The position numbers were made by a program, and so were the translations under genes. This document shows positions 1-64,000 of a stretch of DNA of 64,000 bases, one piece after another (the first letter of the stretch is position 1; every line of letters starts with the position of its first letter). The stretch covers positions 11,036,001 to 11,100,000 of the forward strand of contig OY727102.1 of the NCBI GenBank assembly GCA_963402885.1. The letters are read 5' to 3'. This DNA comes from Antedon bifida (Eukaryota; Echinodermata; Crinoidea; Comatulida; Antedonidae). The notes below the pieces were generated by a model. The model was given only the letters and a program-made list of their open reading frames with translations, searched no databases and was not told the DNA's origin.

Positions 1-540
1 TATACCTTACTCGCGATAGAAAACCGCCGGAAAGATATGGACATTTTTAATAACTGAAATATAGAAACTTTTATGGACATTATTACTGGACAATTTAAAA
101 TGTTGATCTTATATTTTACTTTATACAGTGCATTATACCATATACATTTAAAGTGTTATTAAACCATAACTTAGTACAGTGCTGCTTTGATTCAATTATA
201 AATAAATAGCTTAGAATTGTTTATAATAGAAGAGAGGGAATGTAATGTATTGAACTTGATTAATATTACTTGCTACCAATTATTTATACTTCCTTCACCT
301 GTTACCATATATATTATGTTAACCCACTTCTATATAACCCTGGCTACTTAATGGTCACTAATGGCTAAAGTAGACCCCTCTGCTGAGACCACTAAACATT
401 CCACCTTGACAGATTAATTACCCATTACCGATATTGTTATTATATATAGTAGATGTAGAATAAAGAATAAACACTTCAGTGCTAGCTTTCAACTATAACA
501 GAACTTGTCTCTCTCTCACTTATTTGTATTGTAAATCGGT
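1..540. other. AT-rich non-coding flank
   Basis: I see no coding potential, RNA gene or structured repeat here. From about 541 the sequence becomes the first copy of a duplicated block (see next entry). Confidence 0.5.
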
Positions 541-2190
541 ACATTACAAAAAGTATTGTAGGTAAGTGTACTAGGTTGATGAAAATAATGCAACTAGCAA
601 GTAAGGATACACAATGATTTACATTTACGTAACTTGGATAAATGCAAGTGGTCCGTAGATATATAGGATAAATACTATTAGTACTTACCCTAAATTAGGT
701 ATATGTATGTAAACCCTGTTCTTGTCTCTGACTGTTACCTTCTTTGTACAGTACCTACAGCAGACATTGGGTGGATACCATCATCATTTGATGGATTGGT
801 CATAGTAGCGTAATGATCTTTCTTACACGCAGTATCAAAATGAGCGAATGTGACATCTATTGATAAGAAAGAGCAAAATACCTTTATTTGTAAATGAATA
901 AGTATGTTGAAATATATTCATTTGGTAAGTTTCACCAAAAATGTATTCCGATATTAAAGACATATTTTATGATAAAACAGTACTAAGGGACAACCTCAAC
1001 ATTACAGTGGTGATAACTTGGATACAATGGCAATTTTATGTTATCCAAATAAGCATTCAGCTTCATGTGTAAACAGTATGAGTATGCGTTTCCTGCAATA
1101 GAACTCAACTGGTTTGTCCAAGTAAGGACTAGGTTTGTCCAAGTAAGGACCAGATTATGTCATGCTTTTACATACCTTGCAATCTTGTGCTTCCAGCAAT
1201 AGCATGGGTAATTATGTATACCATGAAATGGAAAAAATGGAGCACCATTATCACCAGACATGAAATTTGCCCTCACGTATCCATCATTTCCATTGTCTGG
1301 ACCACAAGGTGCACACTGTTTTGCACTTTGACCTGCATTCTCCGGTTGATTCTGAAATATTTACATGAAAATGTTAATGGGAAAATGTAATATTTTAATC
1401 AGAATTTATAAATTACGTGACTGATTACACAATGGAATGGCATTATCAGTACACGTTAAGAAAAAGAAGGTAGAAGAGTAAGAAAGTCCTTTGACAAATT
1501 TCCTTATGAAAGTCAAGTATGCATATATAATATCTATACATTGATTTTATTTGACAGAATGCAAAATATAGTTCCCCAAACTGACAAAATAATAACATTT
1601 GAAAAACAGAAATAAAATCTTTTAAAATGAATAATAAAAATGTTCATATTTATTGAAAATGTTTATATCTTTTTTTTGTGTCTTTTTTGGGTTTCCCACT
1701 TTTATTTCATCGTCATTAACATTGTTCCATTCATTATGATTTTTACATTTATACATTATCTAATCTAATTCATCATAATTGCTTAATTACAGTATTCGGT
1801 TTGTAACATGCTACAAATGTTTATATTCTTACTGAACCTACCTGTAACTCATCGCAATCAAAGAACAGGCTTGTACCAATTATAAACGATGACTACATTC
1901 TCACACATACTTATCAACAGCTTCATGACTAAGAGAAGATGGCCCAATGACAAATGGCATCACCCCGATGTTGTTGTATAAAATCTAAAATGTAAGTTAC
2001 TATATATAAGGAAAAGAGAAGTATTTTGGTATTGCTTACCTGCTCCAACTGTGTGGTGAATTACATTATCCTGAATTGCATCCCGATAGCAGGACTGAAG
2101 CCATTATGAAATGTATATTCACGTACAAACGATGGACTTTCTACAGTAACTTCTCCAATATCCAAGAATAATGTGGCTCATAAAAATCTG
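541..2190 (-). pseudogene. Second partial copy of PKHD1L1-like exons (copy A)
   Basis: This block is a diverged duplicate of 10717-12380, in the same orientation and order. On the minus strand about 2145-2050 reads ESPSFVREYTFHNGFSPAIG, typical of the parallel-beta-helix region of fibrocystin-L. About 20 bases present in the other copy are deleted right after it. The next exon (about 1990-1860) has lost the roughly 340-base stretch corresponding to 11838-12180. At 1150-1370 it reads QCAPCGPDNGNDGYVRANFM and then HGIHNYP, where one extra base shifts the frame compared with copy B. No open frame spans it, so it is a dead partial duplicate. Where copy B is damaged (12300-12340) copy A is often better preserved, so the two decayed independently after duplication. 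Confidence 0.75.
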
Positions 2191-2340
2191 AAACAAATAA
2201 ATAAGTGTCACTATCGAATGAATAAGTGCCAGACAAAAACCTCAGGGAAAAAAAAGTTACAATTACAGAACTAACACTTTCCAATGTAAGAATGTTCCTT
2301 TATAGAAGTATTTTAACACAACCTGTGTTATTATAATGTA

Positions 2341-2590
2341 TTATTCTGGTCCTCAAGCTTTACTGGAAACTGAGGAAATTCGGATTAGGCCCTCCACGGA
2401 CCCTCGACAGCCAGCAGTGCAGCGCCTACCAGATCAGCACACCGGGAGACAATCCCCTACTTTTTTCAAACAGTGTACCACGTTCTTTAATGTGCACTGT
2501 TAAGTACACAGGACCAACGGCTTTACATCTCATCCGAAGAATAAGGCAATGAGAGTAAAGCATCCTGCCTAAGGAACCATGGTGGTCTAT
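2341..2590. repeat. Dispersed-repeat-like block
   Basis: A GC-richer island in AT-rich DNA, containing GGACCAACGGCTTTACATCT and then GAAGAATAAGGCAATGAGAG. Blocks of this kind (...CCAACGGCTTTACATCCCATCC...) recur in invertebrate deuterostome genomes, so I take it as an old interspersed repeat. No ORF. The class is unknown, and the family statement is from general recall, not a search. Confidence 0.35.
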
Positions 2591-3866
2591 TTATAATTAT
2601 TTTCTCTCAATCTAATAACAATCATTGCCATGATTCAATAAATTGTTTATTAATTAAAAATATAAAAATCATCACCATCAATGACCAGAAATAATGAGTG
2701 ATAGAGCTGATAATGTTAGTTTTCCCAACGATTATATAATCTTAAGTTTCCAAAGAAGGAAAGAAGGCAAATAAAGAGAATGCTAGAAGTTTGGACTGGC
2801 AAACAGTTTAGTGTGCACATAAACAGTAGTTACTGGCACTGTATACTTCAACACAAAGAATAAATATTCTAAATATTTATTTCTTAGGCTTAATACTTAC
2901 AATAGTTGATTAGATCCACTGCTAGCACTCTTCTTACTTAGATTCATTCGCATAGTCTGACATTTTAACTTAAGGTACCTTCTCAGGCAGTGCCATTTTC
3001 TCTATTTTAGAAAATTGTGCTCTACAAAGAAACACAAATATTTAATATAACTCACAATATTTAAAAAAAACTTACATACAGTACATAAACGTATACACGG
3101 TAGGTGTATGGTCAAATTATTTGACATATTGTTGCATGATGAAATCAATATGAAAAGAACGGTTGCGTTTTTCTCCACATTTCAATCAACATGCTGTGAT
3201 CGTTCTGTACCGCAAACATATCACTATCACGCACTTAACAAGACTTCCCCAATCAGAGCGATTATTGTCCAAAGTGTGCATAGACTTGTTTATTTTTGTT
3301 TTTTCATTTTCTATAATTTTGATGTGATTTTGGGTCGTGATCCCCTTAGTCTCTTAACTTTTCTCATTGTTTGTTTCCTCGCATAGAGCTCTTTGAGCTG
3401 GGATATCGGAGTCTAGATGAAGAAGGTGTCCACACTTCTGTCAACATATACTGTATATTTAACAATTACAAACTTCATTTTGTATATGAGACTCAAAATA
3501 CCTGCTTTTAAAACGGATAGATTTTAAGTAGCTACCAGAAAAGCTTTAGTGAGAGGTTTAAGGCGCTGTGGGTGCTCAAATGAAAACTGTCAATGGATGT
3601 CAAAGGTTGAAAAAGCAATGCGTTGCTCAATTTCTAAACAATGACCCTGTTGTACACACAAATTGACTGGATATTTGTTTAATTAATGTACAGTTTGTAT
3701 GCATGTATGAACATGCTCGCCTGCATCTTAAATTGAGAGGATCTGTGTGTGTAGCATCCAATAAGAATTTAGTGAAGTTCGAGAAGCTGTGAAGAGCAAC
3801 CCTGTGTTGATCTGGGCCTCCGTGGATAAATTGAACTTATTATACCTATTCATGGTAACAGTAACG

Positions 3867-4135
3867 TTTGTTGCTCTTAGAGTGGATACGATAGTCTACA
3901 ATTGAAGATGCTTTTAAAATTGGGGTAGGGGGAAGTATTAATAGAAGGTAGTGGGTTAAATAGAGGGAGACCTGCATTGAAAATTTGAAATGGACTGTAG
4001 TCTTCAAAAAGAAGTTGCTCTTAGATTGGATACACTAGTCTACAATTGATGGTGATTTTAGTTATTATAATGCAGTATTAAATAGAAGATGGATGGTTAA
4101 TTAGAGAGAAAAACTGCATTGACAATTTGAAAATG
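3867..4135. repeat. Two-copy tandem duplication, about 140 bp
   Basis: Two adjacent imperfect copies each begin TTGCTCTTAGA.TGGATAC and end with CTGCATTGA.AATTTGAAA (about 3870-4010 and 4013-4135). Non-coding, just downstream of the last recognisable fibrocystin-L exon relic. The flanking stretch 2600-3865 shows nothing I can support; a 92-codon frame at 3108-3386 has no recognisable content. Confidence 0.6.
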
Positions 4136-4243
4136 ACTTATAATTAATTAAAAAATCACCAACCTTGGAATCCAGATGTTCTGCAATATCCATTGTAAAA
4201 TCTTCAATTATATTAAACTGAACATCAAATTTCTCAACAACTT

Positions 4244-5762
4244 TTAGTGTTGATCTGCGATTGATATGTGGAAAACACCCTCAATGACAGAAAACTCTGT
4301 TGAGTTGATACCTTCTAGCGTGGATGAGTTGGAATAAACAATGCTGAATTTAAAGAAGTAACCACTTCCTGACAGATTAATGGCAAGATCAGTGAAGTTG
4401 GCCCAGCCATGGATTATATCTACAGTGTTGTTGCTGACGAGCTCTGCATCAGATACTCCTGGGCATTTTCCATGGATGTGAAGAATGTCCCAGATTTTGC
4501 ACAATTTCACCCTGTAAAAATCATTGAATAATTCCTTTTTTTTCGTAGAATATTTGTATCAAACCTATGGTGTATTACCACAGCTTGATAGCCTATATTG
4601 GAGTTTAGAAAGAATTGTGTTAAATCTACACTGGTATCCAATATAGAGATGCAAGGTTGAATCTCAAATAGCATCAGCCGTTGTAAACGTATACTCATTG
4701 TGCTTGAGAATTGATAGATGATTTATACTCCTGGGTCACTAGATGCCTCTTCTTCAGCTTGCTTCTCAGAATACCTGTGAACCAATTAGTTATGTTGTTT
4801 TGTAATGATATAGGCATTATGGTTATGTTCGTTACAAGCCACACATGAGAATACAATTTAAGACTTTGGACAAGACGATACAAGCCAGTTCTTTACTACA
4901 GTAACTCTACAGAAAACTCAACTTCAACTCATTACTTCTTAAATGTTACTTACGTTTTATTGCCTGTACTTGGACCTCCTGTTGTATTTGTTGCTCTCAC
5001 ACCCCTTGTTGGGTCTTCGGCTGGGGGAGAAGGATCGGTCATTGCTAATAACCTCAACTTCAAGACTCTCGTACAAAGTACCGGTTTGTGCTGCATTAAC
5101 AATTTCTGCTTGAAGGTTAACTAACTCATCATGTTCTAGGGTTGAATTGCCTGTAAGGAAGAAATATTAATTATTGTTTAGATATTAAAAGAATAGGCAA
5201 TGAAATAAAATTCAACTCATTTCTAAACATATAAAACTGAAAAAAGAAGAAATCTGGATAGATTATGTGATACTTTAATATGGTTAAAGAAAGCTATTTA
5301 CTTACTGTATTATATATACCAAACTGGCAAGATTGTTAACAAGATCTTCTTCATAGAAGTCATCAACATCAACAGAAGCCACACCAACGTCAACCATTAT
5401 AACCGGTGTAGTGATGATGTCAATTGGGTCACTACCACGTATAAGTATCCAAAGAGTCTGCCAATCGCGATCAAAATAGTTCTCGCCATAAATGCTGGAG
5501 TCATGAACTGATCGTCTGGTCTATTTGGATCTTCTGGAACCCATATGAACATATCTCCATCCAGCTGCCTGTTATTTGGCATGACATAGTGACCTTGATG
5601 GTACACATCTAAGCGTTGAGGATTGGCATACCGGATGCCGACAACTATTTTCTGATCTGGAGCTGTGTTCAGGAAATGAAGTCATAACGTTTGAGGATTC
5701 GTTGAACTCTCATATACATCTCATAAGTCTCTCCAATTGCAACGATAGACATAAATTTTAAC
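4244..5762 (-). pseudogene. PKHD1L1: Fibrocystin-L (PKHD1L1-like) pseudogene, distal exons
   Basis: Minus-strand exons read in order. About 5762-5345: APDQKIVVGIRYANPQRLDV, then FDRDWQTLWILIRGSDPIDI and TTPVIMVDVGVASVDVDD. About 5155-5040: LEHDELVNLQAEIVNAAQTG. About 4700-4244: ILDTS..., GEIVQNLG and GWANFTDLAINLSGSGYFF. This matches the C-terminal extracellular part of fibrocystin-L, a large single-pass membrane protein with IPT/TIG, G8 and beta-helix repeats. Breaks are visible. A base is missing before GENYFD near 5487. Two extra bases disturb GETYEMY near 5718. A stop sits before LHFLN near 5690. The frame shifts between ILDTS and GEIVQNLG. The exon at 5762 is cut by the LINE; its first part resumes at 9604. 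A diverged functional gene is unlikely given this many breaks. No transmembrane exon was found. Confidence 0.82.
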
Positions 5763-6204
5763 CTTGCGCTGCTTAGGTGGCAGCAGTGTGTCTAAATTGC
5801 TCCTGAATTTTCTTCTAAAATTTGCGTTGTTTTCTGATTTAAATTTCTTAATGTTGTACTGATTTTACTTTTATTGTACCTGTTGTCTGTTTTTCCTAGT
5901 CTGGTGAAGTTTGTGACTGTTTTTGCCTTCTGTAACTTTTGTTCAAATTTACTACACTGCCTAGGCCTAACTGTTTACCTGAATAAACTGAGGTTTTATA
6001 GGGGAAAGTAGTCTGTTTGAGGCCTCCTGCTTTGGTTCCAGACAAGCCTAGACTGACCTGTTGTTCAAGTCTAGTCATGCTCAGCTGATTCTTTTGTTTT
6101 AGCTGAACTGAACTTTCTGCGAACTCTGGTTTTTCATTGCATACTGTATTATCGGCATTTCTTGCTCGGAGTGAATAGCTCAACTCATCTGACTTGCATT
6201 CATT

Positions 6205-7863
6205 ATGAAGTCACTTGTACGTTACACGCTGAATGAAATCAAGAATATTGGCAAACAAGTAAACAGACCACAATCTTTTAGTCAACAAGTATGGCAGCGA
6301 CTGAGTGACCTCGGTATTTGTAGAAAGACCGTACGAGGATGTAGAGCTGGCGTGAAAAAGCGACGACAAATAAAAGTCCTTACGACATCTCGCTTTTCTG
6401 ACACAACTGATGTATGCTCTCAGAGGAAGTTGGAACTTCGCGTCATTAATTATAACAATCTTGTGCAAATAAAAGCGGAGAGTAAAAAGTATCTCGATGT
6501 TCACTGCTGGAACGCACAATCTATCGGTAATAAAACTCAAACAATTTATGACTACATTCTCGACAAAGATGTTGATGTTTTGACTATCACAGAGTCTTGG
6601 TTGTCTGAAGAAGACCCTGTTATTATTGGTGAATGTACGCCATTAGGGTACTCTTTCTTAAACTTTCCAAGACCTGGTGATAGACACGGCGGTATTGCAA
6701 TCATCAGCAAATCAAGTCTGAAGCTAGGTATTTCACCTACAGGAATAGATACCGTCACTTTTGAACATGCTTCAATAACTGGCAACTCAAAGTTTGTTCG
6801 TTTTATTGCAGTCTATCGACCACCACCCTCAAAGAAAAATGGCTTTACACATAATCAATTTTTTGAAGAGTTTGACAGTTTCCTGGGTGTCGTATCTACA
6901 CTCCCTGGCAAACCATTGATTATGGGTGATCTGAATGTTCATGTTAATGATCCTACAAAACAAGACGTGTCGCGATTTTTAACTTCTTTGGCAGAACACA
7001 ACATGAAACAGTACGTTAACAGCCCAACGCATAAATGTGGAAATACGCTAGATCATGTTATTTGTCATCCAGAAGATGATCTTATTACATGCGAGTCATC
7101 CATTACTGTATCACCATGCAGATATGGATCTGATCATAACATGATAGAGTGTAGTATCAATAGGTTTAAACCATGTCCCGAAAGAAGAATTATCACCCGT
7201 AGATCGTTTAAAGACCTAGACATGGAATCTTTCATACCAGATCTCGATCGTGCGACGAAGTGTATTCTTCTGACAAATGATCCCAATTCTCAAGCTGAGT
7301 TATATAATAGTTCTATTCGCGAAGTACTTGATAAACATTGCCCGGAGAAATCACGGTCCCTGAAGCTGATCAGACAACCTAAATGGTATACTGATGATGT
7401 GAAAGACTCGCGTCGTGAGCGTAGACAACTTGAACGCAAGTGGAGAAAAACTCTCTCTGCTGAAGATCGTGAAATGTACCTTAAGCAAAATGTTAAAGTT
7501 ACTAAACTTATCAAGGAACGTAAAACCAACTTTTTCCAAGAAACACTAAATGGTGCAAATGCTAAAACCATGTTTAATACTCTTAATAGTCTGTTAAATT
7601 CATCTGTCAGTAAACTTCCTGCAAGTTCCTCTAACCTTGTTCTGAGCAATCAATTTGCACAATATTTCACTGATAAGGTGTCTAACATTAGATCTGAACT
7701 TGATCAAATGTGCCATATAAATAATGATAAGAATGATAATGTATACAATGTCAGTCAAAACGAAATCTTAAATTCTGACAATAATATCCCTAGTGATAAA
7801 TTAAGTAAGTGTGTAAATATGTTAAAATATATAATATGTAAAACTGAACGAGGAAGATGTTAG
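6205..7863 (+). CDS. LINE ORF, APE-type endonuclease half (frameshifted from RT half)
   Basis: The 552-codon frame starts with a basic leader (RGCRAGVKKRRQI, residues about 45-58) common in CR1-like ORF2. An apurinic-like endonuclease spans residues about 98-320: WNAQSIGNK, the catalytic-Glu motif ITESWL, HGGIAI, VYRPPPS, MGDLNVHV, CGNTLDHVI and the terminal GSDHNMIE. The enzyme nicks target DNA to prime reverse transcription. After residue 530 the frame runs out at a stop at 7861. The next frame already holds the continuation LNEEDVRKIITKLPNKTS from about 7840, so a single-base indel near 7830-7840 split one ORF2 into two. This would inactivate the copy unless it is a sequencing error. Confidence 0.85.
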   Translation: MKSLVRYTLNEIKNIGKQVNRPQSFSQQVWQRLSDLGICRKTVRGCRAGVKKRRQIKVLTTSRFSDTTDVCSQRKLELRVINYNNLVQIKAESKKYLDVHCWNAQSIGNKTQTIYDYILDKDVDVLTITESWLSEEDPVIIGECTPLGYSFLNFPRPGDRHGGIAIISKSSLKLGISPTGIDTVTFEHASITGNSKFVRFIAVYRPPPSKKNGFTHNQFFEEFDSFLGVVSTLPGKPLIMGDLNVHVNDPTKQDVSRFLTSLAEHNMKQYVNSPTHKCGNTLDHVICHPEDDLITCESSITVSPCRYGSDHNMIECSINRFKPCPERRIITRRSFKDLDMESFIPDLDRATKCILLTNDPNSQAELYNSSIREVLDKHCPEKSRSLKLIRQPKWYTDDVKDSRRERRQLERKWRKTLSAEDREMYLKQNVKVTKLIKERKTNFFQETLNGANAKTMFNTLNSLLNSSVSKLPASSSNLVLSNQFAQYFTDKVSNIRSELDQMCHINNDKNDNVYNVSQNEILNSDNNIPSDKLSKCVNMLKYIICKTERGRC

Positions 7864-7909
7864 GAAAATTATCACTAAACTTCCTAATAAAACAAGTCCA
7901 CTGGATCCT

Positions 7910-9406
7910 ATGCCCACTTGGTTACTGAAACGCTGTATTGATACATTATTGCCGAGTATCACGTCCATTGTTAATAATTCTCTGAGAGCAGGGATATTTC
8001 CTATTATCCTTCGTCAAGCGATTATTACCCCTTTGATTAAGAAACCAACCTTAAATCCTGATGTGTTTAAAAATTACCGGCCTGTCTCCAACCTCCCAAC
8101 GTTAGGTAAAATAATTGAATATCCCGCAGTCTCTAGTTTTAAAGAGCATCTCCAGAACAACGATCTTACTGAACCGTACCAGTCTGCATATAAATCATCT
8201 CATAGTACGGAAACTGCCCTTTTGCGGGTTAAGAATGATATGTTAAATGAACTTGACAAAGGTAAATCAATTATGTTGGTCCTACTAGATCTCTCCTCTG
8301 CATTCGACACCATAGACCATGACATCCTTGTAAATCGAATGCAGAGTGAATTTGGTATCTCCGGTACTGCATTAAACTGGTTTGCTAGTTACCATCATGA
8401 ACGTGTAAATAGAGTCTGTGTTCTAGGTGAATACTCGCAGAATCATGTTTTGAGATATGGTGTACCTCAAGGGTCCATCGTAGGTCCATCTATCTTTACT
8501 ATGTATGCGCAACCTATTGCAGATATCATTAGGCAATTTGAAGTAGCGTATCACATATATGCTGATGACATACAGCTTTACGTTAGCTTTGATTCAAAGT
8601 CGGAGGAGGATATCTCCGCCGCTAAGTTTAAACTTACCGAATGCATTACTGAAATACGTTCGTGGATGATGATCAACAAACTAAAGCTCAATGATTCAAA
8701 AACTGAGTTTTTCGTGATTTCATCTAATAGGCATGTTAAGGCTATACCCCAACTTGATTTGAAAATCGGTGAATCTATAATCACCCCATCCAGTAAGATT
8801 AATAATCTTGGTATCATGCTTGATAACCAACTCTCTATGAAAAATCATGTTAGTACATTGCGTAGTAGGGTAAACTTCCATCTTCGTAATTTGAGTAGGA
8901 TTCGGTGTTTCATAGACCGCTCTACTTGTACACATGCAGTAAGATCTTTAATTCTTTCCCGACTGGACTATGGCAACTCTTTGCTCGGTGGATTGGCTGT
9001 TTCAGACGTCCGACGTTTGCAAACACTGCAAAATAGCGCTGCACGTCTTATTTTTCAAGCTAGCAAGCGCACCACTGCGTCTCCTCTCATTGGGGAGCTG
9101 CATTGGTTGCCTGTCCAGCAGAGGATTGAATTCAAGATCTTAGTGCATGTGTACAACTGTCTGTATGGCTCAGCACCTGGTTATTTACAGGACCTTATAA
9201 ACAAACACCATTCTGGTCGGCATGGACTTCGATCTACCCAAGACCATACCCGTCTTGCCATTCCCAAGACCAAGAGGTCGTTTGGCGATAAGTGTTTTTC
9301 TGTCATCGGTCCTAGATTGTGGAATAACTTACCATCTTATATTCGTGAAGCCCCAAATGTGCAATATTTCAAGAAAATGTTAAAAACCTATCTCTTTCCT
9401 AAATAA
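7910..9406 (+). CDS. LINE ORF, reverse transcriptase half
   Basis: Reverse transcriptase continuing the endonuclease frame after a one-base shift; the true coding continuity begins near 7840. Motifs in order: NYRPVSNLPTLGKIIE, VLLDLSSAFDTIDHDIL (motif A with catalytic Asp), GVPQGSIVGPSIF (motif B), HIYADDIQLYV (motif C, YADD), LNDSKTEFFV and NNLGIMLD. The C-terminal part has SRLDYGNSLL, LQTLQNSAARLI, LHWLPVQQRIEFKI and IGPRLWNNLPSYIR, the usual tail of CR1/L2-group ORF2 proteins. It ends with a natural stop at 9404-9406, followed by a short 3' UTR. It copies the element's RNA at the nicked target. Confidence 0.88.
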   Translation: MPTWLLKRCIDTLLPSITSIVNNSLRAGIFPIILRQAIITPLIKKPTLNPDVFKNYRPVSNLPTLGKIIEYPAVSSFKEHLQNNDLTEPYQSAYKSSHSTETALLRVKNDMLNELDKGKSIMLVLLDLSSAFDTIDHDILVNRMQSEFGISGTALNWFASYHHERVNRVCVLGEYSQNHVLRYGVPQGSIVGPSIFTMYAQPIADIIRQFEVAYHIYADDIQLYVSFDSKSEEDISAAKFKLTECITEIRSWMMINKLKLNDSKTEFFVISSNRHVKAIPQLDLKIGESIITPSSKINNLGIMLDNQLSMKNHVSTLRSRVNFHLRNLSRIRCFIDRSTCTHAVRSLILSRLDYGNSLLGGLAVSDVRRLQTLQNSAARLIFQASKRTTASPLIGELHWLPVQQRIEFKILVHVYNCLYGSAPGYLQDLINKHHSGRHGLRSTQDHTRLAIPKTKRSFGDKCFSVIGPRLWNNLPSYIREAPNVQYFKKMLKTYLFPK

Positions 9407-9603
9407 TGTTTATGATATTACGGTAACTTTTTGTATAGGCCCTCATAGTTTTTATATATATATATTTTTGTATTTTCATTCCATTTTCTATTTTTTGTAT
9501 TTTGTAAGTTTTGTTGAGTATATAGTATTTTCTATTGTACAGCGCTTTGGTCACTTGGAAAAGCGCTATATAAATCCAAAATTAAAAAATTAAAAAAAAA
9601 AAA

Positions 9604-12372
9604 TGTGCTGATGCGCTCTTGACATGTGTACCCATGACACCAGCCGTGATCTTGTGGTCCATTGATCAAATCAACATAACCGTTAGACACAATGACGATT
9701 GGTGAAGACGTCGTAATTCTTGTGTCAGGATCAAGACTTTCAATAATCAACATAGCGTAATCGTAGTCATAGCATTCAAAAGCCTGCCAAGATTCATGCC
9801 ATATTCAGTCTTCTGTACCAATGATACCTTAATGAAAAGAGCAGATTAGATAAAAGATTTTACTACCATTGATGTCTGTAACCATCATGTTTGGAATTCT
9901 ATAATCCTATAATTCTAAGTCCACGTCTCGGATCTCTATCCCACTCGTATGCAGAATCAGGAATAACATAACCAGGCCGTGATCCTACTAGAATTCCACC
10001 ATCTTCGTCTCTGATCATTGCATTCTTAAATGCATCACAATCCATCTCCACGCACTCAGAAGGATTAAAGACCCCTTCCCTTCAATTTGTGACGTTTTGT
10101 AAAAATAATACATATATATTACTTTAAAAACATTAAACAAGGTCATTCCTTGTCTTAAATGTACGTTTTATGGTAAATTATGATAAAAAGTGAGAAACAA
10201 TGCACTACCTATGTAGCTCGCGGCGAATGACCTCTCGTGGGCAGTCTTTAGGTCTAGCCTAGCTAGGCTGAGTTTTGTAGGCCTATAGCCGGTAAACATC
10301 GGTAACGTACGAATATCGTATGCTAGTTATATACCTAGCCTGACGTTGTATAGTTGCTGCATTAATTGTCTTTCTATATTTGCCAGACTCCGTTGATACA
10401 AAATGGGGAAAACCTGGTATTTTCGGTGAAAATTTATGAGTCTTCCATTTGTTTTGGCCTCACGATCAATCAAAAAGTGGGTGAATTACAGAAGAAAAAC
10501 AAAAATATCAATCCGCACGCAATGCATTTTGGGATTTATAGCGGGCCGCTAAAATTACTAGAATCAACTTATTTTTCACATTTTTAACCATTTAAAGACA
10601 AAAAAGTTACCATATAATATTTATTTTTACATTAATTGTAGTTTGTGACCTTAAATTAGATCTAAAAAACGTAGGGAAGGGGGTCTTTTTAACTTTACTG
10701 TAGTGTTAAGATTAAATGAAAAGTATTGTAGGTACAGTAAGTGTACTAGGTTGATGAAAATAATGCAATTAGCAAGTAAAGATACACAATGATTTACAAT
10801 AACGTAACTTGGATAAATGCAAGTGGTCCGTAGATATATAGGATAAATACTATTAGTACTTACCCTAAATTAGGTATATGTATGTAAACCCTGTTCTTGT
10901 CTCTGTCTCTTACCTTCTTTGTACCTATAAGCATTCAGCTTCATGTGTAAACAGTATGAGTATGCGTTTCCTGCAATAGAACTCAAACAATGGCAGTTGT
11001 TGGCTTGTCGAAGTAAGGACTAGGTTTGTCCAAGTAAGGACCAATCTTGTGCTTCCAGCAATAGCTGGGTAATTATGTATACCATGAAATTGAAAAAAAT
11101 TGAGCACCATTACATGAAATTTGCCCACACGAATCCAGCATTTCCGTTCTCTGGACGAGGTGCACGCTGTTTTGCACTTTGACCTGCATTCTCCGGTTGA
11201 TTCTGAAATATTTACATGAAAATGTTAATGGAAAAATGTAATATTTTAATCAGAATTTATAAATTACGTAACTGATTACACAATGGAATGGCATTATCAG
11301 TACACGTTAAGAAAAAGGAGGTAGAAGAGTAAGAAAGTCCTTTGACAAATTTCCTTTCGAGTGAAAGTCAAGTATGCATATACTGTATAATATCTATACA
11401 TTGATTTTATTTGACAGAATGCAAAATAGAGTTCCCCAAAATGAAAATATAATAAAAATTGAAATACAGAAAAAAAAAAAACATCTTTTAAAATGAATAA
11501 TAAAAATGTTCATATTTATTGAAACTGTTTATATCTTTTCTTTTTTTTGGTTTCCCACTTTTATTTCATCGTCATTAACATTGTTTCATTCATTATGATT
11601 TTTACATTTATACATTATCTAATCTAATTCATCATAATTACATAATATATACAGTATTCGGTTTGTAACATGCTATTTAATGTTAAATCTTACTGAACCT
11701 ACCTGTAACTCATCGCAATCAAAGAACAGGCTTGTACCAATTATAAACGTCCATTCTCACACATACTTATCAACAGCTCCATGACTAAGAGAAGATGGCT
11801 CAATGACAAATGGCATCACCCCGATGTTGTTGTCAGCAAGAACAAGATCAGTCATTTACAACGGAACTCGAAATTTGGAAAAAGACATAATCCCAATTCT
11901 TCCAGATGAAGAAATTGGCAATCTGTGTGCAGTCTCTCTGACCATCCCTCGTCATGAACACCGTGCAAAGAAGTATGGCCTTCGTTGTTGCTCCATTGAC
12001 TTTCAACGTCACAATCTCCCCACTGACATGGTACAGCACCATCTCAGAGCCTACCACAGTGTTGTCTTGTAGGATGACATCTCTGGAGCTCTCAATTTCA
12101 ATACCTGCTGGCCACGATATATCCTCAGCATTGTAGCGGTCTTGATATGTACCAGGAAAGACAGAACAGCAGATTAATCTAAAATGTAAGTTACTATATA
12201 AGGGAAAGAGAAGTATTTTGACATTGCTTACCTGCTCCAACTGTGTGGTGAATTACATTATCCTGAATTGTTTGTCCTGAAGTACCAAACATCCCGATAG
12301 CAGGACTGAAGCCATTATGAAATATATACAACCGCTGGACCTTCTACAGTAACTTCTCCAATATCCAAGAAA
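9604..12372 (-). pseudogene. PKHD1L1: Fibrocystin-L (PKHD1L1-like) pseudogene, proximal exons
   Basis: Upstream half of the broken gene, minus strand, in family order. 12372-12238: FHNGFSPAIGMFGTSGQTIQ and VIHHTVGA. 12180-11700: AGIEIESSRDVILQDNTVVG, TQIANFFIWKNWDYVFF, NNIGVMPFVIEPSSLSHGAV and IIGTSLFFDCDELQ. 11190-11020: GIHNYPAIAGSTRL. 10085-9850: ECVEMDCDAFKNAMIRDEDG, VGSRPGYVIPDSAYEWDRDP, then after a shift RIPNMMVTDING. 9830-9604: CYDYDYAMLIIESLDPDTR, GYVDLINGPQDHGWCHGYTC and QERISTF at the LINE junction. Stops or shifts occur near 12330, 11843, 11120 and 9885. The real protein is a large ciliary or cell-surface receptor-like glycoprotein. Introns are kept, so this is a decayed gene or genomic duplicate, not a retrocopy. 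Confidence 0.83.
10090..10716. other. Intron-like AT-rich stretch without features
   Basis: Lies between two exon relics of the fibrocystin-L pseudogene. A 73-codon plus-strand frame at 10366-10587 has no recognisable motif. I see nothing to annotate. Confidence 0.5.
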
Positions 12373-12380
12373 GCAACCTA
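10717..12380 (-). repeat. Segmental duplication copy B (partner 541-2190)
   Basis: From AAAAGTATTGTAGGTA at 10717 the sequence follows the same order as 541 onward: GTACTAGGTTGATGAAAATA, AACGTAACTTGGATAAATGC, GTCCGTAGATATATAGGATA and so on. It passes through the intron between the PbH1-type exons and stops near 12380. Both copies are minus-strand relative to the fibrocystin-L gene, so this is a direct duplication with a spacing of about 10.2 kb, of which 3.8 kb is the LINE. Confidence 0.8.
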
Positions 12381-12384
12381 AGGG

Positions 12385-13360
12385 AACATTATACTTACCC
12401 GTTGATTAAGTTAATTAACAATTGGGATGAAATATTTTACAGTACTTTGTACTTAATTTATTATTAACATTAAAACATATTTTAGTGTAAATTAAAAATA
12501 ATTTTATTTTATAGTTGTTTATTTATAATTTAGCATTTACTTAAACTATAGGCTTAATATAATTAAGTTAAGTTATCTTGCCCAGTGGGCTAGTCACAAC
12601 AAAAACAAAAATCAAGCCCTGCTGAAATGGAAGCCTTATAATTCTTTTTTGCACTTTTTTTTATAAAAAGAAGAATTATCTGCAATTGCGCCATTGGCTG
12701 CAACAGTATTTTTAATTAATGATTTATGGTTTTTTTCAAATAACTACTGCATATATCACAATATATCACTTTTTAACAATTAGCCAGTAAATCATGGTCT
12801 GGTGTTAACATTCTGAATTTTCCACTGATGCAGTGATGCCTGAATTTCACTACACTGCATAAAATATTAGTAAGCCTATTATAAGATTACCTTTTCCTTC
12901 AAATAGAATACAGTAAATGTCCATCTGGGTCTTGTCTTCTAATATGTGATGCTTCAAAACACATATCCAGTCGTCTTCTGTTGGTCATTTTGAGATTTTT
13001 TTCTTCTGAAGAAACAATAACAATTCTACTAATTTTTTAATTAATTATTAAGTCGTACAGACAGTGACCAACAACTTTATGTCTTGTCTGAAGAATCACC
13101 CAAGAACACAGACAAGTCAGCACAGATCTCGAATTATAAAATATTGCTTACTGAATCGATCAAAAGATGTGTACGGCGTAACAGTTAGCGTTATTTAAAT
13201 ATTCCTTGTTTTTAACTATATAAATATTGACTTTTTGGAACTGAAGTTGATTTATAAAAAGCATATAGGCCTATCGTATTTGTTACATATAACCCTGAAT
13301 AGTCTTTGGTTTGGTGTTTAATATAGGACATGCGGATAGATTGTACTGTATTTATTAGGT
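12385..13360. other. AT-rich spacer, nothing recognised
   Basis: No frames, hairpins or repeat units that I can support. Low-complexity A/T runs only. Confidence 0.5.
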
Positions 13361-13364
13361 ATTG

Positions 13365-13990
13365 GTATATAGGCTAGGCCAATACTAGGATGATAGGTTC
13401 CAGCATGTAGGCTAGCCTGCTGGGCCTAAAAAAAATAAACCTTAAACCAAAATTACATTTCCTAGTTTTTAGAATGAAAGCTGTCAACAGAAAAACCAAT
13501 TGATATCTAAGCTAGGCCTAATTGAATATAGGGTCTTCGGCCTAGGCTAGCTTGATACTAGACTAACGATATAGCCTTTATTATAGTAATAATACTAGCC
13601 TAGGCCTAGCTAGGCCTTAGGCCTAACCCATTCCCATAAAAGAAAGAAGAAGAAAACAGATCTGTCATATAGGCCTAGCTAGCCTAACTAGGCCTAGAGC
13701 TATTATACTAGGCCTAGGCCTATTATTATGATTAGGCCTAGGCCTAGGCCTATTCTATTGTTGCAACCACTTTACCTTAAAAAAACAATTTGTATCCAAA
13801 GCTAATTTGATACGAAGACATCCTTCCACATTCCAATAAAAAAAACTACTAGCTAGGGGCCTAGGCCTAGCTAAGTATAAAAAGTGTATTGCTATACAAT
13901 ACAATACAACGGATAGGCCTAGGCCTAGGCTAGGCCGAAATCAAACTTCCCCGCAGGAGGTTCGTGCTAAAAAACACTTAAATAGGCCTA
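13365..13990. repeat. AGGCCT / TAGGCCTAGGCC cluster
   Basis: Many overlapping copies of the palindromic hexamer AGGCCT arranged as TAGGCCTAGGCCTA runs, mixed with CTAGCTAGGC. Smaller clusters recur at about 30135-30185, 38335-38500, 41020-41150 and 46990-47150. Non-coding simple repeat typical of this genome; no function inferred. Confidence 0.7.
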
Positions 13991-14267
13991 GGCCCACACT
14001 TTTTGAGACTCGTCAACTTATTGTTTAAGAATGCAGATATTTTTTGCCCCGTCGATATAAAATATTTTCCCGTAGAAGTAATTATTAGTTTATTACTAAT
14101 TTTTCTGTTAAGGTAGTATAAGTATAAGATTTGGTAAATCATTTAATACAAATAAATATAAGTAGAACCACCAGAACTATTTCCGCTATACAGCCCTATT
14201 TAAAAATGGCCTGGTCTAAATTAACATTCTACCTACTAGGGAACGTAGGTTGGCCGAGGCACTTTAT

Positions 14268-15117
14268 ATCAACTATTCTATAGAATTTCTATAGAATGAT
14301 TCTATAAAATCTCTATTAAAATTCTATAGAGATTTCATAGAGTTTATATAGAAAAGCGTTGTATTGTTTTTCTATATTTTGTCCAAGTTAATTAGATTTT
14401 CAACAGTCTATAAAGAAAAATCATATTCCTTTACATGCAAAATTGTAAAAGGTATTATTGTATTGATATTGGCAAAATCAAAATGTAACCCCCATTAAAC
14501 AATAAAAATTATAATAATTGATGATATACAGTAAGCAAAAGTTTATATAATTCAAGTTCACAATGATAATTGGTTCATGTTAATATCCCTTACAAATTTG
14601 TTCTATAGATAGAATCAAATAAATATAATTTTATAGAATTTATATCAAATATTCTATAGAATTCGTTTATAGATTTTCTATAGAATGATTGAATAAAATC
14701 TCTATCAAAATTCTATAGAGATTTCATAGAGTTTCTACAGAAAAGTGTTGTATTGTTTTTCTGTATTTTGTCCAGGTTTTAATTTGATTTTCAACAATCT
14801 ATAAACTGGTAAAGAAAAATCCTATTCTTTTACATGCAAAATTGCTTATCATATCAATTTTTGTAAGCGATGAAAAAAAAAATTGTTATTGGCAAAATAA
14901 AAATGTAATTTTCAATCCACTTCATTCCATGATCTTTCAATAATGGTGAGACAATGTATTAATCACATATATAAATTCATAAATAAATTCTATAGAAATT
15001 CTATAAAATTATAGGTTCTATAGAAAAAAAGAAACATTCTATAGACACAAAATAAATTCTATAGAAATTGAAATATGTTTCTATAGAAATTTTGTACTTC
15101 TATAGAATACCATACTG
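14268..15117. repeat. Field of TTCTATAGAA palindromes with an internal duplication
   Basis: I count nine exact TTCTATAGAA palindromes here, plus two more at 15563-15586, and many one-base variants. A segment of about 200 bases (14280-14480) is repeated at 14660-14890, including CTATAGAGATTTCATAGAGT, TGTATTGTTTTTCT and TTTACATGCAAAATTG. Stretches 13990-14267 and 15590-15720 around it show no gene. No ORF. Confidence 0.75.
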
Positions 15118-15124
15118 GTACTGG

Positions 15125-15545
15125 TACTGGTTCAAATAACCGTCTCACAGAGACATCTGGTAGCCATTGACTTAAAGTTGGCATTTGGATGTGTTACTTT
15201 TAAATGTAGGCCTACAGTATGAGAGTGACTACTACCAAATTACACAGTCTCAAAACAACTTATAAACAGTTCATATATACAGTTAAAACATTGCTGGGAA
15301 TTATAAATTTCTGTTGAAGCAGGCTCTAATGAAGTTGCATCTAGTAAGTTGACTTTGTTGTACAACTCTATCAAGTATTGATGGTATCTTCCGACCTCTT
15401 CGTTTACTTTGGGTTGTGTGAAAAGTAAGAATTTTTGTAGGATCTTCATTTTCTTTTCTAATTACATGTCCGATCCAGTTGAATTGTTGCTTGTAGACAT
15501 ATTCTTCTAGCGGTTGACAGCCAGTAATTTTGTAGAGATCGTCAT
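15125..15545 (-). mobile_element. LINE 3' fragment (ORF2 C-terminus)
   Basis: On the minus strand this reads LYKITGCQPLEEYVYKQQFN, then WIGHVIRKENEDPTKILTF and KRRGRKIPSILDRVVQQSQL, ending with a short 3' UTR ...GGTTATTTGAACCAGTACCAG. The WIGHV(I/L)R motif followed by a GRxxP motif is typical of the end of non-LTR ORF2 proteins. It is 5' truncated. A second copy of the same family lies at 58035-58440 in the opposite orientation. Confidence 0.7.
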
Positions 15546-15720
15546 TATCAATAGAGCTCTATAAAATGTTCTATAGAATTCTATAGAACTTTTTTGTAAG
15601 GGCTGACCAATTAACTTAACTCCTTGACAAGCTAGACATAGTAATGTTCGACTTATGTAAGCCCCTCCCCCTAAATAGTTATGCTAATCAAAGTATATTT
15701 TATTGTGCAATTTATAATAG

Positions 15721-17730
15721 GTCGGTCATCTGATCCAGCAAGCAGCAGGAAAAAGCAATTTGAAGAGAGTGTCCAAACAATGTATTTGCAGACAGTGATG
15801 GCAACATTTTATATTATAACATCAATACTTGATGTTGCATAATAGCAGTTTAGTGGAGATGCAGCTTGCCTTCCAATCCCGATTATTCAATAGTGACTTA
15901 ATGGCAGGTTTCAATCCTGACCTCATGGTTGCCAGAGTTCAATCCTGACCTGGTTGCCAGAGTTCAATCCTGACCTAATAACACTTATAAGCATGATTTA
16001 GTTTATCATTCATCCTGTAATTGGCTAATTACTGTCTGTTGAATGCGTTAAAATAAACTAAATTAAAAAAACCTATTATTTTATGTACCATAGTGGATTT
16101 TGCTGTCGATGAGGCCCATGAAGCCGTCTTTTGTAATGTGGGCCAATGCTGCTCTGCAGGTTCCCGTACATTTGTCCAAGAGGGGATCTATGATGAGTTT
16201 GTGAAGAAAAGTGTGCAGAAAGCAAACGCTAGGGTTATTGTATATTATGTAAATTTATAGGGAGAGGGGAAAACTTTTAGGTGAAAAATGGAAAAGAGGT
16301 TCTTCTTTTCCAACATCCTGGATCCGCTCTTGATGAGGGTGATGATGATAATGCTGAAGATGATTTTGATGACATAAATTAAAATATTTGTCACCACTAT
16401 TTATTAATGTTTGTAATGAAATTGTTTCACATATTGATCAAGAACAGTTTGATAAAGTTCTTGGAAAAATTGAATCTGGTAAAAAAGATGGTGCCACATT
16501 GTCATGTGGTGGTAGTCGTCATGGTGACAAAGGCTACTTCTTGCAGTCAACTGTGTTTTCTGATGTCACTGATGGCATGATTATTGCCAAAGAAGAGGTG
16601 AGGTTAAGATTGATTTGTTGACAAAATGCATTTACATTTTTATAATTGAGAGTACTGAAGTACACATTTGCAATCAAACAAAGTTTCCTCTTAATAGTGG
16701 TGTCCCAAATGAAGGGGTTCTACTGTATACAATTGAAAGGAAATAAGGGGTTTATTTAATATTTGTTACTTTACAATACATTTAGCAGTTTCTAGTATTC
16801 TGCACTCTTTTAAGATTTTTGGACCTGTGCAAGTTATTTTGAAATTCAAGAATATTGAAGAGGTCATTGAGCGTACTCATAAGACACATTATGGCCTAGC
16901 AGGAGCAGTATTCACCAAAGATATTGATGTTGCTATGACAGTGGCGCACAGTCTCAAAGCTGGAACCGTATGGTAAAGCATTAAGTATTCGGAAATGACT
17001 TACTACTTATTGTACACTTAAATGCTATATTCACAGTGTTTTGGTAATTTAAATTATATTTGATTTATTCAAAATAGAACACTTTCCACAGTCCATATTT
17101 TAACATACACTAAACCATAGTTACACTTCTTCTATTTCAGGGTGAATTGCTACAATGTGGGCGGACCTTCCATTCCTTTTGGTGGATACAAGCGGTCTGG
17201 TTTTGGTAGAGATTTGTAAGTTGAAATGTTCATGTTTCAAGTGCCAGGTGATATAAATCGGTCAATAGTTATTGAATGATTATGTTTGTTTTTCAGGGGA
17301 GAAGATTCTTTGAAAGAATACCATGAGGTTAAAACTGTAAGTCAGTCTATTTTCATGTAGAACTCCAAGAGAGATGACATCTCAATACGGAGTAGTGTTT
17401 TATTAATAGTGGAGGTATCTCCTTAATAGGATTGTCCCCAGTTGCGTAATGCACAGGGCAAAGGCCCCTGGTTTAGCACTCCTAAGGGACCCTCCAACGC
17501 TGGGTAGTTGCATTGGACTGCTTATGCTCTGGGGTCCCTTGAGCTCAAGGGCCCCTCCCCTAAGGGGGTTGATTGTAGTGGGATGTCTCAAAGTGTAAAA
17601 TCATTACAAAAAGATCTTTATAGTGATTTTAAATTATAATTAGATTCCCTTACCAAACAAATAATTTATTGGGTTTTTCTACTTGCAGGTTAGGTTAGGT
17701 GCCAAAGAAGAACTCATAAATTACAGTTGA
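15721..17730 (+). pseudogene. Aldehyde dehydrogenase (ALDH1/2-type) pseudogene, 3' exons
   Basis: Exon pieces in order. 15721-15805: VGHLIQQAAGKSNLKRV, then frame-shifted PNNVFADSDG. 16094-16240: [20 protein letters not shown] and [18 protein letters not shown], with the active-site Cys in GQCC. 16435-16596: [16 protein letters not shown]. 16820-16973: [20 protein letters not shown] and LKAGTVW. 17142-17212: VNCYNVGGPSIPFGGYKRSG. 17297-17338: GEDSLKEYHEVKT. 17688-17730: a divergent tail ending in TGA. The family oxidises aldehydes with NAD(P)+. The LELGGK segment, which holds the general-base Glu, is deleted with a frameshift. The exon carrying VGDPFD...EQGPQ is missing. The acceptor before IDQEQF is not AG. 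No N-terminal exons were found upstream. Introns are kept, so it is a decayed genomic duplicate. ALDH1 versus ALDH2 cannot be settled. Confidence 0.85.
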
Positions 17731-17734
17731 TCAG

Positions 17735-18253
17735 TATTTTAAAAATAATGTAGTAAACTGCTTTCAATGAAAATAGTGTTTAATTAAAAATATAATGCCA
17801 TTTTTGTTTGTCTCATTTAGTAAATAATATGTATAACATATATCCAAATGGTGGAGCTATCATGTTTAAAGAAAATACAGTATTGTTAATGCATGCATTT
17901 GTTTTGCCTCTCTTCATCCAACTTTATAATTTTTTTTGTGTATGGAATTTAATTTCTGTTGGCAAAAACCTGTGTTTACATATAAATAACAATGAATGAA
18001 TTTATGTTAAGCATGTTACTGCCAACAAACATAAAATAGAAATTTCCACTGAATTAGCAAAAATATGTTATTGTTTTGTCCATTTTATGAAAGTCAGAAA
18101 TACTGTAGGGTATACACTACATACATAAATCCATTACAGTTCTCAATCAGATCTTTTTAAAGTATTTTTTCCTACAGCATGCTATAGCATATATTTGTTT
18201 TAAACTAGAAGGATCTCTGTCTCTTTATATCGGTGTCCATAAACGAAGTGTTA
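17735..18253. other. Convergent spacer / FOCAD 3' UTR region
   Basis: Between the plus-strand ALDH pseudogene and the minus-strand FOCAD stop codon (18254-18256). It must contain the FOCAD 3' UTR. The nearest minus-strand AATAAA I see is far away (about 17670), so the polyadenylation site is not assigned. Confidence 0.4.
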
Positions 18254-21200
18254 TCAATCAAGATTTGATAGCGCCTTGCTCCAAACAGCAAACTTCTTGA
18301 ATGGTGTGGTGTGCCTCAATGAATAAACACATTCTGTATAAAAGAAACATGATAAAGTTATTTATAGCCCATTATCATCAGGAGGCATTGCATTTTTTCT
18401 AATAGTGTACTATTTCATGCACATCTTTCATGACTTGTCCTAAGAAGCCCAGGACATTACTGTACAGTTTATCACTTTGGTAAAAACACAAGCCCACACT
18501 CCTTAAACATAAAAAAGAGGATTAAAGTATTCCAGAGGGGCTGATACCCTGGTTGACATCAGTAAAGAAATGGGTATTATACTAATTTCTTGAAAAATGA
18601 AACAAATTCTACTAACCCTTAAGAGTAACTTTCAAGGTGGGTGACAACATGTGACTGGCATCTGTCAATAAGGTAATTAACCAATCTATAATCTGTAAGT
18701 TTAAAATAAACAATCATCTTCCAATTTAAAATGTGTTATTCATATTATGATTATTATTAAACTGTTACACAATACATAACCTTTACCTTGTCAACTATTT
18801 GATTCCAAGGGTTTAGATTTAACAAATTTACAAGTGATGCTGGTAACTGAGCAACTAGTTCTTGACAGATAAAAACCTCCATTGATCTACATCCCACTGA
18901 ACCATAATCTAAAACTATATCCTTTTCAGTATTAAACTCCAGTGGAACACTAAGGTTTGTGATGTTTGTTGGCGAAGACCAGGCAGTTACAGCTGCAGTG
19001 AATATCTTTATTAAAAATTGAACCGGCTGTGGTAAAAAAAACACTATTTATTATCTAACTGTGGTGAAGAAGAATTACATAAAGAAGGTGCAACAAGACT
19101 TCCTCTTGGTGTTTAGAAAGGAATATATTTATATTAAGCAGTTACAGTTACAGTAACTGTTCAGGCCTATGCCTATTGCTTGCTCCTGGCAAGATTGTAC
19201 TTGATGACATGCCGAATAAATATTATTAACAAAAATAGTAGTTTCACCCTTGAAAAATTCCCATCATTCTTCGACCCTTCCTGTTTACAAGTTGCAACGT
19301 TGTGAATATGCCCCATTAGTTCCAATAACCAATTCAGGCGACTCAAACCATTTATTTGCTCATTGTTGATAGATGCAGACCTAGAGAGGCTGCTTAAAAT
19401 ATACCATAACAAAACCTGCTGTTCAGCCTCACTACAATTCATTGCCACATCTGTAAATAAATAATAAGGTACATTTATTTAGGTTCATATTTACAATAGA
19501 GTACTGTATGTTCAAAATAAACTGCTCAATACAAATACAAAAACATATTTTTTTTCTCTACTGAAAAGCACAAAATTATTTAAAACAATATTTACCAATA
19601 CAAGGATTGAGCCAAACAAGTGGCTGTTTGCCCACTGTGTGTGACCTGATGAATGTTGACCTTATTAAGTTTTCCTCTGCTTCAGGAGAGGTCAACCTAT
19701 CAATGACCTCAACAGGAAGTTGACAAACACATTCTGACAGCAAAATACATTGATAGTTCTATAGAAAATAAAAACATAAGACATAATAATATACAAAAAA
19801 AAAATGCCTATTTTTATATATAAGTTCAAGTTTTTATCACATGCAATGACATAGAATACACTATGTACCACATCACGTTGCTCACAAGAAGATATTAGCT
19901 TGTTTTAATGTGAAAAACTACTTAAAAATGTATTGTCCCCCTGAAAAAATAATTCTTTAAATGTTTGTTGTATGCCATTTTAATATAACATAAATAGTTA
20001 TCCACTTTGACCAAAAATTGGATCGACAACAATTTATTTACCTGAAAAAAACCAGTAATTTAAAGCAAAAAAATTGTTGGTTGAATTTAACCATTTATTT
20101 TGTCATTTTATAAGTGAAAACATTATTTTTTTTCCCGTTTTTTTTTCCACGGAAGTGATTAACTTGATTAAAACTACAAAATAACCTATTCAAAGTCTGA
20201 TTTAATCTTCATTTTTCATTTTTGGGGGACAATACATCTGTAAGATCTTCTGTGAGATCTTTCTCCATGCAAAATGGTCACATGTCACAAAAGCAAGCTG
20301 TTAATCCAATTCTATAATAATCTTGTTCATTTTTGTTTCATGCAACATTTTAATATGTTCGAACCTCCCAATAAAAAAATCTTTGAAAACCAAAAACTTT
20401 CTTTTGAAGCTCTTCATACCATTAAAATCACATTCAAAGAATACCAGAATTTGTAGAAAACTAAACATATTAGGCCATCCCAATGGCCTCTGTTATTGAG
20501 AGACTCGACTGAATGAAAACAAATTTTACCTCAATATTTCGTGGAAGTATAAAATAAATAGTTTCCACAGCTTGATAAAGTAGATATGTAACAGATTGTG
20601 GAGGGTCAGGTACTGCTAATGCTGCCTTTAATCCCTCCAGTACTGATGCACAAAGTGTAACAGTGACTGGACTGAAGTTGGTAAATGGTTCAAGTATGCT
20701 TGTGGCCAAGAAGAACTTTAGCTTGGCCAGGGGGATTGTTTTTATCAGAACTGGTAGTGACTTGTACAGGAGCTCCTTTTCTTTGGCCTGTAAAAACAGA
20801 TTAACTTCTTATATACCCACTGTTAATATTTGCAAATTATATGAAATGATAGTGTGTAGCAACATTTCAAAATAAAAATGTTTCTCTGCTATTTACTTTT
20901 ATAAAATAAGATCTACTAAACTCCATGAACTTTCCAGTTAAATACTAATAATAATAATATTGTTTACAATTACTGTATATCTAGTGTCTACTAGACTACA
21001 GTAGGTAATTGATTTGAAAAATATTATTGTATATCTACAATTTTTTAACCCATCTTGCTATGTGGGTGAATTCAATATGTATAATGTGAATAATGTCAAA
21101 GATTGTAGGCCTACAGTAGGTCATGTCTTCTTAATCGTACTTCTACTAGTTCTACTGTGTCATGTGTGGGACCCAAATTGTGGAATGACTTGAACTACGA

Positions 21201-24200
21201 ATTAGGCTAGTTAGGGACGTAGGGGGACACAACTTATCAAGCTCTTTTGAGTTTTTATGTGTTTCCTTTTTATCTTATATTATGTATTCATTTATTGTTG
21301 TATTTTTTTTTATGTTTGATGAATAAAGAATTAGAACAAAGACACGTGATTGGGTATCGCCAGACATATACAAATAAATTATGCATATTCATAAGTTATT
21401 CAAAGTGTTTTTTTCTGATTTGTTTGCCATTACTGTACTATTTATAGTTTTAATAAAAAAAAATATATTTAAATGTCAATTGGCACAAATATAGACAATG
21501 CTTTACAGGGGCGGATCCAGCATTTTGTGAAAGGGGGAGCGCAACTGTAGAGAATCCAGACCAACTCAGGCGCACCATGGTTGGGGCTGAGTTGAGCCGA
21601 TTTTGAAAATGTAAAACCTCTAGATGGTCAGAAATGGCACTCTCACGTTAAATAAATGTATTAAAAATTGATATTTTAAATATGAAAACTGAGGTACTAG
21701 CCTATTAAAGGGTGACATTTTCCCTATAGGCCCATTTTGAGTAAAAGCGTCACAACAGGGCGTTTCGCGCAAGTCAGCGTTTGCACGTACATGGCGGAAA
21801 AGGTGCTTTTTCAAGGAAGTCGACAGGACCTGTGGTGAAGAGAACTTTGTTAAATGACGCCCCAGATGGCCGGAAGAAATGGTACTCTCACACATAAAAT
21901 TCATGATAAATGGCACCTCTAATTTGCAGGAAAAGACACTCTCATAATAATGTAGCATGCTACGAATGAGCAAAACGATCATACTTTTTCCCTCCAATAA
22001 ACAGACGTGACTAATTACAGGACGATATAACATTTTGTTGCCGATTTCTTTCACTCAGTATTTAGTTTTGATTGCGTTCAAGTTCAATGCGAACATACAT
22101 CTAGGGGAAGCCCCGAAAAAAGGCGCAAATTTAATGCTTATTATGGCTCAATATTTATTTACATCAATTTGTTGAAGAAATTAAATATATAAATATGTAT
22201 CGATACAGTTGGGTGGGTGGCCTAGAAAAAAAATCGGTTGCTATAATGTATACTACATTACACAGTTACCACAGTTAGTGTACTGTAGGCCTACGATATT
22301 ATTATTAACATATCCTCTATGATGATGATCTGTAGGTAACCACGGCGTTCCATTTGACGTATATACACTTTTATTTATGCTTGCTGACTGCCAGCGATCT
22401 AAACAATAGGTAGACCTACGCGGTTGAATGGCGGTGTCCCTTGTACGAATCGTTCGTGCCCCGAGTATGGGTACGATACACGTGTCAATATCATGTTACA
22501 TCCAGGGACCAAATTGCGTTTATTTTTCAGGTGAAAATAGGCAATTCATTTCGCAACTCTTACAGACAGCAACGGATGGTGACCTCTAATAAAAAGTAAA
22601 TTAGCACGGCGCTGAAACAATGTATTTTAATCAAAGGTGAAAGTACTTTACTCTTTTTTATGCTTCTTTTCCCTATTTTTTTCCCCTTATGGTAGGATAA
22701 TTTTTTTTTTTCCAGATTTATAGGGGGCGTGCGGAGGGTACGCCCCCACCCCCCCTGGATCCGCCACTGCTTTAGTATTTTACAGTTATACGTAGGTCCA
22801 CAAATATGGATGGGTAGGCCTAATTTTATAAATGCTAAATCCTTTTTTTTTTTTGATACATTTTAAAGATATTTCAAAAAATGATTTTAGAACTAAATAA
22901 TGTTATTATAAATCTATATTCATTTCTGAATGTTTTAGCTTTTTTGTTGGAGTGGCACGCCTAAATCAGAAGAATCACAATATTTAGGCATTGGTCCTGA
23001 TGCAACACTGGTTATATTCACTCCTTGGCGCAATCGATCAAGCTATTTTTTCTCTGTATGTTTGTATAAATGTCTAAATGGCCCATTGGAAATGAATGTT
23101 CTTGATCATGTAATTAGAATGTACTCCCCTGTAATGTGTTAAATAATGACGAGCCTGTCCAAGCAGTTAGAAATAGCGATGCACTTGGTGAAGATACACA
23201 TTCCCTCAATGCCAACTGCAGACACAAAACATGCACTGAGGTCCCTAGTAAAAAAACAATTACATTTACTGAAGTTACACAGCATTGTTGTGTTTTCATT
23301 ATTATCTGCCTGAAATTCATGTTAAATACTCATCATCATTGTACTGCTTCTCCAGCTGTATTTAAATAGTGACATTTGTAGTTGTTACTACTGTATATCA
23401 AAATAAATATATATATAAAATAAAACAAAAAAACATTACCAAATGCAAGCCTCTTAATTGGTGATAGTACCCCAGCCCAATTGAGGGGTGGCAGAACAGT
23501 TTCGCACCCCTGCCAAAGTGCTTTCATAAGTACTTCTAATCTAGCTGGTAACAGGCCTTCAGATCCAAGCTTGCCTGCTTCAATCAACATGTCAATTGCA
23601 CTTCGTAGAATACTTGATTCTGGAAGTTGGTTGTAAGTTGTTGAAGCTGAAAGAAAATTATATTATGTTACTGTATCTATACATTAATGCTACTAAATTT
23701 TTCGCATAATTTTTGAAGGGATAGTGTATAACAAAATAAATGGCCGTAAAATAGTTAATTTTATTCTTGATACAATTTATTATTAGTACTTTTAAGTACT
23801 TATAAGTACTTTTATCAGAGTGCGCTTTGCAAGGTGCAGATGCGTGAACAACTAGTTCAACAACCAATCGGTTCAACGAATTTGTAAAAAATGTCATCTT
23901 TATTGACTATGTGGCATTACTTCAATTAAATTGAATTATTACTATACCTGAAACCATTGACGGCGTGGACAGTGTTACCAAATAAACATAGCCTAGAAAC
24001 CAGGAAGATTGACTCTGTAAGGTCATATCAGAATTGTCATTCATCAGCTGTAATGCAATTATTTATTATAATAAATCATTACAATGTATTACATTGCTGT
24101 GAGTGAGTCTATGGTTCTTTTAGTTTTATTATTTTTCTTTAATGTACTTAAAGTCAGATATATTTTCAAAAATGTTCTAAATGTATATTTACAAGTATGA

Positions 24201-27200
24201 TTTGCTTAACAAGATTAGTTGTTTTTGCATTGATGTCAGCAGGTAAAGTGGATTCTGAGATACCATACACAAGAGCACCTGGGCCAGCTAATAATGCTGA
24301 TAGTCCATTCATTGCTGCAAGCCTTTCTGGTGTTCCAATAGTCTTTAAAGGAAAATAAATATATAAATTCAATCACAAATTTTAACGTGGATGCCAGTGG
24401 ATATTATACTACTGTACTATATTACCAATTGTACAAAAAAAATGTACTGTAAATTATTTTTTTCCATACACATCCAACATAGGATTGCCATACAGGATAG
24501 ATAAACTATATCATGCTTATATTAAATGTCTCACTGTGCAATGTAATGCAATATTAACAGGTTTTAACTGCACAGTGTTCTAATTGATGGCAGCTCATTT
24601 ACCTTTTTCATATCTATATTAATAAACAGCTTTATACCTTATCTTCGACTCTGTCAAACCAAACTGTGCACACCTTGTTGTAACATTCAACAACCTGTGG
24701 ATAATCAGCCCTGAGCAAGCTATGTAGCAGTAAACCCAGACCTAATGAGAACATACTGGATGTCTCATGACTAGATTGAAGTGAAAGCATTTTGGTAACC
24801 ACATCCAGTACAACATCCTTTGAGGCAAGATTGGCAGCAAAGAGAGATGCTGTTACACAGCTGATGCACATTAACAAACCCTGAAATATAACAAGCAAAT
24901 AATATGAATAAGGGACAATGAAAAATAAAAAGAAGAAATGCAAACGATTTAAACCTCATCGGGCCTCATTATATGGAGGTTTAGTGTACATGTTTACTTC
25001 TTCAAATTATTCAAAGCCAATCAGCAATGAATGACACATACACGCACACACACACACACAGGTATTGAACCTATGCCTCTCACAAGCAAGCCTGATTCCC
25101 TTACTCTACAGCATATCACCAAAGTTATTTTGTACATACCTGGTTTAGATTGTTTTCATCACTGTCTAGCCTGGACTTGAGTTTACCAAACACAGAGGAG
25201 AGATGCACTCTAGTTTGTGTCGATCCATCATGACACATTCCCACCAATGCTAACATAAGGCCTAGGTAATTTCCAACGTTTTCCATATCATTCACGAGGC
25301 ATAGTTCTTCAAGTCTGTCCAGTGCCTTCATTATCATTAGTTTTCCCTGTATTGGGTAACATAAAGTTAGATTCAATGCATTGGAAACAAAAATTTAACA
25401 TTTAAAATAAAACTTTTGCAAAATCCAACAGCCTTGGGAATGTCCAAATTGTATGGTGTCTGGTTTAAACAAATAATTGTTATTTAGGGAAGAATTTAGA
25501 GCAGTCCAGTTTCGGGAGTGATGAAAAAATATAAAATATTTTGTTTGAATACTAAGTATTTGAGACAATAAATATTTAAAAATTTCCTTTAATTGGTATT
25601 CAAGAGATTGTTTTTAATTGTGGGTCTGGGTGTTTTAGCCTAAGTGTGATTGGTGTATAAGGCCACTATACTGTAGGCCTTACATGAAATATGATTTTTT
25701 TCCTCAACTTTATTGCCCCAGATTTATATTTTGTTTTGCAAACTCTGAAAATTAGTAAACTAAAGGTCTACTTACTTCTTGGTCAGTAACATCTATAAAC
25801 CTTTCCTCATATAATGTTTTAAGAAGAAATCCAAGCCCTAGACTGACATGAGAAATCTGAGTGTCTGCCAGATCTTTCTGTGGTAACTCTGCACACAAAC
25901 AGTCCACCATCTTGAATATCAACTCTGAGTGATTTGTTGTTAAAACAGGCACTAGAGTACACAGAGCCAATGAAGCACATGATTTTACCACAGGGCTTAC
26001 AGACGATTGTCCTCGTCTCTCCGAAGATCTCTTAAAAATTCAAAAAATGATGAACAATGTAATAGCTTTGTTTTTCGATATTCATACAAGAACAGTATAT
26101 CTGATGATTATATTATAAATCCAAAGGAAAATTACTGAAAAAATGACAATTCTGTGGGTATCAGTGGCTGGATCTCAATGAAGATACAAAATAAAAAAAG
26201 AAAAAGCTAAATCAAAAAAAGTAAAACAGTCAGAAAAATTAGCAGAGCTTTCGGGCAACACTAGCCCTTTATCAATGCAAGTGAGAGTACTTTGACAAAG
26301 TAGATATATTAGATTATATATATTTTTATCAAATACTAGGCTCTCTGAAAACTCCTGACATTTCTTGAGGTCAAAAAGGTCACAAATACTTTTTTACTAT
26401 TAACACATTTCAAACACCAACATTCCTGTGACATATTACAAGGATATCTGGTATTTGGAGAGTTCAGTGTATATGGAACTTTTCTACTTACTAACCTGAC
26501 ACCATGAAAAAACTCGTTTTTTTGCTTTGTAGTTATTATTCACAAGACATAACAGAGTTTCTGCTACAGTCTCCAGCCAAAAGTTTTGACCCATGTGTTC
26601 AGGGGCATCCGATTGGTTTTTTTGTGCATCTGAGCCCAGACTGTTTGCATACTTGGTGCTTACACAGGCTAGCGATGCTAGGGCTAGGATTGAGTTTGCT
26701 TGAGAACTTGGATTTCCTCTAGATTAAAAAACAATGTCTCTATAATCATGGTTTTCATGATTCTGGATAGCTTATGATAAAAAAAGCTAGAAATGATCTG
26801 ATAAAGGGTTTTGGCATCCATCCAAAAAAAATTGCAGTAAAGCCCATCCATTGGGACAGCTTTATTAGGGGGACTATATAAATCTGATTGATTGATTGAT
26901 TGATTGATTTGGGACACTTTTATGTGAAATAAACATTAAGGCCAGCCCTTATTTGGAGGGCACTCATATTAAGGGTAAACGTTGGTCCCAAAGGTGTCCC
27001 TTAATAGAGGTTCTAATGTATGACTGATTTACCTGGCACAAGATTTGAGGATATCTGTTAGCTTATCACGTGTCCATAACCAGGCTATACTCTGTGCTGT
27101 TTCAAGATCATCATCCTCTTCATCACGGTGACCATGACTTTGTTGAATCTCGAGTTCTGCTTTCCTTCCCTAAAAAATAAAGTTTGTCATACATGATTGT

Positions 27201-30200
27201 TCTATAATGTGTTATCCACCAATTTTAAACAATAAATCATCATTTTGGGCTCAAGCTTACAGTATATCCTAAAGCTCTGTCTACGCTATCAAACTTTATG
27301 TAACAAAAAAATGTAATGTACCCAAATATGGTAGTGATATGACATCATCATGTCCATATATGGGCGCATCAAATTTTGTTGTCACATAAAGTTTGATAGT
27401 GTAGACAGAGCTTAAAATGATTAATGGGGAGACTAGGTAAATTGTATATGAGCTGTTGAGACAATAAAGTGAATTATCTCACCTCTAATATAGAAAAATA
27501 AGCCCTTTCCACAAAGTTCTTCCATGAAATTGGTAGATGCAGTGATTGGAACCATTCTGAGGATTGAATAGGTACCTGAGAAATCAAAAAAGAGTTTTGC
27601 TAAATTAAATATACTGAAATCTTCACTCAAGCAGTCTTAGTCATATGAAACAAAATCTTTCTTCTCAATGTCTACTACCAACACGTACAGTTAAAGAACC
27701 TTTATTTGCATACTATTGAATATTCTATTATTGGGTTTTTTGCCACTGAAAATATTATCTTGCTTTTTTTCCTTTGGAAGAAGGAACTTTAAATATGCAT
27801 GACGTGCACTTTCAATTCGCACAAATAAATTAACATACTGTAGTAAAACATTCTTAATTCACCTCATTGACTAAAGTGGTCAGCATTTGCTGATAACCTC
27901 GTCCTGAGCTGGCAATATGGCGTCTTTCTACTTTTCCATCCCTGCCAGCACTATGTATAGACTCAAAGCAACACAACAACCCACCTAGAAAAGAAGAAAA
28001 AACAATTCAAATTTAAAGACAGAAAACTAATAACTAATTCGTGAAAGCAAAAATATAGCCGCGGTTTTCTTCAATAGGCTCGGAATTAAGTTTTAGTTCC
28101 ATTAGTAAATGGAAAAATCAATACCTTGTTAGTTTAGTCCAATTGTAAATGGTGCAATCTAATAAAAGTTAAGATTTCTATAGCTGAATGCTGCCCTCTA
28201 TTTATTTAGTACCTGCAAGGCCCGCCTTCAAGCCTGGTTGCTTATTCCGTTCATATTTGTTCTTAAGAATCCCAGAGATAGTAGAAACAGCCTTGTTGTC
28301 AGACTTCTCAATAATATCACTTGCATGATAGATACTCCGAGGTAAATCCTTCACTTCCTTTTGTACCATAGATGTTAAAAAACATCCAAAATCTGTAAAA
28401 AAAAATTTTTTTTAATGGCACATATTTTTGCATACAAATGTAGTTACACTCTAAAAGAGTGAAGATATCAAACATATAAATCTAATCAAAGTGACGTCAT
28501 GATCAATAACAACAATAAAATCGTTGTATCATCACGATACAATTGCGCATACTAATAGACTTTGATTGGACTTAAACAAAGTTAAATCATTCATTTTTTA
28601 AAATTAAATTGTCTTTAATCACAAAGATCACCTACAATCTGTTAAACTTAAGAATTTAAAAAACTCTAGTAAATTTATGCAAGCATAAATTCTCAGAGAA
28701 CAAATTCTTGCATACTGTATGATCCACCATATTCAATATTTAAAGAATAATTTCATATACAGAATTATAAAAACAAAACTATGAATGTTCATGGTAGCCT
28801 TATTTCTTGCAACAAACTGTACAACATAAAAATCTATGTAGCCTGCATTCTAGGCTTACTACCAGTACCACTATAGAAATTATTGATCTCTTGAAAAAGG
28901 GGCTAACAATAATTTCAACTAGAGTCAAGATTGACTCGAAATAGCGGGAACCTTCCATGACTACCTGGAGAGTTGGGATGTCTGCAAGATGCAAAGTAGG
29001 AAGGTTTAAAGGCTATCAGAGGCTGGAGAATTGGGATGTCTGCAAGAAGTAAAGTAGGAAGGTTTAAAGGCTATCAGAGGCTGCAGAGTTGGGATGTCTG
29101 CAAGAAGCAAAGTAGGAAGGTTAAAAGGCTATCAGAGGCCGCAGAGTTGGGATGTCTGCAAGAAGCAAGGTAGGAAGGTTTATAGGCTATCAGAGGCTGC
29201 AGAGTTGGGATGTCTGCAAGAAGCAAAGTAGGAAGGTTTAAAGGCTATCAGAGGCTGCAGAGTTGGGATGTCTGCAAGAAGAAAAGGAGGAAGGTTTAAA
29301 GGCAATATCTGTATAATAGTTCTAGGATGAATACTTTTTTGATTACCTTTGTTTTTTGTAGGAAAAAATGCAAATAGGCATTTATGCTATGCTTATGTAT
29401 GTTATTGTATTTGTATATAACTGTGAATAAACTAGTGCTTGAAGTTGTCTTTCAATATTTTTTTTTTATATAACATAACATACATAATATAGATGTTTAA
29501 CAACAATGATTCATTAAAACATTCAAAATGTATTCAATTAGTCACACAGGGGACAACCAAGAAAATGATAGTCAAGATAAAATATCATTGTTCATCAATT
29601 AATTTAATTCAAATAATTAACAAGTTTTTGACAGTGCATACATTGTGAAAATAACATCCTTAAAAATCATCTAATGTTCATTTAACTACAATAATGGTTT
29701 TATCATTAAAATAGTCATCGTCCTTTCCAACCATGGTCTATTTTATACAACACCCACATATAATATACAAATAATGAATGATTATGAGTGTAATGATACA
29801 AATAATGGCATGAGGTGAATGATGAAAGGTTATATATCAACGAGTCGATAGCAGAGTTGATATATAACCGTTCATCATTCACCAACTGTCATTATTTGTA
29901 TCATTACACGAATATAAAACATTCATCATTTGTTTTATATAACATCTAAATAGATTCCTGTCATTTGAATAAAAAAAAAGGTAGGCCTACATTTGATTCA
30001 CATTGATTAAAACAGTAACATTTGGTTTTAATAATTATATTAAATATTATTATTTATATGGATTTCATAAATATACCTACTGTTAGTGTTAATTATGTCA
30101 ACAAACGACCAAACAAGGCTGGCAAGGCTGAAACGCCTAGGCCTAGCCTAATACTAACAGGCCTAGCTACGTAGGCCTAGGCTGAAAGACAGCAATATGA

Positions 30201-33200
30201 AACTTCGACAGGCAACTGAAACTCATTTAGGCTAATTATGTTTTTTCAACAATACCACGTCTTGAAGAAATGTTCTCATTAATTAATCAAAATCCTAAAA
30301 ACGATCAAAGTTAATTTCAATGCTTTTTTGATCTAAATTAGTACATATCTCTCAAAAAATGTACATCCATCGCTAAACCAGTCATAACAATAACATTGGC
30401 GATGAAAGTACAAAATAGGTGGCGCTGTTGTTTTTCAAAAGCAATAGAATAAAAAATAAATGCATAAAAAAAAGTACTATTAAACGATAGTTTAATAGTG
30501 CATACTATTGCACGCCATGTGACCCACAATCGTCCAATCAAATGACAGGAATTTATTTAGGTGTTATATAAATACACAATATTTACCAGGCAATATGTCT
30601 TGGTCAACATGTAACAATAACTGCATGTAGCAGCATCCTGGGACATCAATATCTTCATCCTTATCATCTTCATTCTCCTCCTCATCATCTACCACCGGCC
30701 TATCTTTCTTAAGATTTGCAAGTTTCTGCCTTACATTCAAGGTAACCTACAATGAAATCAATTATTTATTTAAAGTTTGAAATTGTATGGAAAATTATGC
30801 GAAAATATTGTGAATAGTATGATGATTGGTGAATATGGTCACTGGATTCGAACACATGAGTCTGGGGTTGGTAGCAATAATGTTAAGCACCAAGATACTG
30901 TACCACAATTATATTAAACTTTTAAATAACAAAATAAACATGCAAAAGTGTAAATATGATTGGTGAAAACGGTCACTGGATTCGAACACATGAGTTACAG
31001 TGCCACTATATATTAAACTTTTAAACACATAATGACATGAAAAAATAAAATTCAAAATATTTTATGCAAAATTAATACAATGTACAATGTAATATAAAAT
31101 AAACAACAATACTGTGGTTGATTTGATGATTTAAATAATATTTTTTTTTTATAAATATGGATTCCAATACAAATACTCTAACAGTAAGATATTGAAAAAT
31201 AAGTATACAAATTAATTTTTAATGAAAAATATTTGTATTTGTTAAAAGACTGGTTTTCATAGAAATTGCACGTAATAGAAAATTGAATGCAAATTCTCTT
31301 GTGCAATAAAATTTGAACATTTTACCTCTTCAGGAAGGTCAGAAAGAGTAAACTCTTCCTGGTCAAACTTGGATAATGCCTTAAATGCAGCGCCAGAAAC
31401 GGCAGCCTTTGGATTGGATGATAGTAACCATAGCAACTCAACAACATCACATCGAAATTCCTTAGAAGATAAACATTCTTCCTATTATTACTTTTTTAAT
31501 AAAAACATAAAAGCATCATATTACTTTGTAGAAGCAATACCTTTGTAAATATATAAAGGTGGTAAATACTAATAATATTATTAACACACCTGAGTGACAC
31601 ACACTCGTAAAACCATACAAAAATACATGAACAGGTACAATAACACAATTAAAAATGTATTTGTAATGCACAAATGGAAGGAACTGAGAATAGTATTAAA
31701 ACTTTTCTTTTGCAATGTTTGCATATATCTACAATAAAGCAATATTTGGTGCTGACTATGAATATACAAATACCTCATATTCTTCAGTATTGACCACAAG
31801 ACTTGGAACAAGAGACAATAACTTGCAAAGGCTCACTTGAACCAGCATACTATGGATATAAACATAATATTACATATTAAGTTAAGTTAAGTATTTGGAT
31901 TCCTACCTGTACAAGCATTTATCTATATATAAATTATGGTTAATTCTGACATAGGCGAGCACAATGCAAAAACTTCGGTACAAATCTCCGCCTTGGATAC
32001 CTACCTTATCTATCTCAGATGTACCGCGAAACGTAGATTTGATAACATTAGTGTTCAGATCAACGCTATTGTTCCATATTTCTATCTTAGGAAGATATTA
32101 TAAAGAGTTTTTTAACAACATTTATGATTTCAACAGTATATTTTCAACTCAATTTCAATTCTTCGCGGTCAAGTAATTTCCGGGTTTACAATAAGTTCAC
32201 CTTCCAGCAACATGGTTTCAACTATTTTCTCTCTTTTATACACAAGGGAGCAGCTAAAATAATAGATTTGACCCTAAAGGTGACTGGAAACAGGCACTTT
32301 CCATCAATCAATACAGTGTCCCTTTGGAAGACGGAAGAAAAAAACAGATAGTAGGACTGGAGCTTAAGTTGGCCATTAGGCATAGCCATTTAAATTTTTG
32401 TTTATTTTAGGAACGGACCGCGCGTGTGAAAGGTACAGTAGTTAAAAAATAAAAATTATACTGCAAATTAATAAAGATCAAATTAAATATACGCCATAAA
32501 GAATCGGAATATATTGTGGGGAATAGTATTATAAAATTACATAGGGAGATTTGAGTGAAATCCCGATAGCTGAGTTTTATTAAGTAACCTGGCAGGAATA
32601 ACTGTAGGCTATCTGTGTCCTGTTAGGACCGAGATGTCTGCCCATGTTGCAAGCCGTAATGTCTTCTTTCTTGGGCCGAAACGGCCCACTCTGTCATGTC
32701 AGTTAGTTTCAAAAGATGTTTAAAATAAATAATGTATTAATACTTATTAGGATGATATTTATTTGAATAAACGCCTCTCCAATAAAACATCACTTTGAAT
32801 AATAATCCCCCACCCCCCCCCCACCCAATCCAACTATCTAATAAACGTCCATCTCATCCACATTTATAATTACACAATTATACTATTTGTAGTAGAATTC
32901 ATCGCACTGTTATCTACAATTTACCAAGCATTTGTTATTCTTTTTTACCACTTTTCATATCTATTAGAGAATTTCATTTGATTATAAATGGTACCATAAT
33001 ATTTAAACTAAAAAATTAAACATATATCCCTCGAATAAGCACCTCCCTCAAATGAACTCCGCCTCCCCACCTCCGCCCTATAAGGGCCCTACCAAACAAT
33101 AAAGACTATACTTTAAAATGTTATTAATCATCTAAGACACTGTGAAACAGAATAGTTTAGTTTTACGAATGTCAAGCATTTTCAATAATGTTAACCGACA

Positions 33201-36200
33201 GAAAACGTACAAGGAGAACATTATCATTCCGAGAACCATCGTCTACACTTCCTAGAGGGGGAGCGAGCGAAGCGAGCTCACCCTCTAGTGTAAAAAATGC
33301 AGAGTATTTCAATTATTTTTTTCAGGGGCACAATATACAATATCTTCTAATAGAGTCAGTCTAATTACCGAAAAAAAACCCGAAAAGAACCAAAAACAAA
33401 CCGAAAACAAAATAAAAAAATTTAAATACTGAAAACAAATTTGTATAATATTTTTTTTAATGTTGCCTTCTACTGATGTGTGTTTCTAAAGCTAAGACCA
33501 TGCAGAGAGAAAACCACGCGTGCAAAAGCCAAGGAAGACCCTACGAAATAGTAGTGTGCACAAAATACAACTCAAAATTTTACTGAATAGATTTTATTGT
33601 GAATCGTTATCGTGAGCTTGTTTTAAGTATACTTGTATATATAGTCCCTAATATTATCAATATTCTTAAAATATCATTTTTGTATTATTATCTTTTGAAA
33701 TTCTACAATTAAATTGATCATCATTAACGTATTCACAATTAATGTGGGAGTACATGCATTGGTTTCTGGATCAAAAATCGAAAGATTAAAATCAAAATCT
33801 GTTTATAGATTCTGTAAGTAAATATACGGTGTTATCATTGAGTTTGTACAATTTTTAGTTGTATTTTGGGCACACTAACATTTCGTAGGGACTTCCTTGG
33901 CTTTTCCACATGCGGTCTTCTCTATGTCATGGTCTTAGCTTTAGAAACACCCATCAGTAGAGGGCGACGTTAAAAACAAATTATAAAAATTTGGTTTTGA
34001 TATTTAGATTTTTTTTTATTTTGTATTCGGTTTGTTTTCGGTAATTAGACTGACCATCTTTAATAATACTTGATTGGTTTATTATATTTAACATGACCTA
34101 CCGTTCATCATGTTGTAGTTTAGGTGACAGTAAGCCCCATGTTGATCTGATATCCACAACTTCAGCCTCACAAAGTGCAGCAACGCCTTCCAGAGCAAAG
34201 CTTGCTGGGATAGCATGATGACTTTCAGTATAGTCACTAAGAATAGTTGACAACAAATGCAGAAGATCGGGTCCATGTTGAAAAGGTCTGCAAAAATGCA
34301 ATGTAATTGGTATTTTTAGACAAAAGGCCATCATGGTCAAAGGTCAATTAGAATTGCAATACATTTACATTCGCATTTATTTGACTGAGGCGCTTATTCG
34401 ATCATTTATTCAATTCTATCTTTACATTCAAATAGCCTCCAAAATGGAAGAAAATCAAGAGGAAGAAAAACAATACTACGTAATGACAAACAAAATTTTA
34501 GAAAGTCCTGAGTAAAAGATTAAAATAATTGATGTGTGTCTTTCACATGTATCACCCAGTATCATAACACACATGTAAAATTTAGGGAATTTTCCTATGA
34601 TAGGTCATATGTGGCTGGTCCGGAGATAAAGCATTCGGAATCGGGTAACATAAGACAAAATACCTTGTAATGCATATATCTCTCATAGTTGCCGTCTTTG
34701 CCAGTAACTCCTCATTGTACTCAAAAGATTTTGGTTGACTTTTTTGCATGTCAAAGGTCAACATTTTTTGAAGATGTGGAAAACATCGATCCTAAATAAG
34801 TAAAATTTTAAACAAACCAAAAAATAAATGGCAACAAAAATAGAAAACTGTCAGAGATAGTTTTTGCTAGGTTAAAAAAAAACTAATGTCGATGATGATA
34901 GCATAGATTCTACAGTCTGCTGACTAGTCTCACCCTGGTCCTTGAAATGTTTATGTTTTAATGGCTGCATTGTTTCTCATTACAAAAAACATTTTATTTT
35001 TGTATGAAATGAGACTTTTATTTGACATTTTTTTTAAAGCGTTACATTGACAGGAAAACATGCTTTAAGCGTGGTTCCCACTAGAACGCATCGCAGTATG
35101 AAGCAAGGTGCTGTATTGTGTAATCACAAGTGGGAACCGACGACACAATAGTGCTGCAAACATCGCAGGTTTGATTTCACGCAGACAGGGGAAAACACAA
35201 TTATTAGAAGGGCATTTACTTACGTTGCGTAGATTGCGTTACATTGCGTTGGGTTGACAATACAATTCTACAACACTTAAAATGGCAGAAACAATACAAC
35301 ATATTCAACCCTACTTTTACAATTTATTACCTGAAGTTTCCATAATGCTGATAGTAACCTAATAGAAACAGGAAACATGTCTTGTGTTGCTCCGAGTGAC
35401 TGAATCACCTTCAAGGCAGGTGAGATGTTATACCTGTGCGTAGCTGTTTGGGGGATGGCATTCAAAATGTGCATGGTGACTGGAGGCCGGTCTTCAACTC
35501 CAAGCAAGTATAGTAATAAAGTTAAAATTACAGGAGACTATGAAGCAAAATATAAACTGTCTATTATATACTATAATATTTAATACATTTTAAAAAACAT
35601 TTGTTTACAGTACTTCCAAATTTGCAATAAATTGCTAATACCATCACTTCAGTTGGGTTTTTAGTGGGTGTTTGTTCGAGGGGGTGTAAAAAAACTAACA
35701 TTTATTCCCAAAAACTACAATTCCCACTTAAATTATCTTTAGGGTAAGTTTCAGGTCACAGCAACACTAATCAGTGACTGCACCTGAACCTAAAGATAGT
35801 CTGACCTAGGAGCAAAAAGAAAGTACATACAGTATATCGCTGGTGTTATAAGATGGTGTTGGTGTTATTCTGGTGTATATCAGAGGGCTGTTATAAGCCA
35901 AAGGCTAGAGGGCGTCCTCCAGACTGAAAAGTGATTCCAACAGGAGGGGGAACCAATAAGATGGCGGCCGTAAATGTGTTCAAAAACATTATTTAATATA
36001 AAAAACAATAATCTAATATAATACATTAAGACCACATAAATTACACATATTCTTGTCAAAGCACAGTGAAGTTTTATAAAATTAAATATATTGTTAATTG
36101 CAATGGAATGAATAATTTCTTGGTAATCTAGCATTTTTTGTATACGAGGATCAAATGGAATGCGTTCACGTTTATACGCTTAACACGCTGCATTGTGTAT

Positions 36201-39200
36201 TTAATAATTAAATATATTGTTAATCACAATGGAATGGAATTTCTTGGCAATCTAGCATTTTTTGTATACGTATAGAATGCGTTCGCGTTTATACACTTAA
36301 CACGCTGCGTTGCGCATTGTTCTCGCGCAGATAGGCTCAACACAGTCGTATATTAGTGGGTACTGCGCATAGGGAATTTCTGATTGGTCAATTGCAGCCA
36401 CTATCTTGTTGGTTCTCTCTCCTTGAAGAATCACTGTTTGAACTGCGATAACATTGGAGTTTGCAATCTAGCCTTCGGCTATAAAATCTTTGTAATATTT
36501 AGATATACTGTACCTTTGATGGATCCATTCTACCAATTACAAGTAATGTCTGAAGACATGCATCGACTTGCTCTTCCTGTCGCTTCAACAGAATGGATGC
36601 TATAGTCAATATTACATGATTAGAGACAGACTTAGTGGTCAATTTTGATTGAATCACTTTCAGCCAATCATGAACTATCAGGTCATTGCCATGAAGATGC
36701 AAAAGTAGGTTTGTGAATGTTTTAATGTCGGCATAAGAAGGACATACACTTATTGCAGATAGATTTTGTAGAGGTATATCAACCTTTGATGGATTCATAT
36801 TACTATCATCTGATTTGTAGCTTTGAATTAGACTTAGGCAATAGCTGGCTTTCTTCTGAATCTTTGAAAATGGATCTCCATGTAGTGAAATTGAGAGAGG
36901 CGGGGAGGAAATCAGTTGAACAAGAGGGAAAACCAAAAATAAGGCAATGGGTTTGGTGATGTATGAATTTGAAAGAGCTTCTTCAACTGAAAAGACAAGT
37001 GTTACCAAAAAGAAAGTTATACTGTAGCTACAAAATACTTTTGACTAAACTCCTTCTCTATATAAAATATATCATTATTGTATTTTTAGAAAAACCATAG
37101 GTTAATAATATACCAATCATAGCCTGATTATAACAAGTTATGCAAAAAGAAAGATTTTGATCGCCACTAAAATGCAAAAACACTCACCAAACTCAAGTAA
37201 TAATGAGAGTTCCTTTAATGAGGTCGCTTCCAATATCAACCAACCAATCAGTACAATAGTAGACTGAGGAAGGGAATTCCCCTTTGTTAGCTTCTGAAGA
37301 GTAACCAACAGATCAGAGGTATCCAGTCCAAGTTGTCTGACATGAAGGCATAGAGCTGTGACATAGTTTGATAGTTGTGGATATAGAGTGCACTCCTCAT
37401 TGTCATGCCTGCTAGATAACAAGATGATTGAGAACTGGTCAATGAATGTAGTCATCTCTGCAACACATTGTGAAAGACAAATCTATAACAAAAAAATGTT
37501 TTTTTTCATTTTTTATATCACACCATCCAACAGAAAACACATAACTGGCAATTTTATTTTTATGAAAAGTATACAAGTTAAATTTTGTATCCTAATCCTA
37601 TATATTATAATGGCACTAAGCCAAAATTTGTTCCTCTACCTCCTACTAAACCTTTTAATTCCCCTTTATCCATTAGTCTATATTATTAGAACGGCAAATT
37701 TGTATGAAAAATGTGTTTTTTAGACCAATTTCTTTGCAACTGCCGAAATCTGTGTTGGTTAAATCTCGGCCCACTTTTTGGCCGATATAATGTCTGACTA
37801 AAGGCCCGGTCACACCTAACCGATAACTATCGGACGTGAAATATCGGTCGTGACTTATCGTTCTCAATCGCGGTCACACTTCAACCGAAATCGTTTCGTT
37901 GTGATGACGCCCCCAACGGTTAGAAAAAGTTGTTGTATGTACGTAATTAAAGTTAAAATTACATGATGGCAGACGAGAGCGAAGAAGTACTTCTGATGTA
38001 TTTGTTATTAAGAAGACAAAAACGTCGACAAAAAAGACGTAGATTGTGGGTACACCCAATCAATGAATCTAGGCCAATGTATGGGGAATTCCATACATTG
38101 TTCAGAGAATTGTCTTCTCATGAAGACAAATTTTATGAATACTTCAGAATGTCAGAGCAACAGTTCTATACTATTTTAGACTTGGTACGAGGTAAAATAC
38201 AAAAGGAAGACACCTTCTTTAGAAAGAGTGTAAGTGCAAAGGAAAGGCTAGCAATATGTCTTAGGTAAGTATATAATTCTTAAATATAATAAATTAATTG
38301 AGCACTAATCATAATTAGTTAGTACTACAGGCCCCTAGCTAGAGCAGGCCTCTCTAGCGTCTAGGGTACAGTAGTACCTACTTTAGTAACAGCCTAGGCC
38401 TAGTAGTAGCAGTAAGCCTAATAGTAGTACTACTACTACAAGACTAGGGTGAGTTACTGTACAACTAATTATTATAGACCTAGGCCTAGACTACTACTGA
38501 TCAGTAACCCCACATTTTCGGCATTAATATTGCTGTGAGATTATTTTGTTATTTTTTTTAAAAAATGAAATAAAAGTTAAGTAATAAATACTCAAACAAA
38601 GGAGACTCAACACTGGTTAATTCAAAATTAAAAAACGGTTATTTTAATTGCCTTCTTTGAAGTATTGCCAGCTAAATTAAAATATTTAAAATACTGCAAT
38701 TTTAAAGATATTGTGTCATCCCGGAAAAATACAAGTTAATTTATTTTTCTCGTCAATGTTGTTAATGTACAAAAACAACATTTTTCAACAACCCGAAAGT
38801 GTTGTGGAACAATAATAATAATCAATTTATATACAATTATTTTTATAAAATAAAGTAAAATTTAACAATAAAATTCAAAACCTAAAACAAATACTCTATC
38901 TCAGCCTCATGAACCAATTTGTGAATTTTAAATCGGATGTCAGCCCTGGCCCTTTCAGGCAGTTTTCTTAAAATTTCAGCCATTGACAAAAAAAAACAAT
39001 GAATGTCGTCCTTCTTGTTTTCTTTCTGATCTTCCAGATACTTCAAAATTGATTTGTCAATGTCAACACTGTCACTGTCATCTGGTAACTTTCTTTTTTT
39101 TGGTGTGGGTTTTTGTGTTGATGTGTGTGGCAAGTCTGGAATGTCCTCATCACTAATAATAATATTGCTTTTACTTAATTGTTCACTCGGACTATTGAGG

Positions 39201-42200
39201 TTACTTGAAGTCCTGAAATGAAAAACAATTGTTAATGGTCTACAGACTTATATTACCTTTGATGTGATATATACATTTGAACCACAGGCAAAATGTTCAT
39301 TTGTTTAGTAAATATATTATGTTGTTTACTATTTATACAGAATTGAATTAATTATTATTATTAGATTTTACTTACTCTCTGTGTTGGATAAATGGTTTTA
39401 AAAAGGACAAGATGTCTTCGAATTTGTACTTCTTTATGTACTTTTTGGCATCTCCACTTTTAGATGCAGCTTTTCGTTTACTGCTGCTGTAAGCATCCCT
39501 GATGTTGGCCCATTTCTTGCGTGCCAAGTCTCCTTTAAATATAAAAAAAAGTGTAGTTTTAAAATAAACATTGAAAATATAAATATCATGTAAACAGCTA
39601 CTGTAGTACAACTAATTAATAGTTACAATAAACATTATTTATCTATTTTTTTTGTGTTGAAACGTTATACAAATCAACTGTCAACACATTGCATACTGCA
39701 CATTACATTTTAAAGTCAAGTAATAAATTAAAACCATTTATCTTTTTTTTTACAGATACTTGGCTACTGGAGACTCGTACAAAACTATTTCTTTTAGTTA
39801 CAGAGTCGGAAAATCAACCATTGTCAACATTGTGCCTGAGGTGTGTGATGCTATTTGGCAATGCATGCACCCTCAATATATGCCTGTTCCAACAGAAAAT
39901 GAATGGAAAGAAGTAGCAGCTGCATTCGAAACAAGGTGGCAGTTCCCAAACTGTGTTGGGGCAATAGATGGGAAACATGTTGTTATTCAAGCCCCACCAA
40001 ATACAGGATCAACCTTCTTCAATTACAAAGGTACTTTTTCTGTAGTACTGATGGCTCTGGTAGATGCCATGTACCGTTTCATACTGATTGATGTTGGAGC
40101 ATATGGTTCCCAAAGTGACGCTGGAATATTTGCAAAAAGTGCAATGGGCAAAGCGATACAAGCCCATCAATTGGCTTTTCCAGCTGATAAAGCATTGCCA
40201 AATGCACCAGAGCTTGGTAAAGTTCCCTATGTCATTGTTGGGGATGAGGCATTTCCACTGAAATCAAATATTATGAGACCTTATCCTGGCAGTGAACTTG
40301 ATGACAGCAAACGAATATACAACTACAGACTTTCTAGAGCCCGGAGGATAGTGGAAAATGCATTTGGCATTTTGGCAGCAAGGTGGCGTGTCTACCAAAG
40401 GCGGATGCAATTACAGCAACACAATGTGGACAAAATAATCAAGGCTACATGTGTACTGCACAAATTTTTACAGAAGACGGGTGATATCAATGCACAAGTA
40501 GATGCTCAAAGGTCTGCACATCATAAAGTCATACAGAACCTGCGTTTAACAGGAAATCATGCCTCAAATGACGCAATAGCAGTCAGGCACACATTCAAAG
40601 AGTACTTTATGTCACCAGCGGGTGAAGTGCCATGGCAAAGGGATGCTTGTTTTGGCAAAGCAGTTTAATTATTCATAATGAAATAAAAGTAGATAAAATG
40701 AGAAACATTCAATATTATTAATTAATAATGTTATAATAATGCCTAACAAAAAATGGTTTATTTGCTGTAACATTGTGGGACGGTTGTAAAAAAGTTTTTT
40801 GTCATTAAATATGTTATGTTTAAAATAATTTCATATCATAGTAATATATTTTAGTTTTAAATTACATTTCAGAGTTGGGAAAAAACATCATTTTATTATT
40901 TTAATATATTTTAAATAATGATATGGCTTTGGTAAACTTGAATATATTTGTTAATGTTGTTGTTGAATAAAATCTATTGTGAAGGTTATTATGCAATATT
41001 ACTATAGTACTAGCCTAGGCCTAGTATTGATATTCTATTAATTATTCGAGAGTAATAATATATTTGTTAATGTTGTAAATTTAATAAAATCTATTGTGAA
41101 GATTATTATGCAATATTACTATAGTACTAGGCCTAGCCTAGGCCTAGTAGTATTGATATTCTATTAATTATTCGAGAGGATTATAATATATTTGTTAATG
41201 TTGTAAATTTAATAAAAATCTATTGTGAAGATTATTATGCAATATTACTACTAGTATTTTTATTATTTTTCATTTCATAAACCATATTCTGTGGCCTACG
41301 CTTACTAGTTAGGCCAAGTTGGTCCACCAAATGATAATTGGTTCACTGCCCGCCGTAGTCGTACACGTGCGCGCGTGCTGACTGACATCTGCAGACTACT
41401 GTCTACTCTACATCACTAGGCTAGACCTAGAAGAAATTACAGACGCGCGCCTAGCCTGGAATAATAGCTGTTAGTTAATCACTTACCAGTCATTCCAACC
41501 CTCTCGCCAATCTCGTTCCATATATCATTTTTTTTAATTTTGTTTTTGTATTCGGCGTGTCCCTTGTCATACAGAACTGTGTTTAGTTGAACGTTCAAAA
41601 TCAGTGTTTCCAAAACAACGTCTGATGTTGTGTCAGCCATCGCGCCACAGAGGAGGAGAGGAGAGGAGGAGTGGAGAAATTCACTGTTGATGACAGGTAT
41701 GACGTACCATCATCTGATTGGCTAAAAACAAAATTATCGGGCGATACAAAAAAAAAATCGCTATAGAAGCCATTCGACCGATTTGGCTCCCGATGACCGT
41801 CTCGATTATCGCTCTAGTGTGACCGCCCCCGCTGTTATGCACTATACCGATATTTTGTATCGATATCGGTCTAAAATATCGGTAAGGTGTGACCGGGCCT
41901 TAAGAGAGGCTTCTAATTCCATTATGTTTTGTTGTTTTTTAGGAACTTTTAATTGTTCGTTTTATGTAATTTATTTTTAAGGAGTGTATGTCTAGAAGCA
42001 AGGAGGTACAAACAAGGAGGATGAAGTTGCAATCATATTTACTTCTTTCTAATTAGGCCTATTCAATGATATTAACATACTTTGGAAGCTTTTACAAAAC
42101 ATGACAATTTACCAGACGACTATGAAATATAGTATTATGTCCTATACCAAACATGATGATGGGAAAACTGACATAATAATATTAATCAATAAAATAATAA

Positions 42201-44682
42201 AATATTATTTAAATATACACAAACAAAACAAGAAACAAAGAGATGTATTAATAAAAATATATTAACAAGATTTTTTTTTTATGACTGTGTTTTCAAACAT
42301 TCATTTTGAATACAGTTGAGCACTAATATTATTTGCGATGACTCTGCAAATTGGTATTTAAAATTGCTTGCTTTTAGAATTAAAACAAAATAGACACTGA
42401 AATATAAGAAGAATACAGTATGTCTATTAACATTATCTTCCTTTTAATATAAATGCTGTATAATGTACCTCTCGGCACTATACATCCATTTATATATTTG
42501 TGTATACTGTACTGCATTGTACTTTATTACAGTACTATCTTTTTGATTCCCGAACCTTAAAATCATTATATGATGGTGCTATTATTATATTTTTTTTATT
42601 TGTTTACAGTAATATCAAAGAAGTGCAGAATTTGTTTTATATAATTTTTTAATAGTATTTAATATATTTTATGGATATTTGTCTACCATGACCACATGAA
42701 TTTCCCAGTGTGGGAGTGGGATAATAAAGTTTTTTTGAATTAAATTATTATAATTGGTGACCAAATTTCTTTAAAATCTCAGTAATTAATTTTTACAAAC
42801 TGGTTTGTTAAATAAAGTTTTCACTTATATATATAGATAAAATAATATCTTACCTGTATCTTGGGAATGCATTGTAAAAAGAAGTTAACAATTGTTTTCT
42901 GAAATACTTTATCCATGCCATGGAAGCCTAGGGTACATTGCTGTAAAAGACTGCTGTAGAGGGAAGCTCTTAGACCAGCATATTCTGCCGTTTGTACAGG
43001 TTCTAAAAATACATATTTCAGAAATGGTTCCAACATTGGTATAATATACGGCTGTATGCTGAAACCAAAAAGAACTAGATATTAAATCGTTCATTTATGT
43101 TAAAATATGTGTGCAGAAATGATATAGCATGTTTACTCTTGATATATATACAGAGTGTAACAAATAATTGAAAAAGTAAAGTAGTAAGTACATTGAAGAT
43201 CAGCTACATGAATGTTTGAAAATGAAAAAAATCCCAGTTTTTTTTTATAATATAATTTAAATTACCTTTTATCTGATGAGCTAAACAGATGTTGTACGTG
43301 ATGAAATATTGTAGGCCAAGTGTTGGGACGACTGGTGAGGCAGGTAATTAAAGGGTGCGGAGGAGACCTGAAAAACATACAATGCATTGATAATTCCTGT
43401 ACTGTACCTGTACGAAACTGTAGAGATATGGCATCAATAGATACCACCTTTTTACCATTTCAACAGGGACATTATTGTTTTGTGAATTTGTGAAATTTTA
43501 ACAACAAAAAAACGAAATTGATTAAATGCTCAGAAATTGATCGAAAAATGCTTGGCAAATTTAATATTTAGGCACATATTGATTGATATTTGATTGATAA
43601 AAATAACTAGATAAGATAAGCATTTGTTACAAATATATACCGATTTTCCTGACAATTAATAGGCATGGTATAGGTACAATATGCCCATACCAATGGTGTG
43701 GGCATATTGTACATATAAACATACAAACCACAATTGGTAACTGAACTTTCCATACAATATAATTTACACTCACCTAATCTTATATGGATTATTATATTCC
43801 GTTTTCTTGCTTACAATTGTTTTGATTTGAAATACAAGAAGATTAACCAAAGCTTCCACAATACCAGACACATTGCATGCCGACGGATACACATTTAAGA
43901 AACCTCTAAAAACATCATCCATGTTCAAATGTGAACTAAGTACAAGTGAAGTGAGGGCGCTGCAACATGCATGACTCTGATAAGATGCTTCTACCTGACA
44001 CTGGTCCCAAAGTAATTCAAGTTCTGGAAGCTGAAAAGTAATTTACAATAATAATTAATTACAGTAGAACCACTCCTTTGGAACACCTCTATTAATACAG
44101 TAGGACACTTTCCCATGTTTCAAACGAAGGGCAATAATAATGTTTTTTAATTGGTAACCCATGTTCAGGGAACACACCTATAAGGTATAACACTTTGTTT
44201 GGAGCCTATCTTATATCACTGTATTCAGTATTTATATGAAAACAAAAACTGGTTTATGGCACCTGTGTGTAAAGTATTAGTCATAGTACTTTCTGAACAA
44301 GTATCAGTACATGATCACACACAATACACACAGTAAAAAAACAACAAAAATAGGAAAGTACATATAAGATATAGAATGTCACTTGATGACTAAACCCTGT
44401 TTTTTTAAGGTATTGATTTGCAGGCTGCATAATAAAATATGAAATTGCACAGAAAAATACAGCATGTGTAATTATATCCCCAATAGCTCTATTTGGTGCT
44501 AATTCTTTTAAATATGAAGTTTTGAGTTTTAACTTTCAAACCTTTTTTAATTGTGATTCCTGAACACCTTCAGCCTCAGCTCTTGCTAGTCCGTTTATTA
44601 TTAGACATTTTATTTTTTTAATAGCCGAATTTTGCACACCTCTGTTGTTAAATACAAGACGGTTTTTAAAATCTTCACTCAT
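18254..44682 (-). CDS. FOCAD: Focadhesin, complete 30-exon gene
   Basis: Exons, 5' to 3': 44682-44542, 44030-43774, 43367-43266, 43058-42854, 37482-37188, 36986-36514, 35537-35331, 34791-34664, 34287-34102, 31849-31774, 31460-31326, 30746-30587, 28392-28213, 27984-27863, 27575-27483, 27169-27033, 26718-26496, 26030-25776, 25346-25140, 24880-24638, 24342-24193, 24047-23948, 23646-23440, 23244-23129, 20787-20530, 19758-19596, 19450-19248, 19026-18787, 18692-18617, 18333-18254. Phases agree throughout and sum to 5,418 nt (1,805 aa; human about 1,801). Family landmarks: MSEDFKNRLVFNN start, EVVDIRSTWGLLSPKL, IDVPGCCYMQLLL, NKQPGLKAGLAGG, WLLELMGHIHNVA and the C-terminal FKKFAVWSKAL. Focadhesin is a helical-repeat protein reported at focal adhesions and linked to stability of the SKI mRNA-surveillance complex. 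The donor of exon 24 is GG. Boundaries are hand-read. Confidence 0.93.
19925..20240. mobile_element. MITE, TGTATTGTCCCC family, copy 1
   Basis: Inverted ends AAAATGTATTGTCCCCC and GGGGGACAATACATCTG, flanked by TA on both sides, AT-rich with no ORF. Lies in FOCAD intron 25. Related copies are at 48130-48677 and 57356-57702. TA duplication and short TIRs fit a Tc1/mariner-type non-autonomous element. Confidence 0.7.
21128..21205 (+). mobile_element. LINE 3' relic
   Basis: A short stretch reads TVSCVGPKLWNDLNYEL, the GPKLWN motif seen at the end of many LINE ORF2 proteins (compare IGPRLWNNL at about 9310). Everything upstream is lost. In FOCAD intron 24. Confidence 0.4.
21506..22769. mobile_element. 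Non-autonomous hAT-like element, 1.26 kb
   Basis: Ends CAGGGGCGGATCCAG and CTGGATCCGCCACTG are inverted, and GCTTTA flanks both sides. The CAGGGGCGGATCCAG type of end is frequent among hAT-like elements. The 144-codon minus-strand frame inside (21620-22054) shows no transposase motif. FOCAD intron 24. Confidence 0.6.
23123..23128 (-). other. Non-canonical splice donor of FOCAD exon 24
   Basis: On the minus strand exon 24 ends ...ACATTACAG and is followed by GGGAGTAC where GTGAGTAC would be the consensus. Only a break at this CAG leaves phase 0, which exon 25 (starting GCCAAAGAA) needs. Using the GT four bases further on would shift the frame. Confidence 0.7.
25036..25061. repeat. CA microsatellite
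   Basis: ACACACGCACACACACACACAC-type run in FOCAD intron 19. Confidence 0.8.
26885..26909. repeat. GATT microsatellite
   Basis: Five GATT units after CTATATAAATCT, a form often found at the 3' end of LINE or SINE copies. FOCAD intron 16. Confidence 0.7.
27273..27412. mobile_element. Harbinger-type MITE, 140 bp, with TAA duplication
   Basis: Terminal inverted repeats AGCTCTGTCTACGCTATCAA and TTGATAGTGTAGACAGAGCT extend through CTTTATGT on each arm. TAA lies on both sides (27270-27272 and 27413-27415). The TAA/TTA duplication and AG...CT ends fit PIF/Harbinger. The ends differ from those of the full Harbinger at 37802-41900, so it is a different family. FOCAD intron 15. Confidence 0.75.
28968..29303. 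repeat. 58-bp tandem repeat, about 5.8 copies
   Basis: Unit contains GAGTTGGGATGTCTGCAAGA, then GCAAAGTAGGAAGGTTTAAA and GGCTATCAGAGGCTGC. Copies differ by only a few bases. FOCAD intron 12, non-coding. Confidence 0.88.
29778..29912. repeat. Long imperfect hairpin
   Basis: Arms TGATACAAATAATGGCATG / CTGTCATTATTTGTATCA and GGTTATATATCAAC / GTTGATATATAACC surround a short loop near CGAGTCGATAGCAGA. A foldback MITE or its remnant; FOCAD intron 12. Confidence 0.7.
29935..30571. mobile_element. TIR-bounded element beside the FOCAD exon 12 donor
   Basis: Inverted ends TTATATAACATCTAAATAG...CCTGTCATTTGA (29935-29968) and TCAAATGACAGG...TTTAGGTGTTATATAA (30538-30571). No ORF. Its right edge is about ten bases from the donor of exon 12 (30581-30586). 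Confidence 0.6.
33355..34054. mobile_element. Foldback MITE, 700 bp
   Basis: Ends GTCAGTCTAATTACCGAAAA and CGGTAATTAGACTGAC are inverted. Complementarity continues inside, for example TTCTAAAGCTAAGACCATG (33484) against CATGGTCTTAGCTTTAGAA (33929). No ORF. FOCAD intron 9. Confidence 0.75.
35888..36485. mobile_element. Imperfect foldback element
   Basis: Left arm GTTATAAGCCAAAGGCTAGA ... AGTGATTCCAACAG ... GAACCAATAAGATGGCGGCC pairs imperfectly with the right end (36390-36485: GCCACTATCTTGTTGGTTCT ... AGAATCACTG ... TAGCCTTCGGCTATAA). Inside, a block of about 125 bp with GCATTTTTTGTATACG and CGTTTATAC.CTTAACACGC is tandemly duplicated (36060-36185 and 36190-36310). FOCAD intron 6. Confidence 0.55.
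37963..40668 (+). CDS. Harbinger transposase (HARBI1-like), two exons
   Basis: Exon 1 is 37963-38264 and exon 2 is 39756-40668. Donor AG|GTAAGT and acceptor ACAG|A join as CLRYLATGDSYKTISFSYRV, the standard start of the HARBI1 core. Together they give 404 aa. The N-terminal part (RRQKRRQKRRRLW) is basic, followed by MYGEFHTLFRELSSHEDKFY and a helix-turn-helix-like stretch. The DDE_Tnp_4 catalytic core shows CVGAIDGKHVVI (first Asp), IDVGAYGSQSDAGIF (second Asp) and RARRIVENAFGILAARWRVY (catalytic Glu). It ends naturally at 40666-40668. The enzyme cuts and pastes the element at TAA/TTA-type targets, working with the MADF partner encoded on the other strand. No disabling change was found, so activity is possible but unproven. 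The intron shows the same TAGGCCTA clusters as the host. Confidence 0.93.
38882..41640 (-). CDS. Harbinger-encoded MADF/BESS DNA-binding protein, three exons
   Basis: Exons 41640-41487, 39532-39376 and 39212-38882 splice with consistent phase into 213 aa. Residues about 10-95 are a MADF (Myb/SANT-like) domain: LILNVQLNTVLYDKGHAEYK, NDIWNEIGERVGMTGDLARK and KWANIRDAYSSSKRKA, ending KFEDILSFLKPF. A Ser/Asp/Lys-rich linker holds a nuclear-localisation-like TPKKRKL. The C-terminus (FFLSMAEILRKLPERARADI, then IHKLVHEAEI) resembles a BESS interaction domain. In Harbinger systems a protein of this kind binds subterminal DNA and brings the transposase into the nucleus. That role here is inferred from the family. 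Exons 2 and 3 fall inside the transposase intron on the opposite strand, a compact arrangement. Confidence 0.88.
40941..41285. repeat. Three-copy tandem repeat in the Harbinger 3' region
   Basis: Copies begin AATATATTTGTTAATGTTG at about 40941, 41057 and 41184 and include ATAAAATCTATTGTGAAG, TTATTATGCAATATTACTA and the AGGCCTAG motif. Non-coding, downstream of the transposase stop. Confidence 0.8.
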
Positions 44683-45309
44683 ATTCAATCAATTAGGTTG
44701 TATTGAGCAACTGAAAACAAATTAATATTGAACAATTGTTTATATTCTACTTTGATTCATCATTCATGCCACATATTAGAAAACTAAAAATAAACTAAAA
44801 ATACTAATTTTACATCCATGGTTGCCCGTGCATACAGTACAATTAGGACCTCATTAATAATGTTTTAGTCTCAACGATTATAAGCAACGTCTTAGTTAAG
44901 TCGAAGATGCTCTCCAGGTGGAATGCCATCCTGAGATGAGTAGTAGTAATAATAGTCTTATTATTTTATTTCATTTATATGTAATTTTTACTTTCTATGG
45001 ACTAGAGAATCTGAAATAAAAGATTGAATGAATAATATTATAGGCCTAATAGCCTATCCTATTTCTATTAATATTATTTACAGTATAATTAATATGCTGT
45101 CAGCATCACATGTCAAATTTACAGTACAGTATTTAATATTTTTTTATTGTTTCAGAAACTGAATTTACAACAATCGTTATTCTAAAAATTACAATTATAA
45201 TATAATTAACAAGGACGGCTTCGCAAAGATACATGTTGTCACTGTCTGGCCCGAACATCGCCTAGCCTATTATCGGATTAACGAAGTCGACAGCTAGCTG
45301 CGGTTTACA
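44683..45309. promoter_or_regulatory. FOCAD: 5' flank of FOCAD, probable promoter region
   Basis: Immediately upstream of the FOCAD start codon (44680-44682). No TATA box or CpG island stands out. About 44870-45010 resembles an old LINE or SINE tail (TCTGAAATAAAAGATTGAAT). Inferred only from position. Confidence 0.3.
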
Positions 45310-46946
45310 ATGAAATCGGTCGCGTCTGAAATCGGTCGCGTTTGAAATCGGTCGCGATAAAATCAACTTCCGGTATTTTGTATGGCGCGCCGCTAGAGCT
45401 ATACTTTTGATGAAATCGGTCGCGTTTGAAATCGGTCGCGCTATTTTGTATGGATCGAGCGGGATGCATGCTAGAGCGGGATATACATTTTTCGTTTATA
45501 TAGATTTAATTGATATTTTTTAGGAACTAGATTATTTATGTGGATATTTTTTACTTAATTAATAAATATTTATTATCAATCATTAAATTAATTTTTTTTT
45601 TCACAGGTCTCGGAGAAGGACTGTGTCTGTTCAAAATGGCCATTTCTAAACACGTTTAAATATTATATAGGCATAATGTTATATTAGGCATATAATAATT
45701 TACCTCTATTTATATGTACTGTAATTAATATATTATATAGAGAATATACGTCTGTCGTGTCTTTTATTATGCAAACAATTACGTAAAAGAGAACAATTTA
45801 TTTAAAAACAATAATTTTTACAATATAGCCCGTAAAGCCAGCGTATCCATTTTTATACTTATGCATACTGTGGCAGATTATATCATATCCATGTCGTTAA
45901 CAACATACTATTCGATCACCTTATTGTTATTTCTGTTTTATTTCTCCGTTATGTAGGATAATATTAAGTGTATAATGATTATTGTTGAGGCAAATCACGT
46001 GTATATTTTTATTTCTAATGTTTAAAATAGATTTTAGTAAAATGTGATCGTGCAGTACAGCTGTTTCCTCTAACAATACGTTATTTTGCTGACGGGGTTT
46101 CCCCTTTTTAAAAAACACGCACTTGTTAGTGTGTCAAATCATGGACAAAACACATACGATCGTTGTCCATGGCGAGGTAAAGATGACGTCTATTACTAAT
46201 AACCATCCATACGTTTGAAACGTCTATAGGCCTCCTGCACGTGTTTTTGTGAAACGATCCAATGAGATAGATGCTCGACGCGAGTATGAGATCATGTTCA
46301 TTCATTCTTTATTTAGCCTTTAAAATCGAAATACATTTAAAACATAGGTAACCAAATCAAGACACGTGGAAATCTAAGGAGGCAAGGATAAGCATTGTAC
46401 ATCATAGTCCTACTGTATTCCGGTAGATTGATTTATAACGGCATATTATCTATATATTTTATTAATATCCTAAAACCATACGTAATTGTTTGCATAATAA
46501 AAGACACGACAGACGTATATTCTCTATATAATATATTATTTACAGTACATATAAATAGAGGTAAATTATTATATGCCTAATATAATATTTAAACGTGTTT
46601 AGAAATGGCCATTTTGAACAGACACAGTCCTTCTCCGAGACCTGTGAAATACAAGAAAAAAATTAATTTAATGATTGACAATAAATATTTATTAACCAAA
46701 TAAAAAATATCCACAAAAATAATCTAGTTCCTAAAAAATAGCAATTAAATCTATATAAACGAAAAATGTATATCCCGCTCGATCCATACAAAATAGCGCG
46801 ACCGATTTCAAACGCGACCGATTTCAAACGCGACCGATTTCAAATGCAACCGATATAATCAAAAGTATAGCTCTACTAGCGGCGCGCCATACAAAATACC
46901 GGAAGTTGATTTTATCGCGACCGATTTCAAACGCGACCGATTTCAT
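45310..46946. mobile_element. Foldback element with about 470-bp arms and GAAATCGGTCGCG repeats
   Basis: Arms 45310-45787 and 46478-46946 are nearly perfect reverse complements. Examples: ATTTAATTGATATTTTTTAG against CTAAAAAATAGCAATTAAAT, and GACAGACGTATATTCTC against its complement at 45740. The outer 150 bases of each arm carry several direct copies of GAAATCGGTCGCGTTT. The core (45788-46477) has no convincing ORF. No target duplication is visible. Confidence 0.85.
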
Positions 46947-47221
46947 CTGACACCCTAGCTGCTACGCTATCTTCAACCAACCAACAACGAAACTGGCCCT
47001 ACACTAGGCCTAGGTAGGTTTACCTAGGCCTAAACTAACTAAATAAACGAAGGAGGCCTAACCTAGGCCTAGGCCTACTTCTCCTACTAACCATTCCTAA
47101 CTACTAAATAAGGACTAGGCCTAGGGCCTAGGCCTACTACTAAGGCTATAGAAATACATTGAAATGAAAACCAGCAAGAATTGGTTACTAGTACTACCAT
47201 TCACTAAACTATACTGTATAG
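46947..47221. other. Short spacer with AGGCCT cluster
   Basis: Repeated CTAGGCCTAGGCCTA from about 46995 to 47150, otherwise non-coding. Confidence 0.5.
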
Positions 47222-47324
47222 CAAAGAACTTATAACACAAGAATCTCCTGTTCTTCAATTTGCATTCAAAACACAGTATCGGAAGTACAGGGTTAAAAGG
47301 TCAAACTGGGCGACGCCATTTCAC

Positions 47325-47392
47325 CAGAGCCATATATATAAAGAGTTACGACATTGAAAATTAGAAGCCATTTATTTATATATATGGCTCTG
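47325..47392. mobile_element. CAGAGCCAT MITE, 68-bp mini copy
   Basis: CAGAGCCATATATATAAAGA...TTATATATATGGCTCTG, flanked on both sides by CATTTCAC (47317-47324 and 47393-47400), a perfect 8-bp target duplication. It is an internally deleted relative of the 512-bp element at 47522. Confidence 0.88.
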
Positions 47393-47430
47393 CATTTCAC
47401 AATGGAGCAGCGCCCCCTCCAAACTAGGAA

Positions 47431-47513
47431 GTCAATTACTCGACCCCCCTAGAGTATTAGCAGATCCCCTCTATGATTTTGACTTTCTAATTTGATGCGG
47501 GCGCCCTACTCCT
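47431..47513. repeat. Host 84-bp unit, uninterrupted copy
   Basis: GTCAATTACTCGACCCCCCT ... GCGGGCGCCCTACTCC. A second copy of the unit, in pieces, follows: CAGTCAAT at 47514, the ...CCCCCCTAG part at 48042-48057 and AGTATTAGCAG...CCCTACTCC at 51501-51560. Transposons have split it. This copy gives the pre-insertion sequence for two of those insertions. Confidence 0.8.
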
Positions 47514-47521
47514 CAGTCAAT

Positions 47522-48033
47522 CAGAGCCATAATATATAGAGAGAGTTACGGCATTGAATGGATTAGAAGCCGTGTTTGTGTCCAACTATTCCTATGTAAC
47601 GTATGGAGTTGAGTCTTTTGTTTTGAAAATGTATAACGTTCAAAAGGCTTTAATTATCGAATTTAATATCAAAACAATCAATTTGATTAAAGGCTTTTGT
47701 TAAAATAATAAAAAAAGTATAAAGTTACTGCGAACATGATTTAAAACAACAAAAATAGCAATGCATTGTTTTTACATTTTGTTGTTTAAAATCATGTTCG
47801 CAGTAACTTTATGATTTCGTTATTATCTTAACAAAAACCTTTAAACAAATTGATTGTTTTGATATTAAATTCGATATTTAAAGCCTTGTGAATGTTATAC
47901 ATTTTTTAAGCAAATGACTCGACTCCATACGCTACATAGGCATAGTTGGACACAAACATGGCCGGCGTGCACACCACGTGACTTTCTAAAATCCGTGAAC
48001 GCAAAGTCGTAACTCTCTCTATATATGGCTCTG
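47522..48033. mobile_element. CAGAGCCAT MITE, 512-bp palindromic copy
   Basis: Ends CAGAGCCATAATATATAGAG and TCTATATATGGCTCTG. The two halves fold on each other (GTGTCCAACTATTCCTATGT against ACATAGGCATAGTTGGACAC). Flanked by CAGTCAAT on both sides (47514-47521 and 48034-48041). The 8-bp duplication and CAG...CTG ends fit a hAT-type non-autonomous element. No ORF. Confidence 0.88.
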
Positions 48034-48129
48034 CAGTCAATTACTCTACCCCCCTAGTAGTAGAGCAGTTAATGACATGAGCTGTGCATTTTATTACCAA
48101 AGCATGAAACTTGGCACAAAGTTTCTTTA

Positions 48130-48677
48130 AAGATGTATTGTCCCTTTGACTAATTCCAAAAAAATAAAAAATAACAGATTTCGTAAAAAGGTGGGTCATT
48201 TTGAAGTATCATAATAGTTATTAACTATCACCAAAAATTTGTCGAAAAAAAAATCATTTAACTGAAATACAGACATTTTTTTGTTAAAAAAATAACTCTG
48301 ACTTCCAGTCAAAGTTTTCGATCAAAACATACCCCATAATGAAACGCGCTTGTTTGGCTACTCTGTATGCATAATCATAAAACTTCCTCATGATCTGTGT
48401 GAAAATACCTTCTCAACCGTGATGAGTTGTAAACAATCCTAATTAGCATATGCATAATGCGTACTCGTCGTTTGAAATCTTTGTTTACTTTCGCTCGCGA
48501 TGATTTTCCAGACGAAATGTAATCAAACTAATTTACCTGTTAATTACGTAAACTTGTTGCTTTTGGCTCGAATTTTCGACTTAAAGTGAATAACTTTAAT
48601 ATTACTTTGATATGGCCAATTTAAATTTAGAATATTTTGACCTTCATTTTTTTGTGTTTCAAGGGACAATACATCTT
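48130..48677. mobile_element. MITE, TGTATTGTCCC family, copy 2
   Basis: Ends AAGATGTATTGTCCC and GGGACAATACATCTT with TA on both sides. The matching position in the other arm of the host foldback element is uninterrupted (reverse complement AAGTTTCTTTGATGTATATA), which shows the insertion directly. Confidence 0.82.
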
Positions 48678-49562
48678 TAATGTATATATATTCAAAATAT
48701 CGGGGGGTGCCAAGTGTCCAACGTCCGGTATGGCGGCCATTTTGAAATCAAGATCATAGACCATAAAAACAAAAAATGTTCATATCTTGGCAACTACACA
48801 CATTAGAGACTTAATTCTGGTCTCAAATTGTTCAGAAACTATATATATTTCTATTTGCTCTAATGAAAATTTTCGTCCAAAAATGACCGGAAATGACGTT
48901 TCTTTCAGTTTGACCTTTGACCTCGTATTTGTATATCTCTGTAACTACTGGTCATTTTCAATCGATTTTGGTGTCATTTTGTTCAGAATAAATACATTTA
49001 TATTTGTAGTAATGAAACATTTTCACATAAAATGACCGGAAATACAATTTATGACCTTTGACATTTAATTATTGATTTTTAATTATGTGAATATACTGTA
49101 TGTGGTTTTTGTTGGTCTTAAATGCACCTAATTTTGAACTTTGACCTGATAGGCGTAATTATATTAAATGATTAATGGACTTAAATTGTATATAGTACAT
49201 AAAATTGGTAAACATTGTGCTTGGTGGTACCATTAGTTCAATGATGTTGGCACCTTCTAATTCGCTAAAAGTTGTAATAGTTTGACAGAGGAAATAACAT
49301 ACATGTTATGGAATACCGTAAAACCTCGAAAAGGTGATAGTATGAGCTTCTTTTCGAGATTCGAGACTGTATTTGAATGTCAAATGAATAGTATGATGAT
49401 CGTGTTTATATCAATATATTATTAATGACCTTACAAAGAACCCTTTATATTTCAACAATCAAGCCTCAGTTATTCTACAATTTTTTGTTTTCCAAGTGGT
49501 AGGCCTATTTTGATTGCATCTTCTTTTTGTAGGCCTCTGCTTCCTCGGTAATATGGTCCTAC

Positions 49563-50222
49563 CCCTCCTTCTTTGTCTGTAGATGGTCTTATACCCCATT
49601 CTTTGTCTGTGGATGGTCTTATACCCGCTTCTTTGTCTGTGGATGGTCTTGTACCCCCTTCTGTATCTGTTGATGGTATTACACCCCTTTCTTTGTGTGC
49701 GGATGGTCTTACACCCCTTTCTTTGTATGTAGATGGTCTTACACCCCTTCTTTGTCTGTGGATGGTCATACACTCCCTTCTTTGTATGTGGATGGTCCTA
49801 CACCCCCTTCTTTGTCTGTGGATGGTCCTACACCCCTTTCTTTGTCTGTGGACGGTCCTACACCCTTCTTTGTCTGTGGATGGTCTCACACCCCCTTCTT
49901 TGTCTGTGGATGGTCCTACATCCCCTTCTTTGTCTGTGGATGGTCTTATACCCCCTTCTTTGTCTGTAAGTGGTCCTATACCCTTTCTTTGTCAGTGGAT
50001 GGTCTTACACCCCCTTCTTTGTCTGTGGACGGTCCTACACCCCCTTCTTTGTCTGTGGACGGTCTTACACCACTTTCTTTGTCTGTGGACGGTCTTACAC
50101 CCCTTTCTTTGTCTGTGGACGGTCTTACACCCCTTCTGTGCCTGTGGACGGTCTTATATCCCCTTCCTTGTCTGTTGATGGTATTACACCCCTTTCTTTG
50201 TCTGTTGATGGTATTACACTGG
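49563..50222. repeat. 30-bp minisatellite, about 22 copies
   Basis: Unit GGTCTTACACCCC plus CTTCTTTGTCTGTGGAT, with copy-to-copy variation in length and bases. The unit is a multiple of three and stop-poor, so long frames (for example 49573-50178 and 49695-50240) open in all forward frames and on the minus strand. They are by-products of the repeat, not genes. Confidence 0.88.
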
Positions 50223-50439
50223 ACCCACTACTTTGATTGATTAAATCAGACATTGTTTCTTGTATGATTAGGAGACCAAGACCTTCAAAGTGAAAGTCCA
50301 CAGGTGGATGCCTAAAAAGGTCTTGTACAGAACAGTATATTGTAGGTCCATGTCACTAATTTGAGAATTACTTGAATAATTATATTGAGATGTCTTTTAC
50401 GAATGGATTTGGTTCGGATTTTGCTAAAAAATTATGACT

Positions 50440-50832
50440 AGAGAAAATCGAGGAAAAGGATTCAGATGGTTTACAGCAAAGGCCCATTACCATAAAAATG
50501 GAGTATATTTTTTTAGATGCAACGAAAATGAAAAAGAATTATCTGAGTTTCTGACTAATGAAAGTAGGTCTACTGCATAAATGCAGGATAAGTTTGTAGT
50601 ATGTACTTTTAAAGACGGTGTTCTCTTAACTCATGAAAATGAGAACTTTCCGAACTTGTCTCATATGCAACATCAAAGAGGCCAACGAAAGAATGCTACT
50701 TTACATCAAAAATATTTCCAAATGGCATCTAACAATTCAATTAAACTTTTATTTCAGACAATTGTCCATATATTGCAAAAAAAAAAAAAAAAGATGAAGG
50801 AGAGAGGACCAAAACTTTTATCTAACGATTGA
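50440..50832 (+). pseudogene. Degraded coding-like stretch in foldback core
   Basis: Reads RCNENEKELSEFLTNES before a stop at 50578, then DKFVVCTFKDGVLLTHENEN and FPNLSHMQHQRGQ in the same frame from 50581, ending in an A-run. The spacing resembles a repeat-associated invertebrate protein in which 'KELxxFL' is followed by a beta-hairpin and a C-H-E-E-type motif. I cannot name the family with confidence. Confidence 0.3.
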
Positions 50833-52438
50833 CACATCACAGTTTAGCAAACAAGTCAGCATAGATGAGCTCAGTGATTGCTGTTTCTCAGTGATCTGTC
50901 ATACTTTACGCCTATCCTATCACATCAAAAGTCAAAAATTCAGAATAATAATTCCTGGTCATTTTTGCATTAAGTGCAATTAGGTGCATTTATACCAATG
51001 TAAACCACATGCAGTATGTTCACATACGTATATATGTCAAAGGTTATAAATTGTATTTCCAGTCATTTTATGTGAAAATGTTTCATTACTACAAATATAA
51101 ATGTCTCTATTCTGAACAAAATGACACCAAAATCGATTGAAAATGATCAGTAGTTACCGAGATATACAGATAAGAGGTCAAAGGTCAAACTGGAAGAAAC
51201 ATCATTTCCGGTCATTTTTTGACGAAACTTTTCATTAGAGCAAATAGAAATATGTGGTTTGTGAACAATTTAACACCAGAATCAAGTCTCTACTGTTTAT
51301 AGTTGCCAAGATATGAACACTTTTTGTTTTTATGGTGGCCATTTTGAAATCAAGATGGCCGCCATACCGGACGTTGGACACTTGGCACCCTCCGATATTT
51401 TTAATCTATATACATCAAAGAAACTTTGTGGCAAGTTTCATGCTTTGGTAATAAAGTGCACAACTTGGCAATTTTTATGGCGCTAACTGCTCTACTATAG
51501 AGTATTAGCAGAACCCCTCTATGATTTTGACTTTCTAATTTGATGCGGGCGCCCTACTCCATGGCAGAGCCATATATATAGAGAGAGTACGGCATTGAAT
51601 GGATTAGAAGCCGTGTTTGTGTCCAAACTATTCCTATGTAGCGTATGGAGTTGAGTCTTTTGTTTTGAAAATGTATAACGTTCAAAAGGCTTTAATTATC
51701 GAATTTAATATCAAAACAATCAATTTGATTAAAGGTTTTTGTTAAAATAATAAAAAAATTATAAAGTTACTGCGAACATGATTTAAAACAACAAAAATAG
51801 GAAGATTAAACGAGACTTACCTGTAAGTTGAAGTTTGATCACTATTTTATGAATATGTGAGTGAGGTGTAAACTGAGATCCCGACGCGCACGCGCACCCT
51901 CATACTTTAAATCAAACATATCCAGAGTAATAATTTGCAGCGATAAGTATATATATGATAACCTGCATTGTTCTATAATAATAATTGTTTTACTTGGGGT
52001 GGGTTGAGGCGGGCAGTTTACACCTCACTCACATATTCATAAAATAGTGATCAAACTTCAACTTACAGGTAAGTCTCGTTTAATCTTCCTATTTTATTTC
52101 ATATACGTTCGCTGTAAACTGAGATGTTTAAAGCCAACTCTGGAAACATGTTTGAACTGTAAACCAAATAATTGACGGAAATGTTAGTTTCAATAAAACA
52201 ACTTTATTTCCAAAAGTCTACATTCATTCATAAGGATGTTTGCCTAACGGGCAACTTAAATATGACAACTATCGTGTTGTATTAATAATAAAGCATTTAT
52301 TTTGCTTATAATCAATAGTCCAACGTTTTAGGATTCTCACCCTAAAAACATCAATTAGAAAACTAAACAACAATATTAAACTGGTTCAAAATGCAAACAG
52401 GGGCTATTTGTAGTAGCCAACAACAAACACAACCAATA

Positions 52439-53400
52439 TTAATGAGTTGATGAATCAACTTTTCTCAACAGTGCCTGTTGAAATGACGGATTTTCTACAA
52501 ATTTTATAGGCTTATTATAATATCTGTTTAGTGTATGTTCGTTTCTCCACCCAGCTGTTTTCATTATTAAGTCAACCGGGACATTCCTTAATTTTGCTGA
52601 TGAAGATGCAGCCGCTCGGACCGAATGGGCTTTAAATTTTGTTGTATCTACTCCTGCTTCTGATAAACCTGTCCTTATCCATCGAGCAATTGTGTCTTTT
52701 GATGCCTCGGCATACGGTTTCTTATGACATATAAAAAAAATCTGTCCTTATTTTCCCTTAAATTACTAGTTTTTTCCCTGTACTTTAGAATTGTTCTGAC
52801 CGGACATAGGGCAGGGTCTTCACTTTTGTGGAAAACCACCAGTTGACCTGTATTGTTTGGTCTGCTAGTTTTTAGTAATGTACAAATGTAAAAGGTGATT
52901 GCTTCATTCTCGATATTCATATTTGAAAATTTGAAATTATATAAGGTTTGAAGCCTACTTGAGGACAATAATGCTAATAACAATGCTACTTTTGTGGTAA
53001 ATTCTTTAAGCGATAATGTATCGTCGTTAATTGTTCGCCTCAGATAGTCTGTAACTAAGCGAACATCCCAAATGTGTGCATATTTTGGAGTCGGTGGGTT
53101 AAAATTGAATAACCCTTTCATAAATCTTTTCAGTTCAATAGACTCCTTCATGTTTATATCTAAGATTTCGAGAAAGTTTACAATTGCGCTTTTCGCTATA
53201 CTGATAGTACTATAGCCTAAGCCCTCGTCCTTCAGCTTTATCAAGAAATCGAGGACGTGACCGGTGTTTAGCTGTTGCCATGTGATTCCTCTGATTTCAC
53301 AAAAGTCTATAAATTTTGTTAGCTGTGAGTTATATTGCTTCCACGTTGACCGTCTCCAGGATTGCAGAATGACGTCTGCTGCAGTATTGCTTATTCCTTT
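52439..53400 (-). CDS. DIRS tyrosine recombinase, one frameshift
   Basis: The frame overlaps the end of the RT ORF and starts near SNTAADVILQSWRRSTWKQY. The SAM-like N-terminal part is followed by the catalytic domain: LLLALLSSSRLQTLYNF (box I Arg), FKAHSVRAAASSSA (HxxR box) and GWRNEHTLNRYYNKP (Tyr nucleophile). It ends VDSSTH at 52439. Near 52733-52740 the reading moves one frame in a run of eight T on the minus strand: DRFF continues as CHKKPYAEASKDTIARWIRT only after a shift. This is either a real inactivating indel or a homopolymer error. The enzyme inserts the circular DNA copy of the element by site-specific recombination. All catalytic residues are present on either side of the shift. 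Confidence 0.87.
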
Positions 53401-56400
53401 GTTGTAGAGTTCCGCCCTGATAGCCTGCAGGCAAAAAGGTTAAGTCTGTTATAAAGGGGATGACAATCATCTGAACCATGTAATGTTAAGGCATGTTTGG
53501 TATTCTTAAACCTCAGTGGTTCCCCAACCATCATTGATAGTAATTTAGGATACCAATACTGTGTTAGCCAGTTTGGGACCACCATGATAACTATGGCATT
53601 ATCTGTCAATATTTTTTGCAAACATCTACCTATAAGGCAGAACGGCGGGAAAGCATAGAGCTTGGCAGAGGACCAATTTTGTAGAAATGCATCGATACCA
53701 ATTGAATCTGGGTCCGGTTTCCATGATATATATTTCGGAAGCTGTGCATTGTGCCTAGAAGCGAATAGGTCTATATCCAGTTCGCCGAATGTTTTAGTGA
53801 TTTTTATAAACAATTCTTTGTTAAGCATCCATTCTGTCTCATCTTTAAACTGACGAGACTTTGCATCAGCTATTATATTATCTCTACCTGGGATGTATTC
53901 TGCACTTATCCAAAAATTGTTCTCAATGCACCAAGACCAGATGGCTTTTGAAATTTTATTGCACGCAATTGATTTTGCGCCGCCCATGTTGTTTATGTAA
54001 GCTACTGCCGTGGTATTATCAACCTTCAACCTTATGTGCTTAGCTTTTCTCTCACGGGACAATGCTTTAAGGCCGAAAAAAGCAGCCAGCAATTCTAAGT
54101 AATTAATATTTAGTGCCCCTGTAGCATATGCAATGTCTAGGTCTTTGTTTATCCACCTTCCCCCTGTGTGGGTATGTCCATCAGTGGCACCCCAGCCTAG
54201 ACCACTAGCGTCTGTCTCAATTGTTAGGTCGGGGTACCCATGATATATCAATTTATATGCGTCTTTGACATTATTTTGCCACCAAAGAATATCGTCCCGT
54301 CCATTGACGGAAATACTAATAGGCCTATCGTAATGGCCTTTATTTATTTTTAGAGCTAGTATTTTCTCCTTCTCTAGTGCCCTATAATGAAGCTTTCCAT
54401 ACTCTACAGCAGGTAGTGTTGCTATAATTTTGCCTAAAAATTGCGCAACTTTCCTAATGGTAGTATGACTTAATGTAAGTATGTGTTTACTTTGAACTCT
54501 AATTTCCTCCTTCTTGTGATATGGAAGGGAAACCGTCATACTTATAGAATTTATTTCAAATCCCAAGAAGGTTATGATCTGCGTAGGATTCATTACTGAT
54601 TTTTCTCTATTAATGATAAAACCCAATGAGGCTAGAAGTTCACTAGTTTCCCTGGCGGTACCGCCGGCCAAGTCTTCTGACTGGTTTATACACAAAATGT
54701 CATCAATGTAAACCAACAGAATATGCCCTCTGCTGCGCAAAAACGCAATTGGGGGCTTCAATAATTTCGTGAAAAGTCTAGGCCCTGAGCTAAGCCCATT
54801 AGGCAATGCGACAAACTTATACAGGTTGTCTTTCCAAACAAATTTTAAATATTTAGTGTCCGACTCTGCTATGGGTACAGTAAAATATGCATCTTTGAGG
54901 TCGACTGACGTCATATATACACCTGGTGAAATTAGTGTCAATGCATTTCCAAACATTTCCATTTTGAAATGTTTGTATGTCACATATTCATTTAATTTAG
55001 AGAGGTCTAATATCATTCTGAACCCTCCATCTTTCTTTGGCCTTGTAAAAATATTTGATACAAACTGGTCATGTTCATACATGGCTGGTTTGACCACCCC
55101 TTTTGATATCAATTTAACTATTTGATCATCAATAGCCTCCATATCCATGTTGCTGAGTTTGTATGGATGAGGTATTTTTCCTTTTAGGTGGTAGGGTATG
55201 GCTTTATCAAACTCTATTTTATATCCTGAAACCGCATTTAGGATGTATGGATCCGAAGTATATTTTTTCCACCTATGTATATATGACCTGAGTCGACCTC
55301 CTACTATGTCAAGGTTATTATGTTTGTTAACCTTATTGTTAGGAGAAATACTTATATTATCAATCGACTCATACCTCTTCGGCTGTTGTTTTAGGTCCTT
55401 TTTCCCCTGATAAAATTTGGTCTGGTTGTAGTTGTTTGTTGACCATTTGTGTCGCCGGGTTTGACCTAAAAAAGGTTTGCCATTTCTATTGTATGGCTGG
55501 TATCTGTAGTTGTTGGACCTGGTCTTTGGTTGGTACGACTTAAAATTAAATAAGCCTGCCGTAGCCTTCCTTTCCTCATCCAGTTTTTTAACTGTAGTAC
55601 TCAGGTCACCAAATAAATACTCTGTAGGCTTAATGCTGGGTTTACATAAATGAGTATATTTGGCATTTATTTCCGGTTTCAACATCTCCTTACGAAGTGC
55701 AAGTAACTCGAAGTTCGCATTGGCAAGTAGGCCGATTGTGTCCTGTGCTATCTCCGATGACTCATTTCCATCAACTAATTTAGCAAGGGCGGTAATTCCC
55801 TTTATCAAAGGTTTTTGTACCTTTTGAAATTTTAGATCGTTAGACCGTGCCCTTGGTGTAATGGAATCCCAAATAGTTGGATTGACCTTTGGCACCATTA
55901 GGGCCTCTAGATTTTCCGGTATAGGATAGCTTTTGATCAGCTCGGTCATTACACTATCACTCATATGCGAGTGCAATAAGTATGTTAGCGTGTCAGCCAA
56001 CTCTTGGCTGACTGCTGGTGCCAATTCGTTAGAAACAGCAAATCTTGCTGCAAAACCCGGAGGAAGGGGGCCTTTGACCTTACTATTACTATTAGTGGCT
56101 GGCCGCTCAGGATTTTCATCCTTCTTGGATAGTTGTGTACCTGTTACTTCCCCCTCCTCCAGGTCAGACACATCATGTTCGTACTGATGATGCCTATCGT
56201 AAATGTTACTCGTGAGGCTAACCACCGAGCTACTGTCATCATATTCATTGTTGTGACATTGTGATGACATTTGTGTCATCAACTGAGATAAAAGGTCGTG
56301 CGTTGACTCATTTATTTGTTGAGCAGCCTTCGTCTCTTTAACCTGCTGCTCAACCAACCGCTCAAGGTTTTCAACCCTAGCCTCATAGTTCAGGCCTACT

Positions 56401-56648
56401 CCGACCTGTTGATTAGGCTGCAGCACGTTAGTGCATGATGGCCCGGCGATAGCAACGGCATCGCTGTTGCTATGCGTATTACCTTCTTTAGGAGGCCTAG
56501 TAATAGTACAGTTAGACCCCGCCTTCCTGGCCTTTTTGGTGGGCTTAGCCACCGTATGCTGTACAAGTGGAGTTGTAGCTGCAAATGTTACATTTCCAGC
56601 AGAAATCTCCAGCACATCTTCTTGTATTGCAAGTGATTTTTGTTCCAT
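53391..56648 (-). CDS. DIRS Gag / reverse transcriptase / RNase H polyprotein
   Basis: Intact frame. I choose the Met at 56648 (MEQKSLAIQ) because the extra 45 codons upstream, to 56783, run through the inverted-repeat leader. The N-terminal part is Gag-like with a predicted coiled coil (ARVENLERLVEQQVKETKAA) and acidic linkers. RT follows: DGGFRMILDLSKLNEYVTYK, SVDLKDAYFTVPI, ALPNGLSSGPRLFTKLLKP and LLVYIDDILCI with the catalytic YIDD. RNase H has TIETDASGLGWGATDG, LELLAAFFGLKAL and KVDNTTAVAYINNMGGAKS. The C-terminal block DLFASRHNAQLPKYISWKPD and YAFPPFCLIGRCLQKIL is typical of DIRS. It copies the element's RNA and removes the RNA strand. The frame is uninterrupted over about 1,085 codons, suggesting a recent insertion. 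Confidence 0.9.
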   Translation of the reverse strand: MEQKSLAIQEDVLEISAGNVTFAATTPLVQHTVAKPTKKARKAGSNCTITRPPKEGNTHSNSDAVAIAGPSCTNVLQPNQQVGVGLNYEARVENLERLVEQQVKETKAAQQINESTHDLLSQLMTQMSSQCHNNEYDDSSSVVSLTSNIYDRHHQYEHDVSDLEEGEVTGTQLSKKDENPERPATNSNSKVKGPLPPGFAARFAVSNELAPAVSQELADTLTYLLHSHMSDSVMTELIKSYPIPENLEALMVPKVNPTIWDSITPRARSNDLKFQKVQKPLIKGITALAKLVDGNESSEIAQDTIGLLANANFELLALRKEMLKPEINAKYTHLCKPSIKPTEYLFGDLSTTVKKLDEERKATAGLFNFKSYQPKTRSNNYRYQPYNRNGKPFLGQTRRHKWSTNNYNQTKFYQGKKDLKQQPKRYESIDNISISPNNKVNKHNNLDIVGGRLRSYIHRWKKYTSDPYILNAVSGYKIEFDKAIPYHLKGKIPHPYKLSNMDMEAIDDQIVKLISKGVVKPAMYEHDQFVSNIFTRPKKDGGFRMILDLSKLNEYVTYKHFKMEMFGNALTLISPGVYMTSVDLKDAYFTVPIAESDTKYLKFVWKDNLYKFVALPNGLSSGPRLFTKLLKPPIAFLRSRGHILLVYIDDILCINQSEDLAGGTARETSELLASLGFIINREKSVMNPTQIITFLGFEINSISMTVSLPYHKKEEIRVQSKHILTLSHTTIRKVAQFLGKIIATLPAVEYGKLHYRALEKEKILALKINKGHYDRPISISVNGRDDILWWQNNVKDAYKLIYHGYPDLTIETDASGLGWGATDGHTHTGGRWINKDLDIAYATGALNINYLELLAAFFGLKALSRERKAKHIRLKVDNTTAVAYINNMGGAKSIACNKISKAIWSWCIENNFWISAEYIPGRDNIIADAKSRQFKDETEWMLNKELFIKITKTFGELDIDLFASRHNAQLPKYISWKPDPDSIGIDAFLQNWSSAKLYAFPPFCLIGRCLQKILTDNAIVIMVVPNWLTQYWYPKLLSMMVGEPLRFKNTKHALTLHGSDDCHPLYNRLNLFACRLSGRNSTTKE

Positions 56649-57355
56649 GATCGTTCGGGTGCACGCCGTCTCCAAACGATGGCGCCGATATGAGGGTGCG
56701 CGTGCGCGTCGGGATCTCAGTTTACAGCGAACGTATATGAAATAAAATAGCAATTTCGGAACGGCTCTGGTTGTGCGCTCCATGCACGCTCTACGCGTGC
56801 GCGTTTAGTTTGTACAGCGATTCTCTATAGTAATGCATTGTTTTTACATTTTGTTGTTTAAAATCATGTTCGCAGTAACTTTATGATTTCGTTATTATCT
56901 TAACAAAAACCTTTAAACAAATTGATTGTTTTGATATTAAATTCGATATTTAAAGCCTTGTGAATGTTATACATTTTTTAAGCAAATGACTCGACTCCAT
57001 ACGCTACATAGGCATAGTTGGACACAAATATGGCCGGCGTGCACACCACGTGACTTTCTAAAATCCGTGAACGCAAAGTCGTAACTCTCTCTATATATGG
57101 CTCTGCTCCATGGCTCACAATGGCGCCACCCATAGCTCTATTCTATCCCACAATGCCTTTCGAAATTGTTACGCGCTTCGGACAAACAGGAGATTCTTGT
57201 GTTATAAGTTCTTTGACTGTAGTGTTACCAAAGATTTTAATATAGGCGCGCGCGTCTATTGTGTATAGCGTTTTCCTGTAGTTAGTTTTCTAGGCTATGC
57301 ATTATTTTTAGATTTTGTTGTCTATGAAATAACGCTTAGATTCCGTTTTTATTTA

Positions 57356-57702
57356 AAGATGTATTGTCCCCCAAAATCATGAAAAATAAAGATTTTTAAA
57401 ATCGGACTTTGAATAGGCCATTTTGCAGTTTTAATGAAGTTGTTCACTTCCATAAGAAAAAAAACGGGGGAAAAAAATTATTTCACCTATAAAAAGACAA
57501 AATAAACAGTTAAATTACCCAAAAACTCATTGTCTTCCAGACAGTTTGACCATTTTTTGCTTTAAATTACATTTTTCTCAGGTAAATACATTTTTTTCAG
57601 ACACAATTTTTTGTGAGAGTGAATAACTATTATGTGACATTAAAATAACATATTCAACAAAAAAATTTAAAAAAATATTTTTTTAGGGGGACAATATATC
57701 TT
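57356..57702. mobile_element. MITE, TGTATTGTCCCC family, copy 3
   Basis: Ends AAGATGTATTGTCCCCC and GGGGGACAATATATCTT, TA on both sides, AT-rich, no ORF. The spacers 57114-57355 and 57703-58034 hold no gene that I can support. Confidence 0.75.
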
Positions 57703-58034
57703 TAAGTAATACATTTTATTAATGGTATTTGGATTTGTTAAAATATATATATATATCTTTTATAATAAAAAAAAAAAATGCTAGGGCCTACATTTTATTT
57801 AGTCATCAAAGCATGAATTATGAATTGAAAATATTACATAATTGTTAATAATAGGACGTAGTTATGGGATGTTTCGTTCCAAAATCAATCAATCAAACTT
57901 TATAATGTACTATCGCACGCGCGCGCAATATTCTTTGCCGCGCAAGTACTTCTGTACGCTGTGCACGTCGATATTCCACCGTAAAATGTGCAATTACATT
58001 TTTTTTTAAATATAAGAAAAAGTTGAAAGTATTT

Positions 58035-58440
58035 TGTTGCTAGAAGAATATGTCTACAAGCAACAATTCAACTGGATCGGACATGTAATTTGAAAAGAAA
58101 ATGAAGATCTTACAAAAATTCTTACTTTTCACACAAAGTAAACGAAGAGGTCGAAAGATACCATCAGTACTTGATAGAGTTGTACAACAAAGTCAACTTA
58201 CTAGATGCAACTTCATTGGAGCCTGCTTCAACAGAAATTTATAATTTCCAGCAATGTTTTAACTGTATATAATTATGAACTGTTTTATAAGTAGTTTTGT
58301 GACTGTGCAATTTGGTAATAGTCACTCTCATACTGTACATTTAAAAGTAACACATCCAAATGCCAACTTCAAGTCAATGGCTACAAGATGTCTCTGTGAG
58401 ACGGTTATTTGAACCAGTACCAGTACAATCATGTTAGATT
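58035..58440 (+). mobile_element. LINE 3' fragment, same family as 15125-15545
   Basis: Begins in EEYVYKQQFNWIGHV and continues through KENEDLTKIL and RGRKIPSVLDRVVQQSQLT to a 3' UTR ending GGTTATTTGAACCAGTACCA. 5' truncated, with small frame disruptions. Confidence 0.7.
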
Positions 58441-58543
58441 AGATCATAAAATCATGTACTATATGTTATAGCAACATTTGAAAGAAAATGACTGTTTTTA
58501 GAAAATATCGTTATTAATTTTTTTTTTCCCTAAGCAGTTGATG

Positions 58544-58740
58544 GTAAATCATCGAGGGCAAGGTTTTACGACACGTGATGTAGATAACGACAATAGAATA
58601 CGGAGAATCGTGCTGAACAGCATGAAGACGCCTGGTGGTATTACAGTTGTTACTCATGTCATTTAAATGGAAAGTATGAATGCTCATTTCAATGTTTTAC
58701 TGAAGAAGCTATTCTAACAAATCTGAGATCGTCATAAATA
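58544..58740 (+). pseudogene. Fibrinogen-related domain (FReD) exon relic
   Basis: After an acceptor-like CTAAGCAG the frame reads LMVNHRGQGFTTRDVDNDNR. It then continues, after a one-frame shift near 58600, as RAEQHEDAWWYYSCYSCHLN and GKYECS, ending at a stop at 58735. This matches the FT(T)xDxDND...CAxxxxxAWWYxxCxxxNLNGKY core of fibrinogen-like C-terminal domains (ficolins, tenascins, angiopoietins), which bind calcium and ligands such as acetylated sugars. The frameshift and the replaced tail make this a dead fragment. No neighbouring FReD exons were found. Confidence 0.72.
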
Positions 58741-59498
58741 AAAATGAAGCGTACTGTGCAAATACTAGAAAAAAATTTCTTAGAATTGTGAAATATTTGC
58801 TAACAAGCCCTAACTAATACTACTACTAATAATAAACATAGACACTATTAAAATAATGGAAAAATAATAAACCTGTTTATTCATTTAAAGATGAACATGA
58901 AATGTTATTGAACATTTACAATGTTGCTATATTATTATAATAATACACCTATTAGTTGTTATAAATAACTAATACACGAATTAACAACATTGTAAATACT
59001 CAATATTTTAATACCGAGCCTACACAATTACCTACCCTAGAGTATCATAATAAAGTAACTCATTAAAATAGTACCACGTCAATAATTGACAGCGACAACA
59101 TGTTTTACTTTATAATAAAACTACTTGAATCAAATCCTAAACATAAACATCATTGAGGGTACTTTGTATGGTGCTTTAACAGTCTGGTGGTGGCACCAGC
59201 ATATTGTATGCCAACAGCCCAATAACTCCTGAAAAGCTATAAAAATGAAAAAACACAGAATCAAGATCAATTGCTGTGTTGGAAATTCATTAAATACTGG
59301 AAGCTGAGAGACGATTCAGGTAAGTATTACATCATTAGTAAAATCGGATGGTTTTGACAAATTACGATATTCTGTTCATACAAAATTAAATAAATCAACT
59401 AATACAACTACAGTACAAACGAAAGGGGAAGTTGCAATTTATTGTCAGTCTTGTATTCGTTCTCTTATCAACGTACAGTAATTGTCTTTTCATTGTTA
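58741..59498. other. AT-rich spacer, nothing recognised
   Basis: Low-complexity AT-rich sequence without a convincing frame. Confidence 0.5.
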
Positions 59499-59679
59499 CC
59501 GTAAATCTTCTAATTGTAACCCTGGGTTATTATTCTTGTTTTTAGGGTGGGTTACTATTAGAGTAGTGGGTTACTATTACTAATCTTAAATTAGGCACCT
59601 GAAAATAGTAACCCACCCCAACTTTTCCGGTCAGCAACTCATAGCAAAATAATAAAACAGTACGAATAAACACATTTGG

Positions 59680-59874
59680 TTGAACCTTAACTTTATTTTA
59701 TCGACGTTGAACATAAATTATGGCGGAAGCTACAGTAGTGTAGATGATGTGTATAAAACTACATTTTTGAGTAACATCAGGCCAGCAGTGTATAAACAAT
59801 TCTGGAAACCAATCACAGGTGAATGGCTACAATGTTATAAAGATGATAGAGACGAAGCACTATTGTATGACTAG
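59680..59874 (+). CDS. Short unassigned frame, 64 codons
   Basis: Reads NYGGSYSSVDDVYKTTFLSN, then VYKQFWKPITGEWLQCYKDD and DEALLYD before the stop. The composition looks protein-like and not like random AT-rich translation, but I do not recognise a family. It may be an exon relic carried by the surrounding TIR element. Confidence 0.25.
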   Translation: MNLNFILSTLNINYGGSYSSVDDVYKTTFLSNIRPAVYKQFWKPITGEWLQCYKDDRDEALLYD

Positions 59875-60399
59875 ACTTGCCCCAAGTCTGTATTCATTGT
59901 CTTTGTATTTATTCATTCACTCACTATGTCAGTCGGTCGGTCGGTAAACACTAACTTTATATGGCCTTGTCTTGATATCAGTTTCATCTAGCTAAGTCAA
60001 TTTTTTACAGTATATTCCTTATGGCCAGGAATCGATGTGGTTATGTTTTCACGGTGCGCAATCAAAAATTACGCGGTCTACGCACGATTTAACGAAATCA
60101 CGTTTGTAATCATATCTTCACAAGCATGAATCACAATTAAATAAAATTTGGTACTAATAAATTTCAGGTCATATTTCATCATATGGCAATACAATTACGT
60201 GCGTAGCGCATATAACGCATGCGTACGCGCGCTTAAAATTGTCAAAATTTATTTTCGATGAAATTAGAGTACATTTCAGGCAATTTTAAGCGTTTAAAAA
60301 ATTGCCATGGGTGCGCAGATTTTCGCACGCGCACTGTGCGTTAAACCTTAATATGCACTCTTTTTGCCCGATTTCTGCTTTACAACATTTCTAATATCA

Positions 60400-61190
60400 T
60401 CAAGAATCTCCATGTAGGGCTTTCTCTTTCCAGTTCTTGGTTTTCTCCTCTTGTTGCCACCTCTTCTGATAATCTATAAGAGTTCTTTTTTCATCTAACA
60501 CCTTCTCCTTTAAAGCAAATTGCAGCATCCACTGTAGTATTTTTACTCTACTCAACAGCTCACTATGTCGATCGGTTGGTCGGATGGTTGGTCGGTCGGT
60601 CACTAACTCAAATTTGAGCACGCGACTGCAGCCATCTATATGGCCTTGTTTATTTTGATCTTTGTCTGAAAATATCCAAGCTATAGTAGTATACGTATGA
60701 AACGCCATATGTGCAAAAATATTTATCTTTTTACTATTATTAAAACAAAACATCGACAAGAATACCGGACATACAAGGCAAAAGTGATACTCGTCTTCTA
60801 TTTGTTGCCGGTCGCACATATGACATAGATTCAAAGAATTATCATTTACTCTAATATTGACATTTAAGTTGTGTGATGAGGTCCTTATCAACGAAATGCC
60901 TCTTCTATGCCTGAATTTGATTTGATATTTGATACCCAATTTGGTTTACCTTCTTTTTCTTGAAATCGCTTCAAATGCGCATAACATTTATAAGGAAGTC
61001 GATTTGGAGCCATTCCGATTACCTTTAGCCAATAAGCTAACAATTTATTGTATACATCAATCCATAATGGAAAACGCCCAAGTTAAGCTCTTGATCTGTC
61101 GTTACTGGATTTATAAGGTATGCCAAGAACTTTCATTTAGTAAGGACTGTTTCAACTGTAATATAACTACTTATTTTAAAAAGGCCTTTA
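60400..61190 (-). mobile_element. LINE ORF2 C-terminal relic
   Basis: Minus strand, with breaks: LGRFPLWIDVYNKLLAYWLK, NRLPYKCYAHLKRFQEK, KPNWVSNIKS, then RTSSHNLNVNI and CHMCDRQQIEDEYHFCLVCP. The GRFPL...YWLK block and the CxxC...EDEYHF..CP zinc-knuckle-like end are typical of the C-terminus of a group of invertebrate non-LTR elements. It is frameshifted and lacks reverse transcriptase. Confidence 0.65.
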
Positions 61191-62359
61191 TTGGCTTGGC
61201 TTTGGCTTTGTAAGAGTGTTTATTGCGACAGACCACGTACCTCTTGAACTTAAAATACCTATTTACAGTATTGTATAGTATTGTAATACTATTTATGTTT
61301 ATTCTCCACGGTCCCATAAATTTACCTACTTGTGTTAAACCATGGAGGTAGGCCTATACCTCTATGGTTAAACCAAATAATTTGGAATGTTCCATTCATC
61401 GCAAATCAATACATTTGTATAAACGTATATTAAATCTATCAAAATAGCATTTTTTAAAGAAAATCGGCCTGTCTTATGATGCTGCACTCGAGCTGTTCAA
61501 CCGGTTTTCAGCTATTAAAAACAATTATCGTAGGAGGAGATAGGAAAATGCGAAGCATCCTCGTATTATTGTGTGCGGGTATTTTTCAAGATGGACATCC
61601 ATTAGACAGTGTATACCACGATCGGAAAACACCCTTATTTGGGGCAAATCGTTGAACCTAGATTCGTTTTAATTGTCAATAACTAATTATCTAACTCAAT
61701 TTAATTAGTAAACAGGGTTAAATCAGGTGGTTAAAATCAGTACCGAAAGTATGAACCAACTTTAGGCCTATATACCATCGAGTAAAAATTCTAGAAGTAA
61801 CGCGCGATTTACCGATTTTTGCCCTTACGTAAATTTATGTATAGATAACGGGATTCCAAAGATTTAAACAATTCATTTTACTTAGACTAAACAGAGACTT
61901 AGAATAATCAATAATCATTTTAGTTTGGCTAGGCATTTCCAGGGGTCCTTTTTAAGAGATCGACCATGTATACACATGGTCTTGTACATGCGTTTTTTCT
62001 CCAGAAATTGAGATAGATTATTACGAGTATTTGTATCTCTGAAAACTTTTAGAATACATCGTGTTAAAAGCAAAAAAAATGTTGATTTTATTGTCATTTT
62101 GTCAAAAGTTTTTGTGACTCTATCATGGGTTACTATTAGAGTAGTGGGTTATTATTATAGATTGACTTATAAGGTGGGTTACTATTATATGGGGGTTACT
62201 ATTAGAGTGTGGGTTGCTATTAGAAGATTTACGGTATTATTATTTATTTAGTTTCTATTCTTTATGGACATTGTGCTTAAGCGTGATGAACCACGCTCGT
62301 TAAAGATGTTATTACTTATACTTATTTTTATTTTTGTATTTTACTTTTATTGATTACAG

Positions 62360-62363
62360 AACC
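62360..62363 (+). other. Likely splice acceptor and start context of the Arg/Tyr-repeat gene
   Basis: TTTTACTTTTATTGATTACAG is directly followed by AACC and then ATG at 62364. This looks like a 3' splice site with a pyrimidine-rich tract placed four bases before the start codon, implying a 5' UTR exon further upstream that I cannot locate. Confidence 0.5.
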
Positions 62364-64000
62364 ATGTGGTGGGTTCGAGTTGGTATCTTTTCTATCTTGT
62401 TCCTGGTAGCTGTGAAAGGAGATTCAGGAACTATCGAAAACGAGGAAAATGCAAGCAAGGCAGTTTTAAGGCCTGATTTAAACTTGGATGTGAAGGCAGA
62501 CCTATCGAGTGTTAGCCCTCTAAGTGCTATCACATCAGATGAGACAGACAAAGTAAAGTTACGTTGTCGCAGACGGAGGAGAGTACGTCGATGTCGTAGG
62601 CGACACCATCGTTATGTAAGACGACGTTGTCGCCATTGCAGAAGACGACATAGACGTTGTCGGCACTCTATAAGACGACGTTACCGTTGCAGAAGACGGC
62701 GTTGTAGGCGATACCGTCGACAATATCGTCGCTCTGTTAGACAACGACGCCGTTGCAGAAGACGATACAGACGCGTTCGTCGATGTATAAGACGGCGTAA
62801 TCGTTCCAGAAGACGTTACTGTAAGCGATACCATCGACGTTATCGTCGCTGTGTTAGGCGGCGGCGACGACGACGTCGTTGCAGAAAACGATATAAACGT
62901 GTTCGCCGATGTATAAGACGGCGTTACCGACATCGTTGTAGGCGATACCATCGACGATATAGAATTTATTGGCGTCTCAATCGTTGCTATATGTTAGTCC
63001 ACCGAGGCCGCTGTGTTCGTCGATACCGCATTAGATACAGGTACCATCGACATAAGTTATACATCTACTACGGGCGAAGATGGCGCTGTGTTCGACGATT
63101 TAAACGCAATGGAAGATGGTACACATACTACAGGGGTCGTTACGTTATAAGACGTCGTTTTAGGAGATCTTACCGTAGAATATATTGGCGCAGAAACCGT
63201 TGTTATCTGTTGATCCGATGTGGTCGTCACGTTCGACGGTATCGACTTAGATATAGATACCGTCACCATTTATTGTATGTTTATTACAGAAGACGATGGC
63301 GCATTGTTCGACGTTATAGACGTCATGGGAAATGGTATACGTACTACAGAGGTCGATACGTTACCAGACGTCGTTTTAGGAGATGTTACCGTAGAATATA
63401 TTGGCGCAGAAACCGTTGTTATCTGTTGATCCGATGTGGTCGTCACGTTCGACGGTATCGTCTTAGATACAGATACCGTCGTCACTTATTGTATGTTTAT
63501 TACAGAAGACGATGGCGCATTGTTCGACGATACATACGTCATGGAAAATGGTATACGTACTACAGAGGTCGATACGTTACCAGACGTCGTTTTAGGAGAT
63601 GTTACCGCAGAATATATTGGCGCAGAAACCGTTGTTACCTGTTGATCCGATGTGGTCGTCACGTTCGACGATATCGTCTTAGATACAAATACAGTAACCA
63701 CTTATTGTACGTTTACTACAAAAAAAAATGGCGTTGTGTTCGACGTTATAGACGTCATGGAAAATGGTATACGTACTACAGAGGTCGATACGTTACCAGA
63801 CGTCGTTTTAAGAGATGCTACCGTAGAATATATTGGCGCAGAAACCGTTGTTATCTGTTGATTAGATGTGGTCGTCACGTTCGACGATATCGTCTTAGAT
63901 ACAGATACCGTCACCACTTATTGTATGTTTATTACAGAAGACGATGGCGCATTGTTAGACGATACATACGTCATGGAAAATGGTATACGTACTACGGAGG
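62364..64000 (+). CDS. Secreted Arg/Tyr/Cys-rich tandem-repeat protein, 5' part, open at window end
   Basis: 545 codons without a stop; the gene continues beyond the window. Residues 1-19 form a signal peptide (MWWVR, then VGIFSILFLVAV). Residues 20-62 are an acidic segment with ten Asp/Glu. Residues 67 to about 200 are extremely Arg/Cys-rich, with an internal repeat of about 38 residues (RRCIRRRNRS / RRCIRRRYRH). From about 201 on the protein is an exact 72-residue repeat: IYW recurs at residues 201-203, 273-275, 345-347, 417-419 and 489-491. One unit has 28 Arg, 14 Tyr, 3 Trp and 2-4 Cys. Sub-motifs are HGKWYTYYRGRYVTRRRF, NRCYLLIRCGRHVRRYRLRY and HLLYVYYRRRWRIVRRY, which look like successive beta-hairpins. 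I do not recognise the family. A secreted cationic matrix, adhesive or antimicrobial role is possible, the acidic segment acting as a pro-region; this is inference only. Confidence 0.85.
   Translation, partial: MWWVRVGIFSILFLVAVKGDSGTIENEENASKAVLRPDLNLDVKADLSSVSPLSAITSDETDKVKLRCRRRRRVRRCRRRHHRYVRRRCRHCRRRHRRCRHSIRRRYRCRRRRCRRYRRQYRRSVRQRRRCRRRYRRVRRCIRRRNRSRRRYCKRYHRRYRRCVRRRRRRRRCRKRYKRVRRCIRRRYRHRCRRYHRRYRIYWRLNRCYMLVHRGRCVRRYRIRYRYHRHKLYIYYGRRWRCVRRFKRNGRWYTYYRGRYVIRRRFRRSYRRIYWRRNRCYLLIRCGRHVRRYRLRYRYRHHLLYVYYRRRWRIVRRYRRHGKWYTYYRGRYVTRRRFRRCYRRIYWRRNRCYLLIRCGRHVRRYRLRYRYRRHLLYVYYRRRWRIVRRYIRHGKWYTYYRGRYVTRRRFRRCYRRIYWRRNRCYLLIRCGRHVRRYRLRYKYSNHLLYVYYKKKWRCVRRYRRHGKWYTYYRGRYVTRRRFKRCYRRIYWRRNRCYLLIRCGRHVRRYRLRYRYRHHLLYVYYRRRWRIVRRYIRHGKWYTYYG
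62972..64000 (+). repeat. 216-bp coding tandem repeat, 4.75 units
   Basis: The DNA repeats with an exact 216-base period (for example ATATATTGGCGCAGAAACCG at 63180, 63396, 63612 and 63828). It differs by a few substitutions and no frame-changing indels. It is CpG-rich (CGT, CGA, CGC codons) in an otherwise AT-rich region. Confidence 0.92.

Follow-up and report, generated by a model that had tools for sequence, protein, structure and literature searches.

Arginine-rich repeat genes of the crinoid Antedon bifida as candidate components of a charge-paired secreted material

Secreted materials made of charge-paired, repetitive proteins are already known as a kind from other animals. In the granules of the sandcastle worm, polyanions and polycations are described as coacervating by charge (PMC4275877). 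The Cuvierian COOLPs of sea cucumbers have no orthologues or domains, carry long tandem repeats and are almost all beta in structure (PMC12472103), and a cationic, Arg/Tyr-rich reflectin is reported to condense once anions screen its charge (PMC11927725). The adhesive secretions of sea stars and sea cucumbers are stated to hold sulfated polymers (PMC6262867), and larvae of Antedon mediterranea are described as attaching by an adhesive pit (PMC11336682); a paper on sea-star footprint proteins, examined by term search, contains none of the words 'arginine', 'cationic' and 'tyrosine' (PMC9382459).

Set beside these systems is a gene at the end of the window analysed here, a 64,000-nucleotide stretch of the Antedon bifida genome (C15:11036001-11100000; the searched genome comprises 315.6 Mb in 27 contigs). 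An earlier note on this DNA had pointed to an ATG at position 62364 followed by 545 stop-free codons up to the window end, and this was borne out: the frame 62364-63998 is open throughout, against a chance expectation of 33 stops per 545 codons at this base composition, and the other five frames hold 13-44 stops. Extension past 64000 revealed no break just beyond the window, and the stop codon was found 1915 nt on. The complete gene, g1 (C15:11098364-11101915), encodes 1183 aa in a single coding exon (exon 2, 62360..64000 within the window, forward strand, with the coding sequence from 62364). It is a real, complete and unrecognised gene for an extremely Arg-rich protein.

The g1 protein consists of a leader, an acidic segment, an Arg/Cys block, 13 beta units and a Ser/Thr-rich tail, and the signal-peptide-like start, acidic segment and Arg/Cys block that had been proposed were all found. 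The leader (MWWVRVGIFSILFLVAVKG; 62364..62420, forward strand as are all parts of g1) spans residues 1-19 up to a putative cleavage site; its hydrophobic core reaches a best 12-residue mean Kyte-Doolittle value of 2.95, and it resembles the leaders of the sister genes and of the database relative described below. On the strength of this hydrophobic leader, the product is probably secreted. The acidic, propeptide-like segment (62421..62561, residues 20-66) has a net charge of -5 and a pI of 4.2, and the Arg/Cys block (62562..62954, residues 67-197) contains 61% Arg and 14 Cys (11%), with a net charge of +83. The beta units follow at 62955..63170 (unit 0, an older copy), 63171..63386 (unit 1), 63387..63602 (unit 2), 63603..63818 (unit 3) and 63819..64000 (unit 4, cut by the window end), with eight further units and the Ser/Thr tail beyond the window.

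The repeats had been described as exact 72-residue units of about 39% Arg and 19% Tyr. The period (216 bp, 72 residues) and the Tyr content (19.5%) hold for residues 198-545; Arg amounts to 35.6%, the figure of 39% being nearer to Arg plus Lys, and the units are not exact copies, since units 1-4 share 85-97% protein identity and unit 0 only 67-72% with the others. The same region has a net charge of +135 and contains 11 Lys, 6.6% Leu, 5.5% Val, 4.9% Ile and, by inspection, few Met. Over the 13 units in order, Arg plus Lys makes up 37, 40, 40, 38, 37, 38, 38, 38 and 37%, then 33, 22, 24 and 19%, so that nine units (37-40%) may be called supercharged. The net charge of the whole protein after the leader is +404.

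The pattern of substitution among the repeats shows which frame has been kept. Across the six pairs of units 1-4, 50 silent and 29 changing codons were counted in frame, compared with 9 silent and 71 changing in one of the other forward frames and 15 and 38, plus 21 stop-involving, in the other; the three reverse frames, counted over three full units, gave 3/42, 10/36 and 19/13 silent/changing codons, the last with a further 10 stop-involving and nine stops per unit. Nei-Gojobori estimates among units 1-4 were 0.012-0.078 for dN and 0.135-0.339 for dS, and between unit 0 and units 1-3 they were 0.18-0.24 and 1.6-1.7, with dS saturated against unit 4. On these counts, together with the stop expectation, a chance open frame was rejected, and so was a Thr/Ser-rich gene on the minus strand, since stops recur in every unit of the reverse frames (one, three or nine, depending on the frame). 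Each of the six Arg codons occurs, and the abundance of Arg can therefore not be put down to a codon microsatellite. In the duplication within the Arg/Cys block, changing codons (13) outnumber silent ones (6), and therefore only composition seems to be kept there.

The protein had been called unrecognised, and it remains so: Pfam, NCBIfam and PDB sequences gave no convincing match to the window gene (within this family, the NCBIfam comparison covered the window frame and the database relative), no known repeat family or retroelement domain was found, and these repeats, with Arg above 30%, went unrecognised by every family library searched. Several hits were set aside as effects of composition, namely PDB matches to NDUFA8 and CCA-adding enzyme (E 0.31-0.82, with another at E 1), an adenovirus GP19K Pfam match at E 0.0012, under its cut-off, and matches of TgpA_N to 2/23 units and of five other Pfam families to 1/23 each (best E 0.0043). 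In a two-unit structural model of moderate confidence (pLDDT 79, pTM 0.44), turns of two residues connect eight short strands in each unit, in place of the three hairpin-like motifs per unit that had been noticed. Fold searches returned no significant match; a two-faced Arg/aromatic alternation at every second residue was not significant in the unit, and the window unit showed no significant internal period (best lag 20, z 1.9).

A retroelement open reading frame was likewise rejected for g1, as neither the 545-aa frame nor the 1183-aa protein holds a reverse transcriptase, integrase or nuclease Pfam domain. Such elements do occur elsewhere in the window. At 52675-56804 on the reverse strand, two frames encode a reverse transcriptase (E 1.6e-18) and a tyrosine-recombinase N-terminal domain (E 4.5e-8), along with a Dam-like methyltransferase just under its curated cut-off (E 2.7e-6), in what we take to be a DIRS-like retroelement; two overlapping forward frames at 6193-9406 encode an endonuclease and a reverse transcriptase, presumably of a non-LTR retrotransposon. 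A DDE_Tnp_4 transposase frame lies at 39727-40668 (forward strand), a 30/119-bp minisatellite with long open frames on both strands at 49553-50219, and a 58-bp array (5.8 copies, 94% matches) at 28965-29303. Rfam and tRNA scans gave 0 matches each.

Protein searches of about 5.8 billion sequences yielded a sole relative, P0001, an uncharacterized 342-aa protein of Antedon mediterranea; these searches admit lengths of 0.55-1.75 times the query, the first of them scored only the 7974 candidates sharing most words, and longer relatives may therefore exist unseen. P0001 and g1 have 63% identity over 67 aa of the leader and have the Arg/Cys block and Ser/Thr tail in common, and a sister gene in the same genome as the window, g3, is 95% identical to P0001, a closeness that would place the genome in A. 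mediterranea or a near congener. The two units of P0001 contain 14.5% Arg, compared with 36% in g1. Over the 133 aligned columns that pair them with window units 0-1, 45/53 apolar or aromatic positions of P0001 are still apolar in g1, whereas 27/56 of its remaining non-basic positions are Arg or Lys in g1 (Fisher p 4e-10 for the contrast). On these aligned residues, we read g1 as a protein that nature has supercharged around a conserved core. At its unit junctions, g1 has Arg runs that P0001 lacks, so the release of unit peptides is not conserved, and a polyprotein cut into 72-residue peptides was rejected on this ground.

The search of the genome brought out a multigene family of at least 14 genes reaching beyond the window, which the earlier reader could not see. 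It was assembled from one DNA search, protein searches with P0001, a C1 member and C8b, and reading of the fetched stretches, and its gene counts are lower bounds over five places on three contigs. On C15, g1 is joined at 11.098-11.127 Mb by g2 (469 aa), g3 (341 aa) and g4 (628 aa), and a fifth gene, g5, lies at 17.02 Mb, apparently split by a virus-like insertion. A cluster on the reverse strand of C8 (9.262-9.302 Mb) holds six genes: C8a, the acidic C8b (936 aa), C8c (1204 aa, 32% His), C8d (578 aa), C8e (1573 aa) and C8f (278 aa). Three genes were found on C1, at 32.127 Mb (2170 aa, 27% His), 32.138 Mb (2196 aa, 30% His) and 9.046 Mb (an open frame of 3213 codons, 24% His), so that four members in all are His-rich (24-32%).

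A typical member has a signal-like leader, an acidic segment, blocks rich in Arg, Cys or His and, in most genes, a beta unit of 65-72 residues; unit-bearing members carry net charges of +50 to +625 (in the case of C8a, g5 and the 9.046-Mb gene, those of a frame or of a partial sequence). A profile grown from the window and P0001 units detected 111 units in 13 genes, 93 of them distinct, with 86 in 14 frames (two frames each for C8a and g5) and 25 in the 9.046-Mb frame; this total is a lower bound, parts of two C1 genes (L040, L041) lying outside the unit scan. Over the 111 rows, one Trp and one Tyr are near-invariant (99% and 97% of units with a letter there). Coding constraint is again visible in the units of C8e, where 887 silent and 758 changing codons were counted in frame, compared with 297/1149/162 and 306/1228/94 silent/changing/stop-involving codons in the two remaining forward frames; a reverse frame comes close to the coding frame (799/698), yet stops are involved at 131 codons.

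The leader and the acidic segment together are of the type M-x-W...SRPD(I/V)NL. In a comparison of 13 leaders, to which that of the 9.046-Mb gene did not belong, g1 matched those of g2-g5 and C8a-e at E <=2e-4, and those of C1p and C1m at E 0.13 and 0.94, while no match to that of C8f was listed; all five C15 and all five C8 leaders aligned are hydrophobic. The conserved leader and the in-frame constraint support the proposal of a secreted polycationic repeat protein, as far as sequence can speak for secretion. Within the reach of the open-access literature and of the length-limited protein searches, the protein family appears to be new.

Several members have peculiarities of their own. The array of C8a is interrupted by about 280 bp with stops (C8:9268928-9269205, L034), perhaps a short interspersed element or an intron. 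Between the halves of g5, which lie about 12 kb apart (C15:17.02-17.034 Mb, L008/L009), there is a frame for a DNA polymerase of type B (DNA_pol_B_2, E 6.6e-45), together with one short frame that recurs on both sides in opposite orientations, a layout that we assume to be that of a Polinton-type element. A 219-aa, minisatellite-like frame lies between g1 and g2 (L007:6329-6988). C8c (C8:9283699-9287313, L035) repeats, for about 10 rounds, the acidic segment, the residues CCRRH, a poly-His/Tyr tract and a run of Arg, in the manner of a multiblock polyampholyte. In one C1 gene (C1:32126718-32133248, L038, with L040), a block of 1310 residues with 41% His, repeating every 36 residues (57% self-identity at that lag), stands between beta units, and residues 1601-2600 of the 9.046-Mb gene, with 39-48% His, are comparable to it; the L038 block could possibly serve as a metal-binding or pH-switch polymer.

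Upstream of g1, a probable promoter and 5'-untranslated exon 1 were located at 59215..59319 (forward strand), with a TATA box (CTATAAAA) at 59237 and an exon end at 59319 (TTCAG/GTAAGT). The pair 59237/59319 is a candidate, the sole TATA-plus-donor pair in a pattern scan of 50001-62363. The putative 5'-UTR intron of 3040 nt (59320..62359, forward strand, GT...AG) would run from the donor at 59320 to the acceptor ttgattacag/aaccATG, and CAG, four bases and then ATG recur in 10/10 genes inspected out of the 14 (g1-g5 and C8a-e). The promoter block of g2 matches 59215-59249 (83%, E 3e-4), with weaker matches for those of g3 (59139-59179, E 0.06), g4 (59231-59258, E 0.1) and g5 (59215-59240, E 0.8); the strongest single hit of this relaxed search as a whole fell far from here, the g4 block matching 12645-12672 (E 2e-4). 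A comparable TATA-donor pair is present in g2, g3 and g4, for which the patterns were written after viewing their alignment, and none in g5. In C8a-e (5/5, C8b included), an upstream block with CTATATAAAC is followed 79-87 nt on by an exon end and then GTA[AG]G.

C8b extends the charge range of its cluster from +486 to -167. It has no beta unit and consists largely of a motif repeated 38 times, with a spacing of exactly 24 residues, and its leader, TATA-donor block and acceptor context are common to the polycationic C8a, c, d and e. A genome search with the motif matched the acidic segments of C8e and C8a (68% over 34 aa, E 4e-5 and 9e-5), because of which C8b is most simply seen as an amplified propeptide; the same search also gave one weak match on C7. 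The C8b frame is weakly favoured, with 1197/1669/0 silent/changing/stop-involving codons against 942/1695/140 in the next forward frame and 1040/1773/36 in one reverse frame. A Dynein_IC2 hit on the acidic repeat (E 2e-8), which passes the whole-protein curated cut-off with no single stretch passing, was rejected as a composition effect.

On balance, and with slightly better than even confidence, we favour the view that this family constitutes a multi-part secreted material that forms complex coacervates. The g1 product would be made in a pre-pro form, its acidic segment shielding the positive charge along the secretory route, and would be one component among several, with sister genes adding more polycations, block proteins rich in His and a single polyanion, the last derived by amplification of an acidic motif that resembles the acidic segment of the family. 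Opposite charges and Arg-Tyr contacts could then draw these proteins, with each other or with sulfated glycans, into a dense fluid, the complex coacervate, and setting after release might proceed through charge screening by sea water, deprotonation of His, Cys disulfides and possibly Tyr chemistry. As a speculative extension, the material would most likely serve for adhesion, as a cement or as a protective matrix, perhaps where the larva attaches, in the skin or on the tube feet. Against this view, the leaders of the C1 members and of C8f show weak or no similarity to that of g1, the sea-star footprint paper cited above is silent on arginine and cationic character, and the poly-Arg stretches of the family, in which furin-type sites abound, might be cut up.

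A bolder form of this account, to which we give somewhat less than even confidence, is that one pre-pro gene gave rise to the whole polyelectrolyte material, with the supercharged beta unit, the His-rich blocks and the propeptide-derived polyanion all secreted together. If true, the material would be of its own origin, its counter-ion polymer having come from the intramolecular chaperone of the polycation.

The earlier note had offered binding to sulfated glycans, an adhesive or matrix role and antimicrobial action as possible functions. Other roles for the same proteins have to be weighed. A skeletal, ligament or pigment-storage matrix, in which they would bind stereom mineral, ligament proteoglycans or sulfated polyketide pigments, is unlikely but deserves first mention: crinoids have such pigments, and Arg-, Tyr- and His-rich polycations would suit sulfated aromatic or sulfated-glycan partners, but the promoter-like block shared with the polyanion argues for charge pairing between proteins. 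Host defence, with antimicrobial or polyanion-trapping polycations on the skin or in the coelomic fluid silenced by the acidic segment until cleavage, is also unlikely, and slightly more so. The very high positive charge and the pre-pro layout with its acidic segment and Arg/Cys-rich block fit it; however, it is hard to see what a 936-aa polyanion gene and His-rich proteins of at least 1204 aa would do in a defence set, and the A. mediterranea protein is missing the junction Arg runs of the g1 units. It is because of the sister polyanion gene and the His-rich sister genes that a material seems preferable to an antimicrobial peptide. A part in gametes or egg coats appears improbable; such proteins would be acrosomal or cortical-granule polycations that bind the sulfated jelly of the egg, or Tyr-rich coat proteins open to cross-linking in the fertilization envelope. 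Echinoderm egg coats are sulfated, and the repeat arrays change while the leader is better conserved, as this reading would have it, but the members scanned contain no convincing Pfam family and 14 genes with very different block types are more than is usual for gamete proteins. Finally, a non-functional GC/CpG-rich satellite, open by accident, accounts for the tandem array and for a CpG observed/expected ratio of 1.95, the window up to 62300 having one of 0.64, but is refuted, as far as sequence can do so, by the in-frame constraint, the conserved leader, the splice-site and promoter-like blocks, the annotated relative and the 14 genes, and we give it next to no credence.

Should the coacervate-forming material prove correct, the family would let one ask, in a natural case, how strongly a folded domain can be supercharged, and would give the study of complex coacervation in deuterostomes a model defined by its genome; it could also identify a crinoid cement or secretory matrix. 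One way for a polyanion to evolve is suggested as well, in that the propeptide of a polycation could be amplified. Genes of this sort readily escape notice, as illustrated by the one relative obtained from length-limited protein searches against at least 14 genes in a single genome.

Comparison with known systems narrows the field further. Protamines have an Arg/Cys/Tyr/His composition like that of the N-terminal block of g1, and were rejected as a model because g1 has a signal-like leader, an acidic segment and beta units. With the beta-hairpin solenoids that bind choline or glucan, the unit may share short hairpins with aromatic residues and turns containing Gly; among 50 Foldseek rows listed for the P0001 model, the first 21 are of a type that we take to be these solenoids, although the best (E 0.027, TM 0.10) is not significant, and Pfam and PDB searches gave no sequence match to them. 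Reflectins are intracellular. Like them, g1 has cationic repeats rich in Arg and Tyr, but reflectins are described as Met-rich and without Lys and aliphatic residues (PMC11927725), whereas g1 has a signal-like leader, Lys and Leu/Val/Ile; with 11 Lys and 17% Leu/Val/Ile in residues 198-545, it was not assigned to them. The COOLPs, known here by description, are likewise echinoderm orphan tandem-repeat beta proteins, and their secretion is described as acidic, unlike the crinoid polycations (PMC12472103). Compared by description and not by sequence, the crinoid set differs from sandcastle-worm cement in being Arg- and His-based and in possessing a beta unit. The polyanion of the sandcastle worm is a serine-rich phosphoprotein. 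By description, the Phragmatopoma cement proteins Pc-1 to Pc-5 comprise several repetitive basic proteins and an acidic one (PMC4275877), and the crinoid family has the same make-up: as encoded, oppositely charged repetitive proteins lie together in one cluster, and all of them are presumably secreted.
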